Assembly: GCA_015146655.1 (NCBI GenBank)
Contig: VKHL01000044.1
Span: forward strand, 1-64,000
Length of the DNA: 64,000 nucleotides
DNA from: Ochromonas danica
Lineage: Eukaryota > Sar > Chrysophyceae > Chromulinales > Chromulinaceae
Reading direction: 5' to 3'
Below the pieces are notes generated by a model. It ran no database searches. It was given only the letters and a program-made list of their open reading frames with translations, and was not told the origin of the DNA. Position numbers and translations under genes: made by a program. Positions 1-64,000 of this stretch are shown piece after piece; within the stretch, counting starts at the first letter, position 1; every line of letters begins with the position of its first letter.

Positions 1-21
1 CACTCTGTCTTAGGTCGAGGG

Positions 22-138
22 CTAAGGTTTAGAAAACCCTGATTTTCCTAGATAAAACTCTTCTTTGAAGAAGGGAAAATGCGCGTTTTCAAAGAAGAGT
101 TTTATCTACGAAAATCAGGGTTTCCTAAATTAAGGAAG
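22..138. repeat. Long foldback (inverted) repeat
   Basis: Positions 34-68 and 89-123 are reverse complements over 35 nt with one mismatch, separated by a 20-nt loop. Weaker complementarity extends outward to about 22 and 138. The arms contain AAACCCTGATTTTC and TAGATAAAACTC. This could be a MITE-like foldback element or the stem of a non-coding RNA. No flanking target-site duplication is obvious, and no transposase is nearby. Confidence 0.75.
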
Positions 139-145
139 TTTTTAA

Positions 146-235
146 TTTATGTATTTCCTTAACGCAATTGAGGTATTTCCTCACTAGATTTATGTATTTC
201 CTCACTAGATTTATGTATTTGCTCTGTATTTATGT
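146..235. repeat. Short tandem repeats, 21-bp unit
   Basis: Imperfect direct repeats built around ATTTATGTATTTCCTCACTAG. The clearest full unit is at 188-208 and the next begins at 209; degenerate copies lie on both sides. They sit directly beside the foldback repeat and upstream of LSM8. Function unknown; they may belong to the same element as the foldback. Confidence 0.6.
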
Positions 236-450
236 AAATGGTCAGAAAAAACTCGACTTCTGAAAAAGGCTGCGAATCGGCTGAGGTCCAAGAGAGTGCC
301 CGTCGTCTTCCATCTAGTGGTTAAGTTGTCAAAACACGGTTTTTCGTCATCTCATCAAAGAAAGTCCAAGCAAAGCACAGACAGCAATCAGACAGAGTTC
401 TTGCTTGTTTCCTCCTTTTATCCCCTTTGAACTTACTTAAATCCTTTCTC

Positions 451-962
451 ATGGCTCTTCAAGAACTACAAAACAGTTAGTATTGTCTGCTCTCTCTTGT
501 GATGTGTCATCATCTTGCCATCATCTTTCCTGCCTAGTGCCCCTTTTTTCTTTGCTCTGTTTGCTGTGGTCTAATCTATCTCTGTCTTTGTCTTCCCCCA
601 ATCTCTGTTTGTCTTTAGAGATGGTGAGCATAGTGACCAATGATGGTCGAAACATTGTGGTAAGTAACTTCTACAGTAACTGTACTCTTTGCTGTTCTGG
701 TGCTAATTGGCATGACATAACATTGATAATGAATATTTAGGGACGATTGCGTGGATATGATCAAACCATCAATGTTATCCTAGAAGGAAGCCATGAGCGA
801 GTTTTCTCAGAGGATAAAGGTGTCATTCAGAATCCTTTAGGTTTGTATATAGTACGAGGTGATAACATTGCCTTGGTGGGTGAGTTGGATGAAGAAGCTG
901 ATGCATTGCGAGATTTGAATGCAATTCATGCTCCTCCTCTAGCAGCCTTGGGACATAGTTAG
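451..962 (+). CDS. LSM8: U6 snRNA-associated Sm-like protein LSm8 (3 exons)
   Basis: LSm8 is one subunit of the nuclear LSm2-8 ring that binds the 3' U-tract of U6 snRNA and supports splicing and U6 stability. I read three exons: 451-475 (25 nt), 619-659 and 741-962. Introns are GT-AG (476-618, 660-740), giving 95 aa, close to the 96 aa of human LSm8. The Sm1 motif is TNDGRNIV-GRLRGYDQ, split by the second intron. The Sm2 motif is GLYIVRGDNIALVGELD, which is diagnostic of LSm8 rather than LSm1. The 25-nt first exon encodes MALQELQN and matches the family's N-terminal helix, which supports choosing the upstream ATG. No close alternative family. Confidence 0.93.
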
Positions 963-1427
963 TATTAGTGAGATAGTCAAACTAGAGAGAGAGAAAAAGA
1001 GAGTCTTCTTCTTCTGTCAGCAGTAGAGTGGTTAAGATGTCAAAGATGGTGGATGAATCAGGATGATCGATGGATGGATGAATGGATGGATGGAGTGGAT
1101 AGTTTTGTGAAGATCGTAGGAGCAGAGCAATCATAATATAGGTGTAACCCTAACCATAGTACGATTCAACGGGTGGTAACTGCTGTGGTCATTCACACTA
1201 ACACCGCTTTACTACCAACATCTTTCCGCTAAAGTAAATATAGCAAAGAAAAAAGGGTTGTAGAATTGTCAGCCAGTACTCCTGTCTTTAAATCTGCTTA
1301 CACAGACCTCACGATCCGTTCAATCCCAATCTCTCCCTCTTGCGAGTTCCAGATTAGAATCAAACCCAACCCAACTACAACTAGCAGTTTTATCTTCTAG
1401 TTATAGCATGCCAACACTTTACAAGAT
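963..1427. other. Convergent intergenic region
   Basis: The region between the 3' ends of LSM8 and RPL10. It holds a GGAT-rich microsatellite at about 1069-1100 and otherwise no open reading frame of note. A single CCCTAACC-like stretch near 1146 is too short to be telomeric. No RNA gene seen. Confidence 0.6.
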
Positions 1428-2266
1428 TTAACCGTGAGTCACGTGGTTCTTAACAGAGAGCTTGCCGTGCTCAGCGATGTACTTGACGGAGGCGCCATCA
1501 GGAACAATCCAGCCTTCTTGACGACCCTTAGCATATTCAACACGGTCAAACTTAGTGAAACCCCACTTGTTAGAGCGCATGATCTTTTGGCGTCCAGGGA
1601 ACTTGAACTTAGCACGACGAAGAGCTTCGATAACGTGAGCAGCGTTAGCATCCTTAGCACGGACAGAGAAGATGATCTGGCCAATAGCAATACGGGCAGC
1701 CATTTCCATAGGCTTTCCGAAAGAACCACGCATACCGGATGACAGACGATCTGCACCGGCGCAGGAAAGCATCTTGTTCTGACGGATGACATGGAAAGGG
1801 TGAGCACGGCAACGAATGTGGTAACCTTCCTTGCCGGTGGTCTTAGTCAAGTACTTGTTGCAGGCAACACGGGCAGCCTCAAGAGCGCAAGCAGTAAGCT
1901 GCTCCTTCTCATCAGAGACCAAGTGAGCGACGAAAGGGAACTGGTCGACACCAATTCTCTTAGCACCGCAATCAAAGATGCGGATCTTGGAATCAGGCAC
2001 ACCTCTGCAGAAGCGAGACTTGATATAAGGCTTGTTCTTCTGGAATCGAACGCAACGAGCAGGTCCTAACAATTCACACAGGTTCCTTTTTAGTCAAACC
2101 ATCTTATTCGTTCAGAACACCCAAAGCAAAACAAAATACAAAAAATACATTTAAAAAAGACATTCCATCCCTTCCTCCACCACCACAACAACAACAAATT
2201 ATCTCCTCTTATAAAATAGCGGAGAAAACATCATCAAAAGAGATGATTTGACTTACTTCTTCCCAT
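1428..2266 (-). CDS. RPL10: 60S ribosomal protein L10 (uL16)
   Basis: uL16 is a late-joining protein of the large cytosolic ribosomal subunit, near the peptidyl transferase centre. Two exons: 2266-2257 (10 nt) and 2065-1428, with a 191-nt GT-AG intron. The 10-nt first exon (ATG GGA AGA A) restores the family N-terminus MGRRPARC, so the start is well fixed. The product is 215 aa, the usual size. Recognisable segments include [37 protein letters not shown] and [13 protein letters not shown]. The C-terminal part [10 protein letters not shown] is also typical. Base composition is richer in G+C than the neighbours, as expected for a highly expressed gene. The reverse strand is open for long stretches, but those frames are shadows. 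Confidence 0.96.
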
Positions 2267-2532
2267 GGTTGAGTGATGGCAATGCAGACAGGAGAATGAG
2301 AGGAGATGGATGGGGCAGGGCAGGCCAGCCAGTGCTGCTCACTGTCACAGTCACACACTCACAGCACGTGTGTGTGCTGGTCTGTCTGTGTGTGTGGGTG
2401 TGTGTGGGGAAGGAAGTTGTGGTGGCGGATTGTGGCACCCGCCACCATCTTAAAGTCAAAGTTCCAGATAGCTAGAATTTCTGGAGGAGGGATTTGTGTT
2501 GACACAATTTAATCAAGAAACAATTCAAATTT
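2267..2532. other. Upstream region of RPL10 with TG microsatellite
   Basis: Holds the RPL10 promoter on the minus strand. A (TG)n-rich tract lies at about 2365-2412. No gene is supported here; open frames on both strands reflect only the simple repeat. Confidence 0.6.
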
Positions 2533-2762
2533 ATGGTAATGACAGAACTCGTTCCAAACGCGGTGCAAAGAATTGTGGGCGAAGGAGGTAATTCCCTTCT
2601 TATATTTCATTTTTTTCTAACTGATGAATTTTCTGCTTGGTTTTTCTTTTGACAGCAGGTGGCAAAGCGGGAAATGCTGGTGAGTTAATTCTTGTTGCTT
2701 GAATTCTTTTGATTTGGAATTTATTTTTCGATTTCTGACAATTTCATCAACTAAGGTGCACA

Positions 2763-3977
2763 ATGTGGGGCTGGCAGCTCGGCCAGCGAGGCCGAACGAA
2801 GCGAGGAGCCTTGCGTCGACTCCCCGCGGGGTGGGTAGAGCACGCCATCGACGGGGAGGGGAACTGTCTCTTTCGCGCCATTGCACACCAGCTGCAGATC
2901 AGCGGCGTGACTGACAGTCTGGATGAAGTCTACACCGATGAGATGCTGAGAGAACTTGCAGATAGTTGTGTGGGCAGAAATTCTATTCGGCTCCGCGTCA
3001 AGATGTCGGATTCATACAAGTTTAATCTGATTCGACAGACCTCCTATGTGGACCACGGAGCCATCGCTGCTCTGGCTGATGCACTCGAAGTCAACGTTGT
3101 CGTCTATGGCGCGCCTGGTGGACATGTCGCAATCAATGCCCATGGCATAGTTGGGTCCACCGAGGAAGGATTCAGAACTCTGCGCATCCTCTACAACAAT
3201 GATCACAACCACTACAACTCGGTGGTGAGAATCCACGAGGCGAACCCGCAGTCGACAGCGGAGACTGCAGCAGACTCGGCGTCCTCAAAGGTCGGGCTGA
3301 AGCGAACGTATGAGGAGCGAGAGAGGACTGCTAACACTCATGTGAGCACTCAGCCGCCGCGCGAGAGGACTGCGAAGGTACTGCGCGATGAGGAGCTACC
3401 CTGCGCCCTAAAGATCTTCGAAGAGAAATACAGGTCCATGCGGGACAACGAGTTCGACATGCTGGTTCGGCTGTGGCCGAACAACAACGTGCCCGCCGTC
3501 GTGCGGAAGTCGGATGTGAGTGGGAGGCCTGCGTTGATTATCTGCCCAGCGGCAGACAAGGTCCTGCCGCTAAAACACGGTGTGCGCACGAATAGAACGG
3601 ACTTCGTGAAGCTGCTGCATGCACTGAAGAACGCCCACGACCTGGGCATCTGCCACCGCGACGTGAAGCCGGACGACATCTTCAAGGACGAGAACGACTG
3701 AATCATCCTCGGTGACTGGAGCTCGGCGACAGAAGCTGGGACCAGGGTAGTCTGGGCGGGCACTCGCTACTTCTACGAAGAGCCGGAGGATGGCTTCCAC
3801 TCGCCGCGTCCGGAAGACGACCTCGTGGCACTGGTGCGGTCGGTCTATCTGATGTATACGAACCAACTGACGACGAGAGATGGTGAGGTGGAGTCGAGAA
3901 TGCTGTGGCGAGCAGCGCTGCTCCTCGCGAGGGAACTCGACTACGACGGCCTGCGAGATTTCTTTCACCGTCTTTAG
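2763..3977 (+). pseudogene. OTU cysteine protease / protein-kinase-like relic
   Basis: The first part is an OTU-type deubiquitinase domain: the Asp/Cys box reads DGEGNCLFRAIAHQL and the C-terminal His box is NHYNSVV. It is followed by a Ser/Thr-rich linker and a degenerate kinase-like region with an ALKIFEEK-like N-lobe and a HRDVKP catalytic loop; coding-like sequence resembling an ILGDWSS metal-binding loop continues to 3977. The reading frame looks broken about once, so this is probably a relic. OTU-plus-kinase architectures occur in effector-like and transposon-associated protein families of protists and fungi; membership here is inference. The segment is markedly more G+C-rich than flanking genes, suggesting a different origin. 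The true start is uncertain: splice-like pieces at 2533-2587 and about 2656-2679 may be upstream exons. Confidence 0.6.
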
Positions 3978-4546
3978 GTGTTGCATCGGTACAGTACGCT
4001 GATAGATTCACAGGTTGATGAGTCTGCAGGATGGAATTGTCTTGACTGAGTGGAATTGTCTGATCTGTAATCCATGGAAATTGAGGGATAGTCTCGGTTC
4101 CTTGGTATCAATTATCATTTTTATGCATTCTCAAAACAAAAGGCATGCCGTATTCTTTCTCCTCCAAAACCTTCCGACTTTTCTATTTTAAAAGGTCGTC
4201 CTTTTGTTTGATGGATTATCTGAAAGAATTCTCTTATAGATTAGAAATAAATAGATAGATATAGTTGCGCTATATAGCTAAATTTCCATCATTATGATCC
4301 AGACAAAGGGGTTCGTAGTTTCCATGATAAGTCCGTTATTCCTTCAATTCTTTCGATAATTGGACACCATTTAATCAGCTTCTTAGGAAACGCTCTGAGA
4401 GCAGGTATAGTGCAACAATAGACACACAAATGAAGGAAGTTCTTGATCATCCAATAATAGTTCTGTGAAAAACACAGGAAGGCGATTACAAATGTTAAAC
4501 CACCTGGTCCCTATAGAAATTATAGAGAACTTAGATAATGCAAGTA
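3978..4546. other. Intergenic, AT-rich
   Basis: No open frame, RNA gene or repeat is supported. Composition drops to AT-rich right after the OTU relic. Confidence 0.5.
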
Positions 4547-4610
4547 ATATCGTTCAGGTGGATAATAAAGCCAAGGCACATGGCAAGGCTCCACTCTCGG
4601 GTCCTACTTT

Positions 4611-4880
4611 TTGTCGGAAGATATTAATTGCTCGGACATAGATGACTCCCGCTTCTTCATATCTCTCGATCACGCGAGACCTCCGCCTGGCAGAGTAAGA
4701 GCATTAGAACACATCGGAATGAAGACAATTAACGTTCAAGACCATGTTCCGATTTCATTCAAATCTCGTGCACAAATGGCGCGCTGGCTGTGCAACTTGA
4801 TCAAATCCATCTTATCCGATAAATATATCGACTATTTCTCTCAAGAAAGTCGCATCCCCTCCACAGCCACACAGCCTTGC
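4611..4880 (+). pseudogene. Possible protein-coding fragment of unknown family
   Basis: An open stretch with no convincing start (it opens with TTG) encodes a non-simple, protein-like sequence including DIDDSRFFISLDHARPPP and INVQDHVPISFKSRAQMARW. It runs into the 5' region of the THUMP gene without a natural end. It looks more like a leftover of a longer gene than like random sequence. I do not recognise the family. It may be linked to the neighbouring OTU relic. Confidence 0.3.
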
Positions 4881-4978
4881 TTGCGCTTGTGCTGCTTGCC
4901 TTCACATTTCTTTCCCATCTCCAAGACCATCTACATACCTTTGATACAGAGATAGTGTCAAGGGTAGTAGTCGGTAGA

Positions 4979-6247
4979 ATGGGTAAGAAATGGCAAGGTA
5001 ATAAAGGGAAGCGTGGTGGTGGTGGAGAGAGTAATAAAGGTGGACATGATATCCCAAGTTGTAAAGGATATCCAATCCTAATGGGAACATGTGATGCTGC
5101 GAAAGAAAGAGAATCTTCTCGTGAGCTAGTCAATCTTCTCAATGATCTCATTGAGGAATTGTACCCCATCACTTCTAATCCTTCCCTCCTTGTGGAAAGC
5201 ACTGCGAGTAAGAGTATTGAAGAAATGATGCGTGCAGAAATTGAAGAAGTGAAAGAACAAAAGCATACTGGTACACAGAATGTTGTCTCTATTAATACTT
5301 CTGTGAAAGGGATTGTCTTGATTAAGATCTTACGAAAGGAATGTTGTCCTGTACGATTGGTCAAGCATATCTTTAACAAGGTGAAAGAAGAGAAGCAACC
5401 CTTGTGTCGATATGTTGTTCGTATCATACCTTTACAAAAAGTTTGTTATCCTGAAGTTGAAGAAATCTTACCTACTTTCCTTGAGTTACAACGAAGTGCT
5501 TTGTCTCTATCAACATCTGTGGTGGTAGACGACCAACAACCACAAGAAAAGAAGGAAGAGTCACCAGAGAAGATAGAAGGAGAAGATGAAGAAGCTGCTA
5601 AGAAGCGTCGAATTGACGAAAGTGGTAATTCAGTGTCAGTGTTGACGCCGGAACGTATTCCATATTGTATTGCCTTTAAGGCGAGAAATCATAATGTCTT
5701 GAAGAAAGATGAAGTCCATCGTCTTATTCAAGGTGCTATGGCAGCTTATGGTTATGGTGACTTCCGTAATCCAAAGGTGAGTGAGAGTGTGCATCTGCTT
5801 TTTATATATATCATCTCGCTCCATATAGCTCGGCTTTGTGAGGTCCTCAAAAGGGATAAAGGAACAATTGTCGAAATTATTGGAGCAACATTAATGCCTT
5901 CCTTTAGCTATCCCCTGGTTTTCAGCAACTTATGGTTGCCATAGAGCCTTGGGGACGCAGGAAGTCAACATCTCATATTGAATTTAATGTTTATTTGTCA
6001 GATATCGTTTGCTTTTACTGTGTATACTAATAACTTATCTGATTTTGATTGTTGTCTATAGGTGATGATGCTTGTAGAAGTGCTGAAGAGCATCTGTGGG
6101 TTAGCATGGATTGAAGGGTATGGCGATTTGTCCGATTTGAATATTAGAAAGCATCAACAAATCCATGTCCATGGTGAGAATAAGTCACTTCAAAGCGATG
6201 TGCAACAACCTGTGGAAGAACAATCGGAAGATGTTGACAGCGATTGA
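4979..6247 (+). CDS. THUMP-domain protein, THUMPD1/Tan1-like tRNA acetylation adaptor
   Basis: Tan1/THUMPD1 proteins bind tRNA and act with the acetyltransferase Kre33/NAT10 to make N4-acetylcytidine at position 12 of tRNA-Ser and tRNA-Leu. Two exons (4979-5776, 6062-6247) with a GT-AG intron give 327 aa. The N-terminus MGKKWQGNKGKR is basic and Gly-rich. GYPILMGTCDAAKERESSRE resembles the family opening. The THUMP domain spans roughly residues 90-300, including YVVRIIPLQKVC, FKARNHNVLKKDEV and VLKSICGLAWIEGY. The upstream in-frame ATG at 4877 adds an unrelated hydrophobic stretch, so 4979 is preferred. The intron carries a short open stretch with no family match. The C-terminus is acidic. 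Confidence 0.8.
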
Positions 6248-6571
6248 TTCTTTCACTTGCTAGATAGAGGAAATGTACAAAGTGTGTAAATTGTCTAATT
6301 ATGAGATGCATCGGTTAGTTTTTTTGATTTAAAGGTGTGTTAGATAGCAGAGTAGAGAAGAAGATGTTAATCATTTGTTTAATCGCCGTTTTTATTTATT
6401 AATTTTATGTATACTATGTATATTATGTACACCAGTCCTATCTGCTTCCACATGGCTGGCATATCAACTGTATAATCTGTTTTTATTGGGTCCCGACAAC
6501 TTGTTCTACTAACGTACGCTTTCTCTTTCTCACACTCTCTTGCTTGGACTGTTTGTCATCGAATTTGGGTT
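6248..6571. other. Convergent 3' intergenic region
   Basis: AT-rich spacer between the 3' ends of the THUMP gene and the next minus-strand gene. Nothing supported beyond likely 3' UTRs. Confidence 0.5.
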
Positions 6572-7240
6572 CTAATGCTGACAAACCATAGACAATACTT
6601 TACCTAACTTACGAAACTCTGATGCGCATTTCTCAAAATGCATTTTAACATTTCTTTCAAAACCTGCACGTGCAGGATATTCAAAGACAATGACCGAATT
6701 ACCACCCAATTCTTTTGATGTTGTCTCATCAACATAACAGAATGTACTCTCTCCTCCAGGCACTGGATAACCCAAAGCCTTTCCCAACAACTCAGTAGGA
6801 ACAGGTTGGCAATGTGGTTTTAAGATCAATTCTTTGATCAAATGGAACTTGGGATGATTGCGAGTAGTAAAGAGGTAGAAGACGAACTCGGTATTACCAT
6901 GTTTTGGAGAATGTGCTTGTTGAATGGTACGAAAGATTTCAAATCCTGGTAATTCAGGTAGAAACCCTTGTAATACATTTGTGACAAGTTCTTGAGCGAA
7001 GAGTGGGTAGTCCGTATTGGCAATGAGGAAGCATGGTTTGATCCCTAAGAGAGTGAGGAAGAACTCTCCGTAATGGGTGAGTAAAGTGGGATCATAGATA
7101 CCATCAGGATGATTCCTCCCTAGAGTGTGTTTTACATGATCAGGTAAGGATTGCAACCAACGCCATTCAAGTTCTTTGAAACGAAGAGTTAAAGAATGGA
7201 TTTGTTCTTGAGAAAGTGTCGTCATCGTTGTTGTTGTCAT
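6572..7240 (-). CDS. Hypothetical protein, 222 aa
   Basis: A single-exon open frame beginning MTTTTMTTLSQEQIHSL. Composition is balanced and globular, with no transmembrane segment and no signal peptide. Conserved-looking stretches are YGEFFLTLLGIKPCFLI, ELPGFEIFRTIQQAH and LLGKALGYPVPGGES. I do not recognise the family and assign no function. The start is the first ATG in frame, preceded by an AG-rich leader. It is divergent from the first ABC transporter, about 0.8 kb away. Confidence 0.7.
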   Translation of the reverse strand: MTTTTMTTLSQEQIHSLTLRFKELEWRWLQSLPDHVKHTLGRNHPDGIYDPTLLTHYGEFFLTLLGIKPCFLIANTDYPLFAQELVTNVLQGFLPELPGFEIFRTIQQAHSPKHGNTEFVFYLFTTRNHPKFHLIKELILKPHCQPVPTELLGKALGYPVPGGESTFCYVDETTSKELGGNSVIVFEYPARAGFERNVKMHFEKCASEFRKLGKVLSMVCQH

Positions 7241-8059
7241 TCTTCTTCTTCTTTGTTGTTACTATTTCCACAATAAGAAACAACGAGATCAAGAAAGACA
7301 GGGAGAATTAGGAAGATGATATGAACAAGTCTCTAAGGAGAGCAAAGCACTCCACGGTAATAAGAAATGAACGATAGACGGTGAAATCAATGGTGGTTTC
7401 GTCTGTGTGTTGGTGGTGAGATGAAACGCTTCTGCTTCAGTGAAACCGTCCATTCATCCTCTCTCCCAGGATTTGGATGATTTTCGCCGTGTCTTCTCTA
7501 TTGATCTCATTGCAGTGGAATGTCTTAATCTGTGAATAAGCATGTATTTAATGGTAAGATGATCATCTCTACCTAGTTACTGGATAAGCGATGTTCTTTT
7601 TTATGTTTGAAAGATGAAATTGACCCTCACTTCCACTACAAAGACGGGAGAGAGTGTGTTTGGTGTTTGTGTGTGACCGGCTGCTCGGTGCTGTATGCGG
7701 GTGAGTGAGTAAGAAGCCCGACAATTTCGAGGAGGTGGATTTAGCGATGACAACTCCTCCCCTCTCTCTCTCTAATCTAACACTCTTGAATCATTCAACC
7801 TATACTGTCCAACCCCTTCAAACACTATCTAACAATCCATCTAGTGATGAAAATATTCACCATATTTTTTAATAACTAAATTTACCAGGTGAGTAAAACA
7901 GTAGAAGAGCGTTCACCGTCATTTCTGGCCGGCAAAGCGCTGAGGAGGTGCTCATGACCCTTGATCTTCATTCTCCTTCTCTTCCAACCACCACAACTAA
8001 TTGAATGACAACTTCAACAACTTCTTTTTCTTCATTCATTTGAGAATAAAAAGACTATC
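7241..8059. promoter_or_regulatory. Divergent promoter region upstream of ABC transporter 1
   Basis: About 820 bp between two divergent starts. It includes a CT-rich tract near 7760. There is no supported ORF and no clear TATA or Inr consensus, so the promoter role is inferred only from gene orientation. Confidence 0.4.
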
Positions 8060-11000
8060 ATGAGCTTTCAAAAGGTATCCCATGAAAAAACATATCTTGA
8101 TCTTGCCAAGAAATTGGAAGATGAAGCCCGTTACAATGCAGAACTAATCAAGTACATGAAAGCAAACGATCTTGACATACCACCTCGTCCTGAACCAGTC
8201 AAACTGACTAGTACAGAGAAAGCAACTCTACATACGGTCATGCAAAAGGGTAGTATTGAAGAAATTCAAGCATCCTTAGAACAAGCACAAAAAGTAGCAC
8301 GCTTGCCTGATATTTCCATTGAGTTCCATGATCTCTGCTTCACCACCTCGGTGCCCGTGAAAAGAGAAATCCCTTCTACTGGACAACTTTTGAAAGACCT
8401 GTTCTGCTTTTGGAAGAAAACAGAGATGAAGGAAGTGGCGATTCTCTCTCACCTCACAGGTCGCATCCTGCCTCGTAAGATGACCTTGCTCATGGGTCCA
8501 CCTGGTTCAGGCAAATCATGTGAGTTACCGTATAGTGCTGAAATGACCTTCGCCTTTTCTTCTCTTGACTGTCTGTGCTGTTTGTCTCTGCTCTATACTG
8601 AATGATGACTGCTGCCTGTGCTATCTCAGCTTTGTTGCGAGCTCTGTGTGGTAAGCTCCATCCTCTGGGACACTCTTCTTATACTGGAGCGGTCTACTAT
8701 GATGGTGACGATATCACGTCGGGGAAGTTCCTTGTTCGAAAGGTCGCTGACTATGTGGAGCAGGGTGATACGCACGAAGCCACCCTCACAGTGAAAGAGA
8801 CCTTGACCTTCTCATGGATGTGCTCGACTGGAGGTCATAGAAGCTATGGATTTGCCAAAGATGAAGAGACAGCAGAGATGCTAGATGAAGATCGCAGCCA
8901 CACCATGATAGCCAATGCATTGTTGGCACTGGGTCTGAGTGGGTGCAAAGACACATATATTGGTGGACCTCGAATCCGTGGAGTGAGTGGCGGTCAAAAG
9001 CGCAGAGCCACGATTGGTGAAATGATCGTGTGTCCTCGACCTGTAAGAGTCTATAAGACATAGTATTTTGCCTTTATTCATCCTTCACTTGCATTGACTG
9101 TGTAGGTGAAGATGATGGATTGCATTACCAGCGGATTGGATTCAGCCACCGCCTATGATATTGTGAAGGCTATGAAAGTAGTGAATGAAATGTTGGGTTT
9201 CACCAATGTTACCTCTCTCCTACAAGTAAGCAAAGTATCGTAATCTCCATACATGTTTTCAAGGAGCTAATTCAGTACCACACACTTCTTCTAGCCTCCC
9301 CCAGATGTCTACGCTCTCTTTGATGAGATCATCCTGCTTCATGAAGGTCACATCATCTATCAAGGTATGATGGCATAACGCTGCACCACAGCACATCCCA
9401 TTTTCAATGCCTGCATTATTTCCACCCTAACCCTATCCCTATTTTACCCCACCCTTCTGCTACTACCAGGATCTCGAGAACAAGTCAAGGGGTACTTCGA
9501 AGGACTGGGATACTTCTGTCCTAATAACATGGATGAAGCAGACTTCCTGCAAGAGCTGTGCACTCCAGAAGGAAGAAGATTCATCCAGAAATCCGACGCA
9601 CCTCATGGTGCTGATGCCTTGGCTAAGGCGTGGAAGACTTCTGAGCTCTATCAGCAGTTGCTAGTTGAGATGCGCTATCCCAGCGCAGAGGATGCGAGAG
9701 CGATTTCACGGGGAAATGAGAAAGTATGGCCAGTAGACTGCATCGAAAAGTACCCTGCCTCCTTCTGGTTCTACTTCAAACTTTGCTTCATTCGTCAGTC
9801 GAAGGTAGTCATCAGAGATGCTGTCTATCTCAAAGCTCGCATCGCTCAGAACCTCATCATGGGAGCTATTACAGGGTCTCTCTTCAGCAACATTTCCAAG
9901 AATGATGTTAATACTATGAACGGCTTTCTCTTCAACACCATCCTTTTCAACGCCATGGGTGGTTTCGATATTCTCACCATCATCTTCGATCAGAAGGCTG
10001 TCTATTACAAACACAAAGACTCCCTCTTCTTCCCCTCCATTGGATTCACCTTCGCTCAGACTATCACCATGTTGCCTGTGCAGCTCTTTGAGAACATCGC
10101 CTATGTCACCATCATCTACTGGTCAGCTGGCTTGTCATCTGATCACAATGGATCTCGCTTCCTCACCTACATCGTCATCAGCTTGGCGCTTGCAATGGTT
10201 ATGAGCCAGCTGTTTCGTATGGTGGCTTCGGTCCGTAGCACTGTCACGGAGAGTGTTCCTGTCCTTGGTCCCATCATTGTCTTGATGATCCTCTTCAGTG
10301 GCTTCGTTCAGCCCAAGTCCGTCATCAGTGATGGATGGATGTGGTTCTATTGGCTCAACCCCATCTCATGGGCACTCAAGGCAGTCACGCTGAATGAGTT
10401 CGGATCTCCCAAGTATGACTATGACACTTGCGTGAATGCTGCCTGCACACAAAAGGAAAGGATGGGAGACTTTGTTCTCAAGGAGTATGGCAACCCCACC
10501 GATGAAAAGTACATTTGGTACTCCTTTGCTGTGCTCATTGCCCACTTCCTGTTTTACTTCACCTTGACCGCCTTAGCCTATGAGTATATTCGCATCGAAC
10601 CTGTTCCTCCTCCTCCCATTCGACAGCCAGACAATGAAGAGTCCAAAGCAGATGAAGACAACCATCACGATGACTCTCCTACAAAGGAAGATTACCTCCC
10701 CTTCGACCCCATTTCCTTCGCCTTCGACAACATCTGGTATACCGTGACGTTACCCAACGGCGAAGATGTGGATCTGCTCAAAGGAGTGAGTGGCTTCTTC
10801 GAGCCTGGAAGCATCACAGCGCTCATGGGGTCGACTGGAGCTGGAAAGACCACCTTGCTTGATGTGCTGTCCGGCCGCAAAAACACGGGTGTGATTAAAG
10901 GAGAGATGTATCATAATGGCATGAAGAAGAATGACAATTACTTCCGTCGCATCATGGCCTATGTCGAGCAGTTCGATAGCTTGCCTGCCAAATGTACCCC

Positions 11001-12923
11001 GAAGGAGATCGTGGAGTTCAATGCTCGCTTGAGATTGTCTTCTGCAATATCGAAGTAAGTCCCAATCTACCACAGAACATACTGTGCGCTCATCTTCACC
11101 ACTGCATCGCTTGGTTGCTAACTTCATTGTGAAATGTGTGTATTACTGCAGCGAGCAACGTATCATGTGGGTGAACTCCATTATGAAGATGATGAATTTA
11201 ACTCCTTTCCAAGATGAAATGGTAATCCAGTTGTACTCCAATGCTCCTTCCATTGCCATCATTGACAGCACATATTGACGATCTCCTTCATCGTGTATTG
11301 AGCAGATTGGTGACATGAACTCGGGAGGTGCCAGCTTCGAACAGCGAAAGAGAGTCTCGATTGGGACGGAATTGGCAGCTAACCCCTCCATCCTCTTCTT
11401 GGACGAACCCACCACAGGCTTGGATTCCTTCGCTGCACAAGCTCTCGTTCGAAACATTCGAACCATCGCAGAAACCGGCAGAACGGTCGTCTGCACCATC
11501 CATCAGCCCTCCTCTGCCATCTTCCATGCTTTCGATAATCTCTTGTTGTTGAAGAGAGGAGGTCAGATAGTTTACTTCGGTCCCTTGGGAGAACAAGGCC
11601 GAAGCCTCATCGACTATTTCGAGGCGGCTCCTAATGTTTCTCCCATGCCTCATCAAGTCAACCCCGCCACTTGGATGTTAGAGGTCATTGGTGCAGGCAC
11701 CAGTGGTCAAGCATCAACAGAGACAGATTATGCTGCTTATTACTCCTCGTCCACTCTTTGCACAGTCAATGCCGTGCATCTGACCAGTCTGATCCAGCCC
11801 AATTCCGGCTCTCAGGCCCTTCGAGAAGATCAGTTAATGGAAAACAATGGCAACAATGTCCCATACTGGCGTCAATTTTATTTTGTATTGGAACGGTTTG
11901 CTTTAACTTATTGGCGCACTCCGAGTTATTTGTTGGTGCGTGTTGCGATGAATCTTATTATTGCGCTCATTTTCGCGTCAGCTTATCCCAACCAAAAATA
12001 TAGAGATTCCATCGAAACTAGCTCAAGAGCTACAGTTATATTTATCACCTCCTTGTTTGCTACTCTTAATGCCTTGAATGCAATGGTTCCAGTTTCGTTG
12101 GATGCACGTTCAGTATTCTATCACGAACAACAATCTCGAATGTATGCCGTATCCACCCATTGGGGTGCTCAGATCATAATGGAGGTGAGATTACTTGATG
12201 CTTAACTTTTAAAATTATGGGACACTAATTGATCAACTTCTTTTATTATACAGGCAATCCTCAATTTATCGACTTCGGTCGTTTTTGTGTTGCCATTCTT
12301 CTACATTGTCGGATATAATAAGCCTGGAAATGAAGCTCAGAAATTTATGTGGTATTGGTTCTTGACTATAATGATACAAGGCACACTTGTGTGTATGGGA
12401 AATATGTTTGTGGCGCTGGCACCTGACCAACCAACTATTCATAGTAAGTGACATTATCATATTGCTGTTAAACGATTGATACATAACAAGTGTGCTTGAT
12501 TGAATAGTTCTCAATGGTATGGCTAGCATGATCATGTCCATGTTTTGCGGCTTCCTTATCACGCAAGATAGCTTCCCCACTTTCTGGTTGTTCGTATACT
12601 GGCTCAATCCTTTCCATTATGCCTTAGAAGGATTAATTATGACTCAATTCCATAAAGATGATACTGTCATTACAACATCGAATGGAGAAAAGGTGACAGC
12701 TGAGTATTATATCACCGAAGTACAATTCAAGGATTGGAGTTATGACCATGTTGGCTATGACGTCTTAGCCTTGGGGTTATACATGGTGGTATTTGTGTAA
12801 GTTTTCCGTCCTCTCTTTATGCTTTTACGCTGTTCTCTTAGGTTGATGAATCTGTTGTTGATTGTTTGTTTCAGGGTGGCGACGTACTTTGGTCTGCTGT
12901 ATCTTCGTCATGAGAGACGCTAA
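8060..12923 (+). CDS. Full-length ABCG/PDR-type ABC transporter, copy 1 (10 exons)
   Basis: Pleiotropic drug resistance-type exporters use ATP to move hydrophobic compounds or lipids out across the plasma membrane. I read exons 8060-8519, 8630-9042, 9106-9225, 9295-9364, 9470-11054, 11152-11221, 11306-12184, 12254-12443, 12508-12796 and 12875-12923, giving 1,374 aa. The order is NBD1-TMD1-NBD2-TMD2, as in PDR proteins. NBD1 has Walker A GPPGSGKS (completed by exon 2), C-loop GVSGGQKRRATIGE and a Walker B reading VKMMDCITSGLDS, where Cys replaces the catalytic Glu. NBD2 has Walker A GSTGAGKTTLLDV, an unusual C-loop NSGGASFEQRKR, Walker B ILFLDEPTTGLDS and H-loop TIHQPS. So one composite ATP site looks canonical and one degenerate. 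The core from 8596 to 11845 is identical to copy 2. Substrate unknown. Confidence 0.92.
8596..11845 (+). repeat. Identical tract shared by the two ABC genes, member 1
   Basis: 3,250 nt that align to 14192-17441 at a constant offset of 5,596 with no difference that I found, across exons 2-6, most of exon 7 and all included introns. Just outside, intron 1 differs in length and sequence, and exon 7 after 11845 differs at many sites. Confidence 0.85.
12518..12692 (+). repeat. Second identical patch in ABC exon 9, member 1
   Basis: 175 nt identical to 18116-18290, lying between exon 8 and exon 10 sequences that are clearly diverged between the two genes. Confidence 0.8.
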
Positions 12924-13598
12924 TAGACGACATGCTTTCGATTTTCGATTCAGAAAGAGTTGTTGTCTAAGTTTTGATATAGTATAGTATTAGAATGCAC
13001 TATATTCAGTCTACCGATGTGATCCCTTGCCATGCTTTGGCACGGTGTACTACATGAAAAATATATATATTCAACATTAAAATAAATTGCGACGATTCCA
13101 TCATAACTAAACCACCCCTGTTCGTTGGCTACAAACCCCCTGTCTATTTCTGAAGGCTTTACTTTCATAACGTTATCACCATCCAAATCCGAAATCAAGT
13201 CTCTGGTGAAGTGCAAGCACAGTTTGCGTGGGGCAGGAATTGTCTGTCACCATTCCATGGAATTGCTAACTTCTTCAATCCCGCGCAACGTGGGGAACCG
13301 AAAATGAAGACAACAAGGAAGAATTCAATTAGTATGACAAACAAAATATTATCATGTAAATCACCTTTTCATTATATAATAAAATATCTGATAGCAAGGA
13401 TTCTATTCAACGTAATTGTTCAATTGTATGAATCTTTCTGACGGGCATTATCAAGCGTTCCAACGGATTCCATGTTGTCATCCCGATGATTTTGAGGAAG
13501 TGGTTGAACTGGAGTTGTCGTTGAAGTCCACCAGCCAGTGAAGACAAAGAGGGCGGTCTGGACTCTTCCTCATTTATTATGATATTTAATCATCATCC
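12924..13598. other. Spacer between tandem ABC transporter genes
   Basis: 675 bp holding the 3' UTR of copy 1 and the presumed promoter of copy 2. It is AT-rich, with no supported ORF. It does not resemble the region upstream of copy 1, so the duplication did not preserve the promoter or it has diverged. Confidence 0.5.
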
Positions 13599-16500
13599 AT
13601 GAGCTTTCAAAAGGTATCCCATGAAAAGACGTATCTTGATCTTGCCAAGAAATTGGAAGATGAAGCACGTTACAATTCTCAGTTAATTGACTACTTGAGA
13701 GAGCATAACCTTGACGTACCACCACGTGACGAAACAACATCACCAACTAATGGAGACTCGATTCCAACTGATCATCATCAATTCAAAGCCCCTTTGCTAA
13801 AAGTAGGTAATATTGAGGAAATACAAGCAACATTGGTCAATGCCCAGAAGATAGCACGCTTGCCTGATATTTCCATTGAGTTCCATGATCTCTGCTTCAC
13901 CACCTCGGTGCCCGTGAAAAGAGAAATCCCTTCTACTGGACAACTTTTGAAAGACCTGTTCTGCTTTTGGAAGAAAACAGAGATGAAGGAAGTGGCGATT
14001 CTCTCTCACCTCACAGGTCGCATCCTGCCTCGTAAGATGACCTTGCTCATGGGTCCACCCGGTTCAGGCAAATCATGTAAGTAACTGTATAGCATTGATA
14101 TGCTTCTTGTTCTTGTTCCTTTGTCATGATTTCATGGCCTTTGCCTTCTCTTCTCTTGACTGTCTGTGCTGGTTGTCCCTGTCTTGTTGGCTACTGAATG
14201 ATGACTGCTGCCTGTGCTATCTCAGCTTTGTTGCGAGCTCTGTGTGGTAAGCTCCATCCTCTGGGACACTCTTCTTATACTGGAGCGGTCTACTATGATG
14301 GTGACGATATCACGTCGGGGAAGTTCCTTGTTCGAAAGGTCGCTGACTATGTGGAGCAGGGTGATACGCACGAAGCCACCCTCACAGTGAAAGAGACCTT
14401 GACCTTCTCATGGATGTGCTCGACTGGAGGTCATAGAAGCTATGGATTTGCCAAAGATGAAGAGACAGCAGAGATGCTAGATGAAGATCGCAGCCACACC
14501 ATGATAGCCAATGCATTGTTGGCACTGGGTCTGAGTGGGTGCAAAGACACATATATTGGTGGACCTCGAATCCGTGGAGTGAGTGGCGGTCAAAAGCGCA
14601 GAGCCACGATTGGTGAAATGATCGTGTGTCCTCGACCTGTAAGAGTCTATAAGACATAGTATTTTGCCTTTATTCATCCTTCACTTGCATTGACTGTGTA
14701 GGTGAAGATGATGGATTGCATTACCAGCGGATTGGATTCAGCCACCGCCTATGATATTGTGAAGGCTATGAAAGTAGTGAATGAAATGTTGGGTTTCACC
14801 AATGTTACCTCTCTCCTACAAGTAAGCAAAGTATCGTAATCTCCATACATGTTTTCAAGGAGCTAATTCAGTACCACACACTTCTTCTAGCCTCCCCCAG
14901 ATGTCTACGCTCTCTTTGATGAGATCATCCTGCTTCATGAAGGTCACATCATCTATCAAGGTATGATGGCATAACGCTGCACCACAGCACATCCCATTTT
15001 CAATGCCTGCATTATTTCCACCCTAACCCTATCCCTATTTTACCCCACCCTTCTGCTACTACCAGGATCTCGAGAACAAGTCAAGGGGTACTTCGAAGGA
15101 CTGGGATACTTCTGTCCTAATAACATGGATGAAGCAGACTTCCTGCAAGAGCTGTGCACTCCAGAAGGAAGAAGATTCATCCAGAAATCCGACGCACCTC
15201 ATGGTGCTGATGCCTTGGCTAAGGCGTGGAAGACTTCTGAGCTCTATCAGCAGTTGCTAGTTGAGATGCGCTATCCCAGCGCAGAGGATGCGAGAGCGAT
15301 TTCACGGGGAAATGAGAAAGTATGGCCAGTAGACTGCATCGAAAAGTACCCTGCCTCCTTCTGGTTCTACTTCAAACTTTGCTTCATTCGTCAGTCGAAG
15401 GTAGTCATCAGAGATGCTGTCTATCTCAAAGCTCGCATCGCTCAGAACCTCATCATGGGAGCTATTACAGGGTCTCTCTTCAGCAACATTTCCAAGAATG
15501 ATGTTAATACTATGAACGGCTTTCTCTTCAACACCATCCTTTTCAACGCCATGGGTGGTTTCGATATTCTCACCATCATCTTCGATCAGAAGGCTGTCTA
15601 TTACAAACACAAAGACTCCCTCTTCTTCCCCTCCATTGGATTCACCTTCGCTCAGACTATCACCATGTTGCCTGTGCAGCTCTTTGAGAACATCGCCTAT
15701 GTCACCATCATCTACTGGTCAGCTGGCTTGTCATCTGATCACAATGGATCTCGCTTCCTCACCTACATCGTCATCAGCTTGGCGCTTGCAATGGTTATGA
15801 GCCAGCTGTTTCGTATGGTGGCTTCGGTCCGTAGCACTGTCACGGAGAGTGTTCCTGTCCTTGGTCCCATCATTGTCTTGATGATCCTCTTCAGTGGCTT
15901 CGTTCAGCCCAAGTCCGTCATCAGTGATGGATGGATGTGGTTCTATTGGCTCAACCCCATCTCATGGGCACTCAAGGCAGTCACGCTGAATGAGTTCGGA
16001 TCTCCCAAGTATGACTATGACACTTGCGTGAATGCTGCCTGCACACAAAAGGAAAGGATGGGAGACTTTGTTCTCAAGGAGTATGGCAACCCCACCGATG
16101 AAAAGTACATTTGGTACTCCTTTGCTGTGCTCATTGCCCACTTCCTGTTTTACTTCACCTTGACCGCCTTAGCCTATGAGTATATTCGCATCGAACCTGT
16201 TCCTCCTCCTCCCATTCGACAGCCAGACAATGAAGAGTCCAAAGCAGATGAAGACAACCATCACGATGACTCTCCTACAAAGGAAGATTACCTCCCCTTC
16301 GACCCCATTTCCTTCGCCTTCGACAACATCTGGTATACCGTGACGTTACCCAACGGCGAAGATGTGGATCTGCTCAAAGGAGTGAGTGGCTTCTTCGAGC
16401 CTGGAAGCATCACAGCGCTCATGGGGTCGACTGGAGCTGGAAAGACCACCTTGCTTGATGTGCTGTCCGGCCGCAAAAACACGGGTGTGATTAAAGGAGA

Positions 16501-18514
16501 GATGTATCATAATGGCATGAAGAAGAATGACAATTACTTCCGTCGCATCATGGCCTATGTCGAGCAGTTCGATAGCTTGCCTGCCAAATGTACCCCGAAG
16601 GAGATCGTGGAGTTCAATGCTCGCTTGAGATTGTCTTCTGCAATATCGAAGTAAGTCCCAATCTACCACAGAACATACTGTGCGCTCATCTTCACCACTG
16701 CATCGCTTGGTTGCTAACTTCATTGTGAAATGTGTGTATTACTGCAGCGAGCAACGTATCATGTGGGTGAACTCCATTATGAAGATGATGAATTTAACTC
16801 CTTTCCAAGATGAAATGGTAATCCAGTTGTACTCCAATGCTCCTTCCATTGCCATCATTGACAGCACATATTGACGATCTCCTTCATCGTGTATTGAGCA
16901 GATTGGTGACATGAACTCGGGAGGTGCCAGCTTCGAACAGCGAAAGAGAGTCTCGATTGGGACGGAATTGGCAGCTAACCCCTCCATCCTCTTCTTGGAC
17001 GAACCCACCACAGGCTTGGATTCCTTCGCTGCACAAGCTCTCGTTCGAAACATTCGAACCATCGCAGAAACCGGCAGAACGGTCGTCTGCACCATCCATC
17101 AGCCCTCCTCTGCCATCTTCCATGCTTTCGATAATCTCTTGTTGTTGAAGAGAGGAGGTCAGATAGTTTACTTCGGTCCCTTGGGAGAACAAGGCCGAAG
17201 CCTCATCGACTATTTCGAGGCGGCTCCTAATGTTTCTCCCATGCCTCATCAAGTCAACCCCGCCACTTGGATGTTAGAGGTCATTGGTGCAGGCACCAGT
17301 GGTCAAGCATCAACAGAGACAGATTATGCTGCTTATTACTCCTCGTCCACTCTTTGCACAGTCAATGCCGTGCATCTGACCAGTCTGATCCAGCCCAATT
17401 CCGGCTCTCAGGCCCTTCGAGAAGATCAGTTAATGGAAAACGATGGCAATAATGTTTCCTATTGGCTGCAGTTCTGGCTTTTATTCAAGCGGTTTGCTTT
17501 AACTTATTGGCGCACTCCGAGTTATCTGTTGGTTCGACCTATTATGTATCTTATTATTGCGTTGATTTTCGCGTCAGCTTATCCCAACCAGAAGTACCAT
17601 GATGCTGTCGAAACCACATCAAGAGCTACAGTTATATTCATCACTGCTCTGTTTTGCAGTCTCAATGCAATGAATTCTTTGGTCCCCGTCTCATTGGATG
17701 CACGTTCAGTATTTTACCACGAACAGCAGTCACGCATGTATTCGGTGTCAATCTTTTGGGTAGCCCAATTCTTGATTGAGGTTAGTTCTTAATTTCACAT
17801 AACTTCTCCTATCAATAGGGATAACATCTTGTTTGCGTAGGTGCCACTGATTTTGGCAACGGCATTGATTTTTACGCTTCCCTTTTTCTATATTGTGGGT
17901 TTTGATAGCCCTGGAAATGAAGCGCAGAAATTCATGTGGTACTGGTTCTTCACCATAATCCTTCAAGCCACAGTTATTTACATGGGTAACATGTTCGTTG
18001 CCATGGCACCTGATGAACCCACGATTCACAGTAAGTTGCAAGTTTCTTTGTTGTATATTGGGCTATTGGGCTATTTCGTCTTTTTCTAACACATGTCATC
18101 TTTAGTTCTCACGTCTATGGCTAGCATGATCATGTCCATGTTTTGCGGCTTCCTTATCACGCAAGATAGCTTCCCCACTTTCTGGTTGTTCGTATACTGG
18201 CTCAATCCTTTCCATTATGCCTTAGAAGGATTAATTATGACTCAATTCCATAAAGATGATACTGTCATTACAACATCGAATGGAGAAAAGATGACCGCCG
18301 AGAATTATATCAATAACGTCCAATTCAAGGATTGGAGTTATGATCAAGTGGGCTATGACGTCTTAGCCTTGTGCTTATATATGGGGTTCTTTTTGTAAGT
18401 GCTTGTTCTCTCATCGTTGTTTGTCACTTTCTTGGTTGACTTTTGCTGTTGTTGTTTATTCACAGAGTTGCTACATATCTGAGTTTGGTCTATTTACGCC
18501 ATGAGAAGCGCTAG
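13599..18514 (+). CDS. Full-length ABCG/PDR-type ABC transporter, copy 2 (10 exons)
   Basis: Tandem paralogue of the preceding gene with the same exon plan: 13599-14076, 14226-14638, 14702-14821, 14891-14960, 15066-16650, 16748-16817, 16902-17780, 17841-18030, 18106-18394 and 18466-18514, giving 1,380 aa. NBD1 keeps the same Cys-for-Glu Walker B and NBD2 the same canonical DEPTTGLDS. The first 25 or so residues match copy 1, then residues 26-85 diverge and are six residues longer. NBD1 to the start of TMD2 is identical. Much of TMD2 (for example VPLILATALIFTLPFF here versus AILNLSTSVVFVLPFF) has diverged while exon 9 is again identical. Because TMD2 and the N-terminus carry the differences, the copies may differ in substrate or regulation; that is inference. 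Confidence 0.92.
14192..17441 (+). repeat. Identical tract shared by the two ABC genes, member 2
   Basis: Counterpart of 8596-11845, including identical introns. Identity of non-coding and synonymous positions argues for recent homogenisation rather than protein-level selection. Confidence 0.85.
18116..18290 (+). repeat. Second identical patch in ABC exon 9, member 2
   Basis: Counterpart of 12518-12692. The flanking introns and exon ends differ between the two genes. Confidence 0.8.
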
Positions 18515-19036
18515 GAGGAGTCGGAGTTTTTGCATAAGTTGGTATCGATCAACATTTCCAAATTTTCGGGAGATTAGATAATATTTAGATAATAATATTT
18601 AAATTTTCATTCAATCTTGCTATTATCTTGGATGTATCATATCACTTCAAGAAGCATAATTCAATTTAGTTACCCATTCCTGGTTCTTTTACTATCTATT
18701 TTCCATCTCCCTTTCATCGTACCGTGCCCATGATGATGAGAGGCATAGCAAGCGTGGGTAAAGACCTTCTATCTGCTCAGCAATTGAATAAAAGTCAAGC
18801 ATCTCGCTATAGAGAAAGAATCACTTCTAACTGACAAAAACACACACTGCTGGTATTTATGACACCAATAGAGAGAAAGAATTGATCTTGAGACAGGGAT
18901 AAAAATGAACAAAATCAAGAAAAAAAGAAGGTTAGAGTTATACATGACCTACAATGGTCTAGATGTCAATCATATCATACTGCACCATCCCATCCTATTC
19001 ATTCATTCAATCAATTCAAATGGGCTACCACCCACA
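18515..19036. other. Convergent 3' intergenic region
   Basis: AT-rich spacer between ABC copy 2 and the O-methyltransferase. Long plus-strand open frames running into 19.8 kb are the antisense of the methyltransferase and are not genes. Confidence 0.5.
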
Positions 19037-19822
19037 TTACAGCTTGCGAACCATATAGCAGCCATCCGCCACTGGCAACAACACGGACTTCACACGAACA
19101 TCTCGCTTGATCTTCTCGTTCAACGCGATGATGGCTGCCGTGTCCACATCGCCAGCAGTGGGTTGAAGAATACGACCACTCCACAACACATTGTCCACTG
19201 CAATCACACCTCCTTTGCGGAGAAGAACAAGACTCTTCTCGTAGTAGGCATCATAGTTAGCCTTGTCTGCATCTATGAACACCAGGTCGTAGCTGCCCGC
19301 TTCTCCTGCTGCGATCATCGCTTCCAGCGAATCTACCGCCGAACCCACGCGAAAGTCGATCTTGTGCTCCACTCCCGCTGCCTTCCAAGCAGCCTTGCCC
19401 AACGTCGCGAACTCGTCCGAGATGTCCAACCCCACGATCTTCGCATCTTCCGCCAGGTTCAAAGCCAGAGACAGAGTCGTCGAGCCTCGAAAGACGCCCA
19501 CTTCAATCACCTTCTTCACGTCCAGAAGAGCTCCCAGCCAGCTCAAGAACTGAGCTTCATCAGGAGATCCCATCATGATGCTTGCCTCTTGTTGCAGGAT
19601 TGCCTCGCGCAAAGACACCTGAGCAGGAGTCTCTCCGATATGCTCAAGCACATAGGGGTAGAGTTCAGGATGACCACCCAAGGTTGTCACTCGCTCGAAC
19701 TTGGTCAGAGCTGCTGGATGTTGTTGAGATTTCGATTGCATGATCAACGAAAGAGAAGAGGAGAAAGTGAATGTGGTCGAGAAGAAGACAATTGATAATA
19801 ACAACAAGGGGGCAGAGGCCAT
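19037..19822 (-). CDS. Secreted or plastid-routed SAM-dependent O-methyltransferase (family 3, CCoAOMT-like)
   Basis: Family 3 O-methyltransferases transfer a methyl group from S-adenosylmethionine to catechol-like hydroxyls, usually with a divalent metal. The frame is open from 19876, but the ATG at 19822 starts a clear signal peptide (MASAPLLLLSIVFFSTTF) and is preferred, giving 261 aa. The SAM-binding motif I is KKVIEVGVFRGSTTLSLAL, followed by the acidic residue in VGLDIS. The metal/catalytic segment is DLVFIDADKANYDAYYE with VIAVDNVLWSGR after it. The C-terminal strand VLLPVADGCYMVRKL is typical. The leader suggests entry into the ER or, in an ochrophyte, possibly the plastid; no Phe cleavage motif is certain. 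Intronless and more G+C-rich than neighbours. Substrate unknown. Confidence 0.88.
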   Translation of the reverse strand: MASAPLLLLSIVFFSTTFTFSSSLSLIMQSKSQQHPAALTKFERVTTLGGHPELYPYVLEHIGETPAQVSLREAILQQEASIMMGSPDEAQFLSWLGALLDVKKVIEVGVFRGSTTLSLALNLAEDAKIVGLDISDEFATLGKAAWKAAGVEHKIDFRVGSAVDSLEAMIAAGEAGSYDLVFIDADKANYDAYYEKSLVLLRKGGVIAVDNVLWSGRILQPTAGDVDTAAIIALNEKIKRDVRVKSVLLPVADGCYMVRKL

Positions 19823-20462
19823 GCTTGGTTTCTTGCAGGTCACTCTTGCTGGGTTGACTTTCCAGAAGAATGACACTTGGCAGAATTTCTATCCTGCCTC
19901 CTCATCCTCATCCTCATCCTCATGCATTCTATTGTCAGACTGTCCACCTGGAGCTAGGAGGTGGAGAGACTCCTTCTCATTCTCCTGGATTCTCTTGTCA
20001 TGATGTCCAGTTGGAGGAAGGAGGTGATGGAATGGAAATGACACAGTGAGAAAGTCTCAATAGTGAAGTTAGAAGTAGCATGTCGGATGTTGTGGAATTG
20101 CGTGGAACAGTTTTGGATGTTGTGGAATTGTGTGGAATTGTTGTTTTCATTGGGCTGAAGTTGGGAACAGAGAACAAAGTTATGCTTTTTACACTATAGC
20201 TTTAGCATGGTTACATCCCTACTTTTTCTGCTATGATTTACTTGAGAAGGATACGCAGCTGACAATGATATTGATCATTGTCATTCATAATTCTAGAAAT
20301 TGAAGGTTTCCTCCTCCATTGGGGATAGGAGAAAAAAGTGGATACATTGACATATCAACATGTGCTATCATTTATAATACCTGAAGTGAATTAAAAATAC
20401 TTTGGTCATTATTTGACCAGATCAGAAAAGGATGGCATTCCAAGGAATCCATATAAGGGTCA
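19823..20462. other. Intergenic with short degenerate repeats
   Basis: Contains a (CCTCAT)n tract near 19897-19922, followed by an imperfect 40-nt duplication, and a TGTTGTGGAATTG tandem repeat near 20082-20140. No gene is supported. Confidence 0.5.
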
Positions 20463-20906
20463 TCAATTAGTGAATAGGCTTTCAATGGAGGCATCTTGCA
20501 CCTCTGAGAGTTTCTTCCAGACCCCACAGAGTGGAAACCAGATCATAAAGCACACCCCACAGATACATGGCACCTCATTGGAAGGGGGCAGAGAGTAGTG
20601 ATTGATAAAGCAACACAGCTGATTCTTAGCACGAAGGAGTACAGTAGGCCAGCGTAGAGAAGCCTGACAGCAGACCGTAGCAAGAGTGCAATAGTAGGGA
20701 CCTTCTTTACCTCTAAGTTGAAGATCGTAGAGAGGTGTTGAAGTACGACAACAGCATTCTTCTTCTAGGCAAAGCACCTCATGTTTACTAGCACAACCCA
20801 AAAGACGAGAATAGTCTGTAGAAAATGCTGTGAAACAACATCCACCTCCCGAAAATACAATTAATTCATCATTTTGAAATAATGGTGGAACTACTTTGTC
20901 TGTCAT
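20463..20906 (-). CDS. Cysteine-rich hypothetical protein, 147 aa
   Basis: A single-exon protein rich in Cys, with several CC or CCC clusters (GGGCCFTAF, CLEEECCC, VCCQASLRW, NQLCCFI, PCICGVCFMIWFPLCGVW). Cys spacing resembles families of uncharacterised Cys-rich proteins in stramenopiles and other algae; that is from memory, not a search. The last third is hydrophobic and could be membrane-associated. There is no classic signal peptide. Possible roles in metal binding or disulfide-stabilised structure are speculation. The start is the first ATG, with a plausible A-rich upstream context. Confidence 0.65.
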   Translation of the reverse strand: MTDKVVPPLFQNDELIVFSGGGCCFTAFSTDYSRLLGCASKHEVLCLEEECCCRTSTPLYDLQLRGKEGPYYCTLATVCCQASLRWPTVLLRAKNQLCCFINHYSLPPSNEVPCICGVCFMIWFPLCGVWKKLSEVQDASIESLFTN

Positions 20907-21242
20907 TATGGAAAGATTGTAACAAAGATCTCATTGAGTTGATGGAGGATCTCGTCTTAAGTTAAATAACTAAAAAGTCTGTTTATTTGCTGACTGTTGC
21001 GTTATTCACTCATGCATGTCCGTTTTTTTCTATACATCGTGAAAACGTTCACAATGAAAAGCTGAAAAGGAAGAAGAAGAGAGCGTATCTTTTTCACGAT
21101 CTTCTCACCCTTCCCTCACTCAGTCGCCCTCAATAGGTCACAATTAAATTGTCATAATAGGAATTGTGCTGGTAAGGCAATAGGAACAAGAAGAGAATAG
21201 GTCTAGGAGAGAGAGAGACCCAGCTAATAAGAGAGGGTAGAG
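20907..21242. promoter_or_regulatory. Divergent intergenic region upstream of kinesin
   Basis: 336 bp between the divergent starts of the Cys-rich protein and the kinesin. No consensus elements are evident; the promoter role is by position only. Confidence 0.35.
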
Positions 21243-24200
21243 ATGGACAGCAATAATAATGAAGAAGCACGACTTGATACAAATGTCCTCGTAGCTGTAC
21301 GATGTCGACCATTAAGTACAAAAGAAAAAAATAATAATGAGCAAAGTTGTGTACGATTTCTATCTGATCAGATCATGTTAGTCAATCCCAGTGGGAATGG
21401 AGATGATCATAGCTTTGGCTTTGACTTGATCTTTGATGAACAATCTCAACAAGATCAAGTCTGGAAAGAAGTGGGGTTGCCCATTCTCAACAAAGCTTTA
21501 GCAGGATATAATGGAACGATCTTCGCCTATGGTCAAACAGGATCTGGAAAGACCTGGTCGATGCAAGGTGGAGATGGAGATCTAAAAGGGATCATTCCTC
21601 GTATGAATGCTTCAATCTTTGAACGCATTTCAGATGAAAAACAACGCCGACCAACAGTCCAATTCTTGGTTACCGTTTCTTATTTTGAGATCTACAATGA
21701 AGTCATCTTTGATCTATTAGATCCTACTGATCGCAAAAAGCGTTCTAAGGGTGGTTTAGAGATTAAAGAACATCCTGCCTTGGGTGTTTACGTGAAGGTG
21801 ATGATTCTCTTATCCTTATCTTGAGATTTGATGTGATGCCTTGTAATAGTTGAATTATGTGCCGAATCGACTTGTAGGGATTGCAAGAAATTGTTACAGA
21901 GAATGCTTCTCAACTGGAATCAATCATTGATCAAGGAATGAAGCATCGTACTGTGGCTTCAACGCAAATGAATGCTGATTCTTCTCGTTCGCACAGTGTC
22001 TTTGTTGTCTCTATTCATCAAAAAGATGAAACAAAAGCAGGAGGAAACGTCTTCGCAAAGATGAATCTGGTTGATCTTGCCGGAAGTGAACGTGTCAAAA
22101 GCACAGGGGCAACAGGGGCGACTTTGAAAGAAGGCGCAAATATCAATAAGTCTCTTTCTGCTTTAGGAAACGTCATTAATGCCCTTGTTGAGTGTTCGAA
22201 AGGGAAAAGTACTTTCATTCCTTATCGTAACTCCAAATTAACCCGCGTGTTACAAGAATCGTTGGGCGGTAATTCGATCACCTCTATGTTGGCTGCTTTG
22301 TCTCCAGCAGCTTGTAACTTCGAGGAAACATTGAGTACACTCAAATACGCCAATCGAGCAAAGGCGATTAAGGTATGGTTTAATCCTCACTATTTGGTGG
22401 TCAGTACTCATCTTTTCATGATTACAGGTAAAAGCGGTAAAAAATGAGGAAGCTACTCAAATTAATCGCCTTCAAGAAGAAATTCGTCTCTTGAAAGAGA
22501 AGCTTCAGCAGCAGCAACAGCAGGGTCCGGATGAAAGTAGTGGATTGGAAATTGACGACAAAGCTCGAACAAAGTTAAAGGAGCTCGAAGAAGCCGCACG
22601 CAATACCTGGGAGCAAAAGGCCCAACTTTCCTCTCAATATGAACATGAGCGCACGCAGTTGTTGGCAGAGCAGCAATATGCATATCGTCAGTTGGAATTA
22701 GCAAAAGAAAAGGCTTGGTCTTTGTTGGTTCGAAAAGAGCAAATGGATAGTGTGTTGGTATATATGAAAGAGTGTATTCAAACTTATCTTCAAAGTACTG
22801 ATCCGACCACTGAGAAGAATGGTGAACAGCAAGCTACTGGAGACGCCGTGCGCTCTAACGTAACCCATAAGCCCTTAGTTTCCCAATTGAGCGCGGACGA
22901 TATTGGCAAGCACCTGGAAACATTGGTGAATAGTTTCTCTGTGGCTACATGGGATTTCAATCAGCTCAACCTGGTGGTAGATGGCTGGCTCTCGTCACTG
23001 CAACAGCTAGTGCAGCAAGAACAGAGTGCTAAGGATGAATATTTAATGCTCACGATGATTAAGACTGCATTATCCACCGATATACAATCGCTAAGCAAGG
23101 TAAGTTCACATTATATTTTCGTTGTTGGTCAATTTCATATTTTATTTTTCTCTTTGGCCCGTTTTTAGCTTCGTATTAATTCCTCAAAAGCAATGGATCA
23201 ACCCTATCTTGTTAATTTGCTTGAACAAGCGAAGGAGAAACTACTTTCCCTTGTGGATGGCCTTCCTAGATTGCTCAATGTTCAAAGCCTAGTCATTCAG
23301 CTGTTTAGTCGCCTCAACAATCAGTATCAACGCATTCACAGTGCTTTTCATGAAGGTATGAGCAAGCGACAGCAACAAGGCGTCATCGATAGTGGCGCAG
23401 AAAGTGTTAATGAAATATCGAAATGTTTGGCTTTGTTGTTGACTCAAATTGACAAGCAAAGTGGAAACTACATGCAAACCGTTGATCAAACTCGAAGGGT
23501 GCTTCTTGATCATAGCCTCTTGAGGCAAGAAATAGACTATGAGCTATCATTTTATGACTCTCATGTGGAAAAACTTCGCAAGGACAATGATGATCTCCCG
23601 GATAAGAGTTCTATGCAGAGCATCAACAAGTTATTAGCCTCTTGTCGTCAAGCTCAAGGGATCGTAGTGAAATTAGATCAAGAGTATTCTGTTGCCAAAA
23701 ATGACTTGGACGAAACTTCATCAAATAATAATGAGCCTCCTGCTTTCCACCAGCAATCCCCAAGTTCAGTCGCTGTTTCGAGGTCAAACAGCATCAGGAA
23801 TTCCCCTCCCCGTCCGGTTGTCGTACCTTTGTCCTGTGCTACTTTGCGCTCCATGGTTGGTCGGTTAAATTTACCTTGCGGCATATCTTGGCAGAAAATA
23901 CTAAGTAGTGCATCAGTCAATGATTTGAATTCTCTGGTAGCTATGACAGAGCATGCATTAGCGGACATAATATCGTGGGAAAAGCTCCTAGGTACAAAGC
24001 ATCAGCCGGGAAAATTGTTAAGCAGACCACCCGTGCGCTTTCTCTTCGATCTTATTCAACATTTAGTCAATACTGTTACAATGGAGTCGGGGAAGGGCAA
24101 TCAGCTTCCACTGACCCCTCTTGCAAGTAATATCGATGAAATGCTAGGTGAGGCTTACAGTCGTGTTTACAAGTACAGCACGTAATGTACATACTTTGAT

Positions 24201-25881
24201 ATAGGGAGCACTAATTGGCAAGCCAGTACAGTGGAAGACATGCTGCTTCCATTAACTGCAGATTGGGCAGAAGTTAGTGCTTCGAAAGAGTCCAAGCTTG
24301 CCTACATGGAGAAGGTATACAGATCATTTGTTGCTTTGTAGCATTTCAGTTAAGAATATGCTTGACTTTTATTGATTTTTGTTTTCCCAGCTGCTTCGAT
24401 TTGTCTGCTTATGTGGAGGTGGTGATGCCATAACAACAGCAGTTAACATTGTCACTGGCAGTCGCCCAGAGCTATCCAATTCATTTTTGCAGCAGTTGGC
24501 ATTGATCATATATGCACTGCAACGGCATTTCCAACCAGAGCGAAGTGAGCAAGCCCAACCGCCTCAACAAATTCAAGATCTCAACTCCAAAACTGAAGAC
24601 TTAACACGTGGCTTAACTGGGTCAAAGGCCTTCAAGGAAGTCTCATTAATCACTGATCAGGCGGTGTCCAATTATCTGCAATCCATGAAGTTATTGGTGG
24701 AAGAAATGGCTTCGATGGTGAAAGCTGTGGCTGCATTCGAACAGAGTTTGCGTGTCTTTCGTCAAGAACAGCAGAAGAAGACGATGGAGAGCTTAGCGCA
24801 AGAGAAGGCTCAACTCGCTGCTGCGCTGGCTTCAGAAAAACAATCTCTTCTCTCCAACAATCAATCTTTGTCAGAGCAAATTCTTGTGTATCAAAGTCAA
24901 TTGGAAGAGATGAAGCACTTGCTTGATAAAGAAGCACAGTACAGTGCCACCTTGGAAGAAATTCGTGACAATCTTCAAAAAGAACAGAGCAAATTGCAAC
25001 AAGAGCTGCTTGACAAAGAAAGTCAAGTAAACAAGCTTTCATCTCAACTGTTCAAATGCGAAGCAGTCATGGAAAAGGATAAATTGACGATCAATAATAT
25101 GCAAAGTAGCTTGGAGAGCTATCAACAATCCATAGAAGACATGAAATCTTCATTGGCGGAGTATCAGTCTTTGGATGCTCAGTATCGGAATGAAAAAGAA
25201 GAAGCCAATAGCAATCTTACTGTTCTTACGGAGGAAAGAGATGCTGCGCGTCAGCATGAAGAAGAATTATTCGAACAGCTCACTGAAGTTACAACGAATT
25301 TGGAAAGTCTTCAAGAGTCATACATTCGTATCAATGATCGCTGCAATGATCTATTTGATGAGAACATGGAACTCAAAGAGGAACTTAGCCAGCTACGGGA
25401 AACTCTGTTGACCACGCAGCGCGAGTACCTGCATCGCGATGTTTATAAGCAGTCGGGAACTAATGAAGGTAGTCATGACGTCCAGCCAACTCTTCAATAT
25501 TCAGCTGATGTAAAATCTTCGCTGGATGTGAGTGTTCGGAGTACTGGAGAAGCCTCTCCTCAGAGTTCCTCCATCCTGAAGGAGAGCAAAAAGTCCTCCA
25601 GTAAGCCTGTTTCATCACCTCAGCGAGTACCTCCTCAACCAGCCACACTTCCGCAGAGCAATATACATATGGAAACAGTTCAGATGACGCATTTGACGCA
25701 CCCCAATCCACCTGTCTCTTCAGTTCCCCACACGCAAGAAGTATATGACCCTTCCGCCCATGACTCGTTGAATTTATCCTCCTCTTTTGTGAAGGATTCA
25801 ATTCAGCATGACATAGCAGAGAAGAAGATATCACCCGATGGTGGTGCTGACGATGATTACCAAGAAGACTTCGATAACTAA
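21243..25881 (+). CDS. Kinesin with N-terminal motor and long coiled coil (6 exons)
   Basis: Kinesins move cargo or organise microtubules using ATP. Exons are 21243-21797, 21878-22372, 22428-23099, 23169-24147, 24205-24314 and 24391-25881, all with GT-AG introns, giving 1,433 aa. The motor domain occupies residues about 10-350: P-loop [11 protein letters not shown], switch [12 protein letters not shown], switch [14 protein letters not shown], and the C-terminal [16 protein letters not shown] and [11 protein letters not shown] neck entry. An N-terminal motor followed by a neck implies plus-end-directed movement. Residues about 360-1250 are mainly coiled coil with Gln-rich segments, densest from about residue 1050. 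The tail is Ser/Pro-rich and ends in an acidic [10 protein letters not shown]. No FHA or PH domain was seen, so assignment to kinesin-3 or another class is open. A flagellar or transport role is possible but not shown. Confidence 0.93.
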
Positions 25882-26083
25882 CAATCATCGCATACCAAGA
25901 ATTACATAGTATTAATTACAGTATACCTCTCTTTTTCTCTTCTATGCATGCTATATCAGCTCATGATTTGATAGTTAAGGCGCAATCAAGAAAGATGCTC
26001 TCATTTCTTTTAATCTAATGCAACGCTAAATTAGATCTCATGTCATACAACCGACAGTTCTATCAACTCATGTCTTATATGGA

Positions 26084-27317
26084 TTAGACATCCTTCCATC
26101 GAAGGCGAGGAAGGCGATCCGCATTAACTTCTCCAGGAGGTAGTTGGCGATGCTGGAAGAAATTGTCGATGATATTTGCCATCTCTTGACCCATAGTGCG
26201 ATAACTAACTTCAGTGACACCAGCAACATGCGGAGTAATGACCACTCTTGGATGGTTCAAAAAGGGGTTGTTTTCGATGGGAATAGGTTCCGTGTGGAAG
26301 ACATCCAAACCCAAGCCAGCCAAGTGGCCTGATTGTAGAGCATGGTAAACATCAGCATAATTAAGCAGTCCTCCCTATTAAGATCAGCATCACATCATTT
26401 CCCAATCCCATCATAAAAGTCATGGTTATCAATCCAAAGCATGTAAATAGAAGTAGTGAAGAGTCAGAAAGAGCAGGGTAACTTACTCGAGCCACGTTGA
26501 TCAACAAAGCACCGCGTTGGAAACGATGCAGGAAGGCAGCATCCACCAGACCAATTGATTCAGCATTCTGGCTAATACACATAAAGACTACATCCATATC
26601 AAACAGTTCTGGACGATATTGGAAGGTGACAACATCGATAAAGGTCACACGGTCATCATCAATCTGATGATTTGATGGATTCTGGCGAGACCTTGTCACA
26701 ACAACCACCTCCTCCACACCTAAGGCCAATACACGAGACAACAAAGCTTTACCAATAGCACCATATCCAAATATAAGCACTTTTGACTTGTACAGAGTAC
26801 GTCCTAAAGGATAACCAAGACGACCTTGTTGCAAAGAAGTTTGTAATGCAGGAAGATCGCGTAATAAAGCCATGGAGAGCAGAAGACAATGCTCAGCACA
26901 AGATTCTGCATTACCATTGCCAAGACTTGGAATACGAGCAACAAGAACATCTCTCTCAGTTGCACTTTCAATATCCACACCTTCTAATCCAACCCCAAAT
27001 TGGACGATCAAACGAAGGCAATCAGCACGTTTTAGTATAGTAGGTGTAATACGAGTCATCAATGGTACTAAGACATCAGCACTAGGTAGATGATAGGAGA
27101 GATCATCATCATTCTGGCATTGAATGACTTCATAGGCAGGTGAGAGCTTTGCTAGACTAGCTTTGGTGAAGTCATAGCCTGCAGGGAAATGTGGCCCACA
27201 GAATACCACTTTCCTTGCTGTTGCTATTGCTGCTCTCTGCTGGGATAAGACTCCATGACAAGAGTTCAAAGCACGCTTGATGAAAGGTTGTCGAGTCAGT
27301 CGAGTCGTCAGTCTCAT
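26084..27317 (-). CDS. D-isomer-specific 2-hydroxyacid dehydrogenase (mitochondrial-type leader)
   Basis: This NAD(P)-dependent family interconverts 2-oxoacids and D-2-hydroxyacids (phosphoglycerate, glycerate and glyoxylate/hydroxypyruvate enzymes). Two exons, 27317-26487 and 26374-26084, give 373 aa. The Rossmann motif is LIFGYGAIGKALLSRV. The substrate/cofactor Arg lies in LLINVARGGLLN, which is formed across the splice junction. The catalytic Glu is in LGLDVFHTEP and the His in VVITPHVAGVT. Substrate specificity cannot be read. The N-terminus MRLTTRLTRQPFIKRALNS is Arg-rich, with no acidic residue, and fits a mitochondrial presequence. It lies head to head with the KDPG-aldolase-like gene, 192 bp between starts, so co-regulation is possible. 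Confidence 0.9.
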
Positions 27318-27509
27318 CTCTTTGTTATTCAATTCTTCTTATTCCAGTTCTGACTGTCTTGATTTGAAGGGGATTTCCGGAGCTAGTCTAGATATCCAGA
27401 TCAGTTTGGGTATCTGGCTCTCTAGAATAATTAATGAATTTCTCAAGTATTAATGAATTGCATTATTTCCGTGATGCACGCATGATCTGATGGATAGCTG
27501 ATTTCCATT
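27318..27509. promoter_or_regulatory. Short bidirectional promoter candidate
   Basis: 192 bp separate the ATGs of two divergent metabolic genes. The segment is AT-rich. A near-palindromic stretch around 27387-27425 repeats CTAGATATCCAGATC-like and GGTATCTGGCTC-like sequences. The regulatory role is inferred from position. Confidence 0.4.
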
Positions 27510-28313
27510 ATGTTGATCTCCTCTATTGCAATACTACTCTTCTACTTCATACTTTGTTGTGATAGTAAGACAGCCTTTCTTTCTTCTTCACGTTTTCTGG
27601 CACCAGTCTTCCATCATGTCTCTCTGAACCATGTGGAGGGTCTGGCTGGAGACATTCTGCCTGCCCTACGCTGCTGCTCCCTCTCGCTCCGACATCCAGA
27701 GTCAATACATAGTCTACAATGTCTACTAGACTACAAGCAAAGGCTTGGTCTGCAGACCTTCATTGGCGCATCAACTGTCCTCCACGCTGACCAGGTGAAC
27801 TAGTACATATGATAATAGAGGGGTCACCCGCCAAATCATTATTGCTGACTGATATTGACTTTCTCTTATCAGGTTGATAGATTAGCAAACTATGGTGTAT
27901 CCTTCATCAGTACGACACATCCCATCCCCGAAGTGGGCCAAGCAGCACAGCGACACGGTCTTCCTTGGCTTTGCGGCGCCACCACATGGACTGATTGCCT
28001 ACAAGGACTAGCTTTTGGAGCAACTGCACTGAAGATCTACCCTTACTCTTCCATAGGTATGACAGCCTTGAAAGACCTCATCCATCTGGTGAGAACACAG
28101 ACCCCTCAACAGTCTACAACAGCGACAAAGCCGTTAATCATTGTAGCGGGTGGAATCCAATTGCAAGACTTCCATGCACTATTAGCTTTAGATATTGATG
28201 CTCTTTTAATAGGATTGGATATGCGCCATTATACACTTTCTTCAGCAAGAGAGCATATAGTGGAAGCACAGACAAGATTTACACAATCCCTCATGATGAA
28301 GTCATCCCAATAA
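27510..28313 (+). CDS. KDPG/KHG aldolase-like protein with plastid-type leader
   Basis: The fold is that of class I 2-keto-3-deoxy-6-phosphogluconate aldolases, which split KDPG to pyruvate and glyceraldehyde 3-phosphate in the Entner-Doudoroff pathway. Exons 27510-27794 and 27873-28313 give 241 aa. After the leader, GASTVLHADQVDRL and the FISTTHPIPEVGQAA turn match the barrel strands where the family binds pyruvate. ATALKIYPYSS corresponds to the LKxFPA segment that carries the Schiff-base Lys. LIIVAGGIQLQDFHALL corresponds to the phosphate-binding Gly-rich loop. The N-terminus MLISSIAILLFYFILCC is a signal peptide, followed by SKTAFLSSSRF; a Phe just after the predicted cleavage site is the ochrophyte plastid signal. 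Exact substrate is not certain. Confidence 0.75.
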
Positions 28314-28400
28314 CACTAGTAGGGCATGATTATTGGATGTTATCATATAGATATGTTTTGTTTGTTTGTTGGTGTTTGTTTGTTTCTGTGCTCTCTATTG

Positions 28401-30828
28401 TTAAGGTCGTTTTAAGAAACTCTCTCCATTTTCTACATCTGCTGAACTTTGTCTTGTATAACGACTTTGATCAAGACGACTCTTAACATCTTGTGCACTT
28501 GTTTGACGATAGACTTCAGTACGTAGATCAGATAAGAAGACAGCACGACCAGAATGATCTTCATTAGTCGCTCCTTTCCCATTATCACCTTCTGTCTTAG
28601 CAAGAAGACGCTGTTTCTTCTTGTCCAGTAGGTCAGCATCCATAGTCATCTCAGCAAGTCGTGCTAGTCGCTCTTCTTCTGTCATGGACTGTGTAGCTGA
28701 ATTGCGTTGACTAGCAGCTAGTTTAGCTTGTCTCTCAGCCTCACGAAGTTCTTCCTTTCGTCGAAGAAGATCAGGACGAGGACCCAAATAGTTCTTCTCT
28801 TCATGATGGTCAGCATGGGAGGATTGCTTGGCACGTATTAAGCCATAGCGCTTGTTGGAAGAGTCGTTGCCATCGCTATTGCTATGATGATTATCATTTG
28901 AACTGTTGTTGCGATGGTAGTCGGCAGGCCGTCTTTCATTGTCACTGTGACTATGACTTCTTGATCGTGATCGCTTGCGAGACTCTCTGCGCCCATCTCG
29001 ACTATCGGACCTGTCATTTCTTCTTCTTCCATCATCATCCCGTGTAGCACTACGATAGTCATCACGACGATCTGATGATCTCTCTTTTCTTCTTCTTCCA
29101 TCATCATCACGTGTAGTATTGCGATAGTCGTCATCTCGACTATCGGACCTGTCCTTTCTTCTTCTTTCACCATCATCACGTGTAGTATTGTGATAGTCAT
29201 CATGACGATCTGATGATCTCTCTTTTCTTCTTCTTCCATCATCATCACGTGTTGTTGTTGTGGTATGATAGTCATCAACACGGCTAGTAGAGTATCTTGA
29301 GTTAGCAATACGATCAACTCCTTCATTACTATGTCTCTCTCGAATATCATCTGCTCGTCTTCTCTCGGTTGTATTCTTCTCATACTGTCTACGATTATCA
29401 TCCTTATCATCGTCATCATAGTCACCCACTCTCCTGGCTTTAGCCTTGTTGTCACGCACACTGTCGGCATCATCTTCCTCACCACTGGAACTACTAGAAT
29501 CATCCTTTTCCTCCTTCTTACGCTTATTACTCTTCTTGCTTTCTTTCTTCTCCTTCTTTAATCGTTTCTTTAACTCTTTCTTAGCTTTCTTGCGTTGTTC
29601 TTTCATTTCATCTATTGTAGCTAATTCTTTTGATAAAGTAGCACGAATTCGTTCCATTTTAATAGGATTGGAGATAATGATATCACGTTTCTTCTTTTCT
29701 TCTTGTTTAATTAAGAGGAAAGGATCTTCATGCATACGTGTAAATGTGTCATTCTTACTAGCAACTTTGCTCATCCAGGAATTGTCAGTCTTCGAGGAAA
29801 GTTGAGCAGCTGTATTATAAGACAATAGTAGAGGTTAGCTAGTCAAATACAGTCGAAATATGTGTGTGATGATATCATGCATGTGTTTACTATGTGCACA
29901 ATATATTATTGTGTCTAGTGTATGGATAACCCTGACTATATACACATGTCTAGTATATGTATGTACTACAGGGTCAGCATGTAGCGAGAGAGTCAATGAA
30001 TGGATAGACTCTGTCTACTATACCTTTACACATCAAATGTCTGGTGTATGTATGTACTACAGGATCAGTATGTAGTGCGAGAGTCAATGTATGGATATAG
30101 ACTATGTCTACTATAATTATACACATCAAATATCTAGTGTATGTATGTACAGTCAGCCCTACGTAGCGTACTGAACTATGGGTCAATACGTAGCGAGGAG
30201 AGAGTCAATGAATGGATAGATTCTGTCTACTTCAACTATACAGTATACATCACATGTCTAGGATGTCTAGTGTATGTACGATAGAATATAGAAATACATC
30301 ACATCATATCTCTTTGTAATTCTTACCTGGTAATCCTAATTCAAAGGTCTTGCTTTCTTGTGGTTTATAAATCTTTCCTAATAAATACTCTTCTGCTGCT
30401 TTTTGTTGTTGGGATGCTTGGGATGCAGCGGGTCCTTCATACATCCAATCCATAGAACTATCGACACTGTGATGAACTGTTCCTTGACTTTGAGCTTGAA
30501 GTTGTCGTAATTCTTGGATTTGTCGTTCTTCTTCTAATTGTTTTTGTAATTCCAATAATTTCTTTTCTTCTTGTTCTGCTTTTTGTTCTGCAAGCCAAAC
30601 TTTTTCCACATTCTATTATTATAACCATTGTTGTGAGTGTTAAATAGTGTTGTCATGAACAACAATAGCAGTATGGTTATTGGACAGTCAATGTCATGTC
30701 ATGAATGTCAATGTCAGTGAAAGTGTCAGTGTCAGTGTTTGTGTTAGGAATTCGAGACAGGAAAGAGAACTTACCTTGAGATTGGAAGTATGCCAACTTT
30801 TCTTAGAAAGAAAGGATAAGCCAGGCAT
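28401..30828 (-). CDS. CWC25: Pre-mRNA-splicing factor CWC25 homologue
   Basis: Cwc25 joins the activated spliceosome after Prp2 action and promotes the first transesterification. Three exons, 30828-30775 (54 nt), 30612-30327 and 29809-28401, give 582 aa. The conserved N-terminus is read across the first junction: LSFLSKKSWHTSNLK then NVEKVWLAEQKAEQEEKK. Next comes DSSMDWMYEGP and EEYLLGK, the family's WMY-G and YLLG motifs. The third exon adds a Lys/Glu-rich helix and an RS/RD-rich region made of four 23-residue repeats. The C-terminus is charged. The third exon's start agrees with the splice phase, so the ATG at 30828 is firm. The second intron carries a 92-bp minisatellite. Confidence 0.9.
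28960..29265. repeat. 69-bp coding tandem repeat in CWC25
   Basis: Four copies beginning near 29029, 29098, 29167 and 29236, each encoding a 23-residue DDGRRRKERS..DDY unit. Adjacent copies alternate between two variants (one with CGACGATCTGATGATC, one with CTCGACTATCGGACC), so the real unit is a 138-bp dimer. Confidence 0.75.
29947..30270. repeat. 92-bp minisatellite inside CWC25 intron 2
   Basis: Units start near 29947, 30039, 30131 and about 30255-30264, each with TCTAGTGTATGTATGTAC, a GTAGCGAGAGAGTCAATG-like core and TCTGTCTAC. Copies have diverged by substitutions and small indels. Contained entirely within the intron at 29810-30326. Confidence 0.75.
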
Positions 30829-31328
30829 GGTATATGTTTCTTTTGGGTTGTTATTTCTTTTCCTTGATCGACTGTGAGATGAATTGATTGTTGTTGGTTG
30901 GTCATGCCCGTCAAATCCCAGAAAATGCAGAGTGGACGTGCATTTTGGACCCAGAAAATGTGGGATCAAGCCGAAAAACCCGAAGTTTGATAGAAATTTG
31001 AAACTGAGCACAAGAGAAAATTAAAGAGCTTTGCTATCCACTCTCGGCTCTGTATTAACAAACTCTGTGTTAATAATCCACCATAGGATGTAAGTCGTAA
31101 ACCACTATAAATATATAGTCGTGCATTCCAAATGGTGTCCCGTATCATCATGTCCCACGACAGTCTGCTGACTCACGTGTCACATACGACAATTTTTAAA
31201 AGACAATTGCAATTATGGGTATTTAAATTTATCTGTTTAGACTTTGCTACAGTTGCGCGGTGATATGCAAGCCAATAAAATCTTATCGAATCTAAAGTAA
31301 AGTTCACGGGCCAAGTAATACTTCAGCT
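30829..31328. other. Intergenic upstream of CWC25
   Basis: 500 bp between the CWC25 start and the 3' end of the P-type ATPase gene, both on the minus strand. It holds the CWC25 promoter by position. No ORF or RNA gene supported. Confidence 0.5.
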
Positions 31329-34300
31329 TTACCATGCCAACCAATTGTTGAGCCAATGCTCAGGGTAGGTACGAGTGAACCATTTCCTGCCTTCTGTGTA
31401 TCCCCACAATGCAGCGGTTACCCAGAGCGAGGCATAGAGGATCTCCAGAGACATGGGGTTGCGAGCTTGGACGACATAACGAATTCCCGGACAGTAAACA
31501 ACAAAACAAGCTAAAGCGATGGCTATCACTACACCATAGTTGGTCACTTTATTGGTAAAGAAACCATGAGTGAAGATGGACACTGTGCAAGTACGGCAAA
31601 CCCACACGTGAGCAGCCTGTCCAATCACAATCATTAGATACCATCCAGCATAAACTGACTGTAAGATGTGCAGCTGCTCGCGATTGTTGTAGACATCACC
31701 ATCATCCGTCACATAGTTCCAATGGTCCGTCTTGGGGAAGTACTTGTTATTGTTGCCGGCAACCTCGATGGCAGGGACATTATAGCGACCAAACGTACGG
31801 AAGAAGACAAACCAGCACGCTGCTGTAATAATCACACCAGCTTGACCATAGGCATAGAACAAAAGCTTGAATGATGTGAGGCGTTCTGTCTTGAGGTGGC
31901 GAGGAGGAACTTGCATAATGAGACTTTCTGCCTTCTCGAAGGCAAAGGATGTGGCGGGAACCAGTTCTGTGAGGAGATCAACGCAAAGACAGAGCAATGA
32001 GCCCATTGGTTGAGGAAAGCCAACATAACCCCACAGCAGCACAGGAATGACCTCAGGAGGAAGATGTGCCAAGGTATAGGCAATCGACTTCTTCAGATTC
32101 GCAAACAACAATCTACCTTCACGAATACCCACCACAATGGAAGCAAAGTTGTCATCCAATAGAACCACATCAGCTGCCTCTTTTGCCACAGAGCTACCGT
32201 TCATACCCATAGCAATACCAATAGCTGCCTGCTTGAGAGCTGGGGAGTCGTTCACACCATCCCCGGTCATTGCCGTCACATTACCAGCCTTCGTGAACTC
32301 CTTCACAATGGTCAACTTCTGCTCTGGAGAAGTTCTTGCAAAGACGATCTCAGGCTTCGCGATCAGCTTTTGCCAATCTTCTTCGGTCATCTTGGGGATC
32401 TCTCCTCCATGGACCACCACAGCTTTCACTTCATCGGGATTCACCTGATCAATCGGAACACCGCGCTCTTTTGCAAGCACGTCACGAGTGGGGAAGGTAA
32501 TCAAACCAATATTGCGAGCAATGGCTGCCGCTGTGAGGGGGTGATCTCCAGTCACCATAACCACCTTCACACCAGCTGTGTGGCAGTCTTTCACAGCTTG
32601 AGGAACTTCCTTGCGAGCAGGATCCATGAGCGTGATCAATCCAACAAACACCATGTCCTTCACAGGATTCTCAGTATCTTTGCCGATGAAGTCTGCACGG
32701 AGTCTTTCCTTGAACTTTGGATCAGCATCCATCATAGCTTCGAAGTCACCATTCAACGCCTTCATGCAAAAGCCAAGAACACGTTCACCATTACCACCGA
32801 AAGCCTCATAGGCACTCGTGTAGACAGAGGAGAAGTTTTCGTCCATGGGGACGATGACGCCTTCTTCATTCAGATAGCTGCTGCACTTGCCCAGCAAGAC
32901 ATCAGGGGCTCCTTTCAAGAAAACGATTTGCTTGCCATTTGCCGAACCCAGAGAATGAATAGACATCTGCCACTTGAAGGAAGAGTTGAAAGGGATCTCA
33001 TGCACTTTGCGATTGTTGCTGCGGAACTCCTCAATGTCTACTTGTTGAGAAATCTTCAGACAATCTCGACAGAAACGATACAAACCCAGCTCCGTTGCAT
33101 CTCCATTGGGAGCCAACTCGTCGCTGTCTTCCGACTTCTTCTCCAAAACCACACGAGAATTGAGAGCAGCGATCTCCAACAAACGAGATTGCTGGAAACT
33201 CAGACCCTGGGCAGAAAGGTCTCGAAAACCATCAGCCGTCATCGTGTTGTTGTGAGCCCAGGCATTGGCCACAGTCATTAGGTTGAGAGTCAAAGTTCCA
33301 GTCTTGTCCGTGCAAATACAAGTACAGCACCCCAAGGTTTCGATAATATCCAACTTCTTGACAAAGACATTGTGTTCGCGCATCTTCTCGGCGATAATGA
33401 ACAAACAGGCCGTGATGGTCGTGGGCAATCCCTGAGGAACGTTACCCACCATGATGACCACAAATCCGTTAATGAAGACCTGGATAGGATCCAATCCACG
33501 AGACAGACCCACGATGAAGACAGTTGCAGCTTGGCACAAAGCGAAGATGGTCAACACTTTCACGAAGTACTCGATATCCGCTTTCAACGTACTGACGGCC
33601 TTGTCAGCATCACCAGTCATTTCCACCATGGTGCCGATCAAAGTAGCATCACCCGTACGAATGACCACTGCATAGCAAGCACCATCAACAACCAAAGAGC
33701 CGTTAAAGATGATGTTCTTAGCTTCTAGAGCATGAGGATCAGCAGCGGTGACTTGACTGTCCACAGGCTCAGCCTCTCCAGTGATCATGGACTGATCCAC
33801 CTACATTATAGAAAGAAGAGGTGAATTTATCACTTCACAAAGAGAAGGCTCCATTGGACAACTAACCTTCATACTCTCGTTGAGGATGATACGACAGTCA
33901 GCAGGAACCTTGTCGCCTGATTTGATGCGGATGATATCACCTAAGACCAGATTGGCAGTATCCACAGACTTCATTTGGCCGTCACGGATGACGAGGGCCG
34001 CTGCTGGCACCATGGCACGGAACTGCTCCATCAAAGAGTCCGACTTGGCCTCTTGAGAATAGGTCTCATAGCAAGTGACCACCACGACGAGGAAGAGCAA
34101 CACACCGAGGTAGAGATTATCAAGGACCGACGTATTAACAATAAAGAGAATAATACAAAGTAGAGCCGTGATCTCCAAGAGAACCATGAGGGCACTCGTG
34201 AACTGCAGCAAGAACAACAACCACAAGGGAACTTTGGGTGGAGGAGTGAGGACGTTAGGTCCATACTCTTTCAGCAATTCTTCTGCAGCAGGTGTTGTCA

Positions 34301-34787
34301 AGCCTTTGCTTTTGGCAGGCTCTTGGAAATTAATGTCAGTGTGGAACTTCTCGGCAATCACTTCCAGAGGATACATGTGCTCGGAATAAGCACCTGCAGC
34401 TCCCTTACCACCTGTTCTCTCCAAGGCGTCCTCAGCATTGAGCAAAGGAGCTGAAGGCTCTCTTTTTATGGTAGGGATAATACTAGGCAGGGAAGAGGCA
34501 CTAATACGCTTCTGGATGGCAATGGTCAGATCAGTCGTCTTTCTCTGAATTGTAACTTCTCCCTTTTCATTCGTGATCAACACACTTGCAGATCCACTTC
34601 GACGAGCATTTAATGTAGCATGATGGGTATCTAATGGCTTCAACTCACCCGTACTAGTAGGGATAAAAGTAATGGAGTCAGTGTTATGAGATGGCGATGA
34701 TTCAGCACGACGAATAGTAGTCAGTTTTTCTGTCTCATCCTCTTGTTTTTTAGGTTGAGCCGATGGATCACCAACAGGATGATACAT
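31329..34787 (-). CDS. P2C-type (Na+/K+-ATPase alpha-like) cation-transporting ATPase
   Basis: P2C ATPases exchange cytosolic Na+ (or H+) for external K+ at the plasma membrane. Two exons, 34787-33867 and 33800-31329, give 1,130 aa. After a 140-residue Ser/Thr-rich leader come M1-M2 (LWLLFLLQFTSALMVLLE), the actuator loop QSMITGEAEPVDS, M4 and the phosphorylation site CTDKTGTLT. The KGAPDVLLGKCS stretch marks the nucleotide-binding domain, and MTGDGVNDSPALKQA the hinge. M5-M6 read NLKKSIAYTLAHLPPEVIP and CVDLLTELVPATSFAFEKAE. Relative to animal alpha subunits, the M4 PEGL motif is PQGL and the second M6 Asp is Glu, so ion coordination may differ. No beta subunit is seen here. Long plus-strand frames within it are shadows. 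Confidence 0.93.
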
Positions 34788-35302
34788 GATGAAAAAAGTT
34801 CACTCTGAATTGACTTCTTCCGTGTCAGAAGGGCAGTCAAATAATTGTGATTTCAGCAGGTGAAGTGGTACGGCAAGGGGCAGAGAGGACTTGTGGCTGC
34901 TGTATACTCTGCTGTATGGTGGCTGTTGAACTTTCAGAATCTGGGCGGGTGGCTTTCTAGACCCCTGAATATTCCACCCAGACCACACAATTATTGTTCT
35001 CATTCATCTAGGATCTTGGAAGATAACAAATATAAGAGAAATATCACGCAAAAATGTGTCTTGTAATTGATACTGAGAAAGCATTAATATGACATGATTG
35101 AGTCACAACCACCACAGAAAGATTATGTAGCAGATAAGATCTATCTTCCACCCAGAACTCCAACAGGTTATGTAATTGCATAACTCCCAACTGTGGGAGA
35201 AAAGGAAAAGAAAAAAGGAATGAAATTCGGAATTATCCTTCCACTATTGGAATAGTCTACATGTGTGAGTAGATTCATCACATTATCTGGAGACTATCAA
35301 AG
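34788..35302. promoter_or_regulatory. Divergent promoter region, ATPase / DUF1348 gene
   Basis: 515 bp between divergent starts. No repeated or consensus element recognised; assigned by orientation. Confidence 0.35.
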
Positions 35303-35788
35303 ATGAGCACCCCTATTAAACATCAACGTCCACCTCTACCACCCTTTACTCGTGAGACTGCCATTCTCAAAGCACGTGCTGCTGAGGATGCTTGGAACTC
35401 TTGTGATCCGCAACGAGTTTCACTGGCCTATACTGAGGGCAGTCGATGGAGAAATCGTTCCGATTTTATCACTGGTCGTTCTGAGATTGTTGACTTTCTT
35501 ACCCGCAAATGGGCACGTGAGAAGGACTATCGTCTCATAAAGGAAGTATGGGCTCATGAAGGCAATCGCATTGCTGTACGCTTTGCCTACGAGTGGCATG
35601 ATGATTCAGGGAATTGGTTCCGATCCTATGGGAATGAGAATTGGGAATTCGACGAGCATGGCCTGATGAGTGCTCGCCATGCCTCTATCAACGATTTGCC
35701 AATCGAGGCTTCTGATCGCAAATTCCACTGGGACCGATCAGCTCCACGGCCCGCTGACCATCCTAGCCTGACCGACCTAGGTCTATAA
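35303..35788 (+). CDS. DUF1348 (NTF2/SnoaL-like fold) protein
   Basis: A 161-aa, intronless protein that matches the DUF1348 family along its full length. Typical segments are [75 protein letters not shown] and the C-terminal [14 protein letters not shown]. The family adopts the small cone-shaped NTF2-like fold; biochemical function is not established. It is widespread in bacteria and fungi, so a compact, single-exon copy in an intron-bearing genome may be a past transfer; that is inference. No targeting signal. Confidence 0.9.
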
Positions 35789-35925
35789 TAGGCTTGCCCT
35801 ATGCATGTAGAGATTGCATGCACAGTGTTCTTATTCATTTTGCGACACACACACGTCATGTGGGAGAGAGATGGCTGCATGTAACTCATTAACTACAAAG
35901 GTTCTAAGCGAAAGAACACTTCTTA

Positions 35926-38900
35926 TTACATCTCCACACCACCAACAGACTCCTCAACATTGTTGACTTGCTGTTGCATCGCATCTTTGACTTTCTTTTC
36001 CACTAACAATGCCTGTCGTTTGAAGGCTGCTAGCTTCCTTCCCTGCTCTTGTAAGATCTCTAAACAACATCTAACATCTTCTTCATTCAAGACAATGCCA
36101 CCAGGTTGGGATGCAGTAGAGACATCTTCCTTCTTGACAGGTGTGGCTACAGCAGCTCCAGGTGTTGTCGGGGAGAATGGAGTGGAGGGTGGTTGTGGCG
36201 CAGCACCACCACCTGACGAAGATGATGTACCAAGAAGGGAGCGACGCATCATAAAAGACATTCCTGTTTGGGTCTTGACAGGAGAGATGAAAGAAGTGGA
36301 TGGTTGAAAGATCTGTGGGCTGGGAGGGAATGCAGTCGATCTCGCATTCCTAATTGGTGAAAGGCCAGTACCACCAAAGGAAGTCGATTGATCAGCATTG
36401 GAAGGTGCGGCATGATAACGCTTAGCGGTAAGAACCTTCAAATGGTCCACCTCTCCACTCATAGTACTCACCACTTTAGACCATTCCTTCAATTGACTGC
36501 GGAACAACTTCTCTCCGGGTGTTACCTTCTTGCGCAGATTGAGAACAAGATTAAGACAACGATCAGCATGATCCCGAATATTGTCATAACGATTGTAAAG
36601 ATCCTGCACGCGTTCTTTCAACTCTTCTTCCTCTCGCCGTAGAGACTGTAAGATTCTCTTTAACCCATGTTGGGATAACTTGACTGTAGAAGAGGAGGAA
36701 GAAGAAGCAGATGAATGACCACCATCTTTGCCTTCAATAATCTCTCGTTGTGTCTTGTACCTTTCTTGAACAAGATTGTAATGGAAGAGTGTAGATTGGC
36801 CTAACTCATGTAATGGTGCCACCACATCTTTATCTAAAGTTTGTGCTGTCTCAATTAAGAGTTTCTTTTGCTCTGCAAAGGATTTGCCAGGAACTTCTTT
36901 GCGAGGATTCTCTGAGGAAACAGCCATTTCCACAACTGGCATCTGAGTCAATCCTTGGGCAATCTTAATCATTAATGCTCTGTCTTGGTTCAACCGCAAT
37001 GTTTCATCTTTGGTCATATCGTAGAGTTCCCTCTTCAACGAACTCTCTTTCCTAGACGTTCTCTTTCCTGTTACCTGCTGCTGTTGTAGTATGGATAGCT
37101 GAAGATCACATAGTTTGAGATGAACAGAGAGATTGACAGCAATAACCGAATTTGATGTCATACGAAAGATAGCAGCATGACCAAGAAATGGATCTAACAG
37201 AATGACTGCACCACTTAAAGCCAAGTCGGTTGATACCTTCCTACCATCAACTGCAAAGTCTTTCTGAGAGTCAAACGTGAGCATAACTTTGTTTCCCTTA
37301 TGGCTCTCTCCTTCCTCTTCTTGATCCTCCTCACTATCAAATTGATCAAATGTTTTTTCTTCTCCCATGAGGCCACCACCACCATTGGAAGGACTGTCAA
37401 AGGGAGAGAAAGTAGACTGACTAGGTGCATTACGAGCTTTACGAGACATTTTCTCAAGCCATGTTGACCAAAGCATATAAGCATTTCCTTGCTGAAAGTT
37501 AATCAAATGAATACAGTGAGAATAAGCTGGATCAGGAATGATCTTCCATCGATTGTTACTGATATTTCCTTTGTCACTATCAGTCAAGAAGAAAGTGTCT
37601 GCAACAAGGAGATCTGATACCATAGGCTGTAAGTTAGGAATAGACAAATCCAAAGCTTTCCAAGCAGGATTAATGTAACCACTTGACTCCGCCTATGAGA
37701 GCAACACACAAAACACCCACATACAACATGACACACCAGTTAGTTTATAGTAGTGGGATTAGTGGGTAATAACTGAACACTTACCTCTAGATCCAACAAA
37801 GCAACTTCCACACTACCACAAGCATGTGCAAGAAAGAGAATAGGTGCACCACCTTCTGTGGCCAATCCTTTTGCTTTAGGTACCGCAATATCAACAACAG
37901 GGGAGGTCGGGGAAGTGCCTTTCTCAGCATAACGACGCAATGGCCCTTGTAAGGCTACATGATAACTAGACAGTTTATTAGCATAAGAGACATCCCATTC
38001 TTCGTTATCTTGATTTTGACTAAAGTTGACATTAGCTGTGAGTAAATAAGAGCGATTGACACCATCTAAATCCTCTTCTTCCATTAACTCTTCATTTCCA
38101 AAATAAGTCGTTAAGCAAGTACGAACTAACGATAAGTAATCTTTCTGTTTGGAATCGTATTCTTCAATATTATCCTCTAAGGACTTGTTCTCTTTCTCTC
38201 TCAACCAGGACCATAACTCATTGGCAATGACTCTAGGTAAGACAATATTCTTTGGAATGATAGGACAAAGAGCATAAATATCTCCTGCTTTACTTAATAA
38301 GAAGATAGTAAAACGAAGCCATTCCATGGGAGGACCAAAGGCCATACCTTGGAAAGACAAGGTAGCAGGTAGAGGATAGACTTGTTGTCCTTCCATGGAA
38401 TCATCCGCTAAGTTACAGACCACAAGATATCGACTCTCATAGAGAAGAACAAGGGTATAAGGAGATAGAGGATGGAAAGTAACTTCTGCTAATCTATGAA
38501 ACTTCTGACTAGTATTGCTACTATTAGTATTGCTATAGCTGTGGTCAGTGTAGCTCTCTAGAGGGGTGAGTGGTCGATAGAGATAGTGGCACCCCTTTTC
38601 ACTCCCTTCCTCTACCGTGTTTCTCATAGTAGTTTGCTGGTTGGGAGGAGCTTCCAAGACAGCAACCTTCCCATCAACTGACCATAGAGCTAATAGACTA
38701 CCATCTCCATTGGAGACAATATGATGATATCCTGCTAGAGACACTTGCTCATTATTGACCTTGGATCGAATAGGAATAGCTTGCAAAACCTCTCTTGTCG
38801 TAGCTGGCGTGGTAGTAGTACCTGTACCTGTGGTGGTGGAGGTGGTAGAGGCAGTGTGATGGAGATGACCACGTAGAATCTCTTCTTTCTCACTTAGAAC

Positions 38901-39017
38901 AAAGATTTCACCATTTTCAGAAGATGATAATGTCTGTAAAATAATTGAAGAGGAATTATTAGATTTGAAAGAAGGAATACTTTCTAATTCATTAAGAAAT
39001 GTCTTTAATGTCGTCAT
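35926..39017 (-). CDS. Nucleoporin Nup88/Nup82-like protein
   Basis: Nup88 (MOS7 in plants) is a cytoplasmic-face nucleoporin that anchors the Nup214 complex and influences nuclear export. Exons 39017-37785 and 37692-35926 give 999 aa. The first 430 residues look like a beta-propeller: HHIVSNGDGSLLALWSVDGK, EVTFHPLSPYTLVLLYESRY and LLSKAGDIYALCPIIP; the last resembles the plant and animal Nup88 pattern of a strand followed by Y-LCP--P. The second half is helical and coiled-coil-prone (SLRREEEELKERVQDLYNRY, QGRKLAAFKRQALLVEKKVK), with a Ser/Pro-rich insert, as in Nup88 C-termini. I am fairly but not fully sure; another propeller-plus-coil scaffold protein is the alternative. Head to head with the thioredoxin-domain gene. 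Confidence 0.6.
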
Positions 39018-39425
39018 GGGAGTTCATTGTGAGGAAGACCAACAAAGACAGAGACAAGCCACACCAACAACAACAGTGTCATATTATTCTATTGCGATGG
39101 AATATCACAAAATATCTGTATTGTTATGTTGCGAGGGAACAACGGGAATGTTATTGTTTTGCGAGGAACTTGGTGGAAATCCCAAAAGTCCGTTTCTCAA
39201 GCAGTTTCTTGTTGTGTTCTATCCATGTTTATTGAAGAGAAACGGGATTGTTCGATTGTTAAGTTAAGAAGGAATGACCTCATCGCCTCTTCTTGCTTTG
39301 TTGCAGAGAGAGCCTCACAAACAAAACAACAAAGAAGACAAAGTGTGATTGTCTACTACATACATACTACTAGAACTTTGCTATATTATCATTATATATT
39401 ATCTTCTCTTTATGCATGAATAAAA
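39018..39425. promoter_or_regulatory. Divergent promoter region, Nup88-like / thioredoxin-domain gene
   Basis: 408 bp between divergent starts. Short open frames here carry no recognisable domain. A TATATTATC-type AT-rich stretch lies near 39380-39410, just upstream of the plus-strand gene. Confidence 0.35.
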
Positions 39426-40460
39426 ATGATGCAATTGAAGCTAGTTCATTCTTTTCTTCTAGTTATCTTAATTTGCTTCCTTCTTCTTTCATTTCATGTC
39501 ATTCATGCTAAATCCAAACATTCTAAGAAATCTTCTTCTACAACTTCTACTTCTACTTCTATTCGAAATACAAGTCCTATTCATGAATTACTAGTAAAGA
39601 ATGTCACTCATAATCTAGAAGATTGGCAAGTAGATCAAGCCATCATGTTTTATGCTCCATGGTGTAAACATTGCAAGGAATTACAACCTTATTGGCAATC
39701 TATGGCTAACCTTTTTTCCAAATCTCATCTCAATGACCTTACTATGGCTAAGTTCAATTGTGAAAGTAATACAGAGCATCGACAACTCTGTCAAGACCTC
39801 GAAGTTAGTCACTATCCCACTATTCTCTTTATTGGCTATGGAAACTTCCATCAAAATGCGAAAAAAGGATTTTGGGTGAAGAAGAAATATCCACAATTAG
39901 TCCATTATGTAGCTGATTTATATCCTGAAGCGATCTATCAATGGATTCTTATGCTATCTACTATGAGTAAGATGCATCGACGATGGGATGAATGGAAGTC
40001 ATTACTTACAGGAAAGACTATGAAGACAAGGACATCAGGTCAACATGCTACTACTACTACCATGAATCAATATGAAGAAATGCAGAAACGTGTGATAGCA
40101 GCAGAAGAAAAAGCTGATCTCTTTGGTCGTGAGTTAGAACGATATAAAGCAAATGAACTCTTTGATTCATTAGATGATATGGGAGATGTCTTTCCATTAT
40201 TACATACTTTAAAACCTGATGATCAAAATCTACCATTACGTCTTTGTGTTGGTGATATGGCAGGAGAATATTGCAAATACTATCTAGATGATAGTTATTG
40301 TAGGTTGTTAGATCGTTGTGTAGCACAAGCAATGGAACCTGAAGCATGTCGTCCAGAGCAATGTCCTTTTGATGATCCTCGTGGATGTAGAGTAGTCTCT
40401 ACGTGTTTACGAACTGATGTTATAGAAGAGTACAAGAAAGCTGTGGCTACTTCTCTCTAA
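39426..40460 (+). CDS. ER thioredoxin-domain protein (PDI-like), Cys-rich C-terminus
   Basis: A 344-aa protein with a strong signal peptide (MMQLKLVHSFLLVILICFLL) and one thioredoxin fold at about residues 55-180. The active site is FYAPWCKHCKELQPYW, the CxxC of protein disulfide isomerases that make or reshuffle disulfides in the ER. The cis-Pro loop is VSHYPTILF. The linker contains a coiled-coil-like stretch (EEMQKRVIAAEEKADLF). The C-terminal 85 residues hold about ten Cys (CVGDMAGEYCKYYLDDSYCR, CRPEQCPFDDPRGCR), an uncommon pairing with PDI. No KDEL-type retrieval signal is visible; it ends in VATSL. Intronless. The exact redox partner is unknown. Confidence 0.85.
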   Translation: MMQLKLVHSFLLVILICFLLLSFHVIHAKSKHSKKSSSTTSTSTSIRNTSPIHELLVKNVTHNLEDWQVDQAIMFYAPWCKHCKELQPYWQSMANLFSKSHLNDLTMAKFNCESNTEHRQLCQDLEVSHYPTILFIGYGNFHQNAKKGFWVKKKYPQLVHYVADLYPEAIYQWILMLSTMSKMHRRWDEWKSLLTGKTMKTRTSGQHATTTTMNQYEEMQKRVIAAEEKADLFGRELERYKANELFDSLDDMGDVFPLLHTLKPDDQNLPLRLCVGDMAGEYCKYYLDDSYCRLLDRCVAQAMEPEACRPEQCPFDDPRGCRVVSTCLRTDVIEEYKKAVATSL

Positions 40461-40688
40461 ACTAACAAGGAGCAGGATGGAAAGAAGGGTTGTTGTTGTC
40501 ATGCCTATTTGACTATCCCAACTTGTTGTTAGTTGACAATGTTGAGATGTAACATCTAAGATCATTTTAGCAACACATTTTGAATTACAAAACGTCATTT
40601 GTCCCTTGAATCTGTTAGAGGGGTGGATATAATGCATGACATCTGCCATGTATGAGATCCAAACGCAACGTCACTCTACAGACTACAA

Positions 40689-43095
40689 TTAGGTTTCCAT
40701 TAAGAAAGTTGGCAAACTCTCTAAGATCAGAGGTCGTAACATTAACCAAGTGATCTTCTCAGGTAAATACTCCATAATAGTCAATTGTCGCAATGTTAAC
40801 GTCATTGCATCAACTAAGGTGGGGTTAATAAATTGAATCTCAGAGTTCATGACCATTGAAGACTCATTCCGATCCATTACGATTGCATTATGAGCTTCCA
40901 AAAACTTGGGATCGCCTTGTAATGTTCCAATATTTAGTCGGCCATTATTGGGGGGAGTGGCATTAGTAGAGGCAAAAGCTCCACCACTTGAACGATGAGA
41001 TGATCCACGACGTAATAATAAGTCTCGTATAGATGATCGTGTTGATTCTTTACGTGTCAATACAGTTGCCATCGGAAGATTGTCTTCTTCTTCTAACAGT
41101 GAGGATTGTGCTTGTGCTTGTTGTTGTTGCAATTGTTGCTGTGATTGTTGCTGCGATTGTTGTTGCGATATTTGTGCTTGTTGTTGAGCAACTTGTTGAA
41201 CATTCTTATGCGCTGACATTACACGAGCAATAGTAAAGAAAGAAACAGAAGGTTTCCGACTAGTATTTGGACTACTATCACCACTATCTTTCTTCTCAAC
41301 TGTAATTCCTTCATCTCTACCTGCACGACCACTTTCTGCTGAAAGAGGTCGACTACTTGATTCTTTTCCTAATAACATAGGATTGCTTCTATTATTACTA
41401 TTGTTAGCAGATTGTGTAATGAATTGTGCTGCTAGATAGGTTTGAATCAGAGTAGCATATTCTTCATATTCCTCACTCACTTTATAGACAATAGATGATA
41501 ACTCTGATAGGATTATTTTTGATTCTAATCCATGCTCAGCTACAACAGCTTCCATTAATCTTCCATTATCTTTATCATTATTTTCATCATCCAATTCAAC
41601 ACTATTTTTACGTGAACGTTGATTTTCCATTTCTAACATTTTTTCTTCAAATAAACGTAAAAATACTTCAATTCCTTCAAAATGTTGTTTTAAAGCAGGT
41701 GAATAAGATTGTGTTTGAAAAGAAGTAAACTTGAACATATTATTAGCAACAATACTAAAATTACGTTGTCGTCTGTTTTTAGTTGGTGTTGTATTAAAAG
41801 AGACGGACTCTCTCTTAGTATTGAATTTATTTGATTCTTCTCCAACATTCATACCCATAGTACTGCTCATATGATTACTAACATTTTTATTGGAAAAGGA
41901 TTGTTGTGATGGTAGTATTGCAGATAGTGAAGGAGATGGAATGGTCTCATCCTCTGCTTCATGTGCTTTGGCTTTTAATACTTGAGCTAACTTATTCATT
42001 ATTCGACTACGTCTCTTCTTCTTATCTTCTTCTGCATTCTCTGTTGATTCTTTTCCTCTTACTGGTTCATCAGAGACATTGATATTGGTGGTGGTTGCAC
42101 GACGAGGTGGGTTAAGTAAATTCGATGATGTGCCTGTCATGGCTGTCATGGAATGATGTTTGACTAATACACTACCTTGCTTCTGACCTTCATCTGCCTT
42201 ATTATCTCCATCACCATCCTTTTCATCATCATCATCATCATCATCATCATTACTCGTGACTATTCTCTCCATGGAAGCTTGTCTTGCCATCCTAGCAAGC
42301 TTCATAGTAGCAGCAACTGTGTTATTGACAAGATTCCAATTTTTCTCTGTACTTGGTCGAATAAGACGTGGAGCACTACTAATAGCTGCTTCACCAGCTT
42401 TCCTTGCTGATCGTTCATTTTGTAATTGTAATTTAAGACGATTTTCTCGTTCTTCAGCAATCTTACGTTGATGTAGTATTTCTTGTCTTGCTTCTTTTTC
42501 TTTTCGTATTTCACGATCAAGAAGTCTTTCAATTAGATCATCTTCACCATCATTTACATCAATAGAAGAACTATCACCCAGACTACTACTATCATCATCA
42601 TCTTCTTCTTCTTCATTATATTCTTCATTATCCTCTTCACTATTATCATGAGATGATCTTCTGCTAACAATACTCAGTCTTTTCTCTAGACTTTTGTTAC
42701 CACCTCCATCACCTTTCTTTGCAAGTCCCGCTCTTATCGTGGTTGTTGTTGCTGTTGTTGTTGCTGAAGCAGTAGTTTTCATAGAGAGCATCATACTTAG
42801 CCAAGATTCAGGTAAGGTGAGTTCACTTGGGATATAGTGACAAGGAGGATGATAGACTCGTTTATCTACTAAGAAATGATCCATTGAACTCATATTACTA
42901 GGTAAAATCTCATCACGTACTATCGCAACAGATGCTTTAATCGAGAAGTTACCTAAGGAAAGTGTTGGAATAGTTAATAATAGATCATGTTTTTCTACAC
43001 CATCTAATAATGCTTGTGAATCTTTTTGCATTTTCAATTTACTCATATAAAGTATAAAATCACCTTCTTCTTGTAATATAAAATCACGATGACCA

Positions 43096-43129
<34 letters not shown>

Positions 43130-46100
43130 GATCGCGTAAAGGTGATAAAGGTGTAGAATTATCTGTTTTGGGTAGATCAAAAGGAAATGCAGATGTTGAT
43201 CTCCGACTATTAGCACCAGTTGTTTTAGGGAAACCAAAATCTGCTTTCTCATTTCGACCTTCACCATCACGTCTACCATCATTATTATCCTCCTCATCAA
43301 CTTCTTCTTCTTCTCGTTCAATCATAGAAAAGAGTTTACAAGGAACAAGCATATCTTTCAAATAATCCACAACATCTTCTGGTCTACCACATAAACAATG
43401 TAAACGACATTCTTGTATAGGAATAGTTTGTTCTTTCTTAAAGACTTTAATTGTTGTCATACGACCACGTCGTGTCTTTCTTCTCTTTGAACTACTAGTC
43501 GTTGTATTACTACCAGGTGTAAGATCATCTCGACTACGTTGTTGACCTGATAATTTATTCTGTTTCACAAGAAATGGAATGAAGACCTTTTGTTGACCAA
43601 AAGTATAATGAACTGCAAGATAACGTGGAATCAAATCTTCACCTTTCTTCCTTCTCCTTCTCTTCCTTTTCCCTGTTGGTCCTATTCCTATTCCTGTACC
43701 TGCTGCTGTTGTGTAGCTTTTGCGGGATGTGGAAGGCAGGGTAGGAGAAGTGTTTGTAGGTGATGGACTATGATCACCATTACGAAGCATAGCATCAATT
43801 AGTGTATTCAACTTATCAGAATCTTCTAAAATAGCATAATGAAACATAATTAATACTCTCCAATGTAAGACACCATAAGGTATAGAATGATAACTACAAT
43901 ACGAAGTAGTAGATGATGGACGGCCTCGACTACTACCGCCACCAGTTGGAGAATGTGTACGTATTGGTGACTTCATTCCTAGATTCTGTATATTACTAAC
44001 ACTACCATAAGGAAGATGAAGTGAAGGACTTCGACTAATATGAGACATGTTATATCTTTCTCTAATGAGCCTAATGAGTTCGATAAGATTGATTGTATCA
44101 TCTAACGCTTCTTGATCCCTCCCTTCTCTATTATTTCCATGGATACTAATAACAGATGGTCGAAGAATACTACTATTTCCTGACTGATAGACTTTTGACA
44201 TATTTCCACCAAGAATAGTACTACCCATGTTATTAGTCATTATGCTCTTACCCATCAGACCATCTCCAGTAGATGCAGTAGTAGTGGTAGTCGTAGTAGT
44301 GGTAGTGGTAGAGCAGGCAGAGGAAGAGATACCCAATAGTTTATGCATATAGTCAACACGATCATTGAGATGACTATACTTAGAATAGATATTAAAACAC
44401 CGATAACAACAAACAACAATCTCACCATTAGCATCTTGATGAAGTAGTTTCTCTCCTGTTTGACCATTACTACCACTACCATTACTACTCTCTGTAGTAT
44501 GATCCATTAATAACTGTTTAACACTACGACTATTAATATCTTGTGTAGCATTAATTTTAAGTAATGCCTTAGCAAATAGTGTAGCAGGGATATGATAAGA
44601 GGATAAGATACTAACAACTGTTCTAGCAGCTGATAAAGCAATCTGATAACCATAAGCTGGTATATGTGTAATCATAACATTACCTCTATTTAACCCTTCT
44701 CCATTACTATTACTATTACCATTACTATTACTTCTATCATGTACATGTATAGAAATACTATTATTATAATAATCCATTTCTTCTTCTTTTAATTCAATTG
44801 TAGCTGTTGATAGATAATATAATCCACATAAACAACACATGGAACCTGTTTCAATCTGTTGTTTAATACGTCTTTCTTTTGCAGATAATGGTTTTTGTTT
44901 AATTACTTGATGTATTGGTTTATGTAAAATATGTATAGCATGCCATATTTTCACTTTTGGTAATGAATCAGATGTTAATTTGAAAGATTTCAAATTAATA
45001 AACCACCATTTCCCATTATCATCTTTAATAAAATCAACAACTGCTTCTGATATAAAGAGTGGTAAATCATGTATATCACGTAACATCACTTGCATCCAAT
45101 GTGTTAATTGAGCTATATATTGAATTGGAATATCTAATACTGTACTTGAAACACGTGTTGCTGTTAAACGACAATATTTTTCAGGTGATAATTCTCCATC
45201 ATTGGATGTCATACTAACTGAATTACGATATCCTACAGATGTCATTGTCTATGAGAACATATCATATCAAATACAAGTAGTAACAGTTAGTTAGCTAGTT
45301 AGTAATAACAGTGTAAGTATGTGTGTGTATGTTTATAGATGAAAATAACGTACCCTAGCATTAATTAATAATGCTTTTGTTCTTTCAGCATTACTCATAA
45401 ATGATCTACTAATCATTCCTTTCATAAACAATCTATTATCATCATAATACATACAATACATAAAATCCATCAATTAGATGAAGAATGGACATAAGATGAA
45501 AAGGGTAATAAAGTAAAGTAAAGTAAAGTAAAGTAATACTACTATCAACTTACTGATCTAGTTCTTCTTTACTATGAGATGTAAAATAATCTGCTGCATG
45601 TTCTTTCATTCCTGCTTTGGGGGCAATACGATGAGATGCACCCACACCACCAGCACTAGCACTACCAATACCAATAGCACCAGCTGTAGCATGATGTGGT
45701 GTGGTCGCTGTTGGCTTGGTATTCACTGCCTCATTGTCATCTTTCCTACTGCTTCTAGAGAGAAGAATAGAAGGGATTGGACCTCTTCTCATGATTGGTG
45801 ATCTCGTTGTTGGTGAGGTAGCTAAGCTGGTAGTAGTTGTTGTACCAGCAGGTGTTGTGGTGGTGGTTGTATTAGGATTGGTAATAGTAATAGGAAGGGG
45901 TACCAAACCATCTCCTCCTCCTCCTCCTCCTCCTCCACTAATCGACACCACACTATTTCGTCTATTCCCATTAACAGAAGTAGTAGTGTTAATAGTAGGA
46001 CTAGATGATGGTAATGATACCTCTTGACTTCGACTACGATGAATCATTAAAGGATCATCACGATCATCATGACTCATTGATAATGCCATGGATAACCTTT

Positions 46101-46845
46101 TCATTGCTTGTTTACCTAATGAACCTTTCAAATCCATCTTAACAACTTCATCTGTTAATTTAGCAATTCGTTCTTCTAATGGATCTGTTTCTTCACCATT
46201 ATTTGTCATCATCATCATCGTCATCATAGCATTAGTAGCAGCTTCATGTGCTTTGATTTGTTCATTTTCTAATTGAATCTCTCCAGCACGAATATAGGTA
46301 GCAAGTAACTTAGTAGTCTGTTGTTTAAAGGCAAGTTCTTCTAATTCTTCATTTCCTTCTGGTCCTCCTCCTCCTCCTCTTCCAACTACCCCTGTATCAC
46401 CCTCACCACTACCTCCTCCTCCTCCTCCTCCACCTCCTCCTCCTCCTCCTCCTCCACCACTACCATTATTAGTACCATTACTCTCAGGATCATTTAAAGG
46501 TGTATTTCGATCTAAAGAGATTAAATCAGGTAATGTGAAATCATCTGATCGTGTGGTAATATTCCATCCTTCTGCTATCCCCATGACTCCGCTACCTCTT
46601 TTCCAAAATAATCGATAAATACTAGGTCTTCTTCCTCTTGCTTTAATAAACTTTTGTAAGAGAGAAGGTGATGATAAATTATTATCCATTAATTCTAATA
46701 TTTGTGCTTGAAAAGCAATCGGTAATAAGAAATCAGATTGTTGTGAAGTATATTGACGTGATGCTTTAATAGATGGTCTTTTTTGAATAGCAACAAATCG
46801 TTTATATAATGCTTCAGAAGAAGAAGAAGCAGAAGAAGGATGATC

Positions 46846-46888
<43 letters not shown>

Positions 46889-47509
46889 AATTTCATCGAA
46901 TTTTGAATAAAACGTATTAATGTTTGTTGTAAGAAAATCTCCTTTTCTTGTGGTTGATCAAAATGAATTAATTGTGATGTTATGATATTTTTATTTAAAG
47001 GATCATTGGAGATGAGTTTAATTTGATTACTAGAACCTATATAGAGTGTATCAGGAATAGGAATTGTTAATGGTGGACCTTTACCAAAATGTTTCCAAAA
47101 ATTACATCCTGGTTTAACAGGTCCAACTTCATCATCTTCATAGAGTTGATCTGATAAGATCTCATCTAAGTTTAACTAGAAATTGAAGGTAAATAATATA
47201 GAAGATTAAGATTAGATAGGTAGGTATCATCATCATTCATTAGCATATATTTGATAAATCAAATAGAGGTATTAAATACTGTATATTAGTATGCGGTATA
47301 ATAGAGGTATAGTATATATATAGACAGACAAGTAGTGTAATCTATATCTTGTTAGCATATACAATATAGTTTCTATAGTAGATGTCAACTATCTAGTGTC
47401 TATTCTATGTCTATCGTGTCGACGGGATATATCAAATGTGCAGAGGTGGTCGTGATGGTGTAAAAGGAAAGAAGTAGATGAGACTAACCTTGGCAAATGT
47501 CTTTATCAT
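40689..47509 (-). CDS. Very large low-complexity protein of unknown function (4 exons)
   Basis: I join four exons in consistent phase: 47509-47489 (21 nt, MIKTFAK), 47175-45554, 45432-45354 and 45248-40689, for 2,093 aa. Folded-looking parts include the N-terminus (GCNFWKHFGKGPPLTIPIP, RRPSIYRLFWKRGSGVMG), the start of exon 4 (TRVSSTVLDIPIQYIAQL, LPLFISEAVVDFIKDDNGKW) and a Cys-bearing MCCLCGLYYLS that could bind zinc. The rest is broken up by runs of Thr, Gly, Gln, Asp and Ser encoded by trinucleotide repeats. A coiled-coil segment lies at about 42430-42520 (IRKEKEARQEILHQRKIAEE). I do not recognise the family. The folded pieces suggest a real conserved protein with repeat-expanded linkers. 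Confidence 0.75.
42217..42252. repeat. ATC/GAT trinucleotide tract (poly-Asp)
   Basis: A run of ATC triplets on the plus strand that codes for consecutive Asp in the large minus-strand protein. Confidence 0.7.
43097..43131. repeat. TTG trinucleotide tract (poly-Gln)
   Basis: About eleven consecutive TTG triplets, read as CAA on the minus strand and coding for poly-Gln in the large protein. Confidence 0.8.
45510..45537. repeat. AAAGT pentanucleotide repeat in an intron
   Basis: Five consecutive AAAGT units just 3' of the exon end at 45554, within the intron between exons 2 and 3 of the large minus-strand gene. Confidence 0.75.
46410..46455. repeat. CCT trinucleotide tract (poly-Gly)
   Basis: A CCT/CCA run encoding about 13-15 Gly in the large protein. 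A shorter sister tract lies at about 45917-45938. Confidence 0.75.
46849..46890. repeat. TTG trinucleotide tract (poly-Thr)
   Basis: TGT/TTG triplets on the plus strand, read as ACA in a different frame from the Gln tract, encode 14 consecutive Thr. The same motif is therefore used for Gln in one place and Thr in another. Confidence 0.75.
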
Positions 47510-47861
47510 CTTCCTAGTCCTCGTTACTCACTTCAGAGCATTCTCTTTGCTTTCTGTTTTATTAATTGTTTTATTATTATTTTTCTTTCAACGATCCCAA
47601 GGAGGAGAAATTTCGACCGTTTTTCGGCTCAAAAATAGAAACAGCTTTTTACCTGCTGTCTCTGACATTGCATAAACGCGTTTCTATATTTAGACCGTTA
47701 ATTTAAAGCGAGAACGACAGCAGAGGCCGTTTCCCCGCAGAGAGAAGGTTGCAACGGTTTGGTTTATAGTCTACAACAACAGAGCTGTGTGAAGTAGTGC
47801 TAGTCTTAGTCTATATACTCTTCCCACTGATAGTGACCTTGATCTGAGACCTTGTTAGAAG
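47510..47861. promoter_or_regulatory. Divergent promoter region between two large low-complexity genes
   Basis: 352 bp separate the two ATGs. It contains a TTTTTCGG/CCGTTT-rich stretch near 47615-47745. Assigned by orientation only. Confidence 0.35.
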
Positions 47862-50696
47862 ATGGAGGATAGTGAAGATTATTATGATTCAGACTTTGAA
47901 GAATCTTATGCAAGTGCTGAGTTTGAGCCTTTAACACCTTCACTACCTTCTTCTCCTGCTAAACCCTTATCTCCTCCTAGGAGTAGAACAATACCTACAA
48001 GAGATGAAGAGAAGACTATAATAAACTTACCTGTATCAGAAGCTATCACAACTTCTGATAAACACAAAAACAATAATAACAACAATAATGACAATAACAA
48101 CAATAATAATGATGATGTTGACGATGATAATGATGGAGATGAAGACCATAACCATATCACTGGTATAACTAATAGTAAAAGTTATACTAGCAAGAGTGAT
48201 GACCAGTCAGAACACACTACTGTTGTGTCTCATAGCAACCGTGGCAGTGCTACCACTCCAAACAGTGGTCATGCTAGTGGAACCTCCTTACTCAACTTGT
48301 TTCTCAGTGCTGTGCCTATTGAAACACAGGTATATGAGTCAGCAGATTTCCCACTTTCAGCAGAAGAGAAGGAAGATGAAGGAATGGTAATCATACCACC
48401 AATCTCTCATAATAGTGTCCCCAGCTTGCCTCTGTCCGTTGAAGAGGAGGAAGAAGAAGAAGATGATGAAGAGGAGGTAGCACTAGAAGAGACTAAAGAG
48501 GAAGAAGTACCAGAGAAAGAACATGAGCAAGAGGAAGGAGAAGGAGTGCTAGAAGAGCAGGTAGAAGAAACTACACGACGTCATCGTATTAATGTGATTC
48601 CAGATGATGAAGATGATGATGATGATGAAGATGATCAAGAAGATGGTTATGGTTATGATGATGATTTCTATGAATCAGCTAATGATCTAGAAGATGATGA
48701 TGATGATGATGATGATGAAGGATTAGATGATCATCATATTGTCGGCAAGATTCAAGATGATTCTATTCATCAAGCTACTATTGTTACAGAAGTGATTGAT
48801 CTTAGTGATGGACCTAATCTAGCAGAAATGTCATCTCTTACCTTACCAGCTGAAGATTCTACTGTAGTTCATTCTTTACGACCAGATCATGATCTTCATA
48901 CTACTAAACCACAGAGGAAATCTTCTCAACAGACGGAAACAATAGAACAAGATAATAAAGGAAAGAAGAAGAAGCAGCAGAAGCAAATGCTATTACCACC
49001 AACAGGAGCAGCAGGAGGAGGAGGGAAACATAATAAATCATCTGTGAGTCATAATACAAAGAAAACAAATAATAATACTATTACTAATAATAATATTACT
49101 AGTAGTGCGATAGAAGGAGGAAGAGGTGGATATCGTAATGTTTCAAAAGACAATAAATCAATTGATTCATCTAGTATTATATCATCTGCAAGAAAGAAAC
49201 CAGTAGTGTCAGTAGGAGGAATAGCTAATGCAGGAATTGCAGTAACCACAGCAACAACAGCAGTGGCAGCACCAGTGGCAGCAGTAACCACAGCTACAGT
49301 AACAACAGTAACAGCACCAGTAATAGCAGTGGGTAGTTCTGTTAGTACAGGTGTGGAAGAGAAAAAGATCAAACGTCCACCTGCTATACCATTACCAAAA
49401 CAATCCATCACAAAAGGTAGTAGTGGTATTAATAACAATAACAATAACAATAACAATAACAATAACAATAACAATACTACTAATAATAATAGTAATAATG
49501 CTCCTAGTCCTATTCATGGACATTGTATGGAGAAAGTAGAGAATAATAAGATGATACTAGAAGGTAGTGAATTTGCAGGGATTATGAGTCATCATCATCA
49601 ACGACCTATTATATCATCTATTGCTGCTTCTATACAACATCATCCAAATGAAATACATCGTCAATTAAAAGTTATGACAAAGAAATATGAACAATGTCGA
49701 AAAGAAAATTGGACCCTCTTACAAAAATTAGATGAAATGAAATATCAAGAAACAATGATAAAATTTACTAATGAAATAAAAGAACGTGATGATCGTATTT
49801 TAGCATTACAAACAGAAAATACAAGTTTAAGACAAGTAATAAGATATCAAGAAAAACATTTAATTCATCAAGAAATAGAAAAAGAACATGAAACAGAATA
49901 TCAATCAAGTGAACGTAATTTAGATGTTATACTATCACAAATGAGAAGATTACGAACAAAATATACTGTACAACAACGTACATTAACAGATTATGAAGAA
50001 TATAATAAAGAATTATCAGATCGTATTGAAAAATTACGTAATAAGAATAAAAGTTTACGAAGATTTAAAGATCAAATTATGATGAAGAAGTTAAATATTC
50101 TTCCTTCACCTGTTGTTAATGGTGATCATTCACCTAATGGTGCTGCTGCTACTGGTGGTGGTTGTAGTGGTAGTGGTAGTGGTAGTAATGGACGAGGTGA
50201 CTCTAATGGTATAGAAGAAAGTAAACTGCATGAGAATAAGCGTGCAATAGCTTTAGAGAAAAGTCAACAATCAATGATTGCTATCTTACAACGAGAAGCA
50301 ATAAAATTAAAACAAACTATTGAATTACAAGGACAACAACAAAAGAAACTTGAAGGAGAATTAAATAAAAGAGAAAGTTTTATTCAAATTCAAATTCATC
50401 AATTAAAAGATTTAAAGAAGAAATATGAAGATTTGAATGAAGTACATAAAGAATTAATGATTGTCTTTACTACATTGACTAAAGAACGACCTGTTATTGT
50501 CAAACCTAAACCTCCTTCACCATCACCACTACTACCACCACAAGTGATTATCAATCCTGTGACTCTTCCTATACAGCCCAAGAGTGCTATTTTGGCTAAT
50601 GATGATGATAACGATGCAGAAGAGGAGGAAGGTATTGAAGTTCATTCTTCATCGGATATGACATTTCTAACGAGTCATAATCCTACGACATTTTAA
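47862..50696 (+). CDS. Acidic, Asn-rich coiled-coil protein of unknown function
   Basis: A 944-aa intronless protein. The N-terminus MEDSEDYYDSDFEESYASAE is very acidic. Residues 80-300 are dominated by Asp/Glu/Asn runs. A second low-complexity region (Thr/Val/Ala, then poly-Asn near 49434-49492) covers residues about 380-560. A clean coiled coil begins near residue 600 (KKYEQCRKENWTLLQKLDEM, ALQTENTSLRQVIRYQEKHL) and resumes at about 790-880, separated by a Gly/Ser spacer. The ENxSLRxxxRYQEK pattern is faintly reminiscent of lebercilin-type ciliary proteins, but I would not name it on that alone. It is head to head with the other giant low-complexity gene. Confidence 0.7.
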   Translation: MEDSEDYYDSDFEESYASAEFEPLTPSLPSSPAKPLSPPRSRTIPTRDEEKTIINLPVSEAITTSDKHKNNNNNNNDNNNNNNDDVDDDNDGDEDHNHITGITNSKSYTSKSDDQSEHTTVVSHSNRGSATTPNSGHASGTSLLNLFLSAVPIETQVYESADFPLSAEEKEDEGMVIIPPISHNSVPSLPLSVEEEEEEEDDEEEVALEETKEEEVPEKEHEQEEGEGVLEEQVEETTRRHRINVIPDDEDDDDDEDDQEDGYGYDDDFYESANDLEDDDDDDDDEGLDDHHIVGKIQDDSIHQATIVTEVIDLSDGPNLAEMSSLTLPAEDSTVVHSLRPDHDLHTTKPQRKSSQQTETIEQDNKGKKKKQQKQMLLPPTGAAGGGGKHNKSSVSHNTKKTNNNTITNNNITSSAIEGGRGGYRNVSKDNKSIDSSSIISSARKKPVVSVGGIANAGIAVTTATTAVAAPVAAVTTATVTTVTAPVIAVGSSVSTGVEEKKIKRPPAIPLPKQSITKGSSGINNNNNNNNNNNNNNNTTNNNSNNAPSPIHGHCMEKVENNKMILEGSEFAGIMSHHHQRPIISSIAASIQHHPNEIHRQLKVMTKKYEQCRKENWTLLQKLDEMKYQETMIKFTNEIKERDDRILALQTENTSLRQVIRYQEKHLIHQEIEKEHETEYQSSERNLDVILSQMRRLRTKYTVQQRTLTDYEEYNKELSDRIEKLRNKNKSLRRFKDQIMMKKLNILPSPVVNGDHSPNGAAATGGGCSGSGSGSNGRGDSNGIEESKLHENKRAIALEKSQQSMIAILQREAIKLKQTIELQGQQQKKLEGELNKRESFIQIQIHQLKDLKKKYEDLNEVHKELMIVFTTLTKERPVIVKPKPPSPSPLLPPQVIINPVTLPIQPKSAILANDDDNDAEEEEGIEVHSSSDMTFLTSHNPTTF
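49434..49492. repeat. AAC/AAT tract (poly-Asn)
   Basis: Alternating AACAAT units encode about 15 consecutive Asn, then a Thr/Asn/Ser mix, in the plus-strand acidic protein. Confidence 0.8.
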
Positions 50697-51606
50697 TCTT
50701 ATCTTCTTCTCTTTTATATGTGTGATGATTGTTTATACTATATACTATAGTATATATTAACATTGATATTGTTTCAACATCGTGAAAGCTTGCTTTTAAA
50801 CTATAATTGATATATTGAGGATATTCTTCCATGACTGCTGTGAGTAACATTGAACTTGTTGTTCTCTTACGGTGGTGATGGATAAGTGAGCAAGTACACT
50901 AGTACACTGTTACCGAGCTGTACCTTTGCCCATCTCCTTCACTGTCAGATACTCTACTAGTATCAGACAAGATGCAAAACAAGAAGCTAGCTTTGATGGT
51001 CTCAGGCTTATGTTACAGGTATGTATCTACCTGTATAAACTTGCCCATGATCATCGTGCTCCGCAGATGGGATTGCCCCCATCTACCTTTAGCACATACC
51101 GTAGCAACTTATCGCTGTTACCTATGGGGTGCTATTGAAATGACCTCTTCCTCGCTATTAGAGTCTTTAAATTGAGGTTATCTTATTTGTGTCTCTTTGT
51201 CGCATTATTAGGCGATGCAAGAGACCTCGATGAGACTGTAGCACAAATCTTATGAACTCCACAAACAGTTGCAGTCTAACTCTACCTCCTCCTCTTCGAT
51301 GTGCACAAGGAAGTGCAACGCTGTCGAAAGCATACCTTGTGGTTGGCTAATGATGACATTGATAGTGAAGTGGAAGAGAGAAAGAAGCAACAGCAACAGG
51401 AGGATGTTACCATTGTGATGCTCTTTCTTTCCTTCAAGTGAAGACCTTAACCCTTCCCTTGACTTCAGCTGAAGTCTACCAGACGATCTATTTACCTTAA
51501 GCACAACTATTGGACATGATAGCAATCAATGCTTTATTACACTTTATCGGGTATGTCTCTCTTTGCTTTACAATAAGAAAATAGATTGTTCTAACCTAAC
51601 AAGACA
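50697..51606. other. Intergenic region with a possible cryptic exon
   Basis: 910 bp with no secure gene. A plus-strand stretch at 51283-51441 reads as FDVHKEVQRCRKHTLWLAND followed by an acidic/Gln-rich tail and a stop; this looks protein-like and may be the last exon of an unrecognised or decayed gene. No upstream exon could be joined with confidence. Confidence 0.3.
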
Positions 51607-52671
51607 TCATTCTTCCCCCACCACTTCTTCTTCTTCTTCCTTAACAGAATCATCTTCATCTTCATCATCATACTCATCATCATACTCAGAATCTAACTCA
51701 CCATCTGCTGCATAGCCATTCTTCTGGACACAGTCATCATCATCCTCGAAATACTTCTCAGTTTTGCGCATACGCCTAAACGTCGCCAAACACAAATACA
51801 GTGCCATCACACTGCACAATAACAAAAATGTCAAACCAATCCCCGCAAGCAAAAGAAACCCTTCAAATGCTCCACCATTATCACTCATAGCAATAACACC
51901 GCTCGAAGTATCACCAGCACCAAAAGAAGGAGAAGGTGTGAAATGAAAACTTGACGGAAACCTTGACGGTTGACTTGACGGTTGAACAAACAGTAAACTG
52001 GAAGTACCAACACTAGGTTCTCCACTGGGATGCCATGAAGGCATAGCAGTTGGGTGAGCACTAGGCTCTCCACTTGGTAGACTGCTTGGATGACCACTAG
52101 GTTCAACAGAGGGCTGCCCAGAAGGTTGACTGGATGGAACAGTAGTTGGATGAACACTAGGTTCTCCACTGGGATGCCATGAAGGCATAGCAGTTGGGTG
52201 AGCACTAGGCTCTCCACTTGGTAGACTGCTTGGATGACCACTAGGTTCAACAGAGGGCTGCCCAGAAGGTTGACTGGATGGAACAGTAGTTGGATGAACA
52301 CTAGGTTCTCCACTGGGATGCCATGAAGGCATAGCAGTTGGGTGAGCACTAGGCTCTCCACTTGGTAGACTGCTTGGNNNNNNNNNNNNNNNNNNNNNNN
52401 NNNNNNNNNNNNNNNNNNNNNNGGTGGGAGAGGACGTAGGTTGGCTGCTCGGTTGCCGAGAGGGTAGACTTGTAGGGTAGTACAAACGCGTGAAGAAGAC
52501 AGAGGGGTAGTCTGTCCAAATCGTGTTGGTACGAGATGGCTGCATGGAGGGTTGCGCGGTGGGAGAGGAGGTGGGACTTTCTGATGGTTGTTGTTGAGGT
52601 GGTGTTGACAGTGCTTTTTTTGGTATGGTTCCAACAATGATTAGCAGAGATAAGATCCAAACCAGTTCCAT
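51607..52671 (-). CDS. Secreted/membrane protein with PS/PT-rich tandem repeats (contains assembly gap)
   Basis: A type I membrane protein: signal peptide (MELVWILSLLIIVGTIP), a long extracellular Pro/Ser/Thr-rich region, one transmembrane helix (FLLLAGIGLTFLLLCSVMAL) and an acidic cytoplasmic tail (YDDEYDDEDEDDSVKEEEEE). The repeats follow a four-residue pattern of PS-x-x and PT-x-x (for example PSSQPSGQPSVEPSGH), organised as 48-residue units. Such PS/PT repeats are frequent in surface and adhesion-type proteins of ochrophytes and are probably heavily O-glycosylated. The gap of 45 N at 52378-52422 lies in the repeat, so true length and continuity of frame are unknown; the listed frame is open through it. 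No folded ectodomain is present. Confidence 0.8.
   Translation of the reverse strand: MELVWILSLLIIVGTIPKKALSTPPQQQPSESPTSSPTAQPSMQPSRTNTIWTDYPSVFFTRLYYPTSLPSRQPSSQPTSSPTXXXXXXXXXXXXXXXPSSLPSGEPSAHPTAMPSWHPSGEPSVHPTTVPSSQPSGQPSVEPSGHPSSLPSGEPSAHPTAMPSWHPSGEPSVHPTTVPSSQPSGQPSVEPSGHPSSLPSGEPSAHPTAMPSWHPSGEPSVGTSSLLFVQPSSQPSRFPSSFHFTPSPSFGAGDTSSGVIAMSDNGGAFEGFLLLAGIGLTFLLLCSVMALYLCLATFRRMRKTEKYFEDDDDCVQKNGYAADGELDSEYDDEYDDEDEDDSVKEEEEEVVGEE
52016..52377. repeat. 144-bp coding tandem repeat
   Basis: Copies begin near 52016, 52160 and 52304 with almost no sequence difference over full units. The third copy runs into the assembly gap. Each unit encodes 48 residues. Confidence 0.85.
52378..52422. 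other. Assembly gap (45 N)
   Basis: Runs of N inside the 144-bp repeat array, most likely because the assembler could not resolve near-identical copies. The size may be nominal. Confidence 0.98.
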
Positions 52672-53063
52672 TGATTGATTTTGTCTTCTGAAGTTGCTTG
52701 GGCTTTCACAAGGATTTTATTGTGCTGGTCTTGAGGTTCACATTCCGCTCCGGGGCATTGTCCGACCTTTGCCATCGGTCATGCAGTTTACTTCACTTCC
52801 CATCCTCAACACTAACGTTAACAGGCAGGCGGTTAGACTACCTAATATCTCCCATGAGATTGACACCAATAGAGCAATGTGATACTTTTCCACAGAAGAG
52901 AAGAGGAATAAAGGACATCATCATCAATAACTTGTGAAAAACAACAGATTCTTGGGATTGACACTGCAAAACCACCCTGACAACACCTTCTAAAAATACA
53001 TTCTATATTTTGTCCTTTCTCCCCGTCTCTGTCTCTCCATCCCTCCTCACTCCTCCTTAGCTT
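52672..53063. other. Intergenic upstream of the PS/PT-repeat gene
   Basis: About 390 bp. It holds the promoter of the minus-strand repeat protein by position. Short open frames have no protein-like character. Confidence 0.5.
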
Positions 53064-53358
53064 TTATATATCGCCTCTTGCGGATCTAATGGTATCAATA
53101 TCTCCAATCGTTTTACATCCTGTGGTGAGATGTCGCACTTGAGGGAAAGACTTCAACTTCACACCCACATTGCTCCATTTCAAATCATGGTACTCATATT
53201 GGAAAATTACTTATTAATTATTCAAATATAGTAGATAGTTATGGAATGAAGTCGCACTTGCCATTATACCACTGTATCTCAAGCTCCGACACTAAGTTGC
53301 AAGCCCATGGAATATTGCAATCCAGCCACAAATAATGTCCAAAAGCAAGATCATTTAC
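53064..53358 (-). CDS. C-terminal coding segment of an unrecognised gene (two exons, 5' part not found)
   Basis: The minus strand shows a protein-like segment that starts just after an acceptor (ATATAG) at 53359. Exon 53358-53262 reads VNDLAFGHYLWLDCNIPWAC and LVSELEIQWYN. A 52-nt intron with a GC-AG border (GCAAGT donor) joins in phase to exon 53209-53064, reading IFQYEYHDLKWSNVGVKLKS then TGCKTIGDIDTIRSARGDI and a stop. Composition, lack of simple repeats and consistent phase support real coding. No upstream exon was found in the 330 bp before the next gene, so this is either the end of a gene with tiny 5' exons or a truncated relic. Family not recognised. Confidence 0.5.
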
Positions 53359-53692
53359 CTATATAATGATTAGTAAATTGAACTGTAGGCTTAGATTTGA
53401 TAGATGGAGCATTATTACAAGAAAGTCATATGGTGATGGAATGTCATCGTGTCAATGACATAAATGTGTCAACTAAGCTAAATATGGCTCAATAACAACA
53501 CTAAACAAACACACATCAAACAAAGTCATGTAATGTCATGTAGGCAGGTCGAAGGGAGGTTAGCTTAGCTTTACAACGGGGTAGTAGGTCTAGGTAGGTT
53601 ACAGCTGTTTGATTGATGAAGCATTTGCACTTGCACTCTCTCTCTCACACTCCTTTATTATCCACTAACTCACTCAATCCCACTCTTAGTGC
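53359..53692. other. Intergenic, AT-rich
   Basis: No convincing exon on either strand. GTCAATGACAT/ATGTCATG motifs recur but without a clear period. It should contain the missing 5' exons of the 53-kb gene if that gene is intact. Confidence 0.4.
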
Positions 53693-54619
53693 TTAAATTA
53701 GTTCACGATCCTTTCGTACATAAATATGACGGCCATCAAATATGGTTTCATTCAATTCGGCGACAGCTCTCGTAGCATCTTCTGCGTTCTCGTACTCAAC
53801 AAACCCATAGCCTTTCGAACGACCCGAAGCATCCAAGGCCACATCAGCTCTCAAAACTGGACCAATAGTTTTGAAATGGTCCTTTAGATCCCGCCCGGTC
53901 ACAGAGAAAGGTAGTTGACCAACATAGAGGCGCTTGGGCACGATGGTCTGCTTGATCATAGACACTAAGCTACCATGATCATCCAAACGTAAACGGATGG
54001 CACGGCCACCAACGAGATGGCCGTTGAGATTGTTCACTGCGGCGATGGCATCGTTGTCGTGGGCGAACTTTGCCACACCAAGTTGACCCTCAGCTCCTGC
54101 TTGTTGAAAGACGTTCACATGCTTCACAGCGCCAATTTTCTTCATCAAGTCCTTCAAGTCTTGCCAACTGATGCCGTCGGGCAGGTTATCGATAACGACC
54201 GTCTTGCTACTGCTGGCCGTGGGGCTGGAGGCATTATCACCCAAACTCACTCGTTTTGAAGCAGCCACACGATCCTCACGAAGGAACATCTTTCTGCCTT
54301 TCAATTCAGAGTCTTGTAATTTAGCTATGGCAGCAGCAGCTTCTTGCACAGAGTCAAACTCCACAATACCACAGCCTTTGGAACGACCATCAGGGAATTG
54401 CAAAATATCGGCACTTAATACATGTCCACCAATATGGTCTTTTAAATCTTGCCCTGATACCGACCATTCCAAGTTACCCACGTAGACACGACGAGAAGCA
54501 TCACTGCTATAGGGCGCAGAAGAACCTGCTACCATACGTGCTACACGACCACTAAGAGTCACTGCTCTCACATTCGTCGTGAAATAACGAACAGTGAATG
54601 AAACACGGTTAGAAAACAT
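53693..54619 (-). CDS. Three-RRM RNA-binding protein, probable mitochondrial
   Basis: A 308-aa intronless protein with three RNA recognition motifs. RRM1: RVYVGNLEWSV (RNP2) and KGCGIVEF (RNP1). RRM2: KTVVIDNLPDGI and LGVAKFAH, a degenerate RNP1. RRM3: RLYVGQLPFSV and KGYGFVEY. The N-terminus MFSNRVSFTVRYFTTNVRAV is Arg- and Ser/Thr-rich without acidic residues and fits a mitochondrial presequence. The first in-frame ATG is at 54619; the frame is open slightly upstream, but only from a TTG. Targets unknown; a role in organellar RNA processing is inference. Head to head with the GH172 gene. Confidence 0.88.
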   Translation of the reverse strand: MFSNRVSFTVRYFTTNVRAVTLSGRVARMVAGSSAPYSSDASRRVYVGNLEWSVSGQDLKDHIGGHVLSADILQFPDGRSKGCGIVEFDSVQEAAAAIAKLQDSELKGRKMFLREDRVAASKRVSLGDNASSPTASSSKTVVIDNLPDGISWQDLKDLMKKIGAVKHVNVFQQAGAEGQLGVAKFAHDNDAIAAVNNLNGHLVGGRAIRLRLDDHGSLVSMIKQTIVPKRLYVGQLPFSVTGRDLKDHFKTIGPVLRADVALDASGRSKGYGFVEYENAEDATRAVAELNETIFDGRHIYVRKDRELI

Positions 54620-54839
54620 AAACAAACGACCGCGCAGATGTTGATGAATCTGTATTTAATAATGTCCCCCACACGACATGCCCACCTGTTGCCGATTGGC
54701 AGAAGATTGAAAAAGTCGAAAATGAACGAGAAAAATGCCGAAAACTGCGAAAAAAACGGCTAAATGTACACAGCGTCAACTATTATTATGGTGCGTTGTA
54801 AGCAAATATGGCTTGTGGTACATTTTTAAAGCTGATGAA

Positions 54840-56649
54840 ATGTTCATCATTATCATCTTCTTGCTAATCATTGCTATTGCTTCTTCTGCTGCTTCGATTG
54901 AGAGTAATAAGAAAGATAATAAAAATAATCCTCCTTTACCATGTCCAAGCTATACAACCATAAAAGAATTTCACAATCTAATCACCTTACCAGAGGTAGC
55001 AGTACCTAATAAGATTTCCTTTCGCTCTTGTGTCTCTAGAAAAAGAGAGACTGTTGTGGCTAGTATTGAAGGACCAGGTTGTGTGAAGTAAGTTGATAAT
55101 ATGTCTCACTCATTCTTCATATCATTCTTAACATCATCTAAATATGTTATCCTCTATGACTGCTGGTAGATTGTTTTGGATTGTATTAGGTACTGGTAAT
55201 AAAGATCGACCTGAAAGATGTGTACGTACACAAGATGCTATGATGATGATATTACGTATCTATTATGATGATTCATCAACACCCAGTGTTGAAGCACCAC
55301 TTGGAGCTTTCTTTGGTATCTATCATAATCGTGAAGATAGTTGGGGTAATACAAAGTCAGGTTATGGTGCTGATAATAGTTTATTTAAGATTTCTGAAAA
55401 TGGTGCTTTTACTCTTATTGCACCATTACCTTTTGAAAAGAGAATCAAAATCACATTAGTAAATGAAGATCCACAAAATGTGTCCATGCGTGCTTGGGCA
55501 CAAGTAAGTTATGATATGTATGATCCAAATTGTCCATTTCCTGAAACGTTACGTTTTCAAGCTATTTATCGTATGGAAGATCGTCGTCAATTGAAATCAA
55601 TAGGTGAACTTCATGAATATAAACGATCTTATCATGTTGGTCATGCACGAGGTAGTGGTTATCTTCTTGGTTTTACATTAGGATTAACTATGAATGATAG
55701 AAATGATTTTTGGTTTCATAATGGTGCAGAGATTATTGTCCTAGATCATTCAACTAATCCACGTGTTTTAAAAGGTACAGGTGGAGAAGATTTGTTTGGA
55801 ACTTCATGTTTCTTTGAAAAGCATCATAATTTTCCAGATTGGGGATTTATGTATGGAAATAACAATGAGACTCTTTCAGCTTATCGTTGGTTTATTAGCC
55901 AATTTCGACTACCCTTTACTTCAGAGTTTAGTTTTGACTTTGGAGCATCAAGAGATTTTGTCCAGACAGTTTTATATTGGTATCAGCGTGGACCTGTACT
56001 AGCTCTTAATAAGCACTTACCTTCTTTAGCTCAACGATTTGGTGAGAGTACTACTGCTGATATTTCAAAAAATAATCCCATGTTACCCCCACCAACAGGT
56101 TTTATTTCATATTGGAATATTTCTCGAACAATGCCTATTGCTTTGTTTGAAAAAGCTATTGGACATCTTAGAGCTGCTCGTACGAATTATCGTTCTTTTC
56201 TTCGTCCAACTTTTGGATTTCTTAGTGTTGGAGAATATATTTTTACTTATCATACTAATGAAGGTTATCCCAAGGATGTCTTTTTATGGGCTCGAGGTAT
56301 CTATACTGTTCGACAACTTAAGCATTTAAGTAACCTCACTTTGTATGTTACTCATGATGATCCTTTGGTAGTTTATATCAACGGTCATATTGTCTATCGT
56401 GAAGTTAATTCACTCAGTGGATTCCATAGTTTTCGTGTTGATACTAAGAAGATGAAATTGGGGCAAAATGAATTCTTGGTACAGTTTGCGAATAGAGACA
56501 ATACGAATTCTCGTGCTTTCCTCTTTGGATTACAGTTGCACTTATCTGACCATCTTAGAAATGGAAGGTTAAGAAAGGTAATATATCAAAATGATCGACT
56601 TATTCAACAACGAGGTGTAGGAAAGTTAGGTGAACCTTGTACAAGATAA
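54840..56649 (+). CDS. DUF2961 / GH172-family glycoside hydrolase
   Basis: GH172 enzymes (formerly DUF2961) act on alpha-fructofuranosides and D-arabinofuranosides. Two exons, 54840-55087 and 55170-56649, give 575 aa. A signal peptide (MFIIIIFLLIIAIASSAAS) directs it to the secretory path. Family landmarks: EGPGCVKLFWIVL across the splice junction, LRIYYDDSSTPSVEAPLGAF, LPFEKRIKITLVNE and LKGTGGEDLFGTSCFF. The last contains the conserved Gly-Thr-Gly-x-Glu-Asp region that carries a catalytic acidic residue in characterised members. A C-terminal strand-rich domain (LTLYVTHDDPLVVYINGHIV) follows. An upstream ATG at 54735 would add a basic stretch before the signal peptide, so 54840 is preferred. 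The family is mostly bacterial and fungal; a secreted copy in an alga is notable. Substrate not determined. Confidence 0.85.
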
Positions 56650-57264
56650 TGAGAATCAAATGGAGATTAAATAATGATATTGCAGGAAATCAATATCCCA
56701 AGTCTTAAAATAGTGCAAGAACATGCATTGCCCTCACAATCGATTTACATGAAATACCGTCGTTAGTCTAAGAATCTACACAAATAGTACTACAGCTTTT
56801 GTCATACAAACCACTCTTGAAAGTTCATTTAAGGAGAGTGACTTGTTTATTGAGAAGCAGTGTCATCATCTATTCAGAACGAGTTCTAGTTGTTAAAAAT
56901 AAAATCGTACTTGCTCAGATATTATTAACTGCTTCTACCTATTCTTGATATGTTAGATAGAGTTAATACACTTTTGTGTAATTGCTAATGCAATGTAACA
57001 TCATTGAAGTTAGCATGTCTAGAATGGCTCCAGCAGAAGGAAGCCCTTCTTGCACTTGTGTAGTGGAAATTTCAACTTCGACTTCTACTATACAAATGTA
57101 CAACTTATAAACTAAATTTATGAGTTTTCCGACTTCCAAGTCAACACAGAGGCAGAAGAGGAGAAGAGGATTGATTTGAGTAATTCGATTCTCATCATTT
57201 CAAGTCAGCCAAAGTACACTCGAGACAGTTTTAAAAGCGGCTTCTAAGATAATTGTTTATAGAG
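56650..57264. other. Intergenic upstream of EF-hand gene 1
   Basis: 615 bp, AT-rich, no supported gene or repeat. Confidence 0.5.
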
Positions 57265-58182
57265 ATGAGTCACAAAGTGAAGTCTTTGAATAATCAGCAA
57301 GGTGAAGATCGAAATTCTCCCCTTCGAGCCTCTGCCTCCATGGCAATCCTCCCTAGTCCTTCCATGGCTGGTGAGGTCATGAAATATGTCTCTTCTTTAG
57401 ACTCCAGTACAACTCGTTGGATGAATAAAAGAAGACCTAAGTCTAGTGCTGCATTACCTCGTCATATTATGCCTGCTATCGCTGTCCAACTCAAACAACT
57501 CTTTGATAACTTTGATATGGATCATTCTGGAGAGATTGATCTTATCGAATTGAAACGTGCTGTCAAATTTGTTGCTGATGCTTGTCCTGAAGCAGGTGGG
57601 AAACGTTATAGTGCGAAAGATGCTCAAGCTATCACCAATTTCTTCACCTCAATGGATGCGAATAATAATGGTGTGGTAGACTTTGTGGAATTCTTAGCTG
57701 CTATTACAACTGCACATTCAGAAAATGGTGCTGAAGAAATGACTAACGCAACTCGTCGTCTTCAAGCTGCTTTCATTGAATTTGCTACACTACTTCGTCG
57801 CAAAAGACTGACTAATAATGTCTTCAGTGAGCACAGATCTTCCTTGGAGAAAGTGGAATCATTGAAAGAGCTTTATTCAATTAACTATTTCGTTGATGCT
57901 GGACTTGATGAAGAACCAGATCCAATTAAGGTCAATAAACAATGGGATGCTTTTAATGGAGGGGTAATGCAAAATCGTCGTAAGAAAGAAATGGAACGTG
58001 CAAGAACCGCAATGGCTTTAATCAAGAGTAAACGCTCTTTGCCTCCTCCTGTATTGTCTGATGATACAAGCACTAAGTCATCTGCTTCTTTCCCTCTTAT
58101 TGTGGTTCATAAGAGAGATGTGGTACCTAGTATCTATGCTCGTCCATCTCTTCCAAAGATTGTGACTGTTCATCGTTATTGA
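57265..58182 (+). CDS. EF-hand calcium-binding protein, copy 1
   Basis: A 305-aa intronless protein. Two canonical EF-hands sit together: loop DMDHSGEIDLIE after KQLFDNF, and loop DANNNGVVDFVE after ITNFFTS. Both have Asp at position 1, Glu at 12 and Gly at 6, so Ca2+ binding is expected. The N-terminus is Ser/Pro-rich; the C-terminal half is helical and basic with FVDAGLDEEPDPIKVNKQW and a Ser/Pro tail, not recognised as a kinase or other enzyme. A calcium sensor or adaptor is the best reading. The ATG at 57265 (MSHKVKSLNNQ) is the first in the open frame. The block 57418-57702 is identical to the next gene. Confidence 0.85.
   Translation: MSHKVKSLNNQQGEDRNSPLRASASMAILPSPSMAGEVMKYVSSLDSSTTRWMNKRRPKSSAALPRHIMPAIAVQLKQLFDNFDMDHSGEIDLIELKRAVKFVADACPEAGGKRYSAKDAQAITNFFTSMDANNNGVVDFVEFLAAITTAHSENGAEEMTNATRRLQAAFIEFATLLRRKRLTNNVFSEHRSSLEKVESLKELYSINYFVDAGLDEEPDPIKVNKQWDAFNGGVMQNRRKKEMERARTAMALIKSKRSLPPPVLSDDTSTKSSASFPLIVVHKRDVVPSIYARPSLPKIVTVHRY
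57418..57702 (+). repeat. Identical tract shared by EF-hand genes, member 1
   Basis: 285 nt identical to 59154-59438 at a constant offset of 1,736, covering both EF-hands. Sequence on either side shows many synonymous and non-synonymous differences. Confidence 0.85.
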
Positions 58183-59072
58183 ATGAAAGGGTCTAGAGAT
58201 TGGTTGACTCGGAAGTTTTGCTTCAAGTGGTTTTGATCAGGGAGTGTATTCCATTGAATGAAATGTTGCCCCACAGTGGTATGATTCTATTTGTTTTTGT
58301 TTTAATCAATCAAGTACTAAGCTGATTCATCTTGATGGTATATCGAGATGGAAGTGAGGCTTATGAGAGTACAACTTGTGTATATGGTATAGGAGAGAAC
58401 TCTTTGATATAGTCTCTTGAACGACAAAGAAAACAATCACTTTAATAACTCCTTTGTTATGCCTTTTCCTATTGAAGCATGAGAGAATGACTCTTTGTCT
58501 ATTGCGAATAAATAGAAAAGTTCTTATTTACAATATAACTCTGTTCTTGTATTACTGTATATTATACATCTTAATATATTAATTCTATTGATTTTCGTCA
58601 TTATCATTATCATCATCATATCGTCGACCAAGAAACCACTCGGCCACATTCGTATTTGATTCAATCGATTTGACTCGGCATGGCGACCCAATCTATTATT
58701 ACTAATATCATATTAAGTATATTCACTTTCATCATCCTAAACCCAACCTACGGAACCATGGACCATGGAACAGGGAACCCACGGACTTACTTCGTCCTTT
58801 ACAACTCAAAGCTGCATTTTCACTTGTTTTTGTGATGTTAACGTCTTGACAGTCCGTTTTACACCACTTCAGAAACGGACTTCATACATGTTAACTTCAC
58901 AAAAATGCTCAATTTTCGCGCAAATTACAGCAGATTGGTTTGCACGTAGTGAAGGCCAACAAGTGTTATTGGCCTTGACGATCTTCACTTCGCCTTGTCG
59001 CTTGTCACAACAAATCAAGCCAACTGCTGAACTCTTCCTCCTCATTGTGATCTTATTAGACTCTTCCTTTTA
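58183..59072. other. Spacer between tandem EF-hand genes
   Basis: 890 bp, AT-rich. Open frames near 58765-59070 lack protein-like composition and end at the next gene's start. No RNA gene seen. Confidence 0.5.
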
Positions 59073-59957
59073 ATGTCAACAATTCATTCCAATCACTCTG
59101 CCGCTGATGAGGTCATGAAATATGTCTCTTCGTTAGATTATCATACTACAAAATGGATGAATAAAAGAAGACCTAAGTCTAGTGCTGCATTACCTCGTCA
59201 TATTATGCCTGCTATCGCTGTCCAACTCAAACAACTCTTTGATAACTTTGATATGGATCATTCTGGAGAGATTGATCTTATCGAATTGAAACGTGCTGTC
59301 AAATTTGTTGCTGATGCTTGTCCTGAAGCAGGTGGGAAACGTTATAGTGCGAAAGATGCTCAAGCTATCACCAATTTCTTCACCTCAATGGATGCGAATA
59401 ATAATGGTGTGGTAGACTTTGTGGAATTCTTAGCTGCTGTTACCAATAAGCATGATAAGAACAATGCTGCAGAATTAGCACGCGCCAATCGTCTACAAAC
59501 AGCATTTATTGAATTTGGTACTCAACTTCGTCGACAACGTTTAGCTAAACGTCTTGAAAATGATCATATTTCATCCAGAGATAAAGTAGCATCATTAAAA
59601 CAACTCTACTCTATCAATTACTTTGTTGATTCTGGACTTGATCAAGATTATGATCCTGTAGAATTTAATAAACAATGGGAGACTTTTAATGGTGGAGTGT
59701 TACAAACTCGTAAGAAGAATGAATTAGAACGTACAAGGAAAGCTGCAGCTGCTTTATTGAAACCCAAAAGTATCTTATCAACTGTAGCGGAAAATCCATT
59801 GGCGCTTACAAGAGCTGATTCCTTGCCACGCATTGTCACTCATAATAAGAGAGATATGATGACAAGTGTTCTTACAAGAACATCTTCTATCAACGATCAT
59901 AACCATCATCTACCTACTACACTTCCTCCTGTTGCAATGGCTAGAAAGATCTATTAA
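59073..59957 (+). CDS. EF-hand calcium-binding protein, copy 2
   Basis: A 294-aa tandem paralogue of the preceding gene with the same plan: short N-terminus, a shared VMKYVSSLD box, two EF-hands with identical loops (DMDHSGEIDLIE, DANNNGVVDFVE), then a basic helical half with YSINYFVDSGLDQDYDPVEF and a Ser/Thr/His tail. Outside the identical core the two proteins keep similar motifs but differ at many residues, so the pair is old while the core match is recent. Start is the first ATG (MSTIHSNHSAADEV). Function is likely calcium sensing; partners unknown. Confidence 0.85.
   Translation: MSTIHSNHSAADEVMKYVSSLDYHTTKWMNKRRPKSSAALPRHIMPAIAVQLKQLFDNFDMDHSGEIDLIELKRAVKFVADACPEAGGKRYSAKDAQAITNFFTSMDANNNGVVDFVEFLAAVTNKHDKNNAAELARANRLQTAFIEFGTQLRRQRLAKRLENDHISSRDKVASLKQLYSINYFVDSGLDQDYDPVEFNKQWETFNGGVLQTRKKNELERTRKAAAALLKPKSILSTVAENPLALTRADSLPRIVTHNKRDMMTSVLTRTSSINDHNHHLPTTLPPVAMARKIY
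59154..59438 (+). repeat. Identical tract shared by EF-hand genes, member 2
   Basis: Counterpart of 57418-57702, with no difference found across 285 nt. Confidence 0.85.
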
Positions 59958-60465
59958 TATATTCATTGATCTTCTTCGACTATGATGTCATCATTCCATT
60001 CATCGTCAACTATATATGTCGTTTCTATTGATGATGATTCAACAATTCAACACCATACGGGAAAAATGAGTGGATACCATTGAAAACAATTAGTTTTTAA
60101 TGAATCAATTCTATTCGCTTTCACTTCGTCGTATATCATCGCTGGTGCATTCTTGCTTTTTCACGTTTCTTCAGCTGTTTTACTATTCCCATTCTATTTC
60201 ATTCTGTTGTGTTAGGGCTATGTATTTGTGCTTGAGCTAAAAATTAGATGTTTCATCCTGTGTGACCATTCAAGTAAATTAAGTGGCTTGCGATTCCAGT
60301 CGCGTAAAATATGTGGTATTTGTGATGTAGGTACCAACATTGACCAAAAAAAAAGGATTTGCAACATTGCCTTTCATTTCGATTTATTACAGTTTAATCT
60401 ATCGCCATTATCATCTTGGAGAGATGAAAACAGGCGAAGAAGAGAGTCAGTTACAGTAATGCAGA
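59958..60465. other. Convergent 3' intergenic region
   Basis: AT-rich spacer between EF-hand copy 2 and ribose-5-phosphate isomerase. Nothing supported. Confidence 0.5.
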
Positions 60466-61502
60466 TCACCACCAAGCCTTCTCGCCTCCTTGTCCTGCGA
60501 CACGGATACCATCTTTACCAGCCACAATCACTGTGGAAGCCATGCCAGCAAAGATTCCATGATCCACTACACCGACAGTTGCCTTGAGCTCCTTCGCTGC
60601 CTGAGCAACATTGCGAATAGGCTCAGTGAAATGAAGATCCACGATATAGTTACCATTGTCAGTCACAGCAATGTTATCACCATCGCGTTTGTTATTACTT
60701 GCACTTCCCATACGTAAGACAGCTTTACATCCTTTTAAAGCAGGAAGTTGTTCAATAACACGACGTGTATGTTCATGACAGAATGGAGTAATCTCTACAG
60801 GTAATGGGAAACGTGGACCAAGACCTTTAGACAACTTACTATCATCCACAATACAGACAAACTTATCTGCCATAACTTCTACCATCTTCTCACGTAATAA
60901 TGCTCCTCCACCTCCTTTAACCAAGCAAAGATCTGGATCAACATCATCTGCACCATCAATGGCAACATCTAAATGAGATTTCTCATTCAAGGTAACTAAA
61001 GGAATGCCTAATCCAAGGGCTTGTTCCTTGGTACGCTCTGAGGTTGGGATACAAATAACATCTTTCAGTTCACCAGACTTGAGTTTCTGTCCTACACGCT
61101 CTACAGCATAATAGGCAGTAGATCCAGTCCCTAGACCCACGACCATACCAGAGCGGACATAGTCATCAACTGCCTTATATCCGACCTAGAGTAAAGAGGG
61201 GGTAAGAGAGAAGAGAGGACGGGATAGTGTTAGTCATTGATAGTCTGGTTGTTAGAGATTAGTGACAAGTTATTACCATTTTCTTTAATTCTTCTTGACT
61301 GTGAGCTGCCATATTTAATGCACGTTGAGATGGAGTGAAGATATTATGGTGTGCTACAAGACAAAGAAGAAGCAAGATGTAGAGTATCATAGAGTGAGAT
61401 GGAGATGGAGAGAAAGTAGGGTAAGGTTGTAATAGACGTCGTACCAGAGAAAGCAGCTGCGGAGGCAAGACAAGACAAAGTCAAAACACGTTTGAATGAC
61501 AT
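60466..61502 (-). CDS. rpiA: Ribose-5-phosphate isomerase A, plastid-targeted
   Basis: RpiA interconverts ribose 5-phosphate and ribulose 5-phosphate in the Calvin cycle and pentose phosphate pathway. Three exons, 61502-61445, 61353-61277 and 61185-60466, give 284 aa. Family motifs: GLGTGSTAYYAVERVG, PTSERTKEQA, DVAIDGADDVDPDL (catalytic Asp region) and VKGGGGALLREKM (catalytic Lys/Glu region). The first exons encode MSFKRVLTLSCLASAAAFS followed by AHHNIFTPSQRALNMA. A signal peptide ending in ASA-AAF, then a Ser/Thr/basic transit peptide, is the bipartite plastid signal of heterokont algae. This points to a Calvin-cycle role. All three exon phases agree, so the start is firm. Confidence 0.95.
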
Positions 61503-62014
61503 GATGATGACGATATTGAATGAGAGAGAGAAGAGTGTTGTCAAAGAAAACTGTTAAATCAATGGAACGAACACGACCTAAAGAGGGTCTCAGTAACTAA
61601 GAGTAGTAGTAGTACTTGTTCTGAAGATTCCTTTCATCCTTCGTCAGCAGTCATTTCCTTATTAAGTTAACTATTAGACCCTATTAAGTTAACTCTTTGC
61701 TACAGTCTGCTGTCAACAATGACAAGTATCACAATTTATCGTTCGTTGAGGTAAAGAAGAAGAAGTTAGAGAAAAGAGATCAGATAAGACCATTCGTTGT
61801 ATTGTTCAATACTTTTCTTTATTAATTAGAGATACAACATCTCCTATAAACCGTTCTTGTTCTTGCATGGAGCATGATTAAAACTCACATTTTCTTACTT
61901 TTCAAAGTCGTGCTTTTTATGTCATTGGTTGGGAAAGGTGATGATGATGAACAACAATGAGAAGAAGAAAAGAGATTTGAGAACTATCAGCTCATAATAA
62001 TCTCTTTCTTTATC
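61503..62014. promoter_or_regulatory. Divergent promoter region, rpiA / Rpp38-like gene
   Basis: 512 bp between divergent starts. It contains a direct repeat of CTATTAAGTTAACT-like sequence near 61660-61695, separated by about 19 nt; a possible protein-binding site, unproven. Confidence 0.35.
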
Positions 62015-62641
62015 ATGTCTGAACGAATTAAGAAAGCAACAAAACCCAAAGTTAAACCCACTATAACCACCAATATAACAAGTCATAGCAATCAACCTGT
62101 ACAAACCTATCGTAAAGTTGTCAATGAAACAGTCGAAGAGTCTATGCAAGATATCCTTCAAAGACTGAAAAAGAAGTCCACTTCAGTTTCTAGTCATAAG
62201 GATATACGTGATCGGTTAATAGAGAAAGTTCTTCGTCTCACTGGGGATGGAACCGGTTCTTTTGGTCAGCAGCAGACCATCGTCATTGGATTCAATGCTC
62301 TCTGTCGTGCCTTGAAGAAGAATACCCTCTCAGTCATATGTATGGCAAAGAAAGCGAATGATAATGCTTTACAATTCCTTCTAGAAGGAAGTTTAGTGAG
62401 GAAAGTTCCTTTGGTCATCTTACCAGTCTTCTCTTCTTCATTAAAAGAAGCATTAAAAGTACATGAAGCTTTCTGTTTTGGTGTAGTACGAAGTGAGACT
62501 TTGTTGCAGAAGAGAGGAGAAAGGAAAGAGGGACAAGAGAAGGAGGAGGAGGAGGAAGAAGAAGAAGGAAGTATTGAGATGGATAGTCATCATGCTGCCG
62601 TGGATGACCTACGGGACTTCCTTCTCGGTCTTGCAGTCTAG
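62015..62641 (+). CDS. L7Ae-fold protein, RNase P/MRP subunit Rpp38/Pop3-like
   Basis: A 208-aa intronless protein. The middle (residues about 80-165) reads as an L7Ae/L30e domain: TIVIGFNALCRALKKNTLSV, VICMAKKANDNALQFLL, VRKVPLVILPVF and KEALKVHEAFCFGV. The order of helix, strand and final core strand fits Rpp38/Pop3, which bind kink-turn RNA in RNase P and RNase MRP for tRNA and rRNA processing. The N-terminus is basic; the C-terminus has a long Glu run (EKEEEEEEEEGS). Another L7Ae relative cannot be excluded. It ends one nucleotide before the ATG of the next gene. Confidence 0.65.
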   Translation: MSERIKKATKPKVKPTITTNITSHSNQPVQTYRKVVNETVEESMQDILQRLKKKSTSVSSHKDIRDRLIEKVLRLTGDGTGSFGQQQTIVIGFNALCRALKKNTLSVICMAKKANDNALQFLLEGSLVRKVPLVILPVFSSSLKEALKVHEAFCFGVVRSETLLQKRGERKEGQEKEEEEEEEEGSIEMDSHHAAVDDLRDFLLGLAV

Positions 62642-62642
62642 C

Positions 62643-64000
62643 ATGACCTCCTCCTGGGATATTCTATCCTACTTGCTTTCGCTACTCATTACTTTGCCAT
62701 GTGGTAATAGTAAAGGTAAGAATCATATCTTGTCTAGCAAAAGCTCTCAGGACCACCCCGTTCCACAGTATGAGTGATGTATTTTGGGAGGTCTAAGAGA
62801 TAGATTGTTTAACATGATGATTCTAAAGTGGGGGAAAAGTGTGTTTGGTAGAGAACATGATTTATTTGACGAGAGCTTTATTTGACGAGAGCTTAACTTT
62901 CACCTTGTTTTGTTTTTTGTTTTGCTTATTATGATTAGATGTTGGTGTTGACATAACAGCAATATAAGGAATGCTGTAAGGCTCAGTAAACTCTAACCCT
63001 AACCGTAAGATATGCACAAGCATGACCATTGTTTAATATGTGTAGACAATATCATCCACCCGCTGGATTGGACCTACTGGTGTGGTGTAGAAAGCATTCA
63101 ATGTTGGCTGGTATAGTATTGGTTTTGCGTGGGAAACTCTCTGTCCAAACCATTTTCTGTTGGCAGATAATAATAGTATGAGCTTGTTTTATTTGCTTCC
63201 GCACTCAACTATGGTCTTTGTCCTTCACTTCTTCTTCTTTTACACCTTTGTTTTCTTAGGTCAAGCAGCAGAGGATTGTCGGTGGAAATATCATGAGGAA
63301 AGAAGAGATGAAGCAGTGGAGGTCTTTTGGATCAACCTGGACAAGAGTGTGAGTCGTCGTATCGCTATGGAAGATCATCTCAATCATCTTGGTATTCTCC
63401 ATCGTCGAGTAAGAGGACTCTCCTTAGATGATCTCTACATCCCTGAAGATATCCTCACCACTTGGAATCAATATGAAGCACAGATTAACACAAAAGATGT
63501 CATTCCTTTAACATTCATCCCTCCTTCTAGAGCAGATCAATCCAAAGCAGCTGATGGTGGTAGTAGTAGTAGTGGTGGTGGTGGTAGGGGTGATAGTGGT
63601 AGTGGTAGGGTGAATGTGTCTTATGCTATCACAGGGTTAGTCGGTCGTGCCAAGACAAATCGTCTACAAGAATTAGGTTGTACTGCTTCTCATCTAGAAG
63701 CTATGAGACAAGCAGTTTATAATAATCGTACTACAAGTCCTTATGCTATTATAACAGAAGATGATATCTTCTTTCCTTTCAATATCAACTTTACAGCTTT
63801 AGCATTAACTGCACCAAATGATTTCACTATTTTACAACTTTTCAATTCTAATGAAGGAAGTATGATATCATTATGGAAAGATTATCTAATACATGGCGAA
63901 AAGAAGTTATGGATTGAACATCGTATTAAACAAGCTGTTAGTTTTTGGTCAACTTGTGCTTATCTCATTCATCGTGATCGAATACGTCCTATTTTAGAAA
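62643..64000 (+). CDS. GT25-type glycosyltransferase (partial, runs off right edge)
   Basis: Exon 1 (62643-62715) encodes MTSSWDILSYLLSLLITLPC, a signal peptide or anchor. A 544-nt GT-AG intron leads to exon 2 from 63260, open to the window end. Family features of glycosyltransferase 25 are VFWINLDKSVSRRIAME, GLSLDD, LGCTASHLEAMRQAVYNN and YAIITEDDIFFPF, the last holding the acidic sugar-nucleotide/metal motif. GT25 members transfer galactose or glucose to lipopolysaccharide or collagen hydroxylysine. A Ser/Gly-rich insertion at about 63555-63610 interrupts the domain. The C-terminus is missing. The ATG sits one nucleotide after the preceding stop, so exon 1 could alternatively be spliced from further upstream. 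Confidence 0.8.
62861..62894. repeat. Perfect 17-bp tandem duplication
   Basis: TTTATTTGACGAGAGCT occurs twice back to back inside the GT25 intron. Probably a recent slippage event. Confidence 0.8.

What the first reader, a model, noticed from the sequence alone, without database searches (positions are those of the whole stretch)
8596..17441. Recent gene conversion across a 3.25-kb core of two tandem ABC transporters
Seen directly: 8596-11845 and 14192-17441 match with no difference found, introns and synonymous sites included, while exon 1, intron 1, the end of exon 7, exons 8 and 10 and their introns differ widely. A second identical patch of 175 nt (12518-12692 / 18116-18290) is surrounded by diverged sequence. 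A single recent duplication would not give old flanks around two young islands. Conversion that homogenises NBD1-TMD1-NBD2 while leaving TMD2 and the N-terminus free to differ would preserve the engine and let specificity diverge.
Basis: partly seen in the sequence, partly recalled or inferred. Interest (0 to 1): 0.75.

Follow-up and report, generated by a model that had tools for sequence, protein, structure and literature searches.

The report
Patchwork conversion of tandem transporter genes
Two neighbouring, long-diverged membrane-pump genes carry several stretches that match letter for letter, best explained by recent copying from one to the other (gene conversion, a known process), and a second unrelated gene pair in the same stretch of genome shows the same pattern.

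Summary
8596-11845 and 14192-17441 are identical over 3250 of 3250 bases and the match ends exactly there. The 175-nt patch is real. A third island was missed: 8295-8502 / 13852-14059, 208 nt, so half of exon 1 is not diverged. The two intact 10-exon genes encode full-length Pdr5-type ABCG transporters. Outside the islands the copies are old: dS 0.9 to 2.3, introns 7-9 only 43-59% identical. Inside, dS is 0 to 0.02. No shuffle reproduced the islands. Recurrent interlocus gene conversion is the best reading.

The functional story is only partly supported. Diverged parts are under purifying constraint (dN/dS about 0.1 to 0.3). The 175-nt island lies inside TMD2 and covers most of the pocket helix TM11; three of the four helices lining Pdr5's pocket are wholly or largely identical between the copies. 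A second, unrelated tandem pair (EF-hand genes) has a 285-nt identical island between old flanks, so the process is not peculiar to transporters. Closest precedent: Candida krusei ABC11-ABC1. No eukaryotic relatives or reads could be examined, so timing, direction and selection remain open.

The parts
8060..12923 (+). ABC transporter gene copy A, 10 exons, 1374 aa, full-length ABCG/PDR type (exons 8060-8519, 8630-9042, 9106-9225, 9295-9364, 9470-11054, 11152-11221, 11306-12184, 12254-12443, 12508-12796, 12875-12923)
   Evidence: hand-built gene model with GT..AG introns and open frame; two ABC_tran and two ABC2_membrane stretches; PDB Pdr5 7p03 E 3.2e-141
13599..18514 (+). ABC transporter gene copy B, 10 exons, 1380 aa, same orientation
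   Evidence: gene model (last exon corrected)
8295..8521 (+). island 1 in copy A: 208 nt identical to 13852-14059, one mismatch at 8503, then 18 nt identical
   Evidence: dS 0.019
13852..14078 (+). island 1 in copy B
8596..11845 (+). island 2 (core) in copy A: 3250 nt identical; end of intron 1 to exon 7, NBD1-TMD1-linker-NBD2, aa 154-1086
14192..17441 (+). island 2 (core) in copy B
12518..12692 (+). island 3 in copy A: 175 nt identical, exon 9, aa 1266-1324, most of TM11 and the following loop of TMD2
18116..18290 (+). island 3 in copy B
8059..8130 (+). possible older tract, first codons of copy A: runs of 30 and 35 nt, dS 0.25 over 26 codons
11846..12517 (+). diverged stretch in copy A: TM7 to TM10 of TMD2, dS 1.27, dN 0.174
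17442..18115 (+). diverged stretch in copy B
57418..57702 (+). identical 285-nt island in the first EF-hand gene (gene 57265-58182)
59154..59438 (+). the same island in the second EF-hand gene (gene 59073-59957)

Best explanation
Two tandem full-length ABCG (PDR-type) transporter genes arose by an old duplication and have since been partly re-homogenised by repeated interlocus (ectopic) gene conversion between neighbours whose cores lie 5.6 kb apart. The copying is at DNA level, since introns are copied too. The latest event or events covered 3.25 kb plus at least two short tracts (about 0.2 kb each). Stretches that had already diverged, or whose difference is useful, were not overwritten. Shown: the mosaic, its sharp borders, dS near or above 1 outside and near 0 inside. 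Inferred: the mechanism, that several events of different age occurred, and that the same process acts on an unrelated EF-hand tandem pair. Not determined: direction, absolute age, and whether selection protects the diverged patches.
For: Exact identity over 3250, 208 and 175 nt with abrupt borders. dS 0.89 (8060-8294), 1.07 (exon 7 end), 2.32 (exon 8) and 1.31 (exon 9 end plus exon 10) in the diverged exons, against 0.019, 0 and 0 in the islands. Introns 2-6 identical while introns 7-9 are 43-59% identical, so protein-level constraint is excluded. Homology stops at the gene ends (self-BLAST 8028-12922 against 13566-18513). Permutation: 0 of 2000 for the core and 0 of 10000 for the 208- and 175-nt islands. 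Zero changes in about 622 synonymous plus 452 intronic sites bound core divergence to about 0.3% at 95% (my arithmetic), against dS of about 1.27 in the diverged stretch 11846-12516. Core third positions are GC-richer (484 of 886) than diverged parts (A 96 of 268, B 117 of 275), stratified by amino acid odds ratio 2.36 and 1.81, p 6e-9 and 4e-5 (Met and Trp codons left out). Published work lists raised GC3 as a mark of converted tracts (PMC2720389, passages). A second tandem pair in the window has a 285-nt island, flank dS 0.93 (16 codons) and 1.28 (125 codons), 0 of 10000 shuffles.
Against: No reads, second strain or relative was available. The GC signal is weak or absent elsewhere: island 3 GC3 22 of 51; EF-hand island 0.284 against 0.264 and 0.219; core introns against B introns 7-9 p 0.10. 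GC3 also differs widely between 14 other reading frames of the window (0.14 to 0.59), so base composition alone proves little. Two or more unequal crossovers could leave the same pattern.
Confidence: 0.86

Rival explanations
1. Serial unequal crossing-over in a tandem array: expansion to three genes and contraction back to two through hybrid genes leaves one gene with a replaced middle.
For: C. krusei ABC11-ABC1 does contract and expand by ectopic recombination (PMC6053246, passages). Direct tandem orientation here.
Against: Each island with both old flanks retained needs two crossovers (inference). Three islands here and one in the EF-hand pair would need many, with copy number returning to two each time.
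Confidence: 0.06
2. Assembly artefact: the true cores differ slightly and one consensus was written into both copies, or the locus is chimeric.
For: The record is imperfect: 45 Ns at 52378-52422 beside a tandem repeat. An exact 3250-nt repeat is hard to assemble from short reads (general knowledge).
Against: Cores as diverged as the flanks (dS about 1) could hardly be merged, so even a merged core means recent homogenisation (inference). The 208-, 175- and 285-nt islands are short enough for a read or read pair to span, and show the same pattern. The only N run lies more than 30 kb from the genes.
Confidence: 0.04
3. A young duplication whose ends were later overwritten from older third paralogs, so the flanks, not the islands, are the imports.
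For: The core has a higher GC3 than the ends, as if the segments had different histories. Paralogs outside the window could not be searched: no genome is held.
Against: Intergenic DNA on both sides shows no detectable homology between the copies, which a young duplication should leave. Imports would be needed in the N-terminus, part of intron 1, TM7-TM10 and the C-terminus.
Confidence: 0.04

Closest known systems
Candida krusei (Pichia kudriavzevii) ABC11-ABC1 tandem PDR transporter pair
   Same: [quoted passage not shown] the family's members have specialised transport functions (PMC8765293, passages). The primary paper (Lamping et al. 2017, Genetics) is not held; that only short transmembrane patches differ there is recalled.
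   Different: Here the genes have 9 introns, the diverged stretches are old (dS 0.9 to 2.3) and long, only parts are homogenised, and the host is an unidentified eukaryote with no functional data.
Human red/green opsin genes (peak of divergence under gene conversion)
   Same: Old duplicates kept alike by conversion except around a diverged stretch (PMC3924837, passages).
   Different: In opsins the peak holds the residues known to set colour sensitivity. Here no residue has been linked to a function, and diverged stretches also include introns, the N-terminus and the C-terminus.
Mammalian pairs under partial concerted evolution (BMP8A/B, DDX19A/B, TUBG1/2)
   Same: Mosaic of concerted and divergent regions in one gene, with higher GC3 in the concerted part, significant for two of the three pairs (PMC2720389, passages).
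   Different: Those were shown with sequences from several mammals; here there is a single genome.

Membership tests
Interlocus gene conversion | Identical tracts with sharp borders inside more diverged paralogs | tested here: met
Interlocus gene conversion | Identity includes synonymous and intronic sites | tested here: met
   0 changes at about 622 synonymous and 452 intronic sites of the core
Interlocus gene conversion | Paralog closer to its neighbour than to its ortholog in the tract, not outside it | not testable with these tools
   no eukaryotic relative found: genome contigs gave 1 distant cyanobacterial locus, viral contigs none; no own genome held
Interlocus gene conversion | Raised GC in converted tracts (supporting, not defining) | tested here: inconclusive
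   yes for the core GC3, weak for introns, absent for island 3 and the EF-hand island
Full-length ABCG / PDR transporter | Order NBD-TMD-NBD-TMD with two ABC_tran and two ABC2_membrane domains | tested here: met
   copy A; alignment to Pdr5 and Cdr1. Copy B is identical to A over A's residues 79-1086 and was not scanned separately
Full-length ABCG / PDR transporter | Exports drugs or other hydrophobic compounds | not testable with these tools
   sequence only
C. krusei-type selected mosaic (conversion plus selection on specificity patches) | Diverged patches carry function-setting differences kept by selection | tested here: inconclusive
   dN/dS about 0.1 to 0.3 in diverged parts, no excess of replacement changes; TMD1 is identical and TM11 differs at 2 of 19 positions

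The most novel reading that the evidence does not exclude
The genome continually overwrites tandem paralogs, and in this pair selection shields TM7-TM10 (including the pocket helix TM8) and the N-terminal tail. One conserved engine is then shared by two pumps of different specificity, an independent parallel to the C. krusei ABC11-ABC1 case in another eukaryote.
Probability: 0.2. Interest if true: 0.5.

Novelty: new member of a known kind. Interest (0 to 1): 0.32.

Why it matters
It is a clean single-genome example of conversion acting on two old paralogs, with borders sharp enough to map to the base. Two of the two tandem gene pairs that a nucleotide self-BLAST and a protein-level self-comparison found in this 64-kb window carry such islands, which suggests that homogenisation of tandem genes is common in this organism. 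Gene trees and ages of tandem duplicates there would then be misleading unless tested segment by segment. If the diverged patches prove to set specificity, it would be a further lineage in which conversion and selection split one pump into a shared engine and separate substrate parts.

Tried and rejected
Protein-level constraint as the cause of identity: rejected, because introns and synonymous sites are identical. RNA-mediated copying (a processed copy): rejected, because introns 2-6 are present and identical in both. False tandem duplication of two alleles by the assembler: rejected, because the copies differ at dS 0.9 to 2.3 outside the islands. A further ABCG copy or fragment in the window: tblastn with copy A found only the two genes and cross-matches between their halves; three or four further hits with E above 2 were taken as chance. 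Other tandem pairs: 444 stop-to-stop frames of 50 aa or more, compared all against all, gave hits at E up to 1e-5 only within the ABC pair and the EF-hand pair. Relatives: genome contigs gave 1 confirmed locus of 15 candidate stretches (Nostoc, 34% identity, query residues 401-468, not studied further); viral contigs gave none. Both scans used exon 5 only. Own genome: none held. Direction of transfer: not decidable; copy B's diverged parts are slightly closer in GC3 to the core (117 of 275 against 96 of 268), which I do not count. The organism was not identified; Pro-Ser repeat proteins made me think of a stramenopile, which is recalled and untested. Literature: searches. One search (gene conversion + tandem duplicates + stramenopile) gave 0 papers; one search gave 3, none of which looked relevant from its listing. 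No structure was predicted.

Full report
Observation. In the window, 8596-11845 and 14192-17441 are the same 3250 bases with no difference, and the identity stops exactly at both ends. The 175-nt patch at 12518-12692 / 18116-18290 is also exact. The part of intron 1 outside the islands (8522-8595) matches at 58 of 74 aligned bases, with 39 bases present in copy B only.

Genes. Hand-built models give two intact genes of 10 exons each with GT..AG introns: copy A 8060-12923 (1374 aa) and copy B 13599-18514 (1380 aa). Copy A has two ABC_tran and two ABC2_membrane stretches. Its best solved relatives are Pdr5 (7p03, E 3.2e-141) and Cdr1 (9iuk, E 3.4e-139). It is a full-length ABCG transporter of PDR type; what it exports is unknown. 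Annotation of the flanks was partial: Pfam was given copy A and six other frames; an O-methyltransferase frame (19037-19888, minus) lies downstream, and the upstream frame 6575-7258 (minus) had no Pfam match.

Age contrast. dS and dN (Nei-Gojobori, Jukes-Cantor corrected) are 0.887 and 0.260 for 8060-8294, 1.072 and 0.155 for the end of exon 7, 2.321 and 0.186 for exon 8, and 1.312 and 0.148 for the end of exon 9 plus exon 10. The islands give dS 0.019 (island 1), 0 changes in about 622 synonymous sites (core) and 0 in about 32 (island 3). Introns 2-6 are identical; introns 7-9 align at 43-59% and the DNA upstream and downstream at 43-44%, i.e. no detectable homology there. Self-BLAST homology runs only from 8028 to 12922 and 13566 to 18513. 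From zero changes in about 622 synonymous and 452 intronic sites, core divergence is below about 0.3% (95%, my arithmetic), against dS 1.267 in 11846-12516.

Chance. Shuffling match/mismatch over 4849 ungapped columns (355 mismatches) gave a longest run of at most 172 in 2000 shuffles. Without the core, 1599 columns gave at most 58 in 10000. Without all three islands, 1197 columns remain and their longest run of 36 nt was reached in 9 of 10000. That last run and the first 26 codons (3 changes, all synonymous, dS 0.252 against 1.441 for codons 27-79) hint at older, partly eroded tracts. Shuffling ignores rate differences between codon positions, but the identical introns make that objection weak for the core.

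Base composition. Third-position GC (Met and Trp codons left out; the first 26 codons not counted as diverged) is 484 of 886 in the core and 168 of 273 in its TMD1, against 96 of 268 (A) and 117 of 275 (B) in diverged parts. The amino-acid-stratified odds ratio is 2.36 (p 6e-9) and 1.81 (p 4e-5), and TMD1 alone against the diverged parts gives 2.80 and 2.27. Core introns 2-6 have GC 178 of 418, against 68 of 211 (A introns 7-9, p 0.012) and 73 of 206 (B, p 0.10). Raised GC is expected if converted DNA is repaired towards G and C (PMC2720389, passages). Against this, island 3 (22 of 51) and the EF-hand island (0.284 against 0.264 and 0.219) show no clear rise, and 14 other frames in the window range from 0.14 to 0.59. 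I treat composition as weak support.

A second pair. Two EF-hand genes (57265-58182 and 59073-59957; Pfam EF-hand) share an exact 285-nt run at 57418-57702 / 59154-59438. Its 5' flank (16 codons) has dS 0.93 and its 3' flank (125 codons, up to 58080) dS 1.28; the island has 0 changes in about 59 synonymous sites. 0 of 10000 shuffles reached 285 (maximum 73). A nucleotide self-BLAST could favour pairs that hold a young island, so I repeated the comparison at protein level. Among 444 stop-to-stop frames of 50 aa or more, all hits at E up to 1e-5 between separate places fall within these two pairs. So two of the two tandem pairs found are mosaics. This is the strongest evidence that the process is general here and not a special feature of transporters, though two pairs are few.

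Mechanism. Young tracts with old flanks on both sides, introns included, in adjacent genes of the same orientation, are what interlocus gene conversion leaves. Serial unequal crossing-over needs two events per island. A young duplication with imported ends does not explain the unrelated intergenic DNA. An assembly merge could at most turn nearly identical cores into identical ones, which still requires recent homogenisation, and it does not explain the short islands. These comparisons are inference from the pattern.

Function. Of 93 aligned amino-acid differences, 30 lie in residues 27-79, 1 in 80-1089 and 62 in the C-terminal part. Hydropathy places TM7 to TM12 of copy A at 1114-1132, 1149-1167, 1200-1218, 1236-1254, 1263-1281 and 1348-1366 (approximate; it found only four helices in TMD1, so it is not complete). 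In Pdr5 the substrate cleft is flanked by TH2 and TH5a of TMD1 and TH8 and TH11a of TMD2, and S1360 is in it (PMC8421411, passages). By the alignment, counted by hand, S1360 falls on the serine of the sequence NGMAS, inside island 3. So TMD1, with TH2 and TH5a, is identical between the copies, TM11 differs at 2 of 19 positions at its start, and of the four cleft helices only TM8 (6 of 19) is clearly different. dN/dS is about 0.14 over TM7-TM10 and 0.3 in codons 27-79. That is constraint, not evidence for selection towards difference, though it does not exclude a few selected sites. A neutral reading suffices: stretches already below the similarity needed for recombination escape conversion and keep diverging.

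Comparison. The closest known case is the C. krusei ABC11-ABC1 tandem pair, 98% identical through recurrent gene conversion, able to contract to a chimera or expand to three genes (PMC6053246, passages; also PMC11881565, passages), with members of different substrate range (PMC8765293; PMC13059742; passages). The primary paper was not held. The theory that selection can leave peaks of divergence under conversion is summarised in PMC3924837 (passages). The present pair is a new member of this known kind, from an unidentified eukaryote.

Limits. One genome record, no reads, no eukaryotic relatives, no expression data; gene models without transcripts; the TM assignment rests on hydropathy and a weak alignment.

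Noticed in passing
57265-58182 and 59073-59957: Tandem EF-hand genes with a 285-nt identical island (57418-57702 / 59154-59438) between flanks of dS 0.93 and 1.28: a second conversion mosaic in the window.
   Followed up: yes
52009-52422: A 144-nt tandem repeat (2.6 copies, 100% matches) in a Pro-Ser-rich repeat frame, next to a 45-base N run at 52378-52422, the only N run in the window.
   Followed up: no
28-129: A 102-base stretch matching its own reverse complement at 86% (self-BLAST): a near-palindrome.
   Followed up: no
9106-9225 and 11306-11450: NBD1 reads MMDCITSGLDS where NBD2 reads FLDEPTTGLDS: the glutamate after the Walker B aspartate of NBD2 is a cysteine in NBD1 of both copies, while both Walker A motifs look intact (motif reading from memory). 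Pdr5 has asparagine at this NBD1 place (alignment).
   Followed up: no
41121-51688: Many short tandem repeats, several inside long frames of low GC3 (0.15) that code for runs of one residue such as N, T, Q and G.
   Followed up: no
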